DNA of 45,440 bases from Eubacteriales bacterium (GTDB lineage Bacteria; Bacillota; Clostridia; Christensenellales; Aristaeellaceae). Numbering within the stretch: the first letter of the stretch is position 1; every line of letters starts with the position of its first letter. The translations under genes and the position numbers were made by a program. The notes under the pieces were generated by a model. It did no database searches and had not been told where the DNA came from. It was given only the letters and a program-made list of their open reading frames with translations. The stretch covers positions 1-45,440 of the forward strand of contig JAQUWD010000030.1 of assembly GCA_028693055.1 (NCBI GenBank), in the 5' to 3' direction. Shown here in pieces: positions 1-45,440 of the stretch.

Positions 1-318
1 TAAGGACCAAATTATACTCAAGCCAACACTTCTCAAACGGCTTAGAAAGTAGCCATTATTTTACTATTTATCCCTCTAAAGTTAGCACTCTCTAAGTGGA
101 AATGAGTCTTTCTCCCATGCGAAAAAGTTATAATTTCTGCTTGTTTGCCTTACGCTTTTTTATTCTTTACTGCTGTTTTTTCCTGTGCTGAGTCCATATT
201 CTGCATTACTGTTTTCCAATGGGCTCCGTTTAATCCCTTATCACGCTCATTCTGTAAGACTTCTTTCCATTCCCTTTCTATCGCTTTCTACTCTGGAAGT
301 TACATTTGCACTTCACCC
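1..318. other. Left-edge region without a supported gene
   Basis: This AT-rich stretch lies outside the left inverted repeat of the insertion sequence. No reading frame with a ribosome binding site was found. The one item of note is a 45-codon open stretch on the minus strand (150-287, ending in TAA) whose translation is highly charged and hydrophilic, like the C-terminal tail of a protein. It has no start codon and is preceded by an in-frame stop at 288-290, so it may be a decayed gene remnant. No function can be assigned. Confidence 0.4.
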
Positions 319-1551
319 CAAACGCATGAATGTGATACCCAGCCAAGAGGCGAGGATTCTGTTTTTTGAACTGGGTTACAGTTGGAGCACCATATCAATA
401 TACTTCTCTGCATTCATACAGATCATGAACCGTTTGGCTTTGAGGCTGACGTTTGTTTTGCTCATGTTCAACAGCTTTAGGATATGCAGCGATATTTTCC
501 GAATGATATTCAAGTTATATGCCGAATCTTTATCAACCGTCCGATTTGCATCCTCTTTGAAGGTAACGTCCAAATGCCAGTGATGGCTTTCGACCATCCA
601 GTGCTTACGGATTGCTTTGGCTATGAGGTCGATGTCCATAGGCAGACTACTGATGAAATATCTCTCTTCCGTTGTTGTTATGCCGTTTTTCGTCACGGTG
701 TTGCGTGTCATTGCAATGGATTGCAGCCCCGCCCATTTCTTACGCTGAGTAAGCCACTCTATATTTGTGGTCTGCCAATACTCCCGTTTTTCTATACCTC
801 CTCGCGCTTTCTCTGTAGTGCTTGTATATGCGCAGGCTGCCAAAAGCTCCACGTCCTGAAAATACAGGCTAATGTCCTCGTACATCCCGAACTGGTTTCC
901 CTTTAGCGCCAATACATAGTCCGCATGCTTTTTTCTTATTTGCTTCACGATTTCGGTTTGAGTTCCCATCGCATCCGTCGTTATGATATGCCCCTTGATG
1001 TTAAGTGCTTCAAGCAATTCTGGAATTGCGGTAATCTCATTGCTTTTTTCATCCACTCGGTTTTGACCCAAGCAGAATCCATCTTCATACACCGCACTTA
1101 CAATATGATTGGCCTTTTGCTTACTGGTGGCGGTTCCACGCTGCGTTTTACCGTCTATCGCAAGTATTCTACGTAGTTTTTCTCCCTCGCCTTTTGCAAG
1201 CATTTCATTCCATTGCGTTTGTATTTGCTGTAAAAACTCCGGAGATACCATTGCAAATACCCGTTGGATCGTATCATGAGATGGTATCCCGTTGGGCAGT
1301 GTTAGATACTTTCTCAGATACGCTTCGTGTTCTTTTGCAAAATAGTAGATTTCCATCCATTCATTCGCATTTGCCAAACTCGCAAAAAGCACGATGGCTA
1401 TGATGTCGCTCATCTTGTATTGTACTTTCTTTTCCTGCCTCCGATCTTCTACCGTGCACAGCTTCTTCAGTAACTCCAGCATGGTTTGTCCTCCCATCTT
1501 ATTATAGAGAGAATATACCATACTTGCTTCTCTTTTTCATTCATGCGTTTG
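319..1551 (-). mobile_element. ISAs1-family insertion sequence
   Basis: One transposase gene lies between a perfect 14-bp inverted repeat, CAAACGCATGAATG at 319-332 and its complement at 1538-1551. The span of 1,233 bp is typical for ISAs1 elements (about 1.2-1.3 kb). No direct target duplication is visible immediately outside the repeats (cttcaccc on the left, acgtgtct on the right). The copy may therefore be old or rearranged, or the true ends may lie slightly further out. The local AT-richness contrasts with the chromosomal genes to the right. Confidence 0.75.
376..1521 (-). CDS. ISAs1 family transposase
   Basis: A DDE transposase catalysing cut-and-paste movement of the element. The 381-residue protein has the usual family length and an intact frame. 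The N-terminal region with 'MLELLKKLCTVEDRRQEKK' and 'DIIAIVLFASLANANEW' matches the H-repeat/ISAs1 N-terminal domain. The catalytic domain shows 'AIDGKTQRGT' (Asp about 123), 'TTDAMGTQ' (Asp about 183) and 'HWMVESHHWHLDVTF' (Glu about 311). The annotated start at 1521 gives 13 extra residues; the Met at 1482 ('MLELLKK') is an equally good start and fits family N-termini. No frameshift is seen, so the gene could be active. Family assignment is confident; activity is not known. Confidence 0.9.
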   Translation of the reverse strand: MVYSLYNKMGGQTMLELLKKLCTVEDRRQEKKVQYKMSDIIAIVLFASLANANEWMEIYYFAKEHEAYLRKYLTLPNGIPSHDTIQRVFAMVSPEFLQQIQTQWNEMLAKGEGEKLRRILAIDGKTQRGTATSKQKANHIVSAVYEDGFCLGQNRVDEKSNEITAIPELLEALNIKGHIITTDAMGTQTEIVKQIRKKHADYVLALKGNQFGMYEDISLYFQDVELLAACAYTSTTEKARGGIEKREYWQTTNIEWLTQRKKWAGLQSIAMTRNTVTKNGITTTEERYFISSLPMDIDLIAKAIRKHWMVESHHWHLDVTFKEDANRTVDKDSAYNLNIIRKISLHILKLLNMSKTNVSLKAKRFMICMNAEKYIDMVLQL

Positions 1552-1669
1552 ACGTGTCTGTGAATCAGTTACGCTGTCACCGATTTATCTGAGCAAGCCA
1601 AAGAACTATACGGTATCCATAGCGCTAAAAATGTTTGCTGATCCCTCTGTCGCAACGGATTAGACGTCC

Positions 1670-2518
1670 CTATTCGCTTTCCCGGCTGTACAAATCTCGC
1701 GTGGTCTGAGCCAGCATATCCGCATAATGGCCTTCCATAAAGGAGAGAACCGCCATATACACCGCGTCAAACACTGCGTGCTGCCCTACCCGGGATAATA
1801 GGCTTAATCGCAAATTGGTGCTTTCTTTTGAAAAGGTGCGAAGCAACACGTCAACATCCCGACAGAGCCGCTTATTAGGGAAGGAGGTCATAAGAATGGT
1901 GGGGGTTTTTTTGGCATGCACCACATGCAGCAGCTCGTGTATTTCCGGAGTTTGGCCGGAATGGCTGACACAGAAAAGTAGATCATCGGGGCCAAACTCG
2001 CTGACTAGCAGTAGCGCGTCGTGAATGTCTGAATGGTTCCACACGGACATGTTTAGCCGCACAAGCTTTCGGCTTGCGTCACGGCAGATTTCTGAGGAGG
2101 TGCACACACCGAAAAAGCAGATACGCCGGGCGCGGGTGATCAGCTTAGCGGCGGCCTCCACCATGGAAAGGTCGATGCAACGCATGGTAACGTCGATCAA
2201 ATCCCGCTCGGATTGCAAAGTGCCGCGAATCAGCTGCTCTAAATCCGATTTGCCATCCTGCCGGCCCGGGAAAAGGGTTTCATAAGAGCCCATCTGTTGG
2301 GCCATGCTGATTTTAAAATCAGTAAAGCCCTCAAAACCGATGGCACGGCAGAAGCGTACGACGGTAGGCTCGCTGACCCCCGCACCGTTTTTGACCTCGC
2401 GCATGGACATTCGTACCAAAACAGGCATGTTTTCCATGGCGAAATCCGCTACCTTGCGCTCGCTGGGAGACAAAGAGGAATATGCGTTCATGATAATGTC
2501 GTTGTAGTTCTGCTCCAT
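1670..2518 (-). CDS. RpiR/MurR-like transcriptional regulator
   Basis: A 282-residue regulator with an N-terminal RpiR-type helix-turn-helix (about residues 1-75, 'SLSPSERKVADF' and 'GVSEPTVVRFCRAIGFEGF') and a C-terminal SIS sugar-phosphate-binding domain (about 110-260, 'ARRICFFGVCTSSEICRD', 'DLLFCVSHSGQTPEI'). Proteins of this family sense phosphosugars; MurR responds to MurNAc-6-phosphate. It is divergent from the transporter and hydrolase operon that ends with murQ, which supports a MurR-like role controlling that operon. It has its own promoter (2551-2579). The specific inducer is inferred from the neighbourhood, not visible in the protein. The symbol is left blank because MurR orthology is not shown. 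Confidence 0.88.
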   Translation of the reverse strand: MEQNYNDIIMNAYSSLSPSERKVADFAMENMPVLVRMSMREVKNGAGVSEPTVVRFCRAIGFEGFTDFKISMAQQMGSYETLFPGRQDGKSDLEQLIRGTLQSERDLIDVTMRCIDLSMVEAAAKLITRARRICFFGVCTSSEICRDASRKLVRLNMSVWNHSDIHDALLLVSEFGPDDLLFCVSHSGQTPEIHELLHVVHAKKTPTILMTSFPNKRLCRDVDVLLRTFSKESTNLRLSLLSRVGQHAVFDAVYMAVLSFMEGHYADMLAQTTRDLYSRESE

Positions 2519-2550
2519 AATGTTCCCTCTTTCGGTATCCTGTTACCAAT

Positions 2551-2579
2551 ATTGTACAGAAAGATGAAGGAAAAGTCAA
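2551..2579 (-). promoter_or_regulatory. SigA-type promoter of the RpiR regulator
   Basis: On the minus strand a TTGACT -35 box (2574-2579) is followed by a 17-bp spacer and a TACAAT -10 box (2551-2556). It lies about 33 bp upstream of the regulator start and diverges from the transporter promoter at 2636-2665. Confidence 0.65.
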
Positions 2580-2635
2580 CTGTGGCTTGCAAAGAGAAAG
2601 ACCGCAAAAAGGGCTTCGATAATTAAGAAAAGTAC

Positions 2636-2665
2636 TTGACATCTGCCGTGGCGATGAGGTATTAT
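2636..2665 (+). promoter_or_regulatory. SigA-type promoter of the amino-sugar operon
   Basis: A perfect TTGACA -35 box (2636-2641) is followed by an 18-bp spacer and a TATTAT -10 box (2660-2665). The expected start site is near 2672, leaving a leader of about 50 nt before the permease gene. It faces away from the RpiR-type regulator. Confidence 0.7.
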
Positions 2666-2675
2666 AACTACAAGA

Positions 2676-2688
2676 TTATTACTAATAA
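2676..2688. promoter_or_regulatory. Candidate operator palindrome for the RpiR regulator
   Basis: A perfect 13-bp palindrome (TTATTA C TAATAA) sits just downstream of the predicted -10 box, where a repressor would block transcription. A second short palindrome, TGTA C TACA, follows at 2694-2702. The link to the RpiR regulator is an inference from position. Confidence 0.4.
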
Positions 2689-2721
2689 ATAGTTGTACTA
2701 CATTTAAGGGGTGATGGCGCG

Positions 2722-3660
2722 ATGACAGGCGCACAGATAAGTCTATGGAAACGGTTTTGTAAAAGCGCGCGGCAGTATTGGTGGTTCTATTTCATGCTGC
2801 TACCCGGATTGATTTATATTGTAGTTTTTCGGTACGCGCCTATGTATGGCATTACCATCGCGTTTAAAAATTACAGCGTATTCAAAGGCTTTGACGCATC
2901 GCCTTGGGTGGGCTTCGACAATTTTACCAAGCTGTTTGGCCGGGCTGCCTTTCAACGCGCCCTTTATAACAATGTGATCATTGGTGTGGAAAAGCTGATT
3001 TTTGGTTTTCCCTTACCTATTATTCTGTCACTGATGCTTAACGAGGTACGGAAAAACTCCTTGAAGCGTACCATTCAGACTGCGATTATCCTGCCCAACT
3101 TCATTTCTTGGATCGTTATCAACGGACTGCTTTTCGCTATGCTGGGTACCAACAACGGCGCGATCGTAGGCGTGATGCGCTTCTTTGGCTACGTTGGCGA
3201 GATTCCCAACTTGTTGGCGGATAAGGAACATTTCCGCGCGGTGATATTGCTGAGCTATCTATGGAAAAGCGGCGGCTATGCCACCATTATTTATTTGGCG
3301 GCGATCGCGGGCATTGACCAAAGCCTCTACGAGGCGGCGGAAATCGACGGTGCGGGACGGCTTCAGCAGCTGTGGCATATCACGCTTTCCTCCTTGCGCC
3401 CTACTATCGTTATGCTGCTGATTATGCGCGTGGGCGAGGTGATGAACGCGGGTTTCGACCAGATCTATGCCATATCCAACTATTTGGTGGTTTCTGTTGC
3501 GGATATCATTGAGACCTATGTGTATACGCTAGGCATGGAAAGCCGTAAGTTTAGTGAAGCCACGGCGGCCGGCTTGTTCATCAATGTTATCGGCTTGACG
3601 TTGGTGTTGATTACTAACCATATCGCCAAAAAGATTGATCCTGAAAGCGGCCTTATGTAA
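2722..3660 (+). CDS. Carbohydrate ABC transporter permease, LplB type
   Basis: A 312-residue integral membrane subunit of a CUT1-type sugar ABC importer. About six transmembrane helices are visible, beginning with 'WWFYFMLLPGLIYIVVF' after a short basic N-terminus. The cytoplasmic EAA loop that contacts the ATPase is present near residues 210-235 ('YEAAEIDGAGRLQQLWHI'). The N-terminal 'YWWFYFMLLPGLIYIVVFRY' pattern is typical of the LplB/YtcP pair rather than MalF. The start ATG has an AAGGGGTG ribosome binding site. It is the first gene of the operon and forms a heterodimer with the next permease. No ATPase gene is present in the operon, as usual for this family, which shares an MsmX-like ATPase encoded elsewhere. 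The substrate is inferred from downstream genes. Confidence 0.9.
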   Translation: MTGAQISLWKRFCKSARQYWWFYFMLLPGLIYIVVFRYAPMYGITIAFKNYSVFKGFDASPWVGFDNFTKLFGRAAFQRALYNNVIIGVEKLIFGFPLPIILSLMLNEVRKNSLKRTIQTAIILPNFISWIVINGLLFAMLGTNNGAIVGVMRFFGYVGEIPNLLADKEHFRAVILLSYLWKSGGYATIIYLAAIAGIDQSLYEAAEIDGAGRLQQLWHITLSSLRPTIVMLLIMRVGEVMNAGFDQIYAISNYLVVSVADIIETYVYTLGMESRKFSEATAAGLFINVIGLTLVLITNHIAKKIDPESGLM

Positions 3661-3679
3661 ATTAGAAAGGAGGAGCGCC

Positions 3680-4579
3680 ATGCTATTTGTCAGTCGCCGC
3701 AAGCGGATTCAAAGAAGCGTGCCCGAACGAGTGGGTAACGCTGTCATCGTTTTGATTCTTCTGCTGTTTGCCTTTTCCACTACCTATCCCTTTTGGCATG
3801 TGCTGATGTATTCCATCAGCGACTCCGGTCAGGCTATGTCTGGCGGATTGTTCTTTTTGCCCCGCGATCCTACCTTGGTAAGCTATGACGTGCTTTTTCG
3901 CACCAAGCAAATTTTTATCGCCTACGGCAATACCATTTGGAAAACGCTCATCGGGACGGTGCTCAGTCTGGCGTTAAGCGCTCTAACCGCCTTTCCGTTG
4001 GCTCATCGAAAGCTTCCCGGACGCAATCTGTTATCCATGGTATTCTTCTTTACCATGCTGTTTTCCGGGGGTATGATTCCTACCTATCTGGTGGTGCAGC
4101 AGCTGGGCATGATCGATACTCCGTGGGCTCTGATTTTACCGAATGTGCTAAGCGCCTATAACATGTTTATCATCCGCAACTATTTTCAACAGCTGCCCTC
4201 TTCGTTGGAGGAGAGCGCCTTTATCGACGGCGCAACCCCGCCGGTGGTGCTCTGGCGGATTGTTTTACCCATATCCGCGCCAATACTGGCGGCAAACGCT
4301 ATGTTCTACGGGGTGGGCAACTGGAACTCTTATCTGGACTGCATTTTGTATACCAATAGCAATACGCTGCAAACATTGCAGGTATATCTGCGCAACCTGA
4401 TATCTTCCGTTGGCTCCATGGATTCGATTGCAGGGGTTGGCGGCGCCACAGCTTCCCTTTCCGAGGAAACCATTAAAATGACGGCTATCTCCGTTTCTGT
4501 CATCCCCGTTTTAGTTGCCTACCCTTTTTTGCAGCGCTATTATGCGTCTGGCATTACGGTAGGCGCGGTTAAGGGCTAA
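3680..4579 (+). CDS. Carbohydrate ABC transporter permease, YtcP type
   Basis: The second membrane subunit of the importer, 299 residues from the ATG at 3680. That ATG is preferred over the upstream in-frame start at 3635 because AGAAAGGAGG lies at the right distance before it. About six transmembrane segments are visible, with the EAA-like loop near residues 180-205 ('LEESAFIDGATPPVVLW'). The C-terminus 'RYYASGITVGAVKG' is the characteristic ending of YtcP-type permeases. It follows the first permease by 19 bp and precedes the binding protein, the standard order for this transporter group. Confidence 0.9.
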   Translation: MLFVSRRKRIQRSVPERVGNAVIVLILLLFAFSTTYPFWHVLMYSISDSGQAMSGGLFFLPRDPTLVSYDVLFRTKQIFIAYGNTIWKTLIGTVLSLALSALTAFPLAHRKLPGRNLLSMVFFFTMLFSGGMIPTYLVVQQLGMIDTPWALILPNVLSAYNMFIIRNYFQQLPSSLEESAFIDGATPPVVLWRIVLPISAPILAANAMFYGVGNWNSYLDCILYTNSNTLQTLQVYLRNLISSVGSMDSIAGVGGATASLSEETIKMTAISVSVIPVLVAYPFLQRYYASGITVGAVKG

Positions 4580-4625
4580 TCCCGTTATTATGGCTGGAAG
4601 CCATCAAAGATAAAGGAGGTACCCC

Positions 4626-6110
4626 ATGAAAAAAACCCTATGTATGCTACTTGCGCTTCTCATGACCCTGTCTCTGGTTCCAACCTTCGCCACAGCTGAT
4701 GAATTGCCGGAAATTACTTGGATGATTACCGGATCGGGCACCACGTCTGATGAAAACAACATGGTGCTGCAAAAAATCGGTGAGGCAATCGGCGCAAAGG
4801 TCAACGTAATTCAAGTGGCTCCCGGCGACGAGGACGTCAAGCTGAACGCGCTGATCGCCGCCAACACGCTGCCGGATTTGTTCGTTGCGGATTTGGCGGA
4901 CGCGCAACAATTCATCAACGAGGGTATGCTTTGCCCGCTGGATGAATTTTTGAGCGATAACGGCTCTGAAATCTTGGCTCAGGTAGGCGAAAAGCTACCC
5001 AAGATGCCCGCTAACCAAATGGATGGGAGCATCTACATGATTCCCGGCGCCAGCGCGGATTTTATGGAAAACTTAAATGTACGAGTGGATTGGCTGAAAA
5101 AGCTAGGATTGGAAATGCCCACGGATTTGGATAGCCTGTATAACGTGCTGCATGCATTTACCTATGACGATCCTGACGGGAATGGGCAGAACGACACGGT
5201 GGGCATCGTTCTCACCATGGCGCAGACCAATCAGTGGGAAAACCTTTTCGGTGCTTTTGGTATTCCCTATAACAAGCCCTGCCAGCTGGAGGACGGAACG
5301 GTTACCTCCTACTTTAAGCATCCTCACTTCTTGGAATGCATCCAGTACCTGCGCAAGCTATATCAGGACGGCGTGATGGATCCCGATTTCGCCACCATGC
5401 CCGCGATGACCGCGCACGAGAAGCTTTGGAGCGGAGCCTGCGGCGTATATGGCTTCCGTGACGTGGGTGTAACCAACAACTGGTACCCGGGCCGCTATAC
5501 CTTTGAGTGCCCGGAGGATCCCTCCGAGATCTTCGGCTTTGCACAGATTACCGGTCCTTATGGAGATTGCGGCTCCGTGGCCCAGTACCCAAAGCTGACC
5601 ACCGGCATGGTGGTAGCCTCCACCTGCAAGAATCCTGACGCAGTGGTTCGGCTGATCAATTACCTGTTCACCGAGGAAGGCGACAATCTGACTTATCTTG
5701 GCGTTGAAGACGTTATGTATCGCTGGATCGATAAGGAAGCTGGCAAATACGAGCGCCTGAACGAATATGTGGACGATGCCGTCCATCGCGCCAACGGCGG
5801 CTTCACCTATTGGATGAATATGCCAGAGGATAACGCCCAGCTGCGCACAATGAACGCGCTTACGCAACAGGGACAGGCCGAGCAACAGCTTCATGCCATC
5901 GATTATCCCTATATCACCAGCACTATCGAGGCCGAAACCGAGTACGGCACGCTGCTGGATCAAATTGTTAAGGAAGCCACCGCTCAGCTGATTGTGACCA
6001 AGGGCGATGTGGAAGCCGAGTACAAGGAGTTCGTTACTCGTTGGGAAAACGAAGGCGGCTTGGAATACGAAGCCGAGGCTACTGCCGCCTACGCCGCTCA
6101 AGTTAAATAA
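4626..6110 (+). CDS. Extracellular solute-binding protein of the ABC importer
   Basis: A 494-residue CUT1 family (LplA/YtcQ-like) substrate-binding protein. It starts with a clear signal peptide, 'MKKTLCMLLALLMTLSLV' followed by 'PTFATADELPE'. The cleavage site appears to be a signal peptidase I type (ATA-DEL). No lipobox cysteine follows the hydrophobic core, whereas Gram-positive binding proteins are normally lipid-anchored. The mature part has 'ADLADAQQFINEGMLCPLDE' and 'DPDGNGQNDTVGI', typical of the family. The start has an AAAGGAGG site. It lies 46 bp after the second permease. The substrate is probably an amino-sugar-containing oligosaccharide, judged only from the downstream genes. 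Confidence 0.88.
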   Translation: MKKTLCMLLALLMTLSLVPTFATADELPEITWMITGSGTTSDENNMVLQKIGEAIGAKVNVIQVAPGDEDVKLNALIAANTLPDLFVADLADAQQFINEGMLCPLDEFLSDNGSEILAQVGEKLPKMPANQMDGSIYMIPGASADFMENLNVRVDWLKKLGLEMPTDLDSLYNVLHAFTYDDPDGNGQNDTVGIVLTMAQTNQWENLFGAFGIPYNKPCQLEDGTVTSYFKHPHFLECIQYLRKLYQDGVMDPDFATMPAMTAHEKLWSGACGVYGFRDVGVTNNWYPGRYTFECPEDPSEIFGFAQITGPYGDCGSVAQYPKLTTGMVVASTCKNPDAVVRLINYLFTEEGDNLTYLGVEDVMYRWIDKEAGKYERLNEYVDDAVHRANGGFTYWMNMPEDNAQLRTMNALTQQGQAEQQLHAIDYPYITSTIEAETEYGTLLDQIVKEATAQLIVTKGDVEAEYKEFVTRWENEGGLEYEAEATAAYAAQVK

Positions 6111-6278
6111 TACTAAGCTTGTATTCAAACAGCTAAAGCTTGGGGATGCTTTTGACCCATCGGCTGTCAATCTTGAGATAGCGCTGCTATTCCTGCGGTT
6201 TCCTTCCTTGGCGCTGAACCAAAATCACCCCAAGCTGTCCACCGTTTCACTGAGATTAGGATAAGCACACTCCAAGCT

Positions 6279-6305
6279 CCGGGAAAGCGCCCGTCGCTTT
6301 CCCGG
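6279..6305. other. Strong hairpin between binding protein and hydrolase genes
   Basis: A perfect 11-bp GC-rich stem (CCGGGAAAGCG, loop CCCGT, CGCTTTCCCGG) lies in the 236-bp gap after the binding-protein gene. No T tract follows, so it is not a classic intrinsic terminator. It may be an mRNA-stabilising or processing hairpin that keeps transporter mRNA more abundant than hydrolase mRNA. The rest of the gap (6111-6278) shows no gene or clear promoter. Confidence 0.5.
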
Positions 6306-6346
6306 AATCCATTCGTCGGCTGAACCATTAAGGAGGAAAAGTACTC

Positions 6347-9163
6347 ATGGAAGCATCGTTGCGTCTGAGCGGGTCACGCACTGTTTTATTCCGAGTGGAA
6401 GAAAAAGAGCATCAACTGGTCGTGCTGTTGAATCACAACCGCCCCATACGTCTGGCAGCCCGCGATGCCGTCTGTCTGGACGAGTTTTCCCCATTGGCGG
6501 GAAGCAAATGGATGTTCCATGAAAAAACACAGTTGAAAGAGCTTCAAGACGCCGTGGAGCTGATTACCAGACCCGTTGATCAGGACACTGGCGCACCCAC
6601 CCCCGGCTTCTTGGCGATTTATCGTTTCACGGCCGAGGAAGGGGCACTTTGCGTTCAAACGGAGCTATACTGCCCGGAGACATTGCTGGCCGACTCGTTG
6701 TCTTGGCTTCACTTTGAGGTTGAGAAGGATGCGTTTGACCGCTTAGAGCTGAGGGAACCTCGGTATGCCCTGCCCATCGAACAGGTGAATCACAGCATGC
6801 GCGCTGGAGAGCTTACCTTGAGCGGCGTTGCGGGAACCCTTACTTTTTTTGATTGCGGACAGGCGCAGTTTGAGCCTGCCAACGGTTATAGCGAAAAATG
6901 TGAGCCGGCTAGAGCTTTTGGTCAAGCCGCCCTTTGCAGGCAATTGAGGCCTGCTATGTTTCAAGGGGAAAGGGCTCTTCATATGGCGCTGTCCTTCGAG
7001 GAAGGGAAGAAAACACAGGCAGTACGCTCATCCACAGCGAAGAAGGAAGCCTTGGGGCAACAGATTCGGTTAGCTTCTGGGTCGCTTGGCTTGAGCTTTT
7101 TGGTCCGGGAGGATGGTGTTACCCCGCTAGGAATACATCTGAGCGATTTTACCCCGGTAGAGAATTTTTCTTTGCTGCCCTTGATGAAGCTGACTTTGCA
7201 GCGGCTGGCTGATGGCGAGCTTTCTACGGTAACCACGGAGCGTGGCTGGAAAAAGGTCAAGGCTTGTCAAGAACCGGGGCTGCTGTCATTTTATATGGAA
7301 GAACCGGAGGACGTGCCGGGACTGGCGCTGCGAGTGGAGGCGGCGGCTGACGGTAAGGGTCGTATTACTTGGCGTTCGGAGGTTTTAAACAACAATACCG
7401 CATATTCCGTGTTGTATGCCACCTATCCGGGCGTTAGTTGCATGGGAGAAAAAGAAACGTTATTGACTCCCGCCTTTTGCGGTAGATTGGAGAAAAATCC
7501 TTTTCAAAACGACTTTCACGAAAGCAATCCATACCCGGCAGGCTGTGCGTACAGCCTTCCCCTATATGCGTTTTACGATCCTGCCCGCAAGAAGAAAAAC
7601 GGTCTATATATCGCCGTTCACGACGATACGGGCGCGCTGAAGGATATGCGGGTCGACTGCTTTGACTGCGGTCAGGCAGCGGTGGAGTTCCGCTATGGCG
7701 CGATTAACATGGGTCGTCCTGCCAATGCCTTTGCGCTGACGGGGCGCATGATCCTTCAGGTGTTTGACGGCGACTGGTATGATGCGGCTGATATTTATCG
7801 CGAGTTTGTTCAAGCACAAGCGCCTTGGCTTCCGCGGAAGGGAAGGCCGGATTCTCCCCAATGGATGCAGGATACTCCCTTGTATTTGATGGATTGGATG
7901 CCAAATGATAATCCGGACGCCGACCCTGTGCCTATCTCCATTCGTCCAGCTGTGGAGCCTCCTCGGGACGCGTGGGTACAAAAGCCCATACGGTTGGCAG
8001 ATCGTTTGCACAACGTGCCGATTGGCTACCATCTATATAACTGGCACTGGATTCCCTTCAACAACGATTATCCCCATTATTTTCCCGTCAAAACCGGTCT
8101 GCGGGAAGGCGTGGATGAGTTAAAAAGGCACAATGTGCGTACTATGCCCTATATCAACGGCCGCTTATGGGACACGCTGGACAACCGGGGAGAATGCGGC
8201 GAGTTTGCACAGGCTAAGGCGGATGCGACCAAAAGCTGGAATGGATCGCTATTTCTGGAAAGCTATGCCTCTCACGAACCGGACGGACAGCTATGCCGGT
8301 TGGCGGCTATGTGCCCCTCGTCAGCCCGTTGGCGCAACACGCTGGATCGGGTTACGAGACGATTGTTTGATGAATATGGTATGAGCGCTGTTTACATTGA
8401 TCAGATTGCGGCTGCTCAGCCTAACCTTTGTGCGGATGAGACCCATTTGCATATGCCCGGAAATGGCGGCTGGTGGAGAGAAAGCTATCGGTTGCTCATG
8501 CGGCAGCTGCGTGATCATAAGCCAAAGGATTGCGGCTTTACCTCGGAGGCGACTGCTGAGACCTACTGCGACCAGTTTGACGGCTTTTTAAGCTGGACGT
8601 GGATTACAGCCACCTTGGCGCCAGTATTCGTCCGCATATACGCTGGATATATTGCCATGCTTGGGCGCAATACCAATGGATATAAAAAGCAGGATGTGGA
8701 TTATTTCCGCTATCATGTAGCTCAATCGGTGCTGTGGGGTCAGCAGATCGGCTGGATCAACGCCGATGTAGTGGATGATGAGGAAAAAATGGCGTTCTTG
8801 GAGCCCATGGTCGCCATGCGTTATCAATTGCGGCAGTACTTCACTTGCGGCGATTTGCTACGTTCTCCGAAAATTGAGGGAAAAATTCCCCAGTATGTGA
8901 CCGATACGGGCATGGGCATGCCTGAAATGTTTGTGGGGGATCAATATCAAGCATCGGCTTGGCGGTTGAACAATCAGGCGCTGGTTATGGCTGTTAATCT
9001 AACAGATCGTCCGGCCCAGTACACGATGATGCTCCAGGGCTTTACTCCGGGAGCGGAGGCTGCAAAGATCGCGGGTCAGGGAAGCTTTTGTCTTTCGGGG
9101 CAAACCATGCAGGTAACATTGGAGCCTCACAGCGCCATTGCTGTGGAGCTGAGAATCCTATAG
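6347..9163 (+). CDS. DUF6259-type putative glycoside hydrolase
   Basis: A large 938-residue protein without signal peptide or membrane segments, so probably cytoplasmic. Residues about 1-480 look like beta-rich carbohydrate-handling domains. Residues about 500-850 form a TIM-barrel-like region with 'IGYHLYNWHWIPFNNDYPHY', 'MPYINGRLWDT', 'SAVYIDQIAAAQP' and 'GFTSEATAETY', resembling the DUF6259 domain of putative clan-D-like glycosidases. The Asp of 'YIDQ' and the Glu of 'TSEA' are plausible catalytic acids, but this is inference. The C-terminal part (about 870-938) is a small beta domain. The AAGGAGG site before the ATG at 6347 is strong. It sits between the transporter and amino-sugar genes, so it may trim an imported glycan. 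The exact activity is unknown. Confidence 0.72.
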   Translation: MEASLRLSGSRTVLFRVEEKEHQLVVLLNHNRPIRLAARDAVCLDEFSPLAGSKWMFHEKTQLKELQDAVELITRPVDQDTGAPTPGFLAIYRFTAEEGALCVQTELYCPETLLADSLSWLHFEVEKDAFDRLELREPRYALPIEQVNHSMRAGELTLSGVAGTLTFFDCGQAQFEPANGYSEKCEPARAFGQAALCRQLRPAMFQGERALHMALSFEEGKKTQAVRSSTAKKEALGQQIRLASGSLGLSFLVREDGVTPLGIHLSDFTPVENFSLLPLMKLTLQRLADGELSTVTTERGWKKVKACQEPGLLSFYMEEPEDVPGLALRVEAAADGKGRITWRSEVLNNNTAYSVLYATYPGVSCMGEKETLLTPAFCGRLEKNPFQNDFHESNPYPAGCAYSLPLYAFYDPARKKKNGLYIAVHDDTGALKDMRVDCFDCGQAAVEFRYGAINMGRPANAFALTGRMILQVFDGDWYDAADIYREFVQAQAPWLPRKGRPDSPQWMQDTPLYLMDWMPNDNPDADPVPISIRPAVEPPRDAWVQKPIRLADRLHNVPIGYHLYNWHWIPFNNDYPHYFPVKTGLREGVDELKRHNVRTMPYINGRLWDTLDNRGECGEFAQAKADATKSWNGSLFLESYASHEPDGQLCRLAAMCPSSARWRNTLDRVTRRLFDEYGMSAVYIDQIAAAQPNLCADETHLHMPGNGGWWRESYRLLMRQLRDHKPKDCGFTSEATAETYCDQFDGFLSWTWITATLAPVFVRIYAGYIAMLGRNTNGYKKQDVDYFRYHVAQSVLWGQQIGWINADVVDDEEKMAFLEPMVAMRYQLRQYFTCGDLLRSPKIEGKIPQYVTDTGMGMPEMFVGDQYQASAWRLNNQALVMAVNLTDRPAQYTMMLQGFTPGAEAAKIAGQGSFCLSGQTMQVTLEPHSAIAVELRIL

Positions 9164-9175
9164 GAGGCTGAAAGC

Positions 9176-10882
9176 ATGCTGCTGGCGGAACATGGACATA
9201 CGGATTACCGAATCGTGATGGCTTATGGAGCTCATGAAACTATTAAGTATGCCTGCACGGAGTTAAGCCAATTCTTGGAGCGTATAACGGGCGCGTCCGT
9301 TCCGATATGTACTGACCAGCAGCCTTCTTACGAACGGAGTATTTTGGTGGGGGAAAGCCGCGCTTTGCGCGGCTTGAATCCACCCTTGTGCCTTGATGAG
9401 CTGGGCGAGGAGGGCTTTCGTCTTACCACCGTTGGGTCTAGACTGGTGCTTGCCGGTAAGACGCCACGGGGTACGCTGTACGCCGTTTACGCCTTTCTAG
9501 AGCGGCTGGGCTGCCGATGGTTCGCGACAAACGAGGAACGGATTCCCTTCGTTCCAAAGCTGGAAATTGAAGAACTGGATTTGATAGACCGACCTGCCTT
9601 TGAAAGCAGGGAGGCCTATTGGAGAGAAGCCTTTGACGGCGATTTCGCCGTACGCAACCGTTTGAACTCCAATATGGCGGACATCAGTGTGCGGCAAGGT
9701 GGACGGATGAAGTTTCATCGGTTTCACCATACCTTTTATGAGCTGGTGCCGCCCATGCAATATTTTCACAGTCATCCGGAGTACTTCGCTCTATCGGGGG
9801 GTGAGCGCCGCTCGGCGGGGGCGCAGCTTTGTCTGACAAACCCGGAAGTACTACGGCTTACCGTTGAGCGAGTAAGACAATGGATTCGAGACAATCCCGA
9901 TTGCCGGGTTTTTTCCATTGCCCAGAACGACTGCGGCGGATACTGCGAATGCGAGCAATGCAGCGAGTTGGCCCGGAAGGAAGGGAGCCAGTCCGGCCCC
10001 ATTATAGCGTTTGTTAATCAGGTTGCCCAAGCCATTGCATCGGAATTTCCGGACAAACTGCTGCATACGTTCGCTTATCAATATTCCCGTACCGCGCCCC
10101 GCACGTTGCGACCCCATAATCAGGTGATTGTGCGTCTGTGTTCCATTGAATGTGATTTTTCCCATCCCCTTGAAAAGGGAGCATCTCCCAGCTTCTTGCG
10201 GGATTTACGGGAGTGGAGCCGCATCTGTGAACGCTTGTATGTGTGGGATTATACGACTAATTTTGCCAATTATCTTATGCCCTTCGTTCATCTGCATACC
10301 ATGAGAGAGAACCTTCGCTTATACCAAAGCATGAGCGTAAAGGGCGTACTGGAGCAGGGCGCGTTTTCGCAAGGCGGAGGCGCGCATTTGGCAGAGCTGA
10401 TGGCCTATATCCAAGCCAAGCTGCTATGGAATCCTGAACAAAACGTGGAATCGTTGGTTGAGGAGTTTTGCCGCGGATTTTATGGCTTGGCGGCGTCGCC
10501 CTATGTGCTTTCGTATATATGGCTTATGGAAGAAGCCATGACGGCCTATCCGCTGGATATTTATCAAAGGCCCGACGCGCCGTGGGTGACGGAGCCATTG
10601 CTAGAACGGGCTGACAATATTCTTTCCGAGGGTACTTTGGCGGCAAAGGGAACCCGGTTTGAGGAGCGAATCGAAAAGCTGCGGCTGGGGATTACCCAGT
10701 TGATGCTAAGTCGCATGCCGAAGGATACGCCCGGTAGGGGAATGCTGGTTCGGCGCTTTGGCTGGCAATTGCGACGTTATGGAATCAGCGAGCTGCATGA
10801 ACGGCGCTTTTTGGAGGAATCACTGGAGCATTTGGAAGACCCAAAACAGGAGATGAACGGACGTGCCGATTACCAAATGTGA
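9176..10882 (+). CDS. DUF4838 protein, GH163-like putative glycosidase
   Basis: A 568-residue protein with no signal peptide. The N-terminal region (about 1-130: 'ACTELSQFLERITGASVPI', 'GTLYAVYAFLERLGCRWFA') is the alpha/beta domain commonly preceding hexosaminidase and alpha-glucuronidase catalytic domains. The central region (about 150-430: 'HHTFYELVPP', 'HPEYFALSGGERRS', 'QLCLTNPEVL', 'IAQNDCGGYCECEQC') matches the DUF4838 family. From memory, that family includes enzymes classified as GH163 endo-beta-N-acetylglucosaminidases. This fits its position directly before an amino-sugar kinase and murQ. It starts 12 bp after the DUF6259 gene, with the ribosome binding site AGGAGG overlapping that gene's stop. 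The reaction and substrate are inferred. Confidence 0.75.
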   Translation: MLLAEHGHTDYRIVMAYGAHETIKYACTELSQFLERITGASVPICTDQQPSYERSILVGESRALRGLNPPLCLDELGEEGFRLTTVGSRLVLAGKTPRGTLYAVYAFLERLGCRWFATNEERIPFVPKLEIEELDLIDRPAFESREAYWREAFDGDFAVRNRLNSNMADISVRQGGRMKFHRFHHTFYELVPPMQYFHSHPEYFALSGGERRSAGAQLCLTNPEVLRLTVERVRQWIRDNPDCRVFSIAQNDCGGYCECEQCSELARKEGSQSGPIIAFVNQVAQAIASEFPDKLLHTFAYQYSRTAPRTLRPHNQVIVRLCSIECDFSHPLEKGASPSFLRDLREWSRICERLYVWDYTTNFANYLMPFVHLHTMRENLRLYQSMSVKGVLEQGAFSQGGGAHLAELMAYIQAKLLWNPEQNVESLVEEFCRGFYGLAASPYVLSYIWLMEEAMTAYPLDIYQRPDAPWVTEPLLERADNILSEGTLAAKGTRFEERIEKLRLGITQLMLSRMPKDTPGRGMLVRRFGWQLRRYGISELHERRFLEESLEHLEDPKQEMNGRADYQM

Positions 10883-11846
10883 ACCGTTTTTTATTGGACT
10901 GGATGGCGGCGGAACCAAAACAGACGCGGTGCTTTTCACCTCCGAGGGAACGGTGCTACGCCGGGTGCGTGGACGCGCCACGAACCCAATCAGCTGCGCC
11001 GAGCATGCGCCAGCCCATCTTCGTGCTTGCTTAGAGGCATTGCTGAAGGATTTTGGCGGCCTTTGCCGCCCCCTATCCGGAGTGTTCGCCGGGATTGCTG
11101 GAGGCGGACTGACGGATCATCAGCGAAGTATTCACGAGCAGCTTATAACGCTTATGCCAAACGCAGCCTCAGTGGAGAATGGGTCGGACGCGTTAAACGA
11201 GCTAACCGCTTTGCTTGGGCTACAGGATGGCGTGGTAGCCATCGCGGGTACTGGCTCCTGCGTCTATGCTCGCCGGGAAGGAAAAATGATACGTGCTGGC
11301 GGCTGGGGTTATTTGTTTGAGGATGCGTGCAGTGCTTTTGAGTTAGGCAGGCAAGCCCTTTTGCTGGCTATGGAAGAGACGGACGGCCGGGGGGCTGCAA
11401 CGGCGGTTACGCCTTATATCGAAAAGGAGCTTGGCGGAACCGTCGCCGATAAACTATCGGAGCTCTATGCATCCGGTATGGCGCGCATTGCCGGACTGGC
11501 TCCCTGCCTGACCCGGGCTGCGGTAGAGGGAGACGAAGCAGCTCAAAGAGTGGTCAATCTACAGGCCCGTTTGCTGGTAAGGTGCATTTGCGCAGCCGGA
11601 GACAAGCTGGACAGGGGAACCCCCTACTCCGTTGTTCTGACCGGCAGCTTATGGCAAGCCGTACCGATGCTACGCGAGATCGTACAGAGCGAGCTGGGTT
11701 CCAGCCATCCCCTGCTTTCCTCAGCCCTTCCTCCGGTTTACGGCGCGGCGCGGCATGCGGTGATGCAATGTGGACAGCAAGCCGACGAAGTATTTCGTAG
11801 CACTTTTTCCAAAACATTGAAAGGAACCGAAGCCATATGTATATAG
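10863..11846 (+). CDS. BadF/BadG-type N-acetylglucosamine/MurNAc kinase
   Basis: A 327-residue ASKHA-fold kinase of the BadF/BadG/BcrA/BcrD family, which includes GlcNAc kinases and clostridial MurK (phosphorylates both MurNAc and GlcNAc). The phosphate-binding motif 'GLDGGGTKTDAVLF' lies near residues 12-25 and 'VAIAGTGSCVYAR' near 125-137. 'AGGWGYLFEDACSAFELG' is also typical of sugar kinases of this group. The start is a GTG at 10863 with AGGAG upstream; it overlaps the end of the DUF4838 gene by 20 bp, implying translational coupling. The next gene encodes MurQ, so a MurK-like role giving MurNAc-6-phosphate is likely. Which amino sugar it prefers cannot be read from the sequence. Confidence 0.85.
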   Translation: MPITKCEPFFIGLDGGGTKTDAVLFTSEGTVLRRVRGRATNPISCAEHAPAHLRACLEALLKDFGGLCRPLSGVFAGIAGGGLTDHQRSIHEQLITLMPNAASVENGSDALNELTALLGLQDGVVAIAGTGSCVYARREGKMIRAGGWGYLFEDACSAFELGRQALLLAMEETDGRGAATAVTPYIEKELGGTVADKLSELYASGMARIAGLAPCLTRAAVEGDEAAQRVVNLQARLLVRCICAAGDKLDRGTPYSVVLTGSLWQAVPMLREIVQSELGSSHPLLSSALPPVYGAARHAVMQCGQQADEVFRSTFSKTLKGTEAICI

Positions 11847-12772
11847 CGCAGGATTCCCAAAAGGTCGCGCTGCTCCATACCGAACAACGGAACCCCCGTA
11901 GCGTTGGAATCGCACAGATGGAAACGCTCGGAATACTGCAAACCATCAACAAGGAGGATCGCACTGTGGCGGACGCGGTCACTTTGGCCTTACCTAGCGT
12001 TGCTAAGGCGGTGGAATTGATTGTTCCGCGAGCACAGGCGGGTGGAAGACTGGTATATGTAGGGGCCGGAACCAGCGGTCGTCTTGGCTATATGGACGCC
12101 GCCGAATGCTACCCTACCTATGGGAGCGACTTGGTGCAATGCGTGATGGCTGGGGGGCGGGACGCCGTATTCCATGCCGTGGAAGCTGAAGAGGACTCGG
12201 CAGGTGCTGCGAAGCGGGATTTGGAGGCCTTTGGCCTTACGGCTGGCGATGTGGTTTTTGCAGTCGCTGCCAGCGGGCGCACGCCTTACTGCGTGGGAGC
12301 GCTGATATATGCCAGACAGTTAGGCGCCGCTAGTATATCTATGGCTTGCAATCCCCATGCGGAGATGAGCGGTTATGCCGATGTAGCGATCGAGGTGGAC
12401 ACGGGGGCGGAAACGATTATGGGCTCCACGCGTATGAAGGCGGGTACGGCAGAGAAAATGGTAATGAACATGGTCTCCACCACGTTGATGATCCGGCTGG
12501 GGCGTACATGGGACAATCTGATGATTCAGATGACCGCGCATAACAGCAAGTTAAACAACCGAACCCTTCGACTCTTGGAAGAAGCGATTGGTTGGGAGGA
12601 TGACGAGCATGCAGCGCAAATATTAGAAAAAGCAGACGGTCGCTTGGAATTAGCAGTGCTGTCCGCAATAACAGGGCGCACTCCTGATGACTGTTCCGAT
12701 ATGCTTTGCCAGACCAAGGGCAATTTATTAGAGGCAGCGCGAAGACTAGGCTACATGCCGCTAACCAACTAA
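11837..12772 (+). CDS. murQ: N-acetylmuramic acid 6-phosphate etherase
   Basis: Cleaves the lactyl ether of MurNAc-6-phosphate to give GlcNAc-6-phosphate and D-lactate in the cytoplasm. The 311-residue protein shows the family N-terminus 'TEQRNPRSVGI', the SIS-domain motif 'VGAGTSGRLGYMDAAECYPT' with the catalytic Glu near residue 90, and 'HAVEAEEDSAG' carrying the second acidic residue near 116. 'GSTRMKAGTAEKMVMNM' is also a strong MurQ signature. It overlaps the kinase gene by 10 bp, is preceded by AAAGGA, and is the last gene of the operon. Together with the kinase and RpiR regulator it supports a muropeptide or MurNAc salvage function. Confidence 0.94.
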   Translation: MYIAQDSQKVALLHTEQRNPRSVGIAQMETLGILQTINKEDRTVADAVTLALPSVAKAVELIVPRAQAGGRLVYVGAGTSGRLGYMDAAECYPTYGSDLVQCVMAGGRDAVFHAVEAEEDSAGAAKRDLEAFGLTAGDVVFAVAASGRTPYCVGALIYARQLGAASISMACNPHAEMSGYADVAIEVDTGAETIMGSTRMKAGTAEKMVMNMVSTTLMIRLGRTWDNLMIQMTAHNSKLNNRTLRLLEEAIGWEDDEHAAQILEKADGRLELAVLSAITGRTPDDCSDMLCQTKGNLLEAARRLGYMPLTN

Positions 12773-12793
12773 CGGGCGCTCATTTTATCATCA

Positions 12794-12820
12794 ATTTTTT
12801 AATGAAAATCATTAAAAAAT
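12794..12820. promoter_or_regulatory. AT-rich perfect palindrome upstream of the DUF2975 promoter
   Basis: Two perfect 12-bp arms (ATTTTTTAATGA and its complement) flank a 3-nt loop and end 2 bp before the -35 box of the next promoter. There is no GC in the upper stem and no 3' T tract, so it is a weak terminator for murQ. It is better placed as an operator, perhaps for the small HTH regulator of the downstream operon (autoregulation). Confidence 0.4.
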
Positions 12821-12822
12821 AG

Positions 12823-12851
12823 TTGACAAACATCATTTATAGAGGTATACT
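12823..12851 (+). promoter_or_regulatory. SigA-type promoter of the DUF2975/HTH operon
   Basis: TTGACA (12823-12828), a 17-bp spacer and TATACT (12846-12851) form a near-consensus promoter about 50 bp before the ATG at 12903. Confidence 0.75.
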
Positions 12852-12902
12852 CCCTTCTGTCATCAAAACAGATTGGCTGTCATCAGCCAGGGAGGAAATA
12901 CC

Positions 12903-13385
12903 ATGAACCAAACCGCTTCTAAAATCGTAAGTCAAAGCAAAACGATCACCATTCTCGCTACGGTGGCTCGGATTATTCTATATGTTGCTGCGGGGATTAC
13001 TGTTGTATCGCTGGTTGGCAGCTATCTGAACATTACAGGCCCCGTGCTTGTCCTATTTGGCAAGCCTGTCTATATGATTGACCTCTCCGAGGGGATGACC
13101 ATGGAGGCATGGCGCGTGCAGCTGGTGGAAGCCCTAGTGCAGATTGGTCTGGCACAAGCCCTGCTTTACCTAACCGATAGCCTGTTTAAGCGCATTGGTT
13201 CCAGCACCACGCCGTTTACCGCCGAGATCGTAAAGAAAATGAAATCCTTAGGCGTTCTGCTGGGGCTTGTTATCGCCATCGATAACGGCTATCTAGGCGT
13301 TGTGGTCGGCTTTGTCATTTATGCCTTTGCCATGATCTTTGAATATGGCGGCGAACTGCAAAAGCAAGTGGACGAAACGCTGTGA
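12903..13385 (+). CDS. DUF2975 family membrane protein
   Basis: A 160-residue protein with about four transmembrane segments ('IARIILYVAAGITVVSLV'-like near 20-45, 'LVEALVQIGLAQALLYL' near 75-95, 'LGVLLGLVIAIDNGYLG' near 115-135 and a last one near 135-152). DUF2975 proteins of Firmicutes are typically cotranscribed with a YozG-like HTH regulator, as here. The ATG at 12903 is preceded by GGGAGGAAATACC, which excludes the upstream TTG at 12873. Its function is not established. Confidence 0.8.
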   Translation: MNQTASKIVSQSKTITILATVARIILYVAAGITVVSLVGSYLNITGPVLVLFGKPVYMIDLSEGMTMEAWRVQLVEALVQIGLAQALLYLTDSLFKRIGSSTTPFTAEIVKKMKSLGVLLGLVIAIDNGYLGVVVGFVIYAFAMIFEYGGELQKQVDETL

Positions 13386-13395
13386 GGTGCTCGAT

Positions 13396-13611
13396 ATGGC
13401 GATAATCCTCAGACTGGATCGGGTGATGGCCGACCGTAAAATGAGCCTGAACGAGCTAAGCGAAAAGGTGGGCATTGCCAATGTGAATCTGTCCCGGATT
13501 AAGACCGGTAAGATTTCCGCCATTCGCTTTTCCACCCTCAATGCCATGTGCGACGCGCTGCATTGCCAGCCCGGAGAGCTGCTGGAATTTCAGCCGGACG
13601 AAATGGAGTAA
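13396..13611 (+). CDS. Small Cro/C1-type HTH regulator (YozG-like)
   Basis: A 71-residue DNA-binding protein consisting almost only of a helix-turn-helix domain ('MSLNELSEKVGIANVNLSRI' followed by 'KTGKISAIRFSTLNAMCDAL'). It ends with 'CQPGELLEFQPDE', the usual tail of the YozG-like partners of DUF2975 proteins. It begins 10 bp after the membrane protein gene, with GAGGTG as ribosome binding site. It probably regulates its own operon, and the AT-rich palindrome at 12794-12820 is a candidate site. Confidence 0.85.
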   Translation: MAIILRLDRVMADRKMSLNELSEKVGIANVNLSRIKTGKISAIRFSTLNAMCDALHCQPGELLEFQPDEME

Positions 13612-13619
13612 GTAGAAAC

Positions 13620-13639
13620 GAAGCGGCAAAAGCCGCTTC
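13620..13639. repeat. Hairpin repeat, left copy flanking the interspersed repeat
   Basis: GAAGCGGC, loop AAAA, GCCGCTTC: an 8-bp stem just after the HTH gene. An identical 20-nt copy is at 13802-13821, on the other side of the interspersed repeat. One of them is probably the original transcription terminator of the DUF2975 operon, duplicated when the repeat arrived. Confidence 0.7.
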
Positions 13640-13640
13640 A

Positions 13641-13795
13641 GACTGTCGAAAACTCCCTTAAGAGGGTGTCGGGGGAGCCCGCAGGCTACCCTGACTATAT
13701 TCGTATCGACCGGCTTTGCCGGTCGGGCGGGCAGTTTGCGGCAAAGCCGCAAACATTACCCGTAACTGGCGAAAAAGCGCGTAGCGCTTTTTTGA
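13641..13795 (+). repeat. Interspersed structured repeat, copy 1
   Basis: About 155 bp that recur in inverted orientation at 20461-20611, roughly four-fifths identical by eye in the core. It contains internal hairpins (GACCGGC TTT GCCGGTC at about 13708-13724, and TTTGCGGC AAA GCCGCAAA just after). It ends in a terminator-like hairpin AAAAAGCGC GTA GCGCTTTTTT (13772-13793). A 45-codon frame (GTG 13666 to TGA 13803) reads through it with 'IRIDRLCRSGGQ' and 'LPVT' conserved in the second copy. It may be a non-autonomous mobile element, a structured RNA or a small coding repeat; this cannot be decided here. Confidence 0.75.
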
Positions 13796-13801
13796 CACGC
13801 T

Positions 13802-13821
13802 GAAGCGGCAAAAGCCGCTTC
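13802..13821. repeat. Hairpin repeat, right copy
   Basis: The same 20-nt hairpin as at 13620-13639, followed by GTCCCTTTT, so this copy can act as an intrinsic terminator. Together the two copies form a direct (and, being palindromic, also inverted) repeat around the interspersed element. Confidence 0.7.
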
Positions 13822-13864
13822 GTCCCTTTTCCACAATTTCAGCCTATGCATTTACCAGCGCTTG

Positions 13865-13873
13865 TGCTATAAT
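13865..13873 (+). promoter_or_regulatory. Extended -10 promoter of the capD-like/hprK operon
   Basis: TGCTATAAT is a perfect extended -10 element (TG-N-TATAAT). No good -35 box is visible, as expected for extended -10 promoters. A palindrome, TATATGTG - 7 nt - CACATATA (13879-13901), lies at the expected start site and could be an operator. The start codon is about 50 bp downstream. Confidence 0.55.
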
Positions 13874-13926
13874 TGTATTATATGTGATTTTCACACATAT
13901 ATGTTGAGGAATAGGGAGGAAGTCTT

Positions 13927-15858
13927 GTGACGATTCACAATCCGAAGCCTAACAAGACGGTCGGCATCCTTCTTTGGCTACTGACGGATGCGATATTATT
14001 AAATCTAGCGATGGTATTGGCGCAGGTAATGCGCTATACCACCACTATTTCCTATGAGTTTTTTGATATTTACTTTCGCATTGCTCCCGCAATGACCATC
14101 ATTGGACTTATCCTATTCGCCGCCTTTGGCTTGTATCGCACCATGTGGCAATACGCTTCTGTGGAAGATTTGTTCCGCATCGCGGTAGCTACCCTGTCCG
14201 TCTCTATTGCTACCCTCATTTTTTCATTGTTCGCCAATCACTTTGTGAAACCCGAAAATTTATTTCGTCTCCATCGTATGGTTTATTTGCTATTCTGGCT
14301 CACCTCCATGCTGCTGGTGGGCCTTTCTAGGCTTACCTACCGGATTCTGAAAACCAAAGAAACCATTTCCCTCTTCCATCGCCGCAAGGACAACGTTCGC
14401 CGTAACATGATCGTAGGCGCCGGATGGCTGGGCGCTAGCGTGGTGCATGAAATGCAGCGCGGACATTACGGCAGCTGTATGCCCGTCATCGTTGTAGACG
14501 ATGACAAGGCTCGCACGGGTTCTCGCCTGAGCGGCGTGCCCGTGGTGCGCGGCTCTGGAAATATTCTAAAGCTGGCTAGCGATTATGACATTGATGATAT
14601 TATCATCGCTATTTCCACCCCTCATAACGATCTGCAGCCCGTTATCGACAAATGCTTAGCCACCGGCTGCCACGTGCGGCGGGTATCCCCCGTGCTGGAC
14701 GTGGGCAGCGATCACGGGGGAGCCGGTGATCTGCGGGAGCTCAATATTAGCGACCTGCTGGGCCGCCCCGAGGAACAGCTGGATATGACGCAGGTTGCCG
14801 CTTTCGTTAGGGATAAAACCGTGCTGATCACCGGCGGCGGCGGCAGCATCGGCGGCGAGCTGTGCCGCACGCTTCTGCCATTGGAGCCGAAGCGTATTGT
14901 GCTATACGATATCAGCGAGAACTACATGTACGATCTCTTTGCCGATCTGCAGCTTTATTACCATCGCAGTTTAAAGGATCGCTTGATTTTATGCGTCGGC
15001 TCCGTATGCGATCCGAAGCGTCTGAACGAAGTTTTTGACGAGTATCAGCCGGAGATCGTTCTTCACGCAGCCGCCCATAAGCATGTTCCGCTGATGGAGG
15101 ATTGCCCGTCGCAAGCCGTGAAGAACAATGTTTTTGGGACGAACCAAACCGCACTCGCCGCTATCGCCCACCATGTGCAGCGCTTTGTGCTGATCTCCAC
15201 GGATAAAGCGGTGAATCCCACGAATATCATGGGGGCTACCAAGCGATTGGCGGAGATGATCATCGAAGCCCGCAATGTGGAAGCCAGCACTGTTTTTACT
15301 GCCGTGCGCTTTGGAAACGTGCTGGGCTCTCATGGAAGCGTAGTGCCGCTTTTTGAGCAGCAGATTCGTGCCGGAGGGCCGCTTACGTTGACCCATCCTG
15401 ATATTATCCGTTATTTTATGACCATTCCCGAAGCGGCTAGCCTAGTGCTGCAGTCCGCCAGTATTGCCAAGGGCGGAGAGATTTTTGTGCTGGATATGGG
15501 CCGTCCGGTGAAGATTCGCGAGCTGGCTGAACGGATGATTCAGCTTTACGCGCCCCATCATTCCCCGCCGATCGAGATTGTCTATACGGGACTTCGCCCC
15601 GGCGAGAAGCTCTATGAGGAGCTGCTGCTGGCTGGGGAGGGCGTTACCAAAACGGAAAAAGAAAAAATCTTCGTGGCGCAGCCGGAGGTCGTTGATCTTT
15701 CCCGTTTGGACGCCGTGCTGCTTGAGCTGCAGCGCTGCATCGATGAAAACGGTGATATGCGCGCCTGTCTGCATCGTTTGGTTCCTACGTTTAAGGAGCC
15801 GGAAGCAGTCAACGCCGCGGTGGCAAGCACGGAAGCAAAATTGGCCGCTGGCGCATGA
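13927..15858 (+). CDS. Membrane nucleotide-sugar 4,6-dehydratase (CapD/WbpM/PglF-like)
   Basis: A 643-residue polysaccharide biosynthesis protein. The N-terminal part (about 1-140) has four transmembrane helices ('LWLLTDAILLNLAMVLAQVM' and following). It is followed by a Rossmann-like domain ('MIVGAGWLGASVVHEM', about 160-290) and a short-chain dehydrogenase catalytic domain from about residue 300 ('VLITGGGGSIGGELCR', NAD binding). The active site reads 'STDKAVNPTNIMGATKR', with Met replacing the usual Tyr, as in WbpM and PglF UDP-GlcNAc 4,6-dehydratases. It likely makes a UDP-4-keto-6-deoxy sugar for cell-surface glycans. The start is GTG with GGGAGGAAG. First gene of a six-gene operon; its stop overlaps tadA by 4 bp. 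Confidence 0.88.
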   Translation: MTIHNPKPNKTVGILLWLLTDAILLNLAMVLAQVMRYTTTISYEFFDIYFRIAPAMTIIGLILFAAFGLYRTMWQYASVEDLFRIAVATLSVSIATLIFSLFANHFVKPENLFRLHRMVYLLFWLTSMLLVGLSRLTYRILKTKETISLFHRRKDNVRRNMIVGAGWLGASVVHEMQRGHYGSCMPVIVVDDDKARTGSRLSGVPVVRGSGNILKLASDYDIDDIIIAISTPHNDLQPVIDKCLATGCHVRRVSPVLDVGSDHGGAGDLRELNISDLLGRPEEQLDMTQVAAFVRDKTVLITGGGGSIGGELCRTLLPLEPKRIVLYDISENYMYDLFADLQLYYHRSLKDRLILCVGSVCDPKRLNEVFDEYQPEIVLHAAAHKHVPLMEDCPSQAVKNNVFGTNQTALAAIAHHVQRFVLISTDKAVNPTNIMGATKRLAEMIIEARNVEASTVFTAVRFGNVLGSHGSVVPLFEQQIRAGGPLTLTHPDIIRYFMTIPEAASLVLQSASIAKGGEIFVLDMGRPVKIRELAERMIQLYAPHHSPPIEIVYTGLRPGEKLYEELLLAGEGVTKTEKEKIFVAQPEVVDLSRLDAVLLELQRCIDENGDMRACLHRLVPTFKEPEAVNAAVASTEAKLAAGA

Positions 15859-16304
15859 ACCCAATGGAGACTTTTATGGAAGCCGCTTTAGCGGAAGCTC
15901 GCCTTGCCTTTGAGGAAGGCGAGGTTCCCGTGGGAGCCGTTGTGGTTTATAACGGACAGGTGATCGCGAAAGCTCATAATCGGCGCGAGCAAAGCTCAGA
16001 CCCGACTGCCCATGCCGAAATTCTGGCCCTCCGCGCAGCCGGAGAGCGGCTGGGAACCAGACGGCTCCGCGGCTGCCAGCTATATGTTACCTTAGAGCCT
16101 TGCCCTATGTGCGCGGGCGCAATGGTAATGGCCGAGCTGGAGCGCTGCTACTTCGGCGCCAACGACCCGCGTCAGGGCTGCGCGGAAAGCGTTTATGCCC
16201 TCACCCAAGACCCCTGCTTTTACCATCGCCTACCCTGTATCGGCGGGATCCTAGCCGAGGAGGCTCAAGCGCTTTTGACCGATTTTTTTGCTGCTAAACG
16301 CTAG
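15855..16304 (+). CDS. tadA: tRNA-specific adenosine deaminase
   Basis: Converts A34 to inosine in the wobble position of tRNA-Arg(ACG). The 149-residue zinc deaminase has the catalytic 'HAEILAL' (His 53, Glu 55) and the zinc ligands in 'EPCPMCAGAM' (Cys 83 and 86), and the TadA-typical 'YFGANDPRQGCAES'. The ATG overlaps the stop of the dehydratase gene (ATGA), so translation is probably coupled. Confidence 0.92.
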   Translation: MNPMETFMEAALAEARLAFEEGEVPVGAVVVYNGQVIAKAHNRREQSSDPTAHAEILALRAAGERLGTRRLRGCQLYVTLEPCPMCAGAMVMAELERCYFGANDPRQGCAESVYALTQDPCFYHRLPCIGGILAEEAQALLTDFFAAKR

Positions 16305-16328
16305 CACGAATGAAGGAGTATTTCCCCG

Positions 16329-17138
16329 TTGAAGATTAAGGCAGTTTTTTCCGATTTGGACGACACCCTGCTGGATGAAAAAGGTCAGCTTTCCCCAGAA
16401 ACCCTTCGTGTTGTACACCAATGCATCCGCCAAGGAGTTGCTTTTATACCTGTCAGCGGGCGTAATTATGCAAGTATGCGCCCCTATGCCGTTCAGCTGA
16501 ATACAGGCCTTCCCTATATTGGCTGTAACGGGGCGCAGCAGGTTTCCGCCGATCACCAATTGCTGGAGGAGGCTGTCATTCCCGCGGAGCTGGCGAGGGA
16601 AATCTGCGCTTTTTTACAGGCGCAAGGTTTTTATGTTCAGGCTTACCATGACGAGTTTTTTTACTATGCAGAGGAATGTGAGAACGCCCTCCAATATAAA
16701 AACTCGTCCGGAATGCAGGGTGTGGCAGTTGGGGACTTGCTCGCCTATCTTACCTTTCCTGTGCCAAAGCTGCTTAGCATCGCTCACCCGGACGAGGTGA
16801 AGCGGGTATTGCCTCTGGTAACAGAGCGTTTTGAGGGCAAGGCGGCCTTTACCCTCAGCAAGCCATATTTTATCGAGGCAATCCCTTATGGCGTGTCTAA
16901 GGGTAGCGCGATCAAAGCCCTGCTTGATAAGCTTGGCATTTCTCCCGAAGAGGCGATGGCCTTTGGGGATAGCCTGAACGATATCCCTATGCTGCAAGCC
17001 GTGGGCTGCGGCGTGGCTATGGGCAACGCCCGGGAAGAGACCAAGAAAGCTGTTGACTTTGTCTGTCTACCGAACACCCATGACGGCGTGGCGCGCTTTC
17101 TTGAAAAGTATGTATTGAACAAACAGGAGGGGCTGTAA
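16329..17138 (+). CDS. HAD-superfamily Cof-type sugar-phosphatase
   Basis: A 269-residue cytoplasmic HAD phosphatase of subclass IIB. Motif I is 'FSDLDDTLLDEKG' near residue 7-19, motif II 'FIPVSGRNYASM' near 38-49, motif III Lys in 'PYGVSKGSAIKALL' and motif IV 'AFGDSLNDIPML' near 214-225. The cap domain lies between. Such enzymes dephosphorylate sugar phosphates or flavin/pyridoxal phosphates; the substrate is unknown. The start is TTG at 16329 with AAGGAG about 10 nt upstream. It ends in a TAATG overlap with hprK. Confidence 0.85.
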   Translation: MKIKAVFSDLDDTLLDEKGQLSPETLRVVHQCIRQGVAFIPVSGRNYASMRPYAVQLNTGLPYIGCNGAQQVSADHQLLEEAVIPAELAREICAFLQAQGFYVQAYHDEFFYYAEECENALQYKNSSGMQGVAVGDLLAYLTFPVPKLLSIAHPDEVKRVLPLVTERFEGKAAFTLSKPYFIEAIPYGVSKGSAIKALLDKLGISPEEAMAFGDSLNDIPMLQAVGCGVAMGNAREETKKAVDFVCLPNTHDGVARFLEKYVLNKQEGL

Positions 17139-18064
17139 TGATTGCTATAGAGGATTTTCAGCAAAAGCTAAATTTGGAGCTGCTTACCGAAACCGCCAAG
17201 ACGGAGATGGATATCGACGTTACGGATTTGAACCGTCCCGGCATGCAGTTCTGCGGCTTTTACGAGTACTTTGCCGTGGAGCGTCCTCAGGTCATTGGCA
17301 AGGTGGAAATGACCTATCTGGAATCCCTCGAACCCAGCGTCCGGGAAAAGGTGCTGGACAAGTACATGAGCTATCCCATTCCCTGCATTGTGACCTGTTG
17401 GGGGATGATGCCGCCTAAGGAGATGCTGCGCATCGCCAACGCGCGGGATATTCCTATTTTTATGTCCAAGCTGAAAACCACCAAGTTTTCCTTGCAGGCC
17501 ATTATGTACCTAAACCGGGTGCTGGCGCCCCATGTGACCCGGCACGGCGTGCTGGTGGACGTTTACGGCGTGGGCGTGCTACTGACCGGCGAAAGCGGCG
17601 TGGGCAAGAGCGAAGCCGCGTTGGAGCTGGTCAAGCGCGGCCATCAGCTGGCAGCGGATGATGTGGTGGATATCTGCCGGGTAGCGGACGATCGGCTCAT
17701 TGGCGAATCCCCGGAGATGGTGCGTCACTTTATGGAAATCCGCGGCATCGGCGTCATTGATATCCGCGCGATGTACGGGGTTGGCTCGGTCATTCTTTCC
17801 AAATCCATCGACATGGTTATCCATATGGAAAAATGGGATTCCAAGAAGGAATATGACCGTCTGGGGCTTACGGAAGAAACGATCAGTATTTTAGACGTTA
17901 AGGTTCCTTACCAAATTATGCCGGTGCGCCCCGGCCGCAATCTGGCTATCATTATCGAGGTAGCCGCTCGAAACCTTAGCTTGAAGCGCATGGGCTACAG
18001 CGCCGCCCACGAACTGGATCGACGGCTGAATGAAATGATCGCCCAGAATTCCGGGAATCATTAA
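17138..18064 (+). CDS. hprK: HPr kinase/phosphorylase
   Basis: The ATP-dependent sensor that phosphorylates HPr on Ser46 and also removes that phosphate, controlling carbon catabolite repression and PTS activity. The 308-residue protein has the N-terminal HPrK domain (about 1-130) and the kinase domain with Walker A 'GESGVGKSE' (151-159), the upstream 'RHGVLVDVYGVGVLLTG' and the signature 'EIRGIGVIDIRAMYG'. It overlaps the HAD gene by one base and is followed 20 bp later by a ROK glucokinase. In most Firmicutes hprK neighbours lgt, so this setting with tadA and asnS is less usual. Confidence 0.95.
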   Translation: MIAIEDFQQKLNLELLTETAKTEMDIDVTDLNRPGMQFCGFYEYFAVERPQVIGKVEMTYLESLEPSVREKVLDKYMSYPIPCIVTCWGMMPPKEMLRIANARDIPIFMSKLKTTKFSLQAIMYLNRVLAPHVTRHGVLVDVYGVGVLLTGESGVGKSEAALELVKRGHQLAADDVVDICRVADDRLIGESPEMVRHFMEIRGIGVIDIRAMYGVGSVILSKSIDMVIHMEKWDSKKEYDRLGLTEETISILDVKVPYQIMPVRPGRNLAIIIEVAARNLSLKRMGYSAAHELDRRLNEMIAQNSGNH

Positions 18065-18084
18065 ACCAAAGAGGGGGCGTTAGA

Positions 18085-19056
18085 ATGGTTTATATAGGGA
18101 TAGACGTAGGCGGAACGGGTATTAAGATCGGCGTTGTGGACGAAGCGGGAACGCTGCTTTGTCAGGGGGAGACCCCAACGCTGGTAGGCCGCCCTTACGA
18201 AGATATTATTCGGGACATGGGCAACTGCATGCTGCGGGTGATGGAGGACGGCGGTTATACGGCTGAGGATGTGGAAGCCATCGGCGTGGGCATTCCCGGC
18301 ATCGCGGACGCGGCTACCGGCAACGTGATCTTCTGCACCAACATGGGCTGGAAGGATGTGCCCCTGCGCACGGAGCTGCAAAAGTACCTGAACAAGCCTG
18401 TCCACATAGATAACGACGCCACTGTGGCGGGCTTTGCCGAAAGCGTCTGCGGCGTTAGCGCAGGCTGCCACAGCAGCGTGTTCATCACCTTGGGCACGGG
18501 TGTAGGCGGCGGTATCGTCATCGGCGGTCGCCCATGGAGCGGTTTCCATGGCGTAGGCAGTGAAATCGGCCATATTCCCATGGACATCGGCGGGGAACCC
18601 TGCTCCTGCGGCAACTACGGCTGCTTGGAGCGGTATTGCAGCGCGACGGCCATCATTCGCATGGGCAAGCAGATGGTGCTGCAGCACCCCGACAGCCTGA
18701 TGTACGACATGTGCGGCGGGGATATCAGCAAGCTGACCGCCAAAACTGTTTTTGACGCAGCCAAGGAAGAGGACGACGTTGCCATGAAGGTATTCAACCA
18801 CTATGTGGATTACCTTTGCAAAGCATGCTACACCATCATCGCCTTTTTAGACCCGGAGATGATCGTGCTGGGCGGCGGGGTCAGCAAGGCCGGCAGCTTC
18901 TTGCTAAAGGCTGTACAGGAGCGTATTCCCCGCTACTTACTGTTTAAGACGCTCCCTTATTCGCGTATTGAAATCGCCCGTCTTGGCGCGGACGCCGGAA
19001 TGATCGGCGCGGCCATGCTGGGCAAACCCATCAAGGAGGCATCATCCAATGGCTGA
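18085..19056 (+). CDS. ROK family glucokinase
   Basis: A 323-residue sugar kinase using ATP, most likely phosphorylating glucose in the cytoplasm. The ATP motif '[18 protein letters not shown]' is at the N-terminus, the catalytic region '[11 protein letters not shown]' near 112-122, '[13 protein letters not shown]' near 138-150 and the ROK zinc motif '[10 protein letters not shown]' near 172-181. Its length fits ROK glucokinases of Firmicutes (GlcK type). AGAGGGGG precedes the ATG. It overlaps asnS by 8 bp. The window also encodes a hexokinase of a different fold family. Confidence 0.9.
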
Positions 19057-20443
19057 CATGAGCATTCGGGAACTATACCATGCAGGCTTGACTCAGGGCG
19101 TTAAGGAAATCTCCGTATCCGGCTGGGTACGCACGGTGCGGGACAGTAAGGCCTTCGGCTTTATTGAGCTAAACGACGGCACCTATTTTAAAAATCTGCA
19201 AATCGTGCTGGAAGACGGCAAAACCGAGGATTTCGCTGATGCGGTAAAAATCACCCTCGGCAGCGCCATCCGCGCCAAGGGCGAGCTGGTGCTGACCCCC
19301 GGCATGAAGCAGCCCTTCGAGCTGAAGGCTGCTACGGTTGAGGTGGTGGGAGCCTGCGACGCGGATTACCCCCTGCAAAAGAAGCGGCATTCCTTCGAAT
19401 ACTTGCGCACCATCGCCCCTCTGCGGCCTCGTACCAACACGTTTTACGCAGTTTTCCGCATTCGCTCTCTGGCGGCGCAGCTTTTGCACGCCTTTTTCGC
19501 GGAACGCGGTTTCGTGTACGTTCATACCCCCATCATCACCACCAGCGACTGCGAGGGCGCGGGTGAAATGTTCCAGTGCACCACTTTGCCCTTGGATCAG
19601 GTACCCGTCACCGATCAGGGAGAGGTGGACTATTCGAAGGATTTCTTTGGCAAGCAGGCCAACCTGACGGTTAGCGGACAGCTCAATGTGGAAACCTTCT
19701 GCATGGCTTTCCGTAACGTCTATACCTTCGGCCCCACCTTCCGGGCTGAAAAAAGCTATACGCCTCGGCACGCCGCCGAGTTCTGGATGGTGGAGCCGGA
19801 AATCGCCTTTGCGGACTTGTTTGACGATATGGAGCTGGCGGAAAGCATGCTCAAATACGTCATTACCCATATTTTGGCGGAAGCGCCGGAGGAGATGGCC
19901 TTCCTCGACAGCTTCGTAGAAAAAGGCCTGATTCAAAAGCTAACCGCCATCGCCGGAAGCGATTTTGCCCGCTGCACCTATACCGAAGCCGTGGACATTC
20001 TGGAAAAGAGCGGCCAAACCTTCGAGTATCCCGTCAGCTGGGGTATCGATCTACAGACGGAGCACGAGCGTTTCTTAACTGAGAAGCATTTTGGCAAGCC
20101 CGTATTTGTTTATAACTATCCCAAGGATATCAAGGCTTTTTATATGCGCCTAAATGAGGACGGTAAGACTGTGGCGGCGGTGGATATGCTGGTGCCCGGC
20201 ATCGGCGAGCTAATCGGAGGCAGTCAGCGGGAGGAACGGCTGGATTTGCTGAAAAAGCGCATCCACGAAACGGGCATGAACGAGGAGCAGTACGGCTTCT
20301 ATTTGGATACCCGGCGGTATGGCGGAAACCCCCATGCGGGCTTTGGCCTTGGCTTTGAACGCTTGGTGATGTATTTAACGGGAATGTCCAACATCCGGGA
20401 CGTGCTCCCCTTCCCTCGCACTACGGGAAGCGCGGAGTACTAA
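19049..20443 (+). CDS. asnS: Asparaginyl-tRNA synthetase
   Basis: A 464-residue class IIb aminoacyl-tRNA synthetase charging tRNA-Asn. The N-terminal OB fold reads '[20 protein letters not shown]'. The catalytic domain has '[20 protein letters not shown]' (motif 2) and '[21 protein letters not shown]' split around the motif 3 arginine near the C-terminus, ending '[12 protein letters not shown]'. These distinguish it from AspS and LysS. The ATG is preceded by AAGGAGG and overlaps the glucokinase stop. It is the last gene of the operon. Confidence 0.95.
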
Positions 20444-20460
20444 GAATCATCTTTGCATAG

Positions 20461-20611
20461 CCAAAAAGCGCATAGCGCCTTTTGGTCAGTTACGGGTAAT
20501 AGTTGCGGTTTTGTCGCGAGCTGCCCGCCTGACCGGCAAAGTCGGTCGATGCGAATGCAGTCCGGGTAGCCTTCGGGCTCCCCACCCCTTAAGAAGTTTT
20601 TCGACAATCTG
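20461..20611 (-). repeat. Interspersed structured repeat, copy 2 (inverted)
   Basis: The reverse complement of this stretch matches the repeat at 13641-13795, including the 'IRIDRLCRSGGQ' and 'LPVT' reading frame and the terminal hairpin (here CCAAAAAGCGC ATA GCGCCTTTTGG, one mismatch). It lies between asnS and the hairpin that looks like the asnS terminator. An open frame on the minus strand crosses it, but it has no convincing ribosome binding site. Confidence 0.75.
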
Positions 20612-20647
20612 AGAGCGCGTGCCCGGCAGCGGGTACGCGCTCTTTTG
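20612..20647 (+). terminator. Intrinsic terminator, probably of the asnS operon
   Basis: A GC-rich stem (AGAGCGCGTGCCCG, loop GCAG, CGGGTACGCGCTCT, one mismatch) is followed by TTTT. It is now about 170 bp from the asnS stop because the interspersed repeat lies in between. Confidence 0.7.
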
Positions 20648-20705
20648 GACAACTTTCGTTCTACCCTCGCATATCCTTTCCAAAACCACCGGGAGGAAAG
20701 CAGCT

Positions 20706-20963
20706 ATGCGTCAACAGGTAGAACAGCGCTGTGTGGCAATCGGCCAATACATCGCGGACACTGGAGCAACCGTACGCGCCGCGGCGAAGCATTTTGGGGT
20801 TAGTAAATCATCGGTGCACAAGGACATGGACGAGCGTCTGCCAAGGCTGAGCGAACTGCTTTACGCCCAGATTAGGGAGGTGCTGCGCTACAACAAATCC
20901 GTGCGCCACCTGCGCGGCGGCGAGGCAACCCGGCAAAAATATCGGCAACGCAGGGCTTTGTAA
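20706..20963 (+). CDS. spoIIID: Sporulation transcription factor SpoIIID
   Basis: An 85-residue DNA-binding protein acting in the mother cell during sporulation, where it activates or represses SigE-dependent genes. It has the helix-turn-helix 'TVRAAAKHFGVSKSSVHKDM' at residues about 23-42 and the basic C-terminal tail 'HLRGGEATRQKYRQRR' that also contacts DNA. The ATG at 20706 with GGGAGGAAAG gives the normal family length; the upstream extension to 20619 is part of the terminator region. It is followed by mbl, the same order as in Bacillus. Confidence 0.94.
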   Translation: MRQQVEQRCVAIGQYIADTGATVRAAAKHFGVSKSSVHKDMDERLPRLSELLYAQIREVLRYNKSVRHLRGGEATRQKYRQRRAL

Positions 20964-21120
20964 TCAACGCTGCGCGTGTATGAGCTTTCCCCTTTGATGA
21001 CAGAATAAGCAGGAATTGCCATACCAGTGGCGAATAGGTTCATGAATAAGTCTATTTCTGCTTATTTGTAACAAGGGGTCGGGAGCGTCAGCGTTCCCGC
21101 CACGGAGGGTAATACGGCGA

Positions 21121-22146
21121 ATGGCAAGTGTAAACGATATTGGGATTGATTTGGGCTCCTCCCACGTGCTCATCTATATGAAGGGCAAAGGGATTGTGCT
21201 GAGGGAGCCAGCTGTGGTAGCCATCGACCGGGACAGCCGGGATATTTTAGCCTATGGCGAGGAGGCCAGCCGCATGATCGGCCGCACGCCCGGCAATATT
21301 CTAGCGATTCGTCCCCTGCGGGATGGCACCATATCGGACTATGAGCTGGTCAGCTTCATGCTCAAGGGCTTTGTGTCCAAAGCTATCGGCAAGCATATGT
21401 TTGCTCGCCCACGGGCTATTTTGGCTGTGCCAAGCTCCGTAAATGAAATGGAAAAGCGTTCCTTGATTTCCACCATGTTTGATGCAGGCATGCGCCGCAC
21501 TCAGCTGTTAAACCGCTCCTTAGCTGCCGCGCTGGGAGCTGGGCTGCCCATTGACGAGGCTTACGGAACCATGCTGGTGGATATCAGCGCCGGGGTTAGC
21601 GATATTGCCGTCTTATCCTTTGGAAAGGTGATCGTCAGCGACTGCACCAAAACAGGCGGCGACCGCTTTGACGATGCGATCATCCGTCACCTGCGCCGCA
21701 AGCATAATCTGCTCATCGGCGAGCGGACGGCAGAGGAGCTGAAAATCAATATCGGCTCCGCTATTCCCCGCTCGGAGCAGCTTTTTATGGAGGTAACGGG
21801 GCGCAACCTGATCACAGGCCTGCCAAAAACCATGCGCATCACCAGCGACGACGTTACCGAGGCTATGGACGAGCCGCTGCAGCATTTGATTGAAAGCATC
21901 CACGGCGTACTGGAGCATACCCCCGCCGAGCTGGCTGCTGATATTTTCGAATACGGTATTCTGCTGTCCGGCGGCGGAGCGGAGGTGTTCGGCCTGTGCG
22001 AGGCCATTGCCGACGCGCTTAAGGTACCCTGCTCCTGCGCGGAGGATCCCCAGAATAATGTGGTGATTGGCTGCGGCCGAGCGCTGGAGAACATACAGGA
22101 TTTAGGCCGCTTTCTGGATGACGGACGGCGGCGTATGCTGCGATAG
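21121..22146 (+). CDS. mbl: MreB-family rod-shape protein (Mbl)
   Basis: A 341-residue bacterial actin that forms membrane-associated filaments guiding lateral cell-wall synthesis. It begins with 'DIGIDLGSSHVLIYMKGKG' (phosphate 1) and contains 'ARPRAILAVPSSVNEMEKR', 'TMLVDISAGVSDIAVLSFG' (phosphate 2) and 'GILLSGGGAEVFGL' (adenosine motif). Position after spoIIID favours the Mbl paralogue over MreB. The ATG is preceded by GGAGGG about 12 nt upstream, a slightly long spacing. The gene ends 9 bp from the convergent transporter gene. Confidence 0.9.
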   Translation: MASVNDIGIDLGSSHVLIYMKGKGIVLREPAVVAIDRDSRDILAYGEEASRMIGRTPGNILAIRPLRDGTISDYELVSFMLKGFVSKAIGKHMFARPRAILAVPSSVNEMEKRSLISTMFDAGMRRTQLLNRSLAAALGAGLPIDEAYGTMLVDISAGVSDIAVLSFGKVIVSDCTKTGGDRFDDAIIRHLRRKHNLLIGERTAEELKINIGSAIPRSEQLFMEVTGRNLITGLPKTMRITSDDVTEAMDEPLQHLIESIHGVLEHTPAELAADIFEYGILLSGGGAEVFGLCEAIADALKVPCSCAEDPQNNVVIGCGRALENIQDLGRFLDDGRRRMLR

Positions 22147-22155
22147 GCTCTGTTG

Positions 22156-23283
22156 TCAGAGAATCCATTTGGCAGTGGCGTAAAGCACAGCCAGAAAAAG
22201 GATGTTCATGATCGTAAAAACCTTCAGATAGGCTCCGGCTCGCGCACCGGGGCTTTTTGTATATAGCTTAAAGGAAATCAAGCTGGCTAAGGAGGCTACC
22301 AGCGTACCTAAGCCGCCGATGTTTACGCCCTGTAACAGCCGAACCTGATTGTCCGTAAAGCCGGAGAGCATTAAGGCGGCGGGTACATTGCTGATGACCT
22401 GCGAGGCCAAAACGCCTGTTTCTAGCTCGTTACCGGCCATCACGCTGTTTAAAAAGGCAGCGAAAGCTTCCAAACGCCCCAGATTGCCCACGAACACAAA
22501 GAAGCAGACGAAGGTACCCAATAGAGCGTAATCTACCTGCTTCAAGGCTTTGGGGTTCACGATCAGCATAGATATAAGCACGACGCCAAAGCAGACCGCC
22601 TTTGGCAATAGCTTGAATACGGTAAGCAAACAGCATAAAAATTGCAGGCTGTAAACCGCCAGCTCAGGCTTGGGCAAGGCGGATGGATGAGCTTCTCTTT
22701 CGTCGATCGGCGCTGCATCCCGTATGGCCACGGTGGTTTTGGGAACCAACAGGCAGCAAGCCATGATCAGCACCAGACTCAGAGCGCATAAAGGCAGCAC
22801 GGCGCTGAAAAAGGCGTCCATTCTCATGTCATAATGGGCGTACAGATACAGGTTTTGAGGATTGCCGATGGGTGTGGCCATGCTGCCTAGATTGGCGGCT
22901 ACTGTTTCCAGCGAAACAACATAAATCAACGTGTCAGGCACAGCGCTTAGTAGCAGCACCGTCAGGGGAACAAAGGTGATCAGCGCTACATCGTTGGTGA
23001 CCAGCATGGCAAAGAAAAAGCAGAACAGCGTCAGCAGCAGAGATAGCCGTCGCAGGTTTCCTGCCACGCGACACAGTCCGCGGGAGACGCGGTCAAAGAC
23101 GCCGCGGCTCTTTACCCCCGCTACCACAGCCATCAGCGCGAATAGAAGCATGAGCACATTCCAATCCACGTATCCGGCATAGGCCTTGTCCGGCGCAACC
23201 AGCAACGCAGATAAAAACGCTGCCCCAAGAGACAGCGTCAGTACCTTTTCACGGCGAAAAAAACGGCCTATTCTTGCAAGCAT
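22156..23283 (-). CDS. SLC13/ArsB-type anion transporter
   Basis: A 375-residue membrane protein of the ion transporter superfamily (citrate, arsenite or dicarboxylate transporters). About ten hydrophobic segments are visible. The two family signature regions are 'FFFAMLVTNDVALITFVPL' near residues 90-108 and 'SLETVAANLGSMATPIGNPQN' (shown in part) near 122-142. A second 'SNVPAALMLSGF' occurs near 293-304, consistent with the internal repeat. A basic, partly hydrophilic N-terminus 'MLARIGRFFRREK' precedes the first helix. It follows the VOC gene by 6 bp and is probably in one operon with it. The transported ion is unknown. Confidence 0.83.
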   Translation of the reverse strand: MLARIGRFFRREKVLTLSLGAAFLSALLVAPDKAYAGYVDWNVLMLLFALMAVVAGVKSRGVFDRVSRGLCRVAGNLRRLSLLLTLFCFFFAMLVTNDVALITFVPLTVLLLSAVPDTLIYVVSLETVAANLGSMATPIGNPQNLYLYAHYDMRMDAFFSAVLPLCALSLVLIMACCLLVPKTTVAIRDAAPIDEREAHPSALPKPELAVYSLQFLCCLLTVFKLLPKAVCFGVVLISMLIVNPKALKQVDYALLGTFVCFFVFVGNLGRLEAFAAFLNSVMAGNELETGVLASQVISNVPAALMLSGFTDNQVRLLQGVNIGGLGTLVASLASLISFKLYTKSPGARAGAYLKVFTIMNILFLAVLYATAKWIL

Positions 23284-23289
23284 CTTTGA

Positions 23290-23757
23290 TTACCGACCTT
23301 CCAGCGTATCGCGCACATAGGATGCAGGATGCTGCGTCGCCTGAGAAATTTCTTCGATGGTATGCCCCTGTTTTTGCAGCCGTCGAAAGATGGAGCCCAT
23401 GCTTTCCCCAACCTCAATGATGTGACCGTCGGGATCGTAGATGCGAAGCACCCGTTGCAGCCACGGATATTCCTTGATCGGATGAACCCAACGGATGGAG
23501 GGGTCGGCGTGTAGCCGACGGTCCAGCTCGTCTAACGTATCGGTTTCAAAATACAGCTCTCCGTTATGGGCCTGCTCCTTTATGGTATCCTCAGGAAAGC
23601 CAACCAGCCCGGCAAAGTTCTCTTGCAGGGTGAGGCCTCCCTTGAGCGCGATATTAGCGCCCAAATCCACCTCTACCTCCATATCAAACCAAGCTTGATA
23701 AAAGGCAAGGCTTTTATGAACGTCCTTCACAGCGATCAATGCACATTGGTACCGCAT
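23290..23757 (-). CDS. VOC (glyoxalase/bleomycin resistance) family protein
   Basis: A 155-residue protein with a vicinal-oxygen-chelate fold (residues about 1-115), from 'MRYQCALIAVKDVHKSLAFY' to 'RVLRIYDPDGHIIEVGESM'. This group includes metalloenzymes and binding proteins; the substrate is unknown. The C-terminal about 35 residues ('FRRLQKQGHTIEEISQAT' and 'HPASYVRDTLEGR') look like a small helix-turn-helix, an uncommon extension. The start at 23757 is chosen because GGAAGG lies 10 nt upstream; upstream Mets would overlap that site. Confidence 0.8.
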   Translation of the reverse strand: MRYQCALIAVKDVHKSLAFYQAWFDMEVEVDLGANIALKGGLTLQENFAGLVGFPEDTIKEQAHNGELYFETDTLDELDRRLHADPSIRWVHPIKEYPWLQRVLRIYDPDGHIIEVGESMGSIFRRLQKQGHTIEEISQATQHPASYVRDTLEGR

Positions 23758-23837
23758 GAAAATCATTCCTTCCTTCAAAATGTGATAAGGAGTTCCAGCT
23801 GCCAAGGTGCTATAGACATGTATTGGCGGCTCCTCCT

Positions 23838-25127
23838 TTACTTGGCCAACGCCGCCATGGCAGAGCCGATCATGTTAACGTTTTCCGTGCTGACCAAACG
23901 GGTATAGAAGCCTCTTTCCTTTTCCGTATAGGTCGACAGCATGGCTTGCAGCTTTTTGCGCAGGAATTGATTCTTTTCATAGGTGGTACCTTCAATGGCA
24001 ATCAGCACCGGCCGAAGAGGATCGTGCCCTTTGCCGGAAATAGTCATAATCGCGGTCAGGCATAGCACCGAAAGCATAGCCGCCCTGTTTAGCATCGCGT
24101 CCGTCAGCTCGTAGACAGCCAGCCGATCCGCTTCGTCTGTAGCCAGAGCGTTCAGCTTGCCATAGCGCAGGGGCAGCTCCATAAAGGCGCTTACATCTCT
24201 AGATTCGATCTCCGCCGTATGAAAAATTCGCTCCTTGCATTCCTCGGTAAACACGCCCGCTTCCGCTGCGCCCTGAAGCATGGCTTTCAACAGCACGCCC
24301 TGATAAGCGCCGGAAATCATCTTTTCCAGCAAATTTTGATCCGCCGCTTTAGCGCTTTGGCTCAGGGCGACATCGGCCGCTGTCAGGGGGATATCGCTAA
24401 AGGTGCCGCACTCGGTATTGACGATACAGCCGCCCGCCTTTTCCTGTAGATAAGCATCCTTGGTGATTTGCTGGCTCATTTCCTCATAGCAGCAATTGAC
24501 GCCTGTGCCTAAAATCATGCCGATATGGCCGCCATAGTAGGATGCGTGATGCTCTGCCAGCGCGCCAAGCAGCGCCGCCGTGGTGTCGTTGAGCACCACA
24601 ATCCGATGAGGACCGTTTACGCCCAGCTTTCTTAGCGCCTCGCGAAGCTCTTTGGCCACAAACGCGCCGTCGATGCCCTCCACGGTGATCTCTTTATCCA
24701 TATAGATAACCTGACCGTCATAGTCGGGCTTGATGGTGCAGGGGAAGGAAAAACAAAAGCCGATGCAATCGCTTCGATCCGCTACAGGCTTTACGGCTTT
24801 TGCCAGCTCCATAAAGAAGTCGTCCTTGGACAGGGGAGATTCCTTGCCGGGAACGGGCTGCTTGTGTTGGTAAAGAATCTCGGGCTTGCCGTCTGTCTGT
24901 ATGCCGATAAGCGCTACTCGCAGGTTAGTGCCGCCTGCATCCATCACAATGACCTCTTTACGCTCCGCTTCCAAGCCTTCAACGGATAGATAGGCAGGCA
25001 GCATGGGAAGTCCGCTGCCCTTCAAGCCGCCCTGTAGCGCGGCTAAAAACCGCTTTTCCACAATTTCTAAATCTTTCCACGTTTGGGGAAAGGCAATCTG
25101 GTTTAAATAACTTTGTACAGCTTTCAT
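23838..25127 (-). CDS. Eukaryotic-type hexokinase
   Basis: A 429-residue kinase of the hexokinase family otherwise typical of eukaryotes, catalysing glucose phosphorylation with ATP. The N-terminal region has 'GSGLPMLPAYLSV' before the first phosphate motif 'VIVMDAGGTNLRVALIG' near residues 60-76, like the 'LP-Y-D-GGTN-RV' pattern of yeast and animal enzymes. 'GFCFSFPCTIKP' and 'VVLNDTTAALLGALAEHH' carry the sugar-binding Asp region, and 'GMILGTGVNCCYEEM' follows. The Met at 25127 with AAAGGAG is preferred over a 39-residue longer frame. Such bacterial hexokinases occur in scattered Clostridia and Bacteroides. It heads a minus-strand group with the VOC and transporter genes. Confidence 0.88.
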   Translation of the reverse strand: MKAVQSYLNQIAFPQTWKDLEIVEKRFLAALQGGLKGSGLPMLPAYLSVEGLEAERKEVIVMDAGGTNLRVALIGIQTDGKPEILYQHKQPVPGKESPLSKDDFFMELAKAVKPVADRSDCIGFCFSFPCTIKPDYDGQVIYMDKEITVEGIDGAFVAKELREALRKLGVNGPHRIVVLNDTTAALLGALAEHHASYYGGHIGMILGTGVNCCYEEMSQQITKDAYLQEKAGGCIVNTECGTFSDIPLTAADVALSQSAKAADQNLLEKMISGAYQGVLLKAMLQGAAEAGVFTEECKERIFHTAEIESRDVSAFMELPLRYGKLNALATDEADRLAVYELTDAMLNRAAMLSVLCLTAIMTISGKGHDPLRPVLIAIEGTTYEKNQFLRKKLQAMLSTYTEKERGFYTRLVSTENVNMIGSAMAALAK

Positions 25128-25416
25128 CGGGTTTTCGCTCCTTTTATCCTTGGCATCGTTTCCTTGTGCTGTTATTCGATTCATGAAAACGGGATTCCTG
25201 CTTTGGACAGAAAACACTTGGACAGAGAGCTTTCCTATGCTCAATGTGGAAAGCTCATTGAGGAATGTGGAAAAGCAGTGGAAATGATGGTAAATTTCTA
25301 TGGGTTTTCTGTGGCAAGGCTATGGATTTGAAATGGAAAACGCTGTAACCCGCTATTTTATTGACTTTTCTGTGACTTTGATATACAGGGAGAAATTGTT
25401 GATAAAAAAATTTTCA

Positions 25417-25437
25417 TGTGGATAAATATGTGGAAAA
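25417..25437 (-). promoter_or_regulatory. Pair of DnaA-box-like sites upstream of nrdD
   Basis: TGTGGATAA (25417-25425) is the exact complement of the DnaA box TTATCCACA, and TGTGGAAAA (25429-25437) differs at one base. The two are 12 bp apart in the same orientation. A role in linking ribonucleotide reductase expression to replication is plausible but inferred. Confidence 0.45.
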
Positions 25438-25501
25438 TGTTACAAACCCGCTGTCTCACACCGAATCCGCCTCTTCCGAGGCTCCTCTTGCCAGTTTGAA
25501 A

Positions 25502-25549
25502 CAACCATATTTAGTGTTGACTTATCAAAACGGACACAATATAATGGGA
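25502..25549 (+). promoter_or_regulatory. nrdD promoter with tandem NrdR boxes
   Basis: A promoter TTGACT (25517-25522), 17-bp spacer, TATAAT (25540-25545) lies 75 bp before the nrdD start. Two sites resembling the NrdR box (ACAC-WATAT-M-TTGTGT) overlap it: 25502-25517, with right half ATATTTAGTGT, and 25534-25549, with left half ACACAATATA. Their starts are 32 bp apart, three helical turns, the usual NrdR spacing. The regulator gene is at 42584-43054. NrdR with bound (d)ATP would repress here. Confidence 0.72.
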
Positions 25550-25619
25550 CAGCACCGTTTTTTGTCTAGTAGCCCAAACCGTGACCTTTCACAGTATTGT
25601 AACAAAGGAGTCCAAGCCA

Positions 25620-27944
25620 ATGATCAAATCCATCACCAAACGCGACGGACGCGTAGTGTCCTTCGATCAGTCCAAAATCGAGCAAGCGATCGATCACTGC
25701 TTTATGGCTAGCGGCAGTCAGAAAAGTCTGGATACAGCGCAGGAGCTGGCCGCTATCGTCGTTCGCGAGCTGGAAACCGATCTGTCCGATTCAGCCTCGC
25801 CTACCGTAGAGCAGGTACAGGATACGGTAGAGCGCGTCCTGATTGAAAAAGGCTTTGTGCGTTCCGCTAAGGCTTATATACTATACCGTGCCGAGCGCAG
25901 CCGCGTGCGCGAAATGAATACGCGCTTGATGAAGGTATACGAGGATATTGCCAGCAAGGATGCGGTAGACAGCGATATCAAGCGTGAAAACGCCAATATC
26001 AACGGCGATACCGCCATGGGCAGCATGCTCAAATTCGGCAGCGAGGGCGCAAAGCAGTTCTACGAAATGTACATTCTGGATCCTCGCTTCTCCGCCGCCC
26101 ATCACGATGGCGATATCCATATTCATGATTTGGATTTCTATACCCTTACGACCACCTGCTGCCAGATCGAGCTTCTGTCCTTGTTCAAGGGCGGTTTTTC
26201 CACCGGCCACGGCGTGCTGCGGGAGCCTAACGATATCTACAGCTATTCTGCGTTGGCGTGCATCGCCATTCAAGCGAACCAGAACGACCAGCACGGCGGC
26301 CAGAGCATCGTGGATTTCGACTACGGCATGGCTCCCGGCGTGCAAAAGACCTACTTGAAGCGTTTCCGGGACAACCTTTCCCGCGCGCTGGAGCTTTTGG
26401 GCGGAAGAAGCGACGCAACGGAGCAGGCAGTGGCCATCATGAAGGAATTTGCCGACAAAGGCTTGAAGCCCAGCCTTGCGGCGGACCCGGAGCTGGACAA
26501 GCAGCTTGCTGAGCGGCTATCCGCGCTGCTGCCCAAGGCTTCGGAGGAGGAGCTGACCCGCATTGTGGATTTTGTGCGAGAGCATGCGGAAAAAGAAACC
26601 GATAAGGCTACCTATCAAGCCATGGAAGCCCTCATCCATAACCTGAACACCATGAACAGCCGTGCCGGGGCTCAGGTGCCCTTCTCGTCCATCAACTATG
26701 GCACGGATACCAGCCCAGAAGGCCGTATGGTGATGCGCAATGTGATGCTTGCCACGGAAGCAGGGCTGGGCAACGGTGAAACGCCTATCTTCCCCATCCA
26801 GATTTTCCGGGTCAAGGAGGGCATTAGCTTCAACCCCGGCGACCCCAACTACGATCTGTACCGTCTGGCGATTCGCACCAGCGCCAAGCGCCTGTTCCCC
26901 AATTTCAGCTTCCTAGACGCGCCCTATAATTTGAAGTACTACAAACCAGGCCATCCCGAGACGGAAATCGCTTATATGGGCTGCCGTACCCGCGTTATCG
27001 GTAATGTATACGATCCTGACCGGGAAATCTGCCCCCGCCGCGGCAACCTGAGCTTCACCTCCATCAATCTGCCCCGGATCGCCATCAAGGCCAAGGGGGA
27101 TGTGTCTTGGTTCTTCGAAGAGCTGGAACGGCTTTGCAATTTGGTGCACGATCAGCTTTTGGAGCGCTTGGAGATCATCTCCAATAAAAAGGTATATAAC
27201 TTCCCCTTCCTGATGGGGGAGGGCGTATGGATTGACAGCGAGAATCTGGGCTGGAACGATAGCATTCGCGAGGTGCTAAAGCACGGCACCTTGTCCATCG
27301 GCTTCATTGGCTTGGCCGAAGCGCTTAAGGCGCTGCGGGGCGCACATCACGGTGAGGATTCCAACAGCCAAAATCTAGGGCTGGAGATCGTAGGCTTTAT
27401 TCGCAAATTCTGCGACGAAAAGAGCCAGCAGGAAAAGCTGAACTACACCTGCTTAGCTACCCCCGCAGAGGGCTTGAGCGGTCGGTTTGTGCGCTTGGAT
27501 CGCGAAAAATTCGGCTCGATCCCCGGGGTTACCGACCGGGAATACTATACCAACTCCTTCCATGTTCCAGTTTATTATCCCATCAGCGCCTTTGAAAAAA
27601 TCGCTATTGAAGCGCCTTATCATGCGCTGACCAACGCCGGGCATATCAGTTATATTGAGATGGACGGCGATCCGTCCAAAAACCTTGACGCGTTTGAAAA
27701 AGTGGTTCGTTACATGCACGATCAGGGCATCGGCTACGGCTCCATCAATCACCCCGTGGACCGCGACCCGGACTGCGGCTATAACGGTATTATTGGCGAT
27801 TGCTGCCCCAAGTGCGGCCGTAGCGAGGAAGGGCATGCCTTTGAGCGCATCCGCCGCATCACCGGCTATTTGGTGGGCAATTTGGATCGCTTCAACAACG
27901 CCAAGCGCGCCGAGGAAAAGGACCGCGTAAAGCATAGCATCTGA
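25620..27944 (+). CDS. nrdD: Anaerobic ribonucleoside-triphosphate reductase (class III)
   Basis: Reduces ribonucleoside triphosphates to deoxy forms under anaerobiosis using a glycyl radical. From the ATG at 25620 (AAAGGAG upstream) the protein has 774 residues. An ATP-cone allosteric domain occupies about 1-90 ('SITKRDGRVVSFDQSKIEQ'). The catalytic body contains 'GDIHIHDLDFYTLTTTCCQ' and 'NTMNSRAGAQVPFSSINYG'. The C-terminus carries the zinc-site cysteines ('DCCPKCGRSEE') and the radical motif 'RRITGYLVG' with Gly near 749, then 'RVKHSI'. No activase gene (nrdG) follows; the next gene is spoIVB, so the activase must be elsewhere. Confidence 0.95.
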   Translation: MIKSITKRDGRVVSFDQSKIEQAIDHCFMASGSQKSLDTAQELAAIVVRELETDLSDSASPTVEQVQDTVERVLIEKGFVRSAKAYILYRAERSRVREMNTRLMKVYEDIASKDAVDSDIKRENANINGDTAMGSMLKFGSEGAKQFYEMYILDPRFSAAHHDGDIHIHDLDFYTLTTTCCQIELLSLFKGGFSTGHGVLREPNDIYSYSALACIAIQANQNDQHGGQSIVDFDYGMAPGVQKTYLKRFRDNLSRALELLGGRSDATEQAVAIMKEFADKGLKPSLAADPELDKQLAERLSALLPKASEEELTRIVDFVREHAEKETDKATYQAMEALIHNLNTMNSRAGAQVPFSSINYGTDTSPEGRMVMRNVMLATEAGLGNGETPIFPIQIFRVKEGISFNPGDPNYDLYRLAIRTSAKRLFPNFSFLDAPYNLKYYKPGHPETEIAYMGCRTRVIGNVYDPDREICPRRGNLSFTSINLPRIAIKAKGDVSWFFEELERLCNLVHDQLLERLEIISNKKVYNFPFLMGEGVWIDSENLGWNDSIREVLKHGTLSIGFIGLAEALKALRGAHHGEDSNSQNLGLEIVGFIRKFCDEKSQQEKLNYTCLATPAEGLSGRFVRLDREKFGSIPGVTDREYYTNSFHVPVYYPISAFEKIAIEAPYHALTNAGHISYIEMDGDPSKNLDAFEKVVRYMHDQGIGYGSINHPVDRDPDCGYNGIIGDCCPKCGRSEEGHAFERIRRITGYLVGNLDRFNNAKRAEEKDRVKHSI

Positions 27945-27962
27945 TAATTATTACCATCTGTC

Positions 27963-28019
27963 AAAACGCCTCTTTCTGCAAACAATGCTCACGAAGCATG
28001 AACAGAAAGAGGCGTTTTT
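27963..28019 (+). terminator. nrdD terminator overlapping the spoIVB ribosome binding site
   Basis: A 16-bp stem (AAAACGCCTCTTTCTG at 27963-27978 and its complement at 28003-28018) with a second small hairpin in the loop (ATGCT/AGCAT) ends in TTTTT. The spoIVB ATG follows immediately at 28020, and its ribosome binding site (AGAAAGAGG) is inside the 3' arm. Confidence 0.85.
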
Positions 28020-29267
28020 ATGAAAAAGTCACAGGCGGCCGGTCGCCTTCGCAAAACCATGGGCTGGCTGATCAGCGCAATGATGCTCCTTTGCTATTAT
28101 TCTCCTCAGGCTGAGCTTTTGCGCTCTTTACCAGATACGTTGGTAATTGCTACTGGGCAGGAGGCTTCGCTCTCCGCCGCTTTTCCGCTGCAATTAAGCA
28201 TTCATGAGGGTGACGTAGAGGCTTTATCCGGCATTGAGGAAACCCTCGAAGCGCCTGATGAAGCCGCCGCCACCATCAGTCTGCTGGGATTGATTCCCCT
28301 GCGGGAGGTTAAAATCGATATCAGGGATGATTTGCTGCTGTATCCCGGCGGACAGGCCATTGGGGTAGCGCTCCATACCCGGGGCGTGTTGGTGGTGGGT
28401 ACTAGCGATTTGAGCGACGCTTTAAGCCCCGCGAGGCTGGCTGGATTGAAAGCGGGCGATTTGATTACCGAGGTGAACGGCAAAGCCCTGAACAGCACAG
28501 AGGAGCTTACCGCCTTGGTGGCTGATGTAGGCGGTCAAGCCTTGCCCCTGCGGGTAAAGCGGGGAGAGGCGGAGCTCAACCTAACGCTGGAGCCCAAAAA
28601 AGACGGCTCCACCGGCACCTATCGCATTGGCGCGTGGGTGAGGGACAGCACAGCCGGCGTTGGCACCTTATCCTTTTACGGCGAGGTGCGCGAAGGAGAA
28701 GGCCCGCGCTATGGCGCGCTGGGTCACGCCATAACCGATGCGGATACCCAGCAGATTTTAACCGTCTCGCAAGGGGAGATGATGAGCGCTGATATCGTTG
28801 ATGTGCGAAAGGGCCAATCCGGGATACCCGGGGAGCTGAAAGGCAGCTTTCTGCGAGAGCATCGGGTACTGGGCGGCATCCGGCTCAATAATGTTTATGG
28901 CATTTATGGGGCGTTAAGCGATGTTCCTGTTCATCCACTTTATCCAAAAGGGCTGCCCATCGGGCGCAGAGACGCGGTTCATACCGGCGCGGCTAGTATT
29001 CTTTGCACAGTAGACAGCGGCGGTATGAAGGAATATGACGTGGAAATTGTGGAGGTCGCCAGACAGAGCGAACCGGCCCAGCGCAGCATGGTCCTGCGGG
29101 TAACGGACGAGGAACTGCTGCAAAAGACGGGCGGTATCGTGCAGGGCATGAGCGGCAGCCCGATTTTGCAGGATGGGCGGCTCATAGGGGCGGTGACCCA
29201 TGTGTTTGTCAGCGACCCCACCATGGGCTACGGTTTGTTTATCGAGTGGATGCTGAAGCAGGAATAA
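28020..29267 (+). CDS. spoIVB: SpoIVB serine peptidase
   Basis: A forespore-made peptidase that crosses the inner spore membrane and triggers SigK activation by cleaving SpoIVFA. The 415-residue protein begins with an N-terminal membrane segment ('MGWLISAMMLLCYYSP', about 14-29). A PDZ domain lies near residues 120-190 ('ARLAGLKAGDLITEVNGKAL'), and the S55 peptidase domain follows with 'ALGHAITDADTQQI' (catalytic His) and 'GIVQGMSGSPILQDGRLIGA' (catalytic Ser). The start is set by AAGAGG inside the preceding terminator. No other ribosome binding site exists for the next Met. Confidence 0.93.
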   Translation: MKKSQAAGRLRKTMGWLISAMMLLCYYSPQAELLRSLPDTLVIATGQEASLSAAFPLQLSIHEGDVEALSGIEETLEAPDEAAATISLLGLIPLREVKIDIRDDLLLYPGGQAIGVALHTRGVLVVGTSDLSDALSPARLAGLKAGDLITEVNGKALNSTEELTALVADVGGQALPLRVKRGEAELNLTLEPKKDGSTGTYRIGAWVRDSTAGVGTLSFYGEVREGEGPRYGALGHAITDADTQQILTVSQGEMMSADIVDVRKGQSGIPGELKGSFLREHRVLGGIRLNNVYGIYGALSDVPVHPLYPKGLPIGRRDAVHTGAASILCTVDSGGMKEYDVEIVEVARQSEPAQRSMVLRVTDEELLQKTGGIVQGMSGSPILQDGRLIGAVTHVFVSDPTMGYGLFIEWMLKQE

Positions 29268-29294
29268 ACGGTTTCATTCCTCCCTTGAATGGCG

Positions 29295-29300
29295 TATACT
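29295..29300 (+). promoter_or_regulatory. Possible -10 box of the DUF3783/sfsA genes
   Basis: TATACT lies 32 bp before the preferred DUF3783 start, with a weak TTTCAT -35 at 29272-29277 (17-bp spacer). It overlaps the earlier in-frame ATG (29302), which argues that translation starts at 29332. Confidence 0.35.
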
Positions 29301-29331
29301 AATGAGGGACACTACAAAAGGGGGACGCGCT

Positions 29332-29736
29332 ATGAAGCCGCCTGTACTGCTTTGCTACAACCTGACCGGGGACAAGGCCGCCAAAATCAAATTCACCGCC
29401 ATGCGTTTTGCCATACGGATTCGCGTGGTGAAGCCGGAGGAGTATACGCAAACGTTAGCCGCGCTATGCGGCTTGGAGGAGCCCAACGACCAGTTTTATA
29501 GCGAGGCGGGCTTTGAGGATGAAATGCTGGTGATGGCTCATTTTCCCGATGCGCTTACCAGTCAATTTCTGCAAGCGTTTCACAAGGCGAAGGTTGCGCC
29601 GGTACTGCTAAAGGCGATTTTGACCGATACGAATGCCGACTGGAATTCGCTGCAGCTCCATCAGGAGTTAAGTGCAGAGCGGGAAGCCATTTTGAACCAA
29701 AGCCAGCCGTTGCATGCCCAGAAAAAAGCAGAGTAA
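29332..29736 (+). CDS. DUF3783 domain protein
   Basis: A 134-residue cytoplasmic protein. The C-terminal half ('DEMLVMAHFPDALTSQFLQA' to 'VLLKAILTDTNADWNSLQLH') matches the DUF3783 family found in Clostridia. The N-terminal half ('VLLCYNLTGDKAAKIKFTAM') resembles a small alpha/beta domain common in the same proteins. The start at 29332 is preferred (AAGGGGG about 9 nt upstream and a promoter-like -10 just before). Function unknown. sfsA follows 18 bp later. Confidence 0.72.
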   Translation: MKPPVLLCYNLTGDKAAKIKFTAMRFAIRIRVVKPEEYTQTLAALCGLEEPNDQFYSEAGFEDEMLVMAHFPDALTSQFLQAFHKAKVAPVLLKAILTDTNADWNSLQLHQELSAEREAILNQSQPLHAQKKAE

Positions 29737-29754
29737 GCCGAAGGGGGCGAGCCG

Positions 29755-30438
29755 TTGTACTATCCCGGCATGGAACGGGGCGTGTTTTTGGCGCGCCCCA
29801 ATCGTTTTATCGCTCATATTGAATTGGAAAGCGGCGTACAGGTCTGTCATGTCAAAAACACCGGGCGCTGCAAAGAATTGTTGACGCCCGGCGCGGAGGT
29901 TTGGGTCCAGAAAGCCGCGAATCCTGCTCGTAAAACGGCTTATGATTTGATTGCTGTACGCAAGGGAGAGCGAATGATCAATATGGACGCCAACGCGCCC
30001 AACAAGGTCTTTGCCGAGTGGGCGCAGGCGGGTCGATTTTTACCGGATTTATCGTTGTTACTGCCTGAAACCACTCACGGGGATTCTCGCTTTGATTTCT
30101 ATGTTGAAGCGCCGAACCTGCGCGGCTTTGTGGAGGTCAAGGGCGTTACGCTGGAGGAAGACGGCGTGGTGCGATTTCCCGATGCGCCCACCGAGCGGGG
30201 GGTCAAGCATCTGCACGGGCTGAAGCGGTGCGTGGGGGAGGGCTATGAAGCTTGGGCTGTTTTTATCATCCAAATGGCGGGGGTACGCTGGTTGGAGCCT
30301 AACCGAAAAACCCATCCGGAATTTGCCGATGCATTACGAGAGTCAGCGGGTAGCGGAGTGCATTTGCTGGCGTTGAGCTGTCAGGTAGAGCCGGACAGGC
30401 TGACGGTTGATCAGCCGGTGGAGGTTCGGCTTTGCTGA
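29755..30438 (+). CDS. sfsA: SfsA family nuclease-like protein
   Basis: A 227-residue protein of the SfsA family, originally linked to maltose gene stimulation and now regarded as a DNA/RNA-binding nuclease-like protein. The N-terminal OB-like part has 'ARPNRFIAHIEL' and 'HVKNTGRCKELLTPGAEVWV', a strong family signature. The C-terminal part has a restriction-endonuclease-like core 'SRFDFYVE' and 'FVEVKGVTLEEDGVVRFPDA', where Asp, Glu and Lys form the putative metal site, then 'GVKHLHGL'. It starts at TTG 29755 with GAAGGGGG upstream; ATG at 29770 is the alternative. Confidence 0.9.
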   Translation: MYYPGMERGVFLARPNRFIAHIELESGVQVCHVKNTGRCKELLTPGAEVWVQKAANPARKTAYDLIAVRKGERMINMDANAPNKVFAEWAQAGRFLPDLSLLLPETTHGDSRFDFYVEAPNLRGFVEVKGVTLEEDGVVRFPDAPTERGVKHLHGLKRCVGEGYEAWAVFIIQMAGVRWLEPNRKTHPEFADALRESAGSGVHLLALSCQVEPDRLTVDQPVEVRLC

Positions 30439-30492
30439 GGGAAACGGAATAAGCAGCTCTCCCTCTGCATATCCTTTCATGGGTGATGTGAA

Positions 30493-30969
30493 ATGGAAAA
30501 AAAGCCATGGAAAACCTATGCATTCTGGATTGTATTTACCGAGGTTGTGGGTGGGATTTCAGGCTGGCTAACCATGGAGGGCACAAAAGCTTACAGTACA
30601 ACGATAATAAAACCGCCGCTCTCTCCGCCCAGCATTGTATTCCCCATTGTATGGGGCGTTCTGTTTGCCTTGATGGGAATCAGTGTCGCCAAAGTGTATC
30701 TGTCTCCCCTGTCGAAAGCACGGTCGCGGGGCATTGTGCTTTTTCTCGTTCAGTTAGCCTTTAACTTCTTGTGGAGCATTATCTTCTTTAATTTGCAGAA
30801 CTATGGCTTGGCGTTTTTTTGGCTGCTGGCCTTGTGGGCATTGATCCTATGGATGATTCTATCCTTCCAAAAGGTTGACAAATTCGCCGCATGGCTGCAA
30901 ATTCCGTACTTACTCTGGGTGACGTTTGCGGCTTATCTCAATCTCGGCGTGTGGATCATCAATCGATAA
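30493..30969 (+). CDS. TspO/MBR family membrane protein
   Basis: A 158-residue protein with five transmembrane helices, a member of the tryptophan-rich sensory protein/peripheral benzodiazepine receptor family, which binds tetrapyrroles. Family features are 'KPPLSPPSIVFPIVWGVLFA', 'NFLWSIIFFNLQNYGLAF' and the C-terminal 'PYLLWVTFAAYLNLGVWIIN'. Tryptophans are frequent, as expected. Its start lacks a strong ribosome binding site (GGGTGATG). It converges with the FMN-binding gene, separated by a long bidirectional terminator. Confidence 0.9.
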   Translation: MEKKPWKTYAFWIVFTEVVGGISGWLTMEGTKAYSTTIIKPPLSPPSIVFPIVWGVLFALMGISVAKVYLSPLSKARSRGIVLFLVQLAFNFLWSIIFFNLQNYGLAFFWLLALWALILWMILSFQKVDKFAAWLQIPYLLWVTFAAYLNLGVWIINR

Positions 30970-31017
30970 AAGCGGCGTGGCAAACCGTTGGATCCTATGC
31001 GGTTTTTCCTTATGCCT

Positions 31018-31074
31018 GCTGCAATAGAATAACAAAAGGACGGCAAGGCCGTCCTTTTGTTATTCTATTGCAGC
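31018..31074. terminator. Bidirectional terminator with 27-bp perfect arms
   Basis: An exact palindrome from 31018 to 31074 with a 3-nt loop (AAG), containing AACAAAAGGACGGC and its complement. It provides A tracts before and T tracts after the GC core in both directions, between tspO (+) and the FMN-binding gene (-). It includes the stop codon of the latter. The perfect arms are longer than usual. Confidence 0.85.
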
Positions 31075-31451
31075 GGCTCGCCTTTCAGTCCGTTTTCGAT
31101 CGCCTTGAGGACGGTATCCCGGGTGAAGGTGGCTCCCGATATGGCGTCGATCTCCAATGACTGCTTGCTTTGCACCTGCCGGGCGACTGCCTGCGCAACG
31201 CCCAGATAAGACGCCTTATGCTCCAACACCTTCACGTCTTGGAGGGCATGATCCTTCACGTTGATATCGACAACGGCAAAAAGGATTTTGTTTTGGCAAA
31301 TCCCAATATAATGCCCGTCCTGTGCTGTGGTTAAGTCGATGGAGCCGATGCTCAGCGGCACAGGCCGAATGATCAGAGCGAGCGTAAAGACTCCTAATCC
31401 AAACGCCAATGCGATTACGGCAATGCGGATGATGACTTTCTTAGCTTTCAT
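31065..31451 (-). CDS. Membrane-anchored FMN-binding domain protein
   Basis: A 128-residue protein: an N-terminal transmembrane segment ('VIIRIAVIALAFGLGVFTL') then an extracellular FMN-binding domain as in RnfG, NqrC and related flavoproteins. The C-terminal 'EIDAISGATFTRDTVLKAI' has the SGAT motif whose Thr can carry covalent FMN through the ApbE flavin transferase. The start at 31451 is chosen because ACGGAG is 8 nt upstream. It is the last gene of a minus-strand series, 13 bp after the secreted protein gene. It may pass electrons in an extracytoplasmic redox system; no partner is seen here. Confidence 0.82.
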   Translation of the reverse strand: MKAKKVIIRIAVIALAFGLGVFTLALIIRPVPLSIGSIDLTTAQDGHYIGICQNKILFAVVDINVKDHALQDVKVLEHKASYLGVAQAVARQVQSKQSLEIDAISGATFTRDTVLKAIENGLKGEPLQ

Positions 31452-31464
31452 ACCCATCACTCCG

Positions 31465-33003
31465 TTACGATTCTTCATCCACGAACAGCAGCAAATCAAA
31501 GCAGGGGTAGCTTTCCGTATCGGCTTCCCCGTCCACGCCGTAGTTGCCTAAGGACATGCCCACGCAGGTGCCGTACATGGTCACTCGCTGTCCGATGCTA
31601 AAGCTTGGCTCCTCCGGGCAAACCACAAGAATAATGCCGCTGTACTGGTCCTTGTTCTTGGTTAAGGCCATTTGGGCAATCCATTCATCCCCGCTGTTGC
31701 TAACGCCGATTAGATAGGCCCTGTATCCCATGATGCGACCTTCGTAGCCTTCCATTTTGTTGATCAACGTTGCATAGGCGGGCTTGATCGCCTCCTGCTG
31801 CAGCTGCTTGAGCGTGTCCGCGTCGCTCCATTGACGAATGACGGTATAGGTAAGGCGGCGGTCAGCCAGTCCCTTTTGAGAAAAAACGATGCCGATTTCG
31901 TAGGCGCCCTCTTCGTTTAAATTAAAATCAATCTTGAACTTGCCTGCGGCAGTTACGTGCTTCTGCTCCACCGCCTCGCTGTTGAGGAACACCTGTATGG
32001 AAGCGCCGGGCTCCGATGTGCCTGTAATGCTAAGCTCCGACCCGGTAACCACCTCCGGCACCTGACTGGTGACGTTCACCGTTAAAAGCGTGCGCTGATA
32101 GGTTACGGGATAGGCTAGCTCAATGACCTCCTCGCCCTGATGCTCTCCCGTTACCGTAATCAGAAATACGCCCTCCTTGGGCAGCGTGATGGGCATTTCG
32201 AACTTGCCCGATTTGTCCGTAGTGGTTTCCAGTACAATAGGGTCGGGGCTGCTTAGCCCCATGATCACAGCCGTCAGCTTCACGCCAACGGCGGCGGTTC
32301 CCTTCAGCTTAAAGCTGGGATCGTTGGTTTCCGTTGGAGGCGTTTCGGTAATGTCAATTTGGGCGCTGGCTGCCGGCGGCATGGGCTGGATTTGAATAAA
32401 CTGAAAGGAATTCATCAAATTGTTCAGCGCCACCGTGTCCTTGTTGGTGACGGAACGACCATAAACCTGTAAATCCAGCGATATTTCATATCCGTTACGA
32501 ATGGTGCGGCGCATCAGTCCGCGATAAAGCGTCTCGCCCATATCCCGCCGGTTGTATTTCAGCACCAGAAAACGGCCGTTATCGGTATTTTTCCAATCCG
32601 CCGCCGAAAAATCATATCCTGCGATTTCGTTGCGGGGATAATGTACCAGCCGGTAGCTGCGACGCACGGCTGTGCTTTGCTCGTTTACGTCAAAAATCAG
32701 CTGGCTCTGCTCGCTTTGGACGGCTGTCAGCTCAAAGCACATATCCCCTTCTTCGTTCCAACATTGTAAAAGCACGCCGCGCTTTTCAAAATCGGCGGTG
32801 ACCGCTTCCACTGTTTTTTCTCGCGCCGTAAGCCATGTTTCAAACACGGAAAGGTGATCCGGCCGAAGCACAACGGGAAAACTCTCTCCCACATCAATAC
32901 TGGCATAAATGCTGTCCAGCACATAGACGTCGGCACAGGCAACACCGCAAATCAACGTAAAAAGAAGCACCGTTAGCAGCAGGGGTATCAACTTGCGCAA
33001 CAA
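31465..33003 (-). CDS. Secreted protein with Ig-like domains, function unknown
   Basis: About 512 residues if translation starts at TTG 33003 (AAAGGA 7 nt upstream, right before 'LRKLIPLLLTVLLFTLI'); a longer frame begins at 33033. A signal peptide ends near 'ACADVYVLD'. Residues about 60-190 form a mixed domain ('GYDFSAADWKNTDNGRFLVL', 'DTVALNNLMNSFQFI') resembling DcrB/PsbP-like secreted domains. Two beta-sandwich (Ig/Big-like) domains follow ('GKFEMPITLPKEGVFLITVT', 'SITGTSEPGASIQVFLN'). The C-terminal about 110 residues have an OB-like pattern ('GYEGRIMGYRAYLIGV' to 'GQRVTMYGTCVG'). It has its own promoter (33048-33077). I do not recognise a known protein. Confidence 0.7.
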   Translation of the reverse strand: MLRKLIPLLLTVLLFTLICGVACADVYVLDSIYASIDVGESFPVVLRPDHLSVFETWLTAREKTVEAVTADFEKRGVLLQCWNEEGDMCFELTAVQSEQSQLIFDVNEQSTAVRRSYRLVHYPRNEIAGYDFSAADWKNTDNGRFLVLKYNRRDMGETLYRGLMRRTIRNGYEISLDLQVYGRSVTNKDTVALNNLMNSFQFIQIQPMPPAASAQIDITETPPTETNDPSFKLKGTAAVGVKLTAVIMGLSSPDPIVLETTTDKSGKFEMPITLPKEGVFLITVTGEHQGEEVIELAYPVTYQRTLLTVNVTSQVPEVVTGSELSITGTSEPGASIQVFLNSEAVEQKHVTAAGKFKIDFNLNEEGAYEIGIVFSQKGLADRRLTYTVIRQWSDADTLKQLQQEAIKPAYATLINKMEGYEGRIMGYRAYLIGVSNSGDEWIAQMALTKNKDQYSGIILVVCPEEPSFSIGQRVTMYGTCVGMSLGNYGVDGEADTESYPCFDLLLFVDEES

Positions 33004-33047
33004 AGCCACATCCTTTCCCTTCCTTATCCGCATCCGTCGTACGGGTT

Positions 33048-33077
33048 ATTGTAGCACATTGTTACATCCATTATCAA
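33048..33077 (-). promoter_or_regulatory. Promoter of the secreted Ig-like protein gene
   Basis: On the minus strand TTGATA (33072-33077), an 18-bp spacer and TACAAT (33048-33053) lie about 45 bp before the preferred TTG start at 33003. Confidence 0.6.
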
Positions 33078-33114
33078 GGTAATATCCGTAACACTCGGCT
33101 TTATGGAGCTGGAA

Positions 33115-34533
33115 TCACACCAAAAACCGTACCAAGGAAACAAAGGGCGAAAGCAAATAAATCCCCAGTGATTTCCATAGGCTGCCGGCTTGAGGCTCCA
33201 CCGGCGCAGGATTTACCGGCTCGCTGCCTCCTGACGGCAGGGATTCATCGAAGCGCTGGCTCATATACGCCGCCAGCAGATCGTTAAGGGCCGGGCTGTA
33301 GATAGCCATCATGGTTTCCGTATCAATGTAGGCGCTGCGAATGTCGAAGTTAAAGGAACCGATGACGGATAAATCATGATCGATCGCGATGGTTTTTGTA
33401 TGCATGGAGCTGTCGCCGTGAAACTCGTAAAGGGGAAACAGCAGCCTTTGCGTCATGCCGCGATGAATCACGTCGTCCGCCGAGGCGATGATATTGTTGC
33501 CAGTGGTGTGGGCGTTGAGCAAAAGGCGGGTATCCGCAGGGGTGGATAGCGCGGCTAAGTCCTCGCGCATTACACTGTTCATCACCAGATAGGGCGTTAG
33601 CACCCATAAGCGCTCCTTTGCGCCGCCCATCAAAGAACAGAGCTGCTTCCATAGCAGGGGCTCCTTCGCTCCCGCCGTTACCGGGTTGACCAAAAACAAG
33701 GTTTTTTCCACGGGGATCAGGCTATCCGGCGCTAGAACGGTTAAATCATAGACCTCGGCAAGCTCGCCCATGCGCTGCGCCAGCGCCTCCGTCTCCTCCG
33801 CTACCGCTTGCTTTTTAGCTTCGGGTATGATTGCGAACTGGGCGGCGCACTGCGGCCAAAGCCTGTCGTAGTACTCTGTAACCTGACGCACCGCGTCATA
33901 GGAGTCGGGAACGGCCTTCCACAAAAGCACGTCCAGATCATAGTTATAATGAGGATCGCCGGACGAGGTTAAAAACTCATCGGAAACGTTGCGCCCGCCC
34001 ATCACTAGCCACTGACCGTCAATGATGAAGTATTTTTCATGAAACCGGGCGTTTAATCCTTCGGGCTTAAGCAGATTGACCGGGTTGTAAAACCGAAGCT
34101 CCACGTTGGGATGAGCGCCCAGCGCATAAGCCAGCGGACTGTTTTTCAGATTGACCGCTCCAATCAGCCCGTCGATTAAGATTCTCACCTTCACGCCCCG
34201 GTCAGCCGCATCTAGCAGCGCGGCGCTGATGGCGCGCCCACTTTCATCGTCGGCATAGATATAGCTGGCGACGCAGATTTCACTTTGGGCGTTTGCCACA
34301 AGCCGGAGACGGGTTTCCATGGCTTCCTCGCCCGTTTCCAGCAAAGTGGCTCGGTTCACATAGCTCTCCGAGCTGACTGCGTCCGTCCAATGCTCCGGCA
34401 GCTCCGCTTGGGTAGGCACCAGCATATAGGGCAGCAGCGCCGCAAGCGCGTAGGCCAGCGCCAAAAGAAGGACGCCTCTGCGTATCCAGCGGCCTACGGA
34501 AGGCTTTTTGGGTTTCCGGTTTTTAACCACCAT
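33115..34533 (-). CDS. Phospholipase D-like (cardiolipin synthase-like) protein
   Basis: A 472-residue protein with one N-terminal membrane helix ('GVLLLALAYALAALLPYMLV', about 20-39) and two PLD catalytic motifs. The first is 'HEKYFIIDGQWLVMGGRN' (H-x-K-x4-D, about residue 165) and the second 'HTKTIAIDHDLSVIGSFN' (about 385). Such proteins hydrolyse or transfer phosphodiester groups of phospholipids; the two-motif arrangement with an N-terminal anchor resembles ClsC/YmdC cardiolipin synthases. AAGGAG precedes the ATG. The gene lies 38 bp downstream of glgB. Confidence 0.87.
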   Translation of the reverse strand: MVVKNRKPKKPSVGRWIRRGVLLLALAYALAALLPYMLVPTQAELPEHWTDAVSSESYVNRATLLETGEEAMETRLRLVANAQSEICVASYIYADDESGRAISAALLDAADRGVKVRILIDGLIGAVNLKNSPLAYALGAHPNVELRFYNPVNLLKPEGLNARFHEKYFIIDGQWLVMGGRNVSDEFLTSSGDPHYNYDLDVLLWKAVPDSYDAVRQVTEYYDRLWPQCAAQFAIIPEAKKQAVAEETEALAQRMGELAEVYDLTVLAPDSLIPVEKTLFLVNPVTAGAKEPLLWKQLCSLMGGAKERLWVLTPYLVMNSVMREDLAALSTPADTRLLLNAHTTGNNIIASADDVIHRGMTQRLLFPLYEFHGDSSMHTKTIAIDHDLSVIGSFNFDIRSAYIDTETMMAIYSPALNDLLAAYMSQRFDESLPSGGSEPVNPAPVEPQAGSLWKSLGIYLLSPFVSLVRFLV

Positions 34534-34571
34534 ATCCTAGATGCTCCTTGTTAACGGATTCGCGCGACCGC

Positions 34572-36593
34572 TCAGCGGAGGCGCGCCAGCACTAACGCCG
34601 CGCGGGCGGGAATATAAATTTGGAATCCCGTTCCCTGAGCTTCGTGCTCTGTGGATTCATATAACACATCGTGAGCGATACGGCCCGCGCCGCCAAAGCG
34701 AGGCTCGTCCGTGTCCAAAATCACTTGATATCGTCCCTTCTCGCCAATGGGCAGGAAGAATCCGTCATAGGAATGGTTGGGATGCCAATTGAACAGGAAA
34801 ATCACGCCGTTCTTCTCGTAGCTCAATAGCTGCGCGCCCTGCTGCTCCCATAGGTTGCGCAGATAGGGGCTGCCCAGTATTCTTTGCTGTGCGAGCAATT
34901 CCAGCATAGCCCGGTCAAATGCCCCCAAATCGGAGTAGCGCAGATAATCGGCGTCGCCAACGCTCCACAGCCGCCGGGCGTGAGCGAAGCTCCAGCCGTT
35001 TCCCTCCCTAGGGAAATCAATCCATTCGGGATGGCCGAACTCGTTGCCCATAAAGTTCAGGTATCCCTCCCCCGCCAGGGTGGCGGTTACCAGCCGGATC
35101 ATTTTATGCAGTGCGATGGCGCGGTCAATGATTACGCTTTGGGAGCCGCGATCCATGTGGAAGTACATTTCCTTGTCCGCCAGCCAGAACATGATGGTCT
35201 TGTCGCCCACCAGCGCCTGATCATGGCTTTCCGCATAGCCGATATTCTTTTCCAGCGGGCGGCGGGTGGTCAGCTCATGCCACATTTTCTGGATATCCCA
35301 TTGCTCGTCCTTTTGCAGCTTGATGGTTTTGATCCAAAAATCCGGCACACCCATGGAAAGGCGGTAATCAAAGCCAACGCCGCCATCCTCGATGGGCAGG
35401 CACATACCGGGCATAGCGCTCATATCCTCGGCGATCAGCACCGCTCCGGGCCGTACTTGGTGAGCTAGCTCGCTGGCTAATTGAAGATAAGCCACCGCAT
35501 CCACGTCGGTATTCATGCTGAAATATTTTTGATAATTGTCAAAGGCTGTACCCAGACCGTGATCCAGATAGAGCATGCTGGTTACGCCGTCGAAGCGGAA
35601 GCCATCGAAATGATACTCGTCCAGCCAGAACTTGACGTTGCTCAACAGAAAATGGAGTACCTCGTGCTTGCCATAGTTGAAGATCTTGGTGCCCCAATCC
35701 TTATGCCAGCCTCTGGGGCCGTCGTGAAAGAACTGGTATTCCGTGCCGTCAAAGCCGTTGATGCCCTCTGCCATATTAGGGGCGGCATGGCTGTGGACGA
35801 TATCCAGCAGCACAGAAATCCCCAAGCCGTGGGCGGTATCGATCAGCCTTTTGAGGTCGTCCGGCGTACCGTACCATGAGGAAGCTGCAAAGAAATTGCT
35901 GACCTGATAGCCAAAGGAAGCATAATATGGATGCTCCATCACCGCCATAAGCTGCACGGTATTGTATCCGTCCCGTTTGATGCGGGGCAGCATTTCTTCG
36001 GCAAATTCCAGATAAGTGCCGATGCGCTGCTCCTCCGTGGCCATTCCCACATGAGCCTCATAGATTAAGGGCGGCACGTTTTGCGCGGGGGTAAAGGCTT
36101 CGTCCTGCCACTGGTAGGGCTTGTCCGGAGCCCAGATCACCCCGGTAAAGGTATTGTTGCTCTTATCCTGCTCCACCTTGCGAATATACAGGGGGATATG
36201 CTCGGTGGTTACGCCATGGTTGACCACCACTGTTTTGACATGGCTGCCATGGACAAGGGCGCGCTCGCCCTCCAATTGTATTTCCCAATTGCCGTTGCCG
36301 ATGGAATGCAGCGGGTGGGAACGTTGGTTCCAGCCGTTAAAGTCTCCCTCCAGATACAATTGCTCGGCGGCGGGGGCCCATTCGCGGTACACCCAACCAT
36401 TTTGGGTGCGGTGAAAGCCATAATAGAGATAGCCTGTGGCAAAGGAGGAAAGATCGCCGTTTTCCGTTCCCAGCAGCGCCTTTTTCAGTTCTTGGTAGCG
36501 CCGCATTCTCATGTTCAGATCGCCTTCGAAGGGTTTGAGCCAAGGATCCGCATCCAGAATTGCCAAGCTCTTTTTTTCCTTTGCATCAGACAT
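34572..36593 (-). CDS. glgB: Glycogen branching enzyme, eukaryotic-like GH13_8
   Basis: Forms alpha-1,6 branches in glycogen by transferring cut alpha-1,4 chains. From the ATG at 36593 (AAAGGAGG upstream) it has 673 residues. An N-terminal helical part and CBM48 ('FHRTQNGWVYREWAPAAEQL', about 50-150) precede the GH13 barrel. Catalytic motifs are 'FDGFRFDGVTSMLY' (nucleophile Asp), 'VLIAEDMSAMPGM' (acid Glu) and 'IGYAESHDQALVGDK' (Asp). The 'DGVTSMLYLDHG' and 'GNEFGHPEWIDFPREGNGWS' patterns match the GH13_8 group that includes animal, yeast and plant enzymes, not the classical bacterial GH13_9 GlgB. No other glycogen gene is in the window. Confidence 0.9.
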   Translation of the reverse strand: MSDAKEKKSLAILDADPWLKPFEGDLNMRMRRYQELKKALLGTENGDLSSFATGYLYYGFHRTQNGWVYREWAPAAEQLYLEGDFNGWNQRSHPLHSIGNGNWEIQLEGERALVHGSHVKTVVVNHGVTTEHIPLYIRKVEQDKSNNTFTGVIWAPDKPYQWQDEAFTPAQNVPPLIYEAHVGMATEEQRIGTYLEFAEEMLPRIKRDGYNTVQLMAVMEHPYYASFGYQVSNFFAASSWYGTPDDLKRLIDTAHGLGISVLLDIVHSHAAPNMAEGINGFDGTEYQFFHDGPRGWHKDWGTKIFNYGKHEVLHFLLSNVKFWLDEYHFDGFRFDGVTSMLYLDHGLGTAFDNYQKYFSMNTDVDAVAYLQLASELAHQVRPGAVLIAEDMSAMPGMCLPIEDGGVGFDYRLSMGVPDFWIKTIKLQKDEQWDIQKMWHELTTRRPLEKNIGYAESHDQALVGDKTIMFWLADKEMYFHMDRGSQSVIIDRAIALHKMIRLVTATLAGEGYLNFMGNEFGHPEWIDFPREGNGWSFAHARRLWSVGDADYLRYSDLGAFDRAMLELLAQQRILGSPYLRNLWEQQGAQLLSYEKNGVIFLFNWHPNHSYDGFFLPIGEKGRYQVILDTDEPRFGGAGRIAHDVLYESTEHEAQGTGFQIYIPARAALVLARLR

Positions 36594-36676
36594 GATGATT
36601 CCTCCTTTGTGATTTCCCAATCCGTTTATGGTAAGAGTTCGACAAAAGCCCGTCGTTTCCTTGTTTCGTCGATCGG

Positions 36677-37630
36677 TCAGCTTCGATCCGCGGAAGGGTT
36701 AAGCCCCACCCGGCTTTTAAACAGACGGGTAAAATAGGCGGTGTTGCTGTAGCCCACAGCCTCTCCGACCTCCGCGATCGTTAGCGTTGTGGTATGGAGA
36801 AGCTCTCTGGCTTTTTCCAGCCGCCGCTCCTGCAACAGCGCCGTGGCAGTCTTGCCCGTGGCTTGCCGTACCAAGCGGCTCACATAGGCCAGCGAAACAT
36901 GACGGCGCTTGGCCAAGGCGGAAAAATCAGCCTCTTGGTAATGATCCTGTATTTCGCTGAGAACATTGATCACCAAGGCGTGGGGACGGTTCGGCAAGGA
37001 AGGCTGACGCAGCCTGTCGGGATAGCGGGACAGATGCATGAACAAAAGCCCCATGGCCGTCTGATTGATGCGAGCGGTGGCATAGCGCGGCTCCAGCAGC
37101 GAGACTACCATGCTTTCCAAAATCGACTGAACGGGAGGAACGTTGGACACCTTAAAATGAAGGAAGGATATCTCCTGATCGCTGGAACGGAGCGCCCCAA
37201 TTAAGAATAGACCAATAGCGCTGTCCGAGCCGATCATTTCAATGGCTACCTCAAAAAATGCGGGAGGTACGATGAAATTGACGGCGATATCCTCCGCTTG
37301 CGCCCGTTCGATGGCGTGCATGGCGTGCCGACCAAAAAGCAATAGCTCTCCGGCCCGCAAAACGACCTCCTCGCCGCTGGGCATTCGGTGCACGGTTTGA
37401 CCGGAGAGCATGTACATCATTTCTACATAGTTATGGGTATGCATGGGGAACGCCACAAACCGGGTATGCTTGCGCAGGGTAATGGCGCAGTCCACGGGCA
37501 GCAGCTTTCGGCTGTCCACCTCAAAGGAGGTCGTGGAGGCATAGTCCTCCCTGCGTAGCGCCTCTCCGTCCAGCAAGCGGCGTTCCTCTTGAGTAGGTAC
37601 GCGTAGCCGGGATAAAATGCTTTCCTCCAC
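36677..37630 (-). CDS. AraC-family regulator of the rhamnose operon
   Basis: A 317-residue transcription factor with an N-terminal cupin-like sensing domain (about 40-150, 'FPMHTHNYVEMMYMLSGQTV', 'GELLLFGRHAMHAIE') and a C-terminal double helix-turn-helix (about 215-315: 'HVSLAYVSRLVRQATGKTAT', 'TIAEVGEAVGYSNTAYFTRL'). The GTG at 37630 with AAAGGAGAG upstream is preferred over a longer frame from 37750. It is divergent from rhaB and so probably the RhaS/RhaR-like activator responding to L-rhamnose; the ligand is inferred from context. glgB follows 83 bp downstream. Confidence 0.85.
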   Translation of the reverse strand: MEESILSRLRVPTQEERRLLDGEALRREDYASTTSFEVDSRKLLPVDCAITLRKHTRFVAFPMHTHNYVEMMYMLSGQTVHRMPSGEEVVLRAGELLLFGRHAMHAIERAQAEDIAVNFIVPPAFFEVAIEMIGSDSAIGLFLIGALRSSDQEISFLHFKVSNVPPVQSILESMVVSLLEPRYATARINQTAMGLLFMHLSRYPDRLRQPSLPNRPHALVINVLSEIQDHYQEADFSALAKRRHVSLAYVSRLVRQATGKTATALLQERRLEKARELLHTTTLTIAEVGEAVGYSNTAYFTRLFKSRVGLNPSADRS

Positions 37631-37663
37631 GGCGTTCTCTCCTTTGTCGAGTTCTCTACCCTT

Positions 37664-37693
37664 ACCATAGCACGAAAAAGAGGCGAACGTCAA
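37664..37693 (-). promoter_or_regulatory. Promoter of the AraC-family regulator
   Basis: On the minus strand TTGACG (37688-37693), an 18-bp spacer and TATGGT (37664-37669) lie about 34 bp before the GTG start at 37630. Confidence 0.55.
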
Positions 37694-37701
37694 TGAATAG
37701 A

Positions 37702-37734
37702 CTGTTAAATAGCATGCGGATTTGCTTTTAACAG
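37702..37734. promoter_or_regulatory. Inverted-repeat operator between araC-type gene and rhaB
   Basis: CTGTTAAA (37702-37709) and TTTAACAG (37727-37734) are perfect inverted 8-bp arms separated by 17 bp. CAAT recurs outside both arms. The spacing is like RhaS/RhaR sites, where 17-bp half-sites are about 17 bp apart. It sits between the two divergent promoters, right where an activator would bind. Confidence 0.6.
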
Positions 37735-37795
37735 ATGAATTGTAATGCAAAAGGATAGGTTAAATAAGGATAGATGAAAAGGTCAAGCCAAGCAC

Positions 37796-37824
37796 TTTTC
37801 ATTTTGCTTCGCCCGTCGTATGAT
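37796..37824 (+). promoter_or_regulatory. Promoter of the rhaBADM operon
   Basis: A weak -35 (TTTTCA, 37796-37801), a 17-bp spacer and TATGAT (37819-37824). A weak -35 is expected for an activator-dependent promoter. The start GTG is at 37861. Confidence 0.5.
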
Positions 37825-37860
37825 AAACCCATTAAAACCAAACCTGAAGGAGGCGTGCAT

Positions 37861-39255
37861 GTGAAAAGCTACTTAGCCATCGATATCGGCGCGTCCAGCG
37901 GCAGACATATCCTTGGCTCCATCCACAACGGCAAGCTCCGTCTTGAGGAAATCTACCGTTTTTCCAACGCCGCCAGCCAGAAAAACGGCCATCTGTGCTG
38001 GGATTTAGACAATCTTTGTCAGCAGGTGCTTTCCGGGCTGAAGGCAGCCGCAAGCGCCGCGCCCGTTTCAGTGGGCGTTGATACGTGGGGCGTGGACTAT
38101 GTTCTGCTGGATGAAAACGATCGTTTGCTAGGCGATGCGATCGCCTATCGGGACGAGCGCACCAACGGCATGGAGCAGAAGGTAGATTTGGAAACGCTCT
38201 ACCGCCATACCGGTATTGCCAGCCAGCCCTTTAACACCCTCTACCAGCTGATGGCTGCTTCCAAAGAGCAGCTGCTGCAGGCTAAAACCTTTCTGATGAT
38301 GCCGGACTATCTTCATTACATCCTTTGCGGCGTGAAGGCAAACGAGTATACCAACGCCTCCACCACGGCGCTGCTCAACGGCTGCGCCCGGCAGTGGGAC
38401 TTGGAGGTTCTCAAGGGCGCAGGAATCCCCGATTCTCTTTTTTCGGCTCCCCTGCGCATGCCCGGCACGGTTTTAGGTCCCTTTACCCAAGAGGTGCGGA
38501 ACCTTGTCGGCTTTGACGCAACGGTGGTTCTGCCCGCCACTCACGATACCGGCAGCGCCTATATGGCTGTGCCGGCGCTTGATGATGGTGCGGTCTACCT
38601 GTCCAGCGGCACATGGAGCCTGCTGGGCGTTGAAACCACCGTGCTGCATGCGGACGCCCAAAGCCAAGAGGCAGGCTTTACCAACGAGGGCGGATATGGC
38701 AACACCTACCGCTTTCTTAAAAACATCATGGGTCTATGGATTGTGCAATCTGTGCGCAAGGAGCAGGAAAACCGCCATAGCTTTGCGGAAATGGCAGAGC
38801 TGGCCAAGGAGGAAGCCTCGTTTCCCTCTCGGTTCGATGCAAACGCCCCTCGCTTTCTCGCGCCCGGCAGCATGATTCAAGAAATTCTAATGGCGCTGCG
38901 GGAAACCAATCAGCCCCTGCCTGAGCGCGACGGCCAGCTGTACGCGTGCGTTCTGCATAGCCTAGCGGACTGCTATGCAGCCGCCATCCGGCAACTGAGC
39001 GGGTTGACGGGCAAGCGCTACACGACGCTAAACATTGTGGGCGGCGGCAGCCAAAACGCAGTGCTCAACCAATGGACGGCGGACGCGACGGGGCTGCCTG
39101 TCTATGCCGGACCTACCGAGGGCACGGCGCTGGGCAACCTTATCGCCCAGATGATCGCTTCCGGCGAGCTTTCCGATTTGCCAACCGCGCGCAAGCTCAT
39201 CCGGGACAGCTTTCCGATTCAGCTATACCAACCGATGAAAGGAACGGGTGATTAA
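37861..39255 (+). CDS. rhaB: L-rhamnulokinase
   Basis: Phosphorylates L-rhamnulose to L-rhamnulose-1-phosphate. The 464-residue FGGY-type kinase starts at GTG 37861 (AAGGAGGCG upstream) with '[17 protein letters not shown]', followed by '[16 protein letters not shown]' and '[10 protein letters not shown]', typical of RhaB. '[15 protein letters not shown]' and '[13 protein letters not shown]' form the substrate and ATP-site region, and '[15 protein letters not shown]' the adenosine motif. It is the first gene of the rhamnose operon. A longer upstream reading frame from 37774 lacks a ribosome binding site and would cover the promoter. Confidence 0.93.
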
Positions 39256-39256
39256 C

Positions 39257-40489
39257 ATGTGGGAAACGGCTAAAAAACAGTATGCAGACATGGGCGTAGA
39301 CGCGGAAAAGGCGCTGGCGCTGGTGGCGGAGATTCCCGTCAGCATGCACTGCTGGCAGGGGGACGACGTAACTGGTTTTGAGGGTAACGCCTCGCTGGAC
39401 GGCGGCATTCAGGCTACGGGGAACTATCCCGGTAAGGCGCGCACCTTTGACGAGCTAACGGCAGACTTTGACAAGGCCTGCGCTTTGATTCCCGGCAAGA
39501 AGCGCATCAATCTGCACGCCAGCTACGCAGTATTCGAAAACGGCGAGCATCCGGACCGGGATCAGTTGGAGCCCAAGCATTTCAAGGCATGGGTTGAATT
39601 TGCCAAGGCGCGGGGGATTGGCGTGGACTTTAACCCCACCTTCTTCAGCCATCCCAAGGCCAGTGGCTTGACCTTGTCCAACCCGGATGAGAGCATCCGC
39701 AGCTTCTGGATTCGCCATGCCATCGCATGCCGGAGAATCGCCGCCTATTTTGCCAAGGAGCTGCATACGCCCTGCCTGTGCAACGTATGGATTCCTGACG
39801 GCTTAAAGGACGTGCCCGCCGACCGTCTCAGCCCGCGGCTTTTGTTGAAGGACAGCCTAGACCAGATTTTTGCAGAAAAGCTGGACGGCGTGGTGGACTG
39901 CGTAGAAAGCAAGCTTTTCGGTATTGGATTGGAAGCTTATACCGTAGGCAGCAATGAGTTCTATGTGGCCTATGCGGCCTCCCATCCCGGCGTATACACT
40001 CTGCTGGACAGCGGTCACTATCATCCCACCGAGGTCATCAGCGATAAAATTCCCTCTCTGCTGTGTTACTTTGACAAGGTACCGCTCCATGTGAGCCGTC
40101 CCATGCGCTGGGACAGCGACCATGTGGTGCGTTTGGACGACGAGCTTAAGGAAATCGCCTCCGAAATCGTGCGTAACGACGCGATAGACAAGGTGATGAT
40201 CGGCTTGGATTTCTTCGACGCTTCCATCAATCGCGTCGCGGCATGGGTTCTGGGAACTCGCAGCATGGAAAAGGCGCTGCTCTACGCGCTGCTTTTGCCC
40301 CACGACCGCTTGAAGGAGCTGCAAAAGAATCGCCAATATACCGAGCTGTTCGCCGTACAGGAGGAGCTAAAAACCATGCCCTTCGGCGCGGTGTGGGACG
40401 AGTATTGCACCCGTCAGGGCATGCCCAAGAACTGGCTTGCTGAGGTGCAAGCCTATGAAAATACCGTTTTGAAAGCGAGGAACAACTGA
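39257..40489 (+). CDS. rhaA: L-rhamnose isomerase
   Basis: Interconverts L-rhamnose and L-rhamnulose with a divalent metal (Mn). The 410-residue protein shows the diagnostic '[15 protein letters not shown]' near residue 30-45, '[13 protein letters not shown]', '[14 protein letters not shown]' and the metal-ligand region '[11 protein letters not shown]', ending with '[12 protein letters not shown]'-like residues ('[14 protein letters not shown]'). The ATG at 39257 is two bases after the rhaB stop; a GTG at 39248 in the same frame, overlapping rhaB, is a possible alternative start. Confidence 0.94.
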
Positions 40490-41316
40490 TGAAATCCATT
40501 CGTGATATTTCCGTGATGGAAGCCTATATCCGCATGTGCGACGACGGCTGGCTGCAAGGCTGGCATGAGCGTAACGGCGGCAATTTGACCTATCGCCTCA
40601 CCCATGCCGAGACGGAGGAGCTGCGCCCCTTCTTCAAGGATCAGCCCCAAGCGTGGGTTTCCATGGGTGTAAAGGCTGAGGATTTGGGCGGCGAGTTCTT
40701 CTTAGCCACCGGCAGCGGCAAGTATTTCCGCAACGTCACGTTGGCCCCGCAGGACAATATCTGCATTGTGGAAATCAATCCCGCCGGTGACAGCTACCGC
40801 ATTGTATGGGGCTTGGAGAAGGGCGGCCGTCCCACCAGCGAGTTCCCCACCCATTTTATGAACCATGCTGTGCGCAGCCGTGCCACAAACGGACAGTGCC
40901 GCGTGATTTATCATGCCCATCCGGCTAATTTGATCGCCATGACCTATACGCTGCCCCTGACCGCCCGCGATTTCTCCCGTGCCCTTTGGCAGAGCGCTAC
41001 GGAATGCCCGGTGGTTTTCCCCGGCGGCGTGGGCGTTGTGCCGTGGATGGTTCCCGGCGGCGCGGACATCGCCATGGCTACCTGCAAGGAAATGGAGACC
41101 TTTGACGCAGCGGTTTGGGCCCATCACGGCCTTTTCGTTTCCGGCCCGGATTTTGATACGACCTTTGGGCTGATGCACACCATCGAAAAAGCGGCGCAGA
41201 TTTATGTGCTGGTCATGAGCATGGGACAGGGTGTGCGCCAGACCATTCAGGATAACGATCTACGCGCCATTGCCAAGGAATTTGGCGTAACCCTGCGAGA
41301 GGAATTTCTGGATTAG
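40489..41316 (+). CDS. rhaD: Rhamnulose-1-phosphate aldolase
   Basis: Splits L-rhamnulose-1-phosphate into dihydroxyacetone phosphate and L-lactaldehyde. The 275-residue zinc-dependent class II aldolase has the usual RhaD length. Features are 'DDGWLQGWHERNGGNLTYRL' near 19-38, 'FLATGSGKYFRNV', the zinc-binding 'IYHAHPANLIAMTY' and 'AAVWAHHGLFVSGPDF'. The start ATG overlaps the rhaA stop (TGATG). Confidence 0.93.
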   Translation: MKSIRDISVMEAYIRMCDDGWLQGWHERNGGNLTYRLTHAETEELRPFFKDQPQAWVSMGVKAEDLGGEFFLATGSGKYFRNVTLAPQDNICIVEINPAGDSYRIVWGLEKGGRPTSEFPTHFMNHAVRSRATNGQCRVIYHAHPANLIAMTYTLPLTARDFSRALWQSATECPVVFPGGVGVVPWMVPGGADIAMATCKEMETFDAAVWAHHGLFVSGPDFDTTFGLMHTIEKAAQIYVLVMSMGQGVRQTIQDNDLRAIAKEFGVTLREEFLD

Positions 41317-41328
41317 GAGGGGGAAGCC

Positions 41329-41646
41329 ATGGAGCGTTTTGCTTGGAAGGGACGCATTAAGCCCGGCAAGAAGGACGAGTACCAAAAGCGTCATGCGGAA
41401 ATTTGGCCGGAGCTGAAGCAGCTTTTAAAAGCGGCTGGCATTTGCAACTATACCATCTGGACGGACGGCGAAACCCTTTTCGGCTACTATGAATGTGAAA
41501 AAGGCGTGGCTTTCGCCGAACAGACCCAAGCCGGAAGCCCCATCGTGGATCGCTGGAACGATTACATGCAGGATGTGCTGGAGCTGGAAATGGACCCCGT
41601 TACCGGCGCCCAGCCAAAGCTGGAGCAGGTATTCCTTTTGGAGTAG
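41329..41646 (+). CDS. rhaM: L-rhamnose mutarotase
   Basis: Interconverts alpha and beta anomers of L-rhamnose, speeding entry into the pathway. The 105-residue protein of the dimeric ferredoxin-like fold shows 'WKGRIKPGKKDEYQKRHAEI', 'IWPELKQLLKAAGICNYTI' and the active-site region 'FGYYECE', ending 'MDPVTGAQPKLEQVFLLE'. TAGGAGG precedes the ATG. It is the last gene of the rhamnose operon; no rhamnose transporter is present here. Confidence 0.93.
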   Translation: MERFAWKGRIKPGKKDEYQKRHAEIWPELKQLLKAAGICNYTIWTDGETLFGYYECEKGVAFAEQTQAGSPIVDRWNDYMQDVLELEMDPVTGAQPKLEQVFLLE

Positions 41647-41778
41647 GAGAACGGCTGACATGCCGTCCAGCGATGGCAATGAAAGGAATGTCTGGTGGCT
41701 TCTCCTGATGGTATGCCTTATTTTATCAAGCAACGTATGATAGAATACGGATAGATAAATGTCAGGAAGGCGGCAGGC

Positions 41779-42069
41779 ATGAGCGAGTCTAGGATTCCAA
41801 ATGTGTTGACTGTGAAGCCCTCAACTGCTATTCGTACCAATTATAAAAAATTCTCCGAACTGTTCCATCAGACGGAGGAATCGGTAGTGGACACGAACAA
41901 CGGAGAGAACGACCTTGTTGTGATGAGCCATGAAGCCTTTTGTCGACGGGAAGCGTGGATGCGTTTGCAAATGAAGCTGGCGTTGGCTGATCAGCAGATG
42001 GCGGAAGGAAAGCTGGTCGATCATGAGGACGTCATGAAAAGACTGCAAGAGCGGATTGCGCATGAGTAA
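41779..42069 (+). CDS. Phd/YefM-family antitoxin
   Basis: A 96-residue antitoxin of the Phd/YefM type: N-terminal DNA-binding part 'IPNVLTVKPSTAIRTNYKKF', then 'VVDTNNGENDLVVMSHEAF', the family core, and a C-terminal toxin-binding region ('LADQQMAEGKLVDHEDVM'). AGGAAGG precedes the ATG. It overlaps the following toxin gene by 8 bp. Such proteins usually repress their own operon. Confidence 0.87.
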   Translation: MSESRIPNVLTVKPSTAIRTNYKKFSELFHQTEESVVDTNNGENDLVVMSHEAFCRREAWMRLQMKLALADQQMAEGKLVDHEDVMKRLQERIAHE

Positions 42070-42381
42070 GCGCCGCATTCGTTATACTCAGCAGGCTGCA
42101 GATGATTTGGACGCTGTTTTTGACTATATTGCCGTCGAAAATAAGGACGCTGCTTTAAAGCTGCATAAAGCGTTTGATGAAAGTATTCTGCGTTTGGCGG
42201 AAACGCCCTACATCGGAGTTGCCCTTCCTAGAGAGATTCTGGGATGATTCGCATTGGTTATCGTTATTTAGTGGTATCGCCTTATATGATTTTTTATCGT
42301 GTTTTCGATGGCGAGGTTCGTATTGGCTGTATTCTTCACAGCCGTCAGGAGTGGCTACACCTCCTATTCGGACAGCGATAA
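42062..42381 (+). pseudogene. RelE/ParE-family toxin split by a frameshift
   Basis: The toxin partner of the antitoxin. The first part (42062-42247, 'RRIRYTQQAADDLDAVFDYI', 61 residues) is a normal RelE/ParE N-terminus but stops at TGA 42245-42247. The second part (42244-42381, 45 residues from ATG 42244, 'GYRYLVVSPYMIFYRVFDGE' and 'RIGCILHSRQEWLHLLFG') is the missing C-terminal half in the -1 frame. Joined they give about 106 residues, the family length. The stop and the new ATG overlap as ATGA. It is either an inactivated toxin, a two-piece protein made by coupled translation, or a sequencing error. Confidence 0.8.
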
Positions 42382-42393
42382 CGGGATCACATC

Positions 42394-42434
42394 AAAAGGG
42401 AGTGTCTCAAAATGATTTTGGGACACTCCCTTTT
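42394..42434 (+). terminator. Terminator after the toxin-antitoxin genes
   Basis: A long, nearly perfect hairpin (AAAAGGGAGTGTC ... GACACTCCCTTTT, with CAAAAT/ATTTTG continuing the stem) follows the toxin by 12 bp. It is symmetrical, so it could stop transcription in both directions. Confidence 0.75.
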
Positions 42435-42463
42435 CGGCAAGCATTCGCTTACATTTTCCATTG

Positions 42464-42482
42464 TGTGGAAAAGTTATCCTCA
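42464..42482. promoter_or_regulatory. DnaA-box-like sites upstream of nrdR
   Basis: TGTGGAAAA (42464-42472) and, on the opposite strand sense, TTATCCTCA (42474-42482) each differ from the DnaA box by one base and are adjacent. A similar pair lies upstream of nrdD at 25417-25437. The role is inferred. Confidence 0.4.
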
Positions 42483-42508
42483 TTCCGTGGAAAAGTTTCC
42501 ATATGCTC

Positions 42509-42537
42509 TTGAAATGTTACAAAAGTTTTGATATAAT
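42509..42537 (+). promoter_or_regulatory. nrdR promoter
   Basis: TTGAAA (42509-42514), a 17-bp spacer and a perfect TATAAT (42532-42537) lie 47 bp before the nrdR start. Confidence 0.7.
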
Positions 42538-42583
42538 TAACAAAGTTTTTACAATTCTTGTAATGGATGCAGGAGGAAGCTAC

Positions 42584-43054
42584 ATGAGATGTCAGTATTG
42601 CGGGTATTTGGACAGCAGGGTCATTGACAGCAGACCGACGGAGGAGGGAAGCTCCATCCGTCGCCGTAGAGAATGCCTGCGCTGCGGCCGCCGCTTTACC
42701 ACCTATGAGAAAATTGAGACCTCCCCGGTGATGGTGGTTAAAAAGGACATGCGCCGAGAGCCCTTCAATGCCAGTAAAATGAAACAGGGGCTTTTGCATG
42801 CTTGCCAAAAGCGCCCCATTAGCGTAAAGGATATTGATACCATTGTAGAAAAGGTGGAAAAGCTGGTTTATTCCTCCGGCGATGATGAAATCAGCTCTCG
42901 CCGCATCGGCGAAGCGGTTATGGCGGAGCTTAAGGAGCTGGACGAGGTGGCTTATGTGCGCTTTGCGTCCGTCTACCGCCAGTTTACCGACGTTTCCAGC
43001 TTTATGGACGAGCTGAACAAGCTGGTGCTGGAAGGAAAAGGCAAGAATGCGTAA
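42584..43054 (+). CDS. nrdR: Transcriptional repressor NrdR
   Basis: A 156-residue zinc-ribbon/ATP-cone repressor of ribonucleotide reductase genes. The N-terminal zinc ribbon uses 'MRCQYCGYLDSRVIDSR' and 'RECLRCGRRFTTYE' (four Cys). The ATP-cone domain follows from about residue 48 ('VVKKDMRREPFNASKMKQGL'), sensing ATP/dATP. The ATG at 42584 with GGAGGAAG gives the normal length; the longer frame from 42461 is not supported. The likely target in this window is nrdD at 25620, whose promoter has two NrdR-like boxes. Confidence 0.95.
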   Translation: MRCQYCGYLDSRVIDSRPTEEGSSIRRRRECLRCGRRFTTYEKIETSPVMVVKKDMRREPFNASKMKQGLLHACQKRPISVKDIDTIVEKVEKLVYSSGDDEISSRRIGEAVMAELKELDEVAYVRFASVYRQFTDVSSFMDELNKLVLEGKGKNA

Positions 43055-43057
43055 GCC

Positions 43058-44374
43058 TTATTCCCCGTCCCTAAAAATGCAGCAGGTCAGCACGCCGTCG
43101 CTATCAAAAAATTGGTAGCGGATCGCATAGGGCAGCGTATTGGTTAATGTCAGATTGATATCGCCGCCGCCTACCGCTGCGTCGAAGCCCTTCTTCGCAT
43201 AATAAATGCCCACGTCCGCATGCACCACTCGATGGGTTACCACGATCGGTACCTGTATGTTGGTGATGTAGAAGGTCGTATTCACCTGACAGGTGCCCCC
43301 GCCGTAGCCGGTGAGGGCGTCTTTTTTCATGATGGGGGCGCTATGATAGCCGGTGGATTTACGGTATGGGCCGATGACCTGATACTGATCGTAATTCTCG
43401 CCGGGCTGGAGCACATAGCCGTTGATCATAGACGAGGCCAAATGAATGTTCCAGTTGCGTCCCTGATAGTTAACGGTGGTCACGCCTACCGCGTAATACG
43501 TGGACATTACGCTGATCAGCTCGCCGGGCTGGGCGGTTTCATAATCCGCTACCGGCATAACGTAGGCAACGTCCTCTTCCCGAATATACCCGGTGGTGCG
43601 CCAGTAGGGCAGCTGATAGCGTCCCATTGCGTCCTTCTCGTAGCAGGCGATTGCCGCGCCGGGATTGATGGTTTTGAGAACGGAGTTATCCTCCATGCTG
43701 TAAAGATTGGTGCTGTGGTTGACAAAAACCAACAGCGGCAGAATATCTAAGCCGGGGATTTCCCCAGCGTCCGCCACCAATCGATCCCATTTAAAAAGGC
43801 TATCGCAGCGAATGTAGCCCAAATGCCCCTGATAGTTGGCATAGCACCAATCGCCGTCCACGACGCTGACCGTAACCTGCTTATAGGTAGGGATGGTCAG
43901 TATCCATTTACTGTCCTCGTTGGGCTCCGAGCGCAGCCCGGCTTCCTTGACCGCATAGGCGATATAGGCCTCGCGGAAGCTTCCCGTATCTGCAGAAAAC
44001 TCCTTTTGTTGTTCCTCTTGCGCAACCGCAGCGCCGTCATAAGGGGTTACATATTCCAAGTACTGCCGTTGGATATAGCCGGAACGCTCTCCGTACTCCA
44101 CCAAGGCCCAGTTTTCATCCGTCATTTCCAGAATAAAAACGGTCGCTCCCTTGGCGATGCTGCCAATACCGGGAGCATCCTTTTCCGGCCTTCTGCGTAC
44201 CTTTAGCGCTACCGTGGTCAAAGCGTAATACTGATACGTCTGCTCGGCAGCGGTAGATTCCTCAGCTGTTTGCGCTGGCGCGGTTTCTCCGATAGCGGCA
44301 AGGGGTTCCAGCAAAAGCAGCGCCGACAGTGTGAAAAGGGCGGCTCTACGCGCAAAACGGTTCTTCATACCCAT
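43058..44374 (-). CDS. SH3-domain and VanW-domain exported protein
   Basis: About 438 residues. A signal peptide ('RRAALFTLSALLLLEPLAAI') precedes at least two bacterial SH3 domains (about 45-110 'TVALKVRRRPEKDAPGIGSI' and 150-200 'EAGLRSEPNEDSKWILTIP'), and a third weak one may follow near 230-280. The C-terminal about 150 residues are a VanW domain, with 'ASSMINGYVLQPGENYDQYQ' and 'GYGGGTCQVNTTFYITNIQV'. VanW proteins are linked to the cell wall; SH3b domains bind peptidoglycan. The exact role is unknown. The Met at 44374 is preferred since AGAGG is 9 nt upstream; the frame extends to 44383. Confidence 0.86.
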   Translation of the reverse strand: MGMKNRFARRAALFTLSALLLLEPLAAIGETAPAQTAEESTAAEQTYQYYALTTVALKVRRRPEKDAPGIGSIAKGATVFILEMTDENWALVEYGERSGYIQRQYLEYVTPYDGAAVAQEEQQKEFSADTGSFREAYIAYAVKEAGLRSEPNEDSKWILTIPTYKQVTVSVVDGDWCYANYQGHLGYIRCDSLFKWDRLVADAGEIPGLDILPLLVFVNHSTNLYSMEDNSVLKTINPGAAIACYEKDAMGRYQLPYWRTTGYIREEDVAYVMPVADYETAQPGELISVMSTYYAVGVTTVNYQGRNWNIHLASSMINGYVLQPGENYDQYQVIGPYRKSTGYHSAPIMKKDALTGYGGGTCQVNTTFYITNIQVPIVVTHRVVHADVGIYYAKKGFDAAVGGGDINLTLTNTLPYAIRYQFFDSDGVLTCCIFRDGE

Positions 44375-44401
44375 CCGTTTCATCCTCTATTACCTAAAAT
44401 T

Positions 44402-44432
44402 TGGAGGTCTTTCCCTATGGGAAAAACCTCCA
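44402..44432 (-). terminator. Probable terminator after the ECF transporter gene
   Basis: A hairpin (TGGAGGT-CTTTCCC, loop TAT, GGGAAA-A-ACCTCCA, one internal mismatch). On the minus strand it is followed by AAATTTTAGG, a short T tract, so it may end the transcript of the ECF/DUF4430 genes before the VanW gene. Confidence 0.5.
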
Positions 44433-44477
44433 TCTATTATACGGGGTTTTCCGTCCGTTCGTCAATAGACGGAAAGA

Positions 44478-45008
44478 TCAGAATTGACGGTGAAACCCGT
44501 TCTGCAGCTTTGCAAACAAACGGTTTAGCGGCTTAAAAAGCGCCAGCGCCGTAAGCAGATTGCCCGCGCAGTGGGCAATATCAAAGGGGATCCCGCTGAG
44601 AAAATAGGCCCAAGCCATTGGAACGCCGCCGATAAACAGGTAGGGGATAGCGCACAACAGCCCGAAGCTTAAACCAAAGGCGGCAGAGATCAGCGCCCAG
44701 CCCATAGGCGCGGTCACCCTGCGGCAGAGCGTCGTAACGCCCCACAGCACCGTCCATACATAAAGATAATTGATAAACCAGAGCCCAAAGCCATAGAGCA
44801 GTCCCTCGCATAGCGCAAAGGCATAGATCACGAATAGCGCCTTTTTGCGATAGTACAGCGTGTACAATATGATCAATAGGCTTACCAGCTCGATATTGGG
44901 CAGCGCCGCCAGCGCCACCTGCATCGCTAGCAGCAACGCCGTCAGCAGCGCCAGCAAAACCAGCTCGCGCGCGTTGAGCCTTGGCTTTGTCAGCGAATGC
45001 ACCGCCAT
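44478..45008 (-). CDS. ECF transporter S component (possibly cobalamin, CblT-like)
   Basis: A 176-residue integral membrane substrate-binding subunit of an energy-coupling factor vitamin importer, with about six hydrophobic segments starting at 'LVLLALLTALLLAMQVALA'. 'ELVSLLIILYTLYYRKKALF' and 'EGLLYGFGLWFINYLYVWTV' are typical of the S-component group found beside DUF4430 proteins, for which cobalamin transport has been predicted. It lies 1 bp after the DUF4430 gene. The shared ATPase and T component must be elsewhere. The substrate is inferred from that association. Confidence 0.75.
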   Translation of the reverse strand: MAVHSLTKPRLNARELVLLALLTALLLAMQVALAALPNIELVSLLIILYTLYYRKKALFVIYAFALCEGLLYGFGLWFINYLYVWTVLWGVTTLCRRVTAPMGWALISAAFGLSFGLLCAIPYLFIGGVPMAWAYFLSGIPFDIAHCAGNLLTALALFKPLNRLFAKLQNGFHRQF

Positions 45009-45009
45009 A

Positions 45010-45417
45010 TTAGTAGCCCGTGGTAAGGGTCAGCTCAAACTGATCTCCGTTTGCGATGGGCGTGCTATCCGCGCCGGTCATGACGGTTTCGCCGCCCTTG
45101 GTGATACACCACCATTCCTGCTTGCTGTCGTCCGCCGTATATCCGTTGACGGTTTTGATAAACAATCCGTATTGGGACTCCTCGCCGGCTACCAGCTTTT
45201 GCTCCTCCAGCGCGCCGCGCAGGTATTCACTGTCGGTAGAAATGGAAAAATCGGTGCTTTGCTTGGCTGCGTCGACTACCTGAACGGTAATGGTTTTCGC
45301 TCCGACGCTGGTCTGGGGCTTGGTGAGGGTATAAATCAATCCGGCGGCAGCCACCGCCACAACCAATACGATTGCGAGAATTGCCCATTTTTTGTTCTTG
45401 GTAAACCAGTTTTTCAT
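45010..45417 (-). CDS. DUF4430 extracytoplasmic protein
   Basis: A 135-residue protein with an N-terminal hydrophobic anchor or uncleaved signal ('WAILAIVLVVAVAAAGLIYT') and a DUF4430 domain ('TITVQVVDAAKQSTDFSI', 'YLRGALEEQKLVAGEESQYG', 'KQEWWCITKGGETVMTG'). This domain resembles the C-terminal cobalamin-binding domain of transcobalamin and intrinsic factor. Placed directly before an ECF S component, it may present a vitamin to the transporter. GAAAGGATTGAG precedes the ATG. Only 23 bp upstream remain in the window, so no riboswitch can be judged. Confidence 0.82.
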   Translation of the reverse strand: MKNWFTKNKKWAILAIVLVVAVAAAGLIYTLTKPQTSVGAKTITVQVVDAAKQSTDFSISTDSEYLRGALEEQKLVAGEESQYGLFIKTVNGYTADDSKQEWWCITKGGETVMTGADSTPIANGDQFELTLTTGY

Positions 45418-45440
45418 TTGATCTCAATCCTTTCGTTTCC

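Follow-up and report, generated by a model that had tools for sequence, protein, structure and literature searches.

The locus at positions 1670-12772 of the window (the whole 45,440-nucleotide stretch of DNA analyzed here) unites a divergent MurQ, a sugar kinase, an importer and two predicted trimming enzymes in a single operon, and therefore looks like a separate sugar-salvage route. Judging from its sequence, we lean by a modest degree towards a cytoplasmic oligosaccharide-salvage operon, whose route would be paralogous to the MurQ-MurK pair serving murein in the same cell. The first-pass annotation had recognized a seven-gene operon with a divergent regulator; all eight genes lie where it had placed them, and their coordinates and domain matches bear out this organization. 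They are given below in map order, with the operon running from the LplB-type permease to MurQ:

1670..2518, minus strand: RpiR-family regulator with HTH_6 and SIS domains, divergent from the operon
2519..2721, no strand: divergent intergenic region with promoter-like sites and a 13-bp palindrome
2722..3660, plus strand: LplB-type ABC permease (domain match, tree)
3680..4579, plus strand: YtcP-type ABC permease (domain match)
4626..6110, plus strand: extracellular solute-binding protein (SBP_bac_1)
6347..9163, plus strand: long-type DUF6259 protein, a presumed cytoplasmic glycoside hydrolase (DUF6259 domain match)
9176..10882, plus strand: DUF4838 protein (GH163 family) with a GH67-type N-terminal domain (domain match)
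10863..11846, plus strand: BadF/NagK-type sugar kinase, MurNAc/GlcNAc-kinase-like (domain and solved-structure matches)
11837..12772, plus strand: divergent MurQ paralog, SIS-fold 6-phosphosugar etherase/lyase (NF003915, TIGR00274, tree)

The DUF6259 and DUF4838 genes are 12 nt apart, and the DUF4838 gene overlaps that of the kinase, which in turn overlaps that of MurQ; the sole large gap within the operon (236 nt) separates the binding protein from DUF6259. No Rfam family reached its gathering threshold in the window.

We propose that the binding protein and the LplB/YtcP permeases import an oligosaccharide containing an amino sugar, with the ATPase presumably encoded elsewhere, and that the long DUF6259 and GH163-type DUF4838 enzymes would trim it in the cytosol to a 3-O-substituted N-acetylhexosamine. 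The BadF-type kinase could phosphorylate the freed sugar at O6, after which the divergent MurQ would strip the 3-O substituent by C2-C3 elimination and hydration; the resulting HexNAc-6-phosphate would pass into general amino-sugar metabolism, while the RpiR protein might sense a phosphosugar and control the operon. This proposal draws on gene order, linkage, subfamily structure and the kept and changed residues, from which we infer the substrate, the order of the reactions, the location of the enzymes and each enzyme activity. We lean slightly towards a D-lactyl substituent, that is, MurNAc from a non-murein or peptide-free source, and the changed MurQ leaves open a substituent other than D-lactyl.

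The MurQ protein matches NF003915 (E 1.6e-105) and passes the cut-off of the TIGR00274 equivalog (315.4 bits against 302). Its residues E90, E119 and D120, which we take to correspond to the catalytic Glu83, Glu114 and Asp115 of E. coli MurQ, are invariant in 7 aligned rows. In a tree of 37 chosen rows (34 of the 115 family places, plus L016, L018 and L020) it groups with the MurQs of L014, L060 and L065 (support 99/96), outside two ordinary clades. All but one of the 26 ordinary rows carry Asp231, whereas every one of the 11 variant rows has another residue there (Gln in the window); this position came from a scan of all columns as the only one conserved above 85% in the ordinary rows at which all 11 variants differ, and the split into variant and ordinary was drawn after the linkage and the tree had been seen. 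The two groups are thereby separated, although the annotation models give both one name. That the window MurQ might be the murein MurQ of its genome was considered and dropped once a canonical murQ-murK pair was found on another contig; the genome scan used exact short peptide patterns, which miss distant relatives. Beside the variant MurQ there also occurs a family of 679-aa proteins, which matched no Pfam family over its cut-off and no solved relative.

The kinase carries a BcrAD_BadFG domain (E 1.9e-26), and its best solved match is the N-acetylmuramic acid/N-acetylglucosamine kinase 8zo3 (E 1.9e-22), followed at E 1.9e-14 by human NagK, so that its earlier description as MurK-like is a fair one. 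In PMC10465942, room for the lactyl group is tied to MurK positions T94 and 133-135 being neither bulky nor charged. In our own alignment S108-D109 and a GGWG segment are seen in the window kinase; S108 and the GGW loop are compatible with a lactyl-bearing sugar, but both also occur in ordinary GlcNAc kinases, human NagK among them. At a position that is glycine in the other 12 kinases of the alignment, the window kinase has a cysteine (Cys156). Kinases nearer to that of the window than to MurK adjoin ordinary MurQs at two loci (L095 and L097), and thus this type of kinase is not specific.

Given that the MurQ family and the closest solved kinase are murein-sugar enzymes, the locus could be a variant of murein salvage, in which GlcNAc-MurNAc saccharides or muropeptides are imported, DUF4838 and DUF6259 replace NagZ and NamZ, and the kinase and MurQ convert MurNAc to GlcNAc-6P. 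We regard this as possible but unlikely. One locus (L061, genome G148) encodes a DUF4838 protein together with a canonical MurQ-MurK pair, a GH3 (NagZ-like) protein, a beta-lactamase-fold (amidase-like) protein and an LplB/YtcP importer, and because of this placement DUF4838 can belong to murein salvage. In the window's own genome, moreover, a GH3 gene of the NagZ-like kind follows a second locus (L011) with DUF4838 and a short DUF6259, and for L015, L016 and L018 the MurQ near DUF6259 is the only one found in the respective genome. However, the MurQ, importer and DUF4838 of the window fall in other subfamilies, the L061 DUF4838 being placed in a sister clade; a canonical murQ-murK pair is already present in the genome; and Asp231 is lost throughout the variant group. 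NagZ-like or amidase-like genes, furthermore, accompany 10 of the 26 ordinary MurQs sampled as against 0 of 11 variant ones, counted on fetched stretches of which several are short contigs; since 16 of the 26 ordinary loci also lack them in the fetched stretch, these genes are no strict requirement of a murein-salvage locus. Both labels go back to two L061 proteins, which match Glyco_hydro_3 and Beta-lactamase in Pfam, and to BLAST similarity to these two.

Known loci for MurNAc catabolism that combine MurQ and MurK include those of T. forsythia, C. acetobutylicum and B. subtilis, and the B. subtilis locus contains nagZ, amiE and namZ. The first-pass annotation had characterized such loci as murQ and murK with simple transport, a description at odds with the NagZ-like or amidase-like genes at the 10 ordinary loci. 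The window resembles these systems in its BadF-type MurNAc/GlcNAc-like kinase, MurQ, RpiR-type regulator and sugar importer; it differs in having two large little-known enzymes and no NagZ-like or amidase-like gene, in the other subfamilies of its MurQ, importer and DUF4838, and in the canonical murQ-murK pair of the same genome. The uptake of a bigger amino-sugar glycan, suggested at first, and its trimming inside the cell have the support of gene context only; the muropeptide version is weakened because the MurQ, importer and DUF4838 belong to subfamilies other than those of murein-type loci and a separate canonical murQ-murK pair exists.

The DUF4838 protein (568 aa) contains DUF4838 (E 9.6e-103) and Glyco_hydro_67N (E 3.6e-10) domains, the former scoring 344.2 bits with PF16126, far above the cut-off of 26.6; the protein also gave weak matches to alpha-glucuronidases. 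No signal sequence was seen by eye. DUF4838 is equated with GH163 in Table 3 of PMC9870897. In a tree of 19 rows, a single clade of six (98/97) takes in the rows from variant-MurQ loci; five of its members are linked to MurQ, and the sixth comes from L072, whose genome shows no MurQ.

PMC10154615 reports that one GH163 enzyme of Bacteroides thetaiotaomicron cleaves GlcNAc-beta1,2-Man of complex N-glycans. The window protein has the PF16126 domain, which PMC9870897 equates with GH163, but it is clostridial, shows no signal sequence and is encoded in an operon with a kinase and MurQ. A GH38 alpha-mannosidase gene lies within the L015 operon, and another upstream in L018. These observations raise the alternative that host N-glycans or mucin-type glycans are salvaged and that the MurQ-like protein is not an etherase, acting for instance as a GlcNAc-6P dehydratase or in a regulatory role as in Streptomyces NagS. 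According to PMC12680351, NagS, a GlcNAc-6P dehydratase, is a MurQ-related SIS protein able to act on GlcNAc-6P, and would offer a precedent for the transfer of this fold to another 6-phospho-amino-sugar reaction. Nevertheless, that text reports NagS for Streptomycetaceae alone and places it in a separate clade, whereas the window protein exceeds the MurQ equivalog cut-off; in addition, neither the window nor the stretches fetched for L014, L016 and L020 contained a GH38 relative, and the apparent absence of a signal sequence on DUF4838 also speaks against this alternative, which we consider improbable. The GH163 biochemistry of PMC10154615 and the GH38 gene of L015 lend some weight to the earlier N-glycan suggestion, but it leaves MurQ unexplained.

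Within the favored cytoplasmic salvage operon, the DUF6259 protein (938 aa) matches PF19773 over the full 300-residue domain (E 1.4e-69), and no signal sequence was seen by eye. All 37 distinct regions have D685, and 32 of the 33 that extend over position 734 have E734, which makes the two residues a candidate catalytic pair; the profile around D685 is similar to that of a GH123_N-annotated pair (probability 78.7%). The long type (938-1077 aa) forms a subgroup apart from a shorter type, mostly of 650-790 aa. Searches for solved relatives gave one chance-level match with the single sequence and none with a profile of ten long members, among which no other Pfam family was common to more than one. 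No characterized member of DUF6259 (PF19773) was found in the literature searched by name and accession. A bolder and rather doubtful reading is that DUF6259 is a new cytoplasmic glycoside hydrolase family feeding the variant MurQ, which would be a phosphosugar lyase splitting a non-lactyl group, possibly 3-O-glycosyl, off a 6-phosphorylated N-acetylhexosamine. If so, the final breakdown of imported oligosaccharides would proceed by phosphorylation and beta-elimination rather than hydrolysis, and MurQ chemistry would extend outside murein. More generally, if the variant acts on a substrate other than MurNAc-6P, the chemistry of cell-wall recycling would have been turned to other glycans, and genomes now annotated as those of murein recyclers would in some cases need re-examination.

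The linkage of DUF6259 and DUF4838 to murQ, whose absence elsewhere had been named as a refutation of the first-pass proposal, recurs in other genomes with several MurQ lineages, if not at all loci. Of nine other loci with the long type of DUF6259, five (L014, L015, L016, L018 and L020) have both MurQ and a BadF kinase in the fetched stretch; no MurQ was found in that of L017, L019, L052 (a 9.2-kb contig) or L053 (a 4.4-kb contig). The L017 genome is without MurQ, and that of L019 has one on another contig; near DUF6259, L019 encodes an amidase-like protein with 40% identity to its L061 counterpart. The arrangement varies: the L015 MurQ is part of an adjacent cluster that has an RpiR, a kinase and nanE of its own, DUF4838-kinase-MurQ occurs in L060 without DUF6259, and L016 and L018 lack both DUF4838 and the importer. 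Across 308 family genomes, with the window as starting point included and expectations from uniform placement in 2.9-Mb genomes, a MurQ lies within 12 kb at 3 of 5 places of long DUF6259 (about 0.07 expected), at 5 of 48 of DUF4838 (about 0.38) and at 0 of 58 of short DUF6259 (about 0.41). The 48 DUF4838 places are 49 rows with two fragments of one gene merged, and the DUF6259 rows are the 5 long ones and 58 others kept down to about 62 bits, weaker ones being dropped. With the window left out, the counts fall to 4 of 47 for DUF4838 and 2 of 4 for long DUF6259. These associations give DUF6259 and the MurQ-linked GH163 branch a testable place in amino-sugar metabolism.

It might be argued that the genes are chance neighbors, or owe their proximity to a shared mobile history, without making up one pathway: 148 bp past the 3' end of the regulator gene there is an ISAs1-family transposase, and long DUF6259 is rare and patchy, being present in 5 of 308 family genomes and, in a wider census, only in the window's own genome among 396 genomes of the order and among 398 of the phylum. 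Yet the linkage exceeds expectation with differing MurQ lineages and gene orders, the subfamilies of importer, DUF4838 and MurQ largely agree, and genes overlap within one operon, which makes this explanation very improbable.

In the importer, the solute-binding protein (SBP_bac_1, E 7.4e-13) has a signal sequence recognizable by eye, with no lipobox cysteine seen, and the YtcP-type permease frame opens with a TTG at 3635, the ATG at 3680 being the likelier start. A tree of 18 LplB rows (that of L056 on a very long branch) joins the rows from variant-MurQ loci in a group of six (94/88, a support slightly short of the tool's star), which includes a row from L055, a locus where no MurQ was seen, and lies apart from the LplB proteins of three canonical MurQ loci.

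The regulator (HTH_6, E 1.7e-19; SIS, E 2.1e-12) had been called RpiR/MurR-like. The first half of this label stands, but the second is loose: the NCBIfam model for the HTH-type regulator MurR is outscored by five others, HexR first, and no model reaches its cut-off. Relatives with 40% identity adjoin the L015 and L060 operons; no shared operator was recognized by eye at these two loci. In the window, promoter-like sites point both ways (2636-2665 on the plus strand, 2579-2551 on the minus strand), without excess over shuffled sequence (10 in the region against a mean of 10.9), and the 13-bp palindrome TTATTACTAATAA at 2676-2688 is a candidate operator only.

The window operon lies on contig C49 of a draft genome (G000; 3.8 Mb in 116 contigs) and constitutes an accessory subsystem around a variant MurQ, which is more specific than the first-pass annotation could see. 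Gene calls and family models bear that annotation out: all eight genes it named are present where it had placed them, and an RpiR regulator diverges from a tight, unidirectional seven-gene operon for two permeases (LplB and YtcP), a binding protein, DUF6259, DUF4838, a BadF-type kinase and MurQ. No ATPase gene lies within the operon. By eye, the binding protein has a signal sequence and none was seen in the DUF6259 and DUF4838 enzymes, so that trimming would come after import. Despite their signal sequences, no lipobox Cys was seen by eye in the binding proteins at window 4626-6110 and L010 (another fetched stretch of this genome) 13740-15386, which is, to our knowledge, unexpected in a clostridial ABC importer. 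The 236-nt gap between the binding-protein and DUF6259 genes, which over its full length folds better than all but one of 200 shuffles, holds a perfect 12-bp hairpin (TCCGGGAAAGCG/CGCTTTCCCGGA, window 6278-6306) that might help set differing mRNA levels. A region whose G+C is lower (43-45%) carries an ISAs1-family transposase (window 376-1521, minus strand; NF033564, E 2.2e-99), separated by 148 bp from the 3' end of the regulator. The gene after the operon has a promoter-like site at 12823-12851, and an A+T-rich inverted repeat with 12-bp arms (window 12794-12820) immediately precedes it.

The proposed linkage of DUF6259 to MurQ recurs elsewhere. Nine loci with long-type DUF6259 (938-1077 aa) were compared, seven from a genome-collection scan with the DUF6259 protein and two from a family search, the latter on short contigs of genomes G139 and G171. 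Within the fetched stretches, MurQ and a BadF-type kinase occur at 5/9 (L014, L015, L016, L018, L020) and DUF4838 at three (L014, L015, L020). The gene order of L014 is that of the window; at L020, kinase and MurQ precede LplB, DUF6259, YtcP, the binding protein, a 679-aa-type protein spread over two frames, and DUF4838; L015 has an RpiR-MurQ-kinase-NanE-660-aa protein cluster, then an operon of DUF6259, a 679-aa protein, DUF4838, kinase and GH38; and L016 and L018 combine a helix-turn-helix (HTH)-kinase fusion with MurQ, DUF6259 and a GNAT protein. No MurQ was found in the fetched stretches of L017, L019, L052 and L053, nor in the genome of L017; that of L019 has one on a different contig, and in G171 a separate 3.5-kb contig (L065) carries a kinase next to a MurQ from the window clade. 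Among 308 genomes of the family (with 115 places for MurQ, 48 for DUF4838 and, for DUF6259, 5 of the long and 58 of a shorter type), DUF4838 lies within 12 kb of MurQ at 5/48 places against 0.38 expected (window, G001, G140, G178, G148), long DUF6259 at 3/5 against 0.07 (window, G001, G140) and short DUF6259 at 0/58 against 0.41. The system is real and conserved, if rare, long DUF6259 being present in 5/308 of these genomes. A DUF6259 and GNAT pair without MurQ, on a contig binned as Kiritimatiellae (L017 9944-13931), is close to its counterpart on L016 and L018, which are Clostridia contigs from deer gut (GNAT 81% to L016), and reflects either transfer or mis-binning.

Features of the loci with variant MurQ are as follows.
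L015 12810-14849 (+), L063 715-2781 (-) and L020 15665-17120 (two frames): 679-688-aa protein family, with variant MurQ, a kinase and either an importer or DUF6259 in the vicinity
L015 3290-8689 and L062 3913-14887: RpiR-MurQ-kinase-NanE clusters, each with a 660-aa protein
L016 2710-3837, L018 7847-8980, L063 8655-9806 (-) and L064 7461-8567: BadF-type sugar kinases with N-terminal HTH, beside MurQ

The 679-688-aa proteins matched no Pfam family over cut-off and no solved relative, and are possibly another new glycosidase family. The NanE clusters represent a further variant of MurQ, one associated with ManNAc-6P epimerase; that of L062 adds a GH42-type enzyme and an importer, and the 660-aa protein of L015 had no Pfam match. 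The HTH was a domain call in L016 and recognized by alignment in L018, L063 and L064, and these proteins are possible kinase-regulators.

In a tree of 37 MurQs (pairs are branch supports), the window MurQ groups with those of L065, L014 and L060 (99/96); two further variant clades unite L016, L018, L063 and L064 (100/99) and L015 with L062 (100/99), and L020 joins none of them. The canonical MurQ of the same genome falls in a 14-row clade with murein-type loci (100/99). The DUF4838 proteins of variant loci all belong to one six-row clade (98/97), with five rows linked to variant MurQ and one (L072) not. Their LplB permeases (window, L014, L020, L062, L063) form a six-row group (94/88) with that of L055, where a short DUF6259 occurs and MurQ was not seen; the LplB proteins from three loci with canonical MurQ lie apart (99/97), and that of L061, likewise canonical, is in a third group. 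Across seven aligned rows E90, E119 and D120 of the window MurQ, which we take to be the catalytic acids, are invariant. Position 231 is Asp in 25/26 ordinary rows. The window has Gln there, its clade mates L014, L060 and L065 have Cys, L020 and the four HTH-kinase rows have Asn, and L015 and L062 have Tyr. At position 102, 25/26 ordinary rows and the HTH-kinase rows have Gly, and all four members of the window clade have Cys. These substitutions suggest that the binding pocket of the variant MurQ may have changed. By analogy with NagS of Streptomyces, a MurQ-related protein turned to another 6-phospho-amino-sugar reaction according to PMC12680351, an altered substrate is plausible.

The most economical reading of the operon is that an oligosaccharide would first be imported and then trimmed in the cytosol, the freed sugar would be phosphorylated at O6 by the kinase, and a MurQ-type elimination would act on the product. 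The freed sugar should bear a removable 3-O group, because only then would both kinase and MurQ be needed, plain GlcNAc giving GlcNAc-6P directly. MurNAc is the known sugar with such a group, and the operon might then serve ordinary murein salvage: the DUF4838 of L061, from a sister clade, sits within a full murein-type cluster, and in three genomes the sole MurQ is that near DUF6259. We consider this the less likely reading, given the separate subfamilies, the second, canonical pair in the genome (on contig C4, a further MurQ over cut-off followed by a MurK-type kinase) and the lack of genes resembling NagZ or an amidase. Within the fetched stretches, such genes occur at 10/26 ordinary MurQ loci (L061, L080, L081, L082, L083, L086, L088, L090, L091, L099), with weak amidase-like matches at L093 and L098, and at 0/11 variant loci, some on short contigs (window, L014, L015, L016, L018, L020, L060, L062, L063, L064, L065). 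Two observations blur this division: the long-DUF6259 locus L019, which lacks MurQ, carries an amidase-like gene, and the kinases beside the ordinary MurQs of L095 and L097 resemble MurK less than they do the window kinase. We place the operon with the known amino-sugar salvage by MurQ chemistry, as a variant form of it.

The window kinase resembles MurNAc/GlcNAc kinases and has Cys156, where all 12 other aligned kinases have Gly. By our alignment and the criteria of PMC10465942, its S108-D109 and GGWG segment would leave space for a 3-O substituent, human NagK being alike. In DUF6259, D685 is conserved in 37/37 distinct regions and E734 in 32/33, and the profile aligns with a GH123_N-annotated protein pair around D685, a pattern that would fit a barrel-type glycoside hydrolase. 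Table 3 of PMC9870897 lists DUF4838 as GH163, and PMC10154615 describes one GH163 enzyme, cutting GlcNAc-beta1,2-Man of complex N-glycans. Host glycans would fit this mannose context and the GH38 genes seen at L015 and L018, but a search of the window gave no GH38 relative. In a literature search that covered only a minority of subscription papers, one paper named DUF4838, and none was found naming DUF6259, PF19773 or PF16126, or GH163 together with MurQ or the etherase's full name.

The genome carries further copies, among them the canonical pair on C4, and the window operon is therefore not the cell's sole MurQ route. On contig C113 a second DUF4838 gene adjoins genes for a short DUF6259 and a GNAT protein as well as a further set of LplB, YtcP and binding protein, with no MurQ in the fetched stretch and a NagZ-like GH3 gene following on the opposite strand (L011):
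L010 11754-19999 and L011 3-2377: second importer-GNAT-DUF4838-short DUF6259 set
Besides this copy, the genome has two more short DUF6259 genes. GNAT relatives also accompany DUF4838 or short DUF6259 in L054, L057, L058 and L061, and lie near MurQ in L097.
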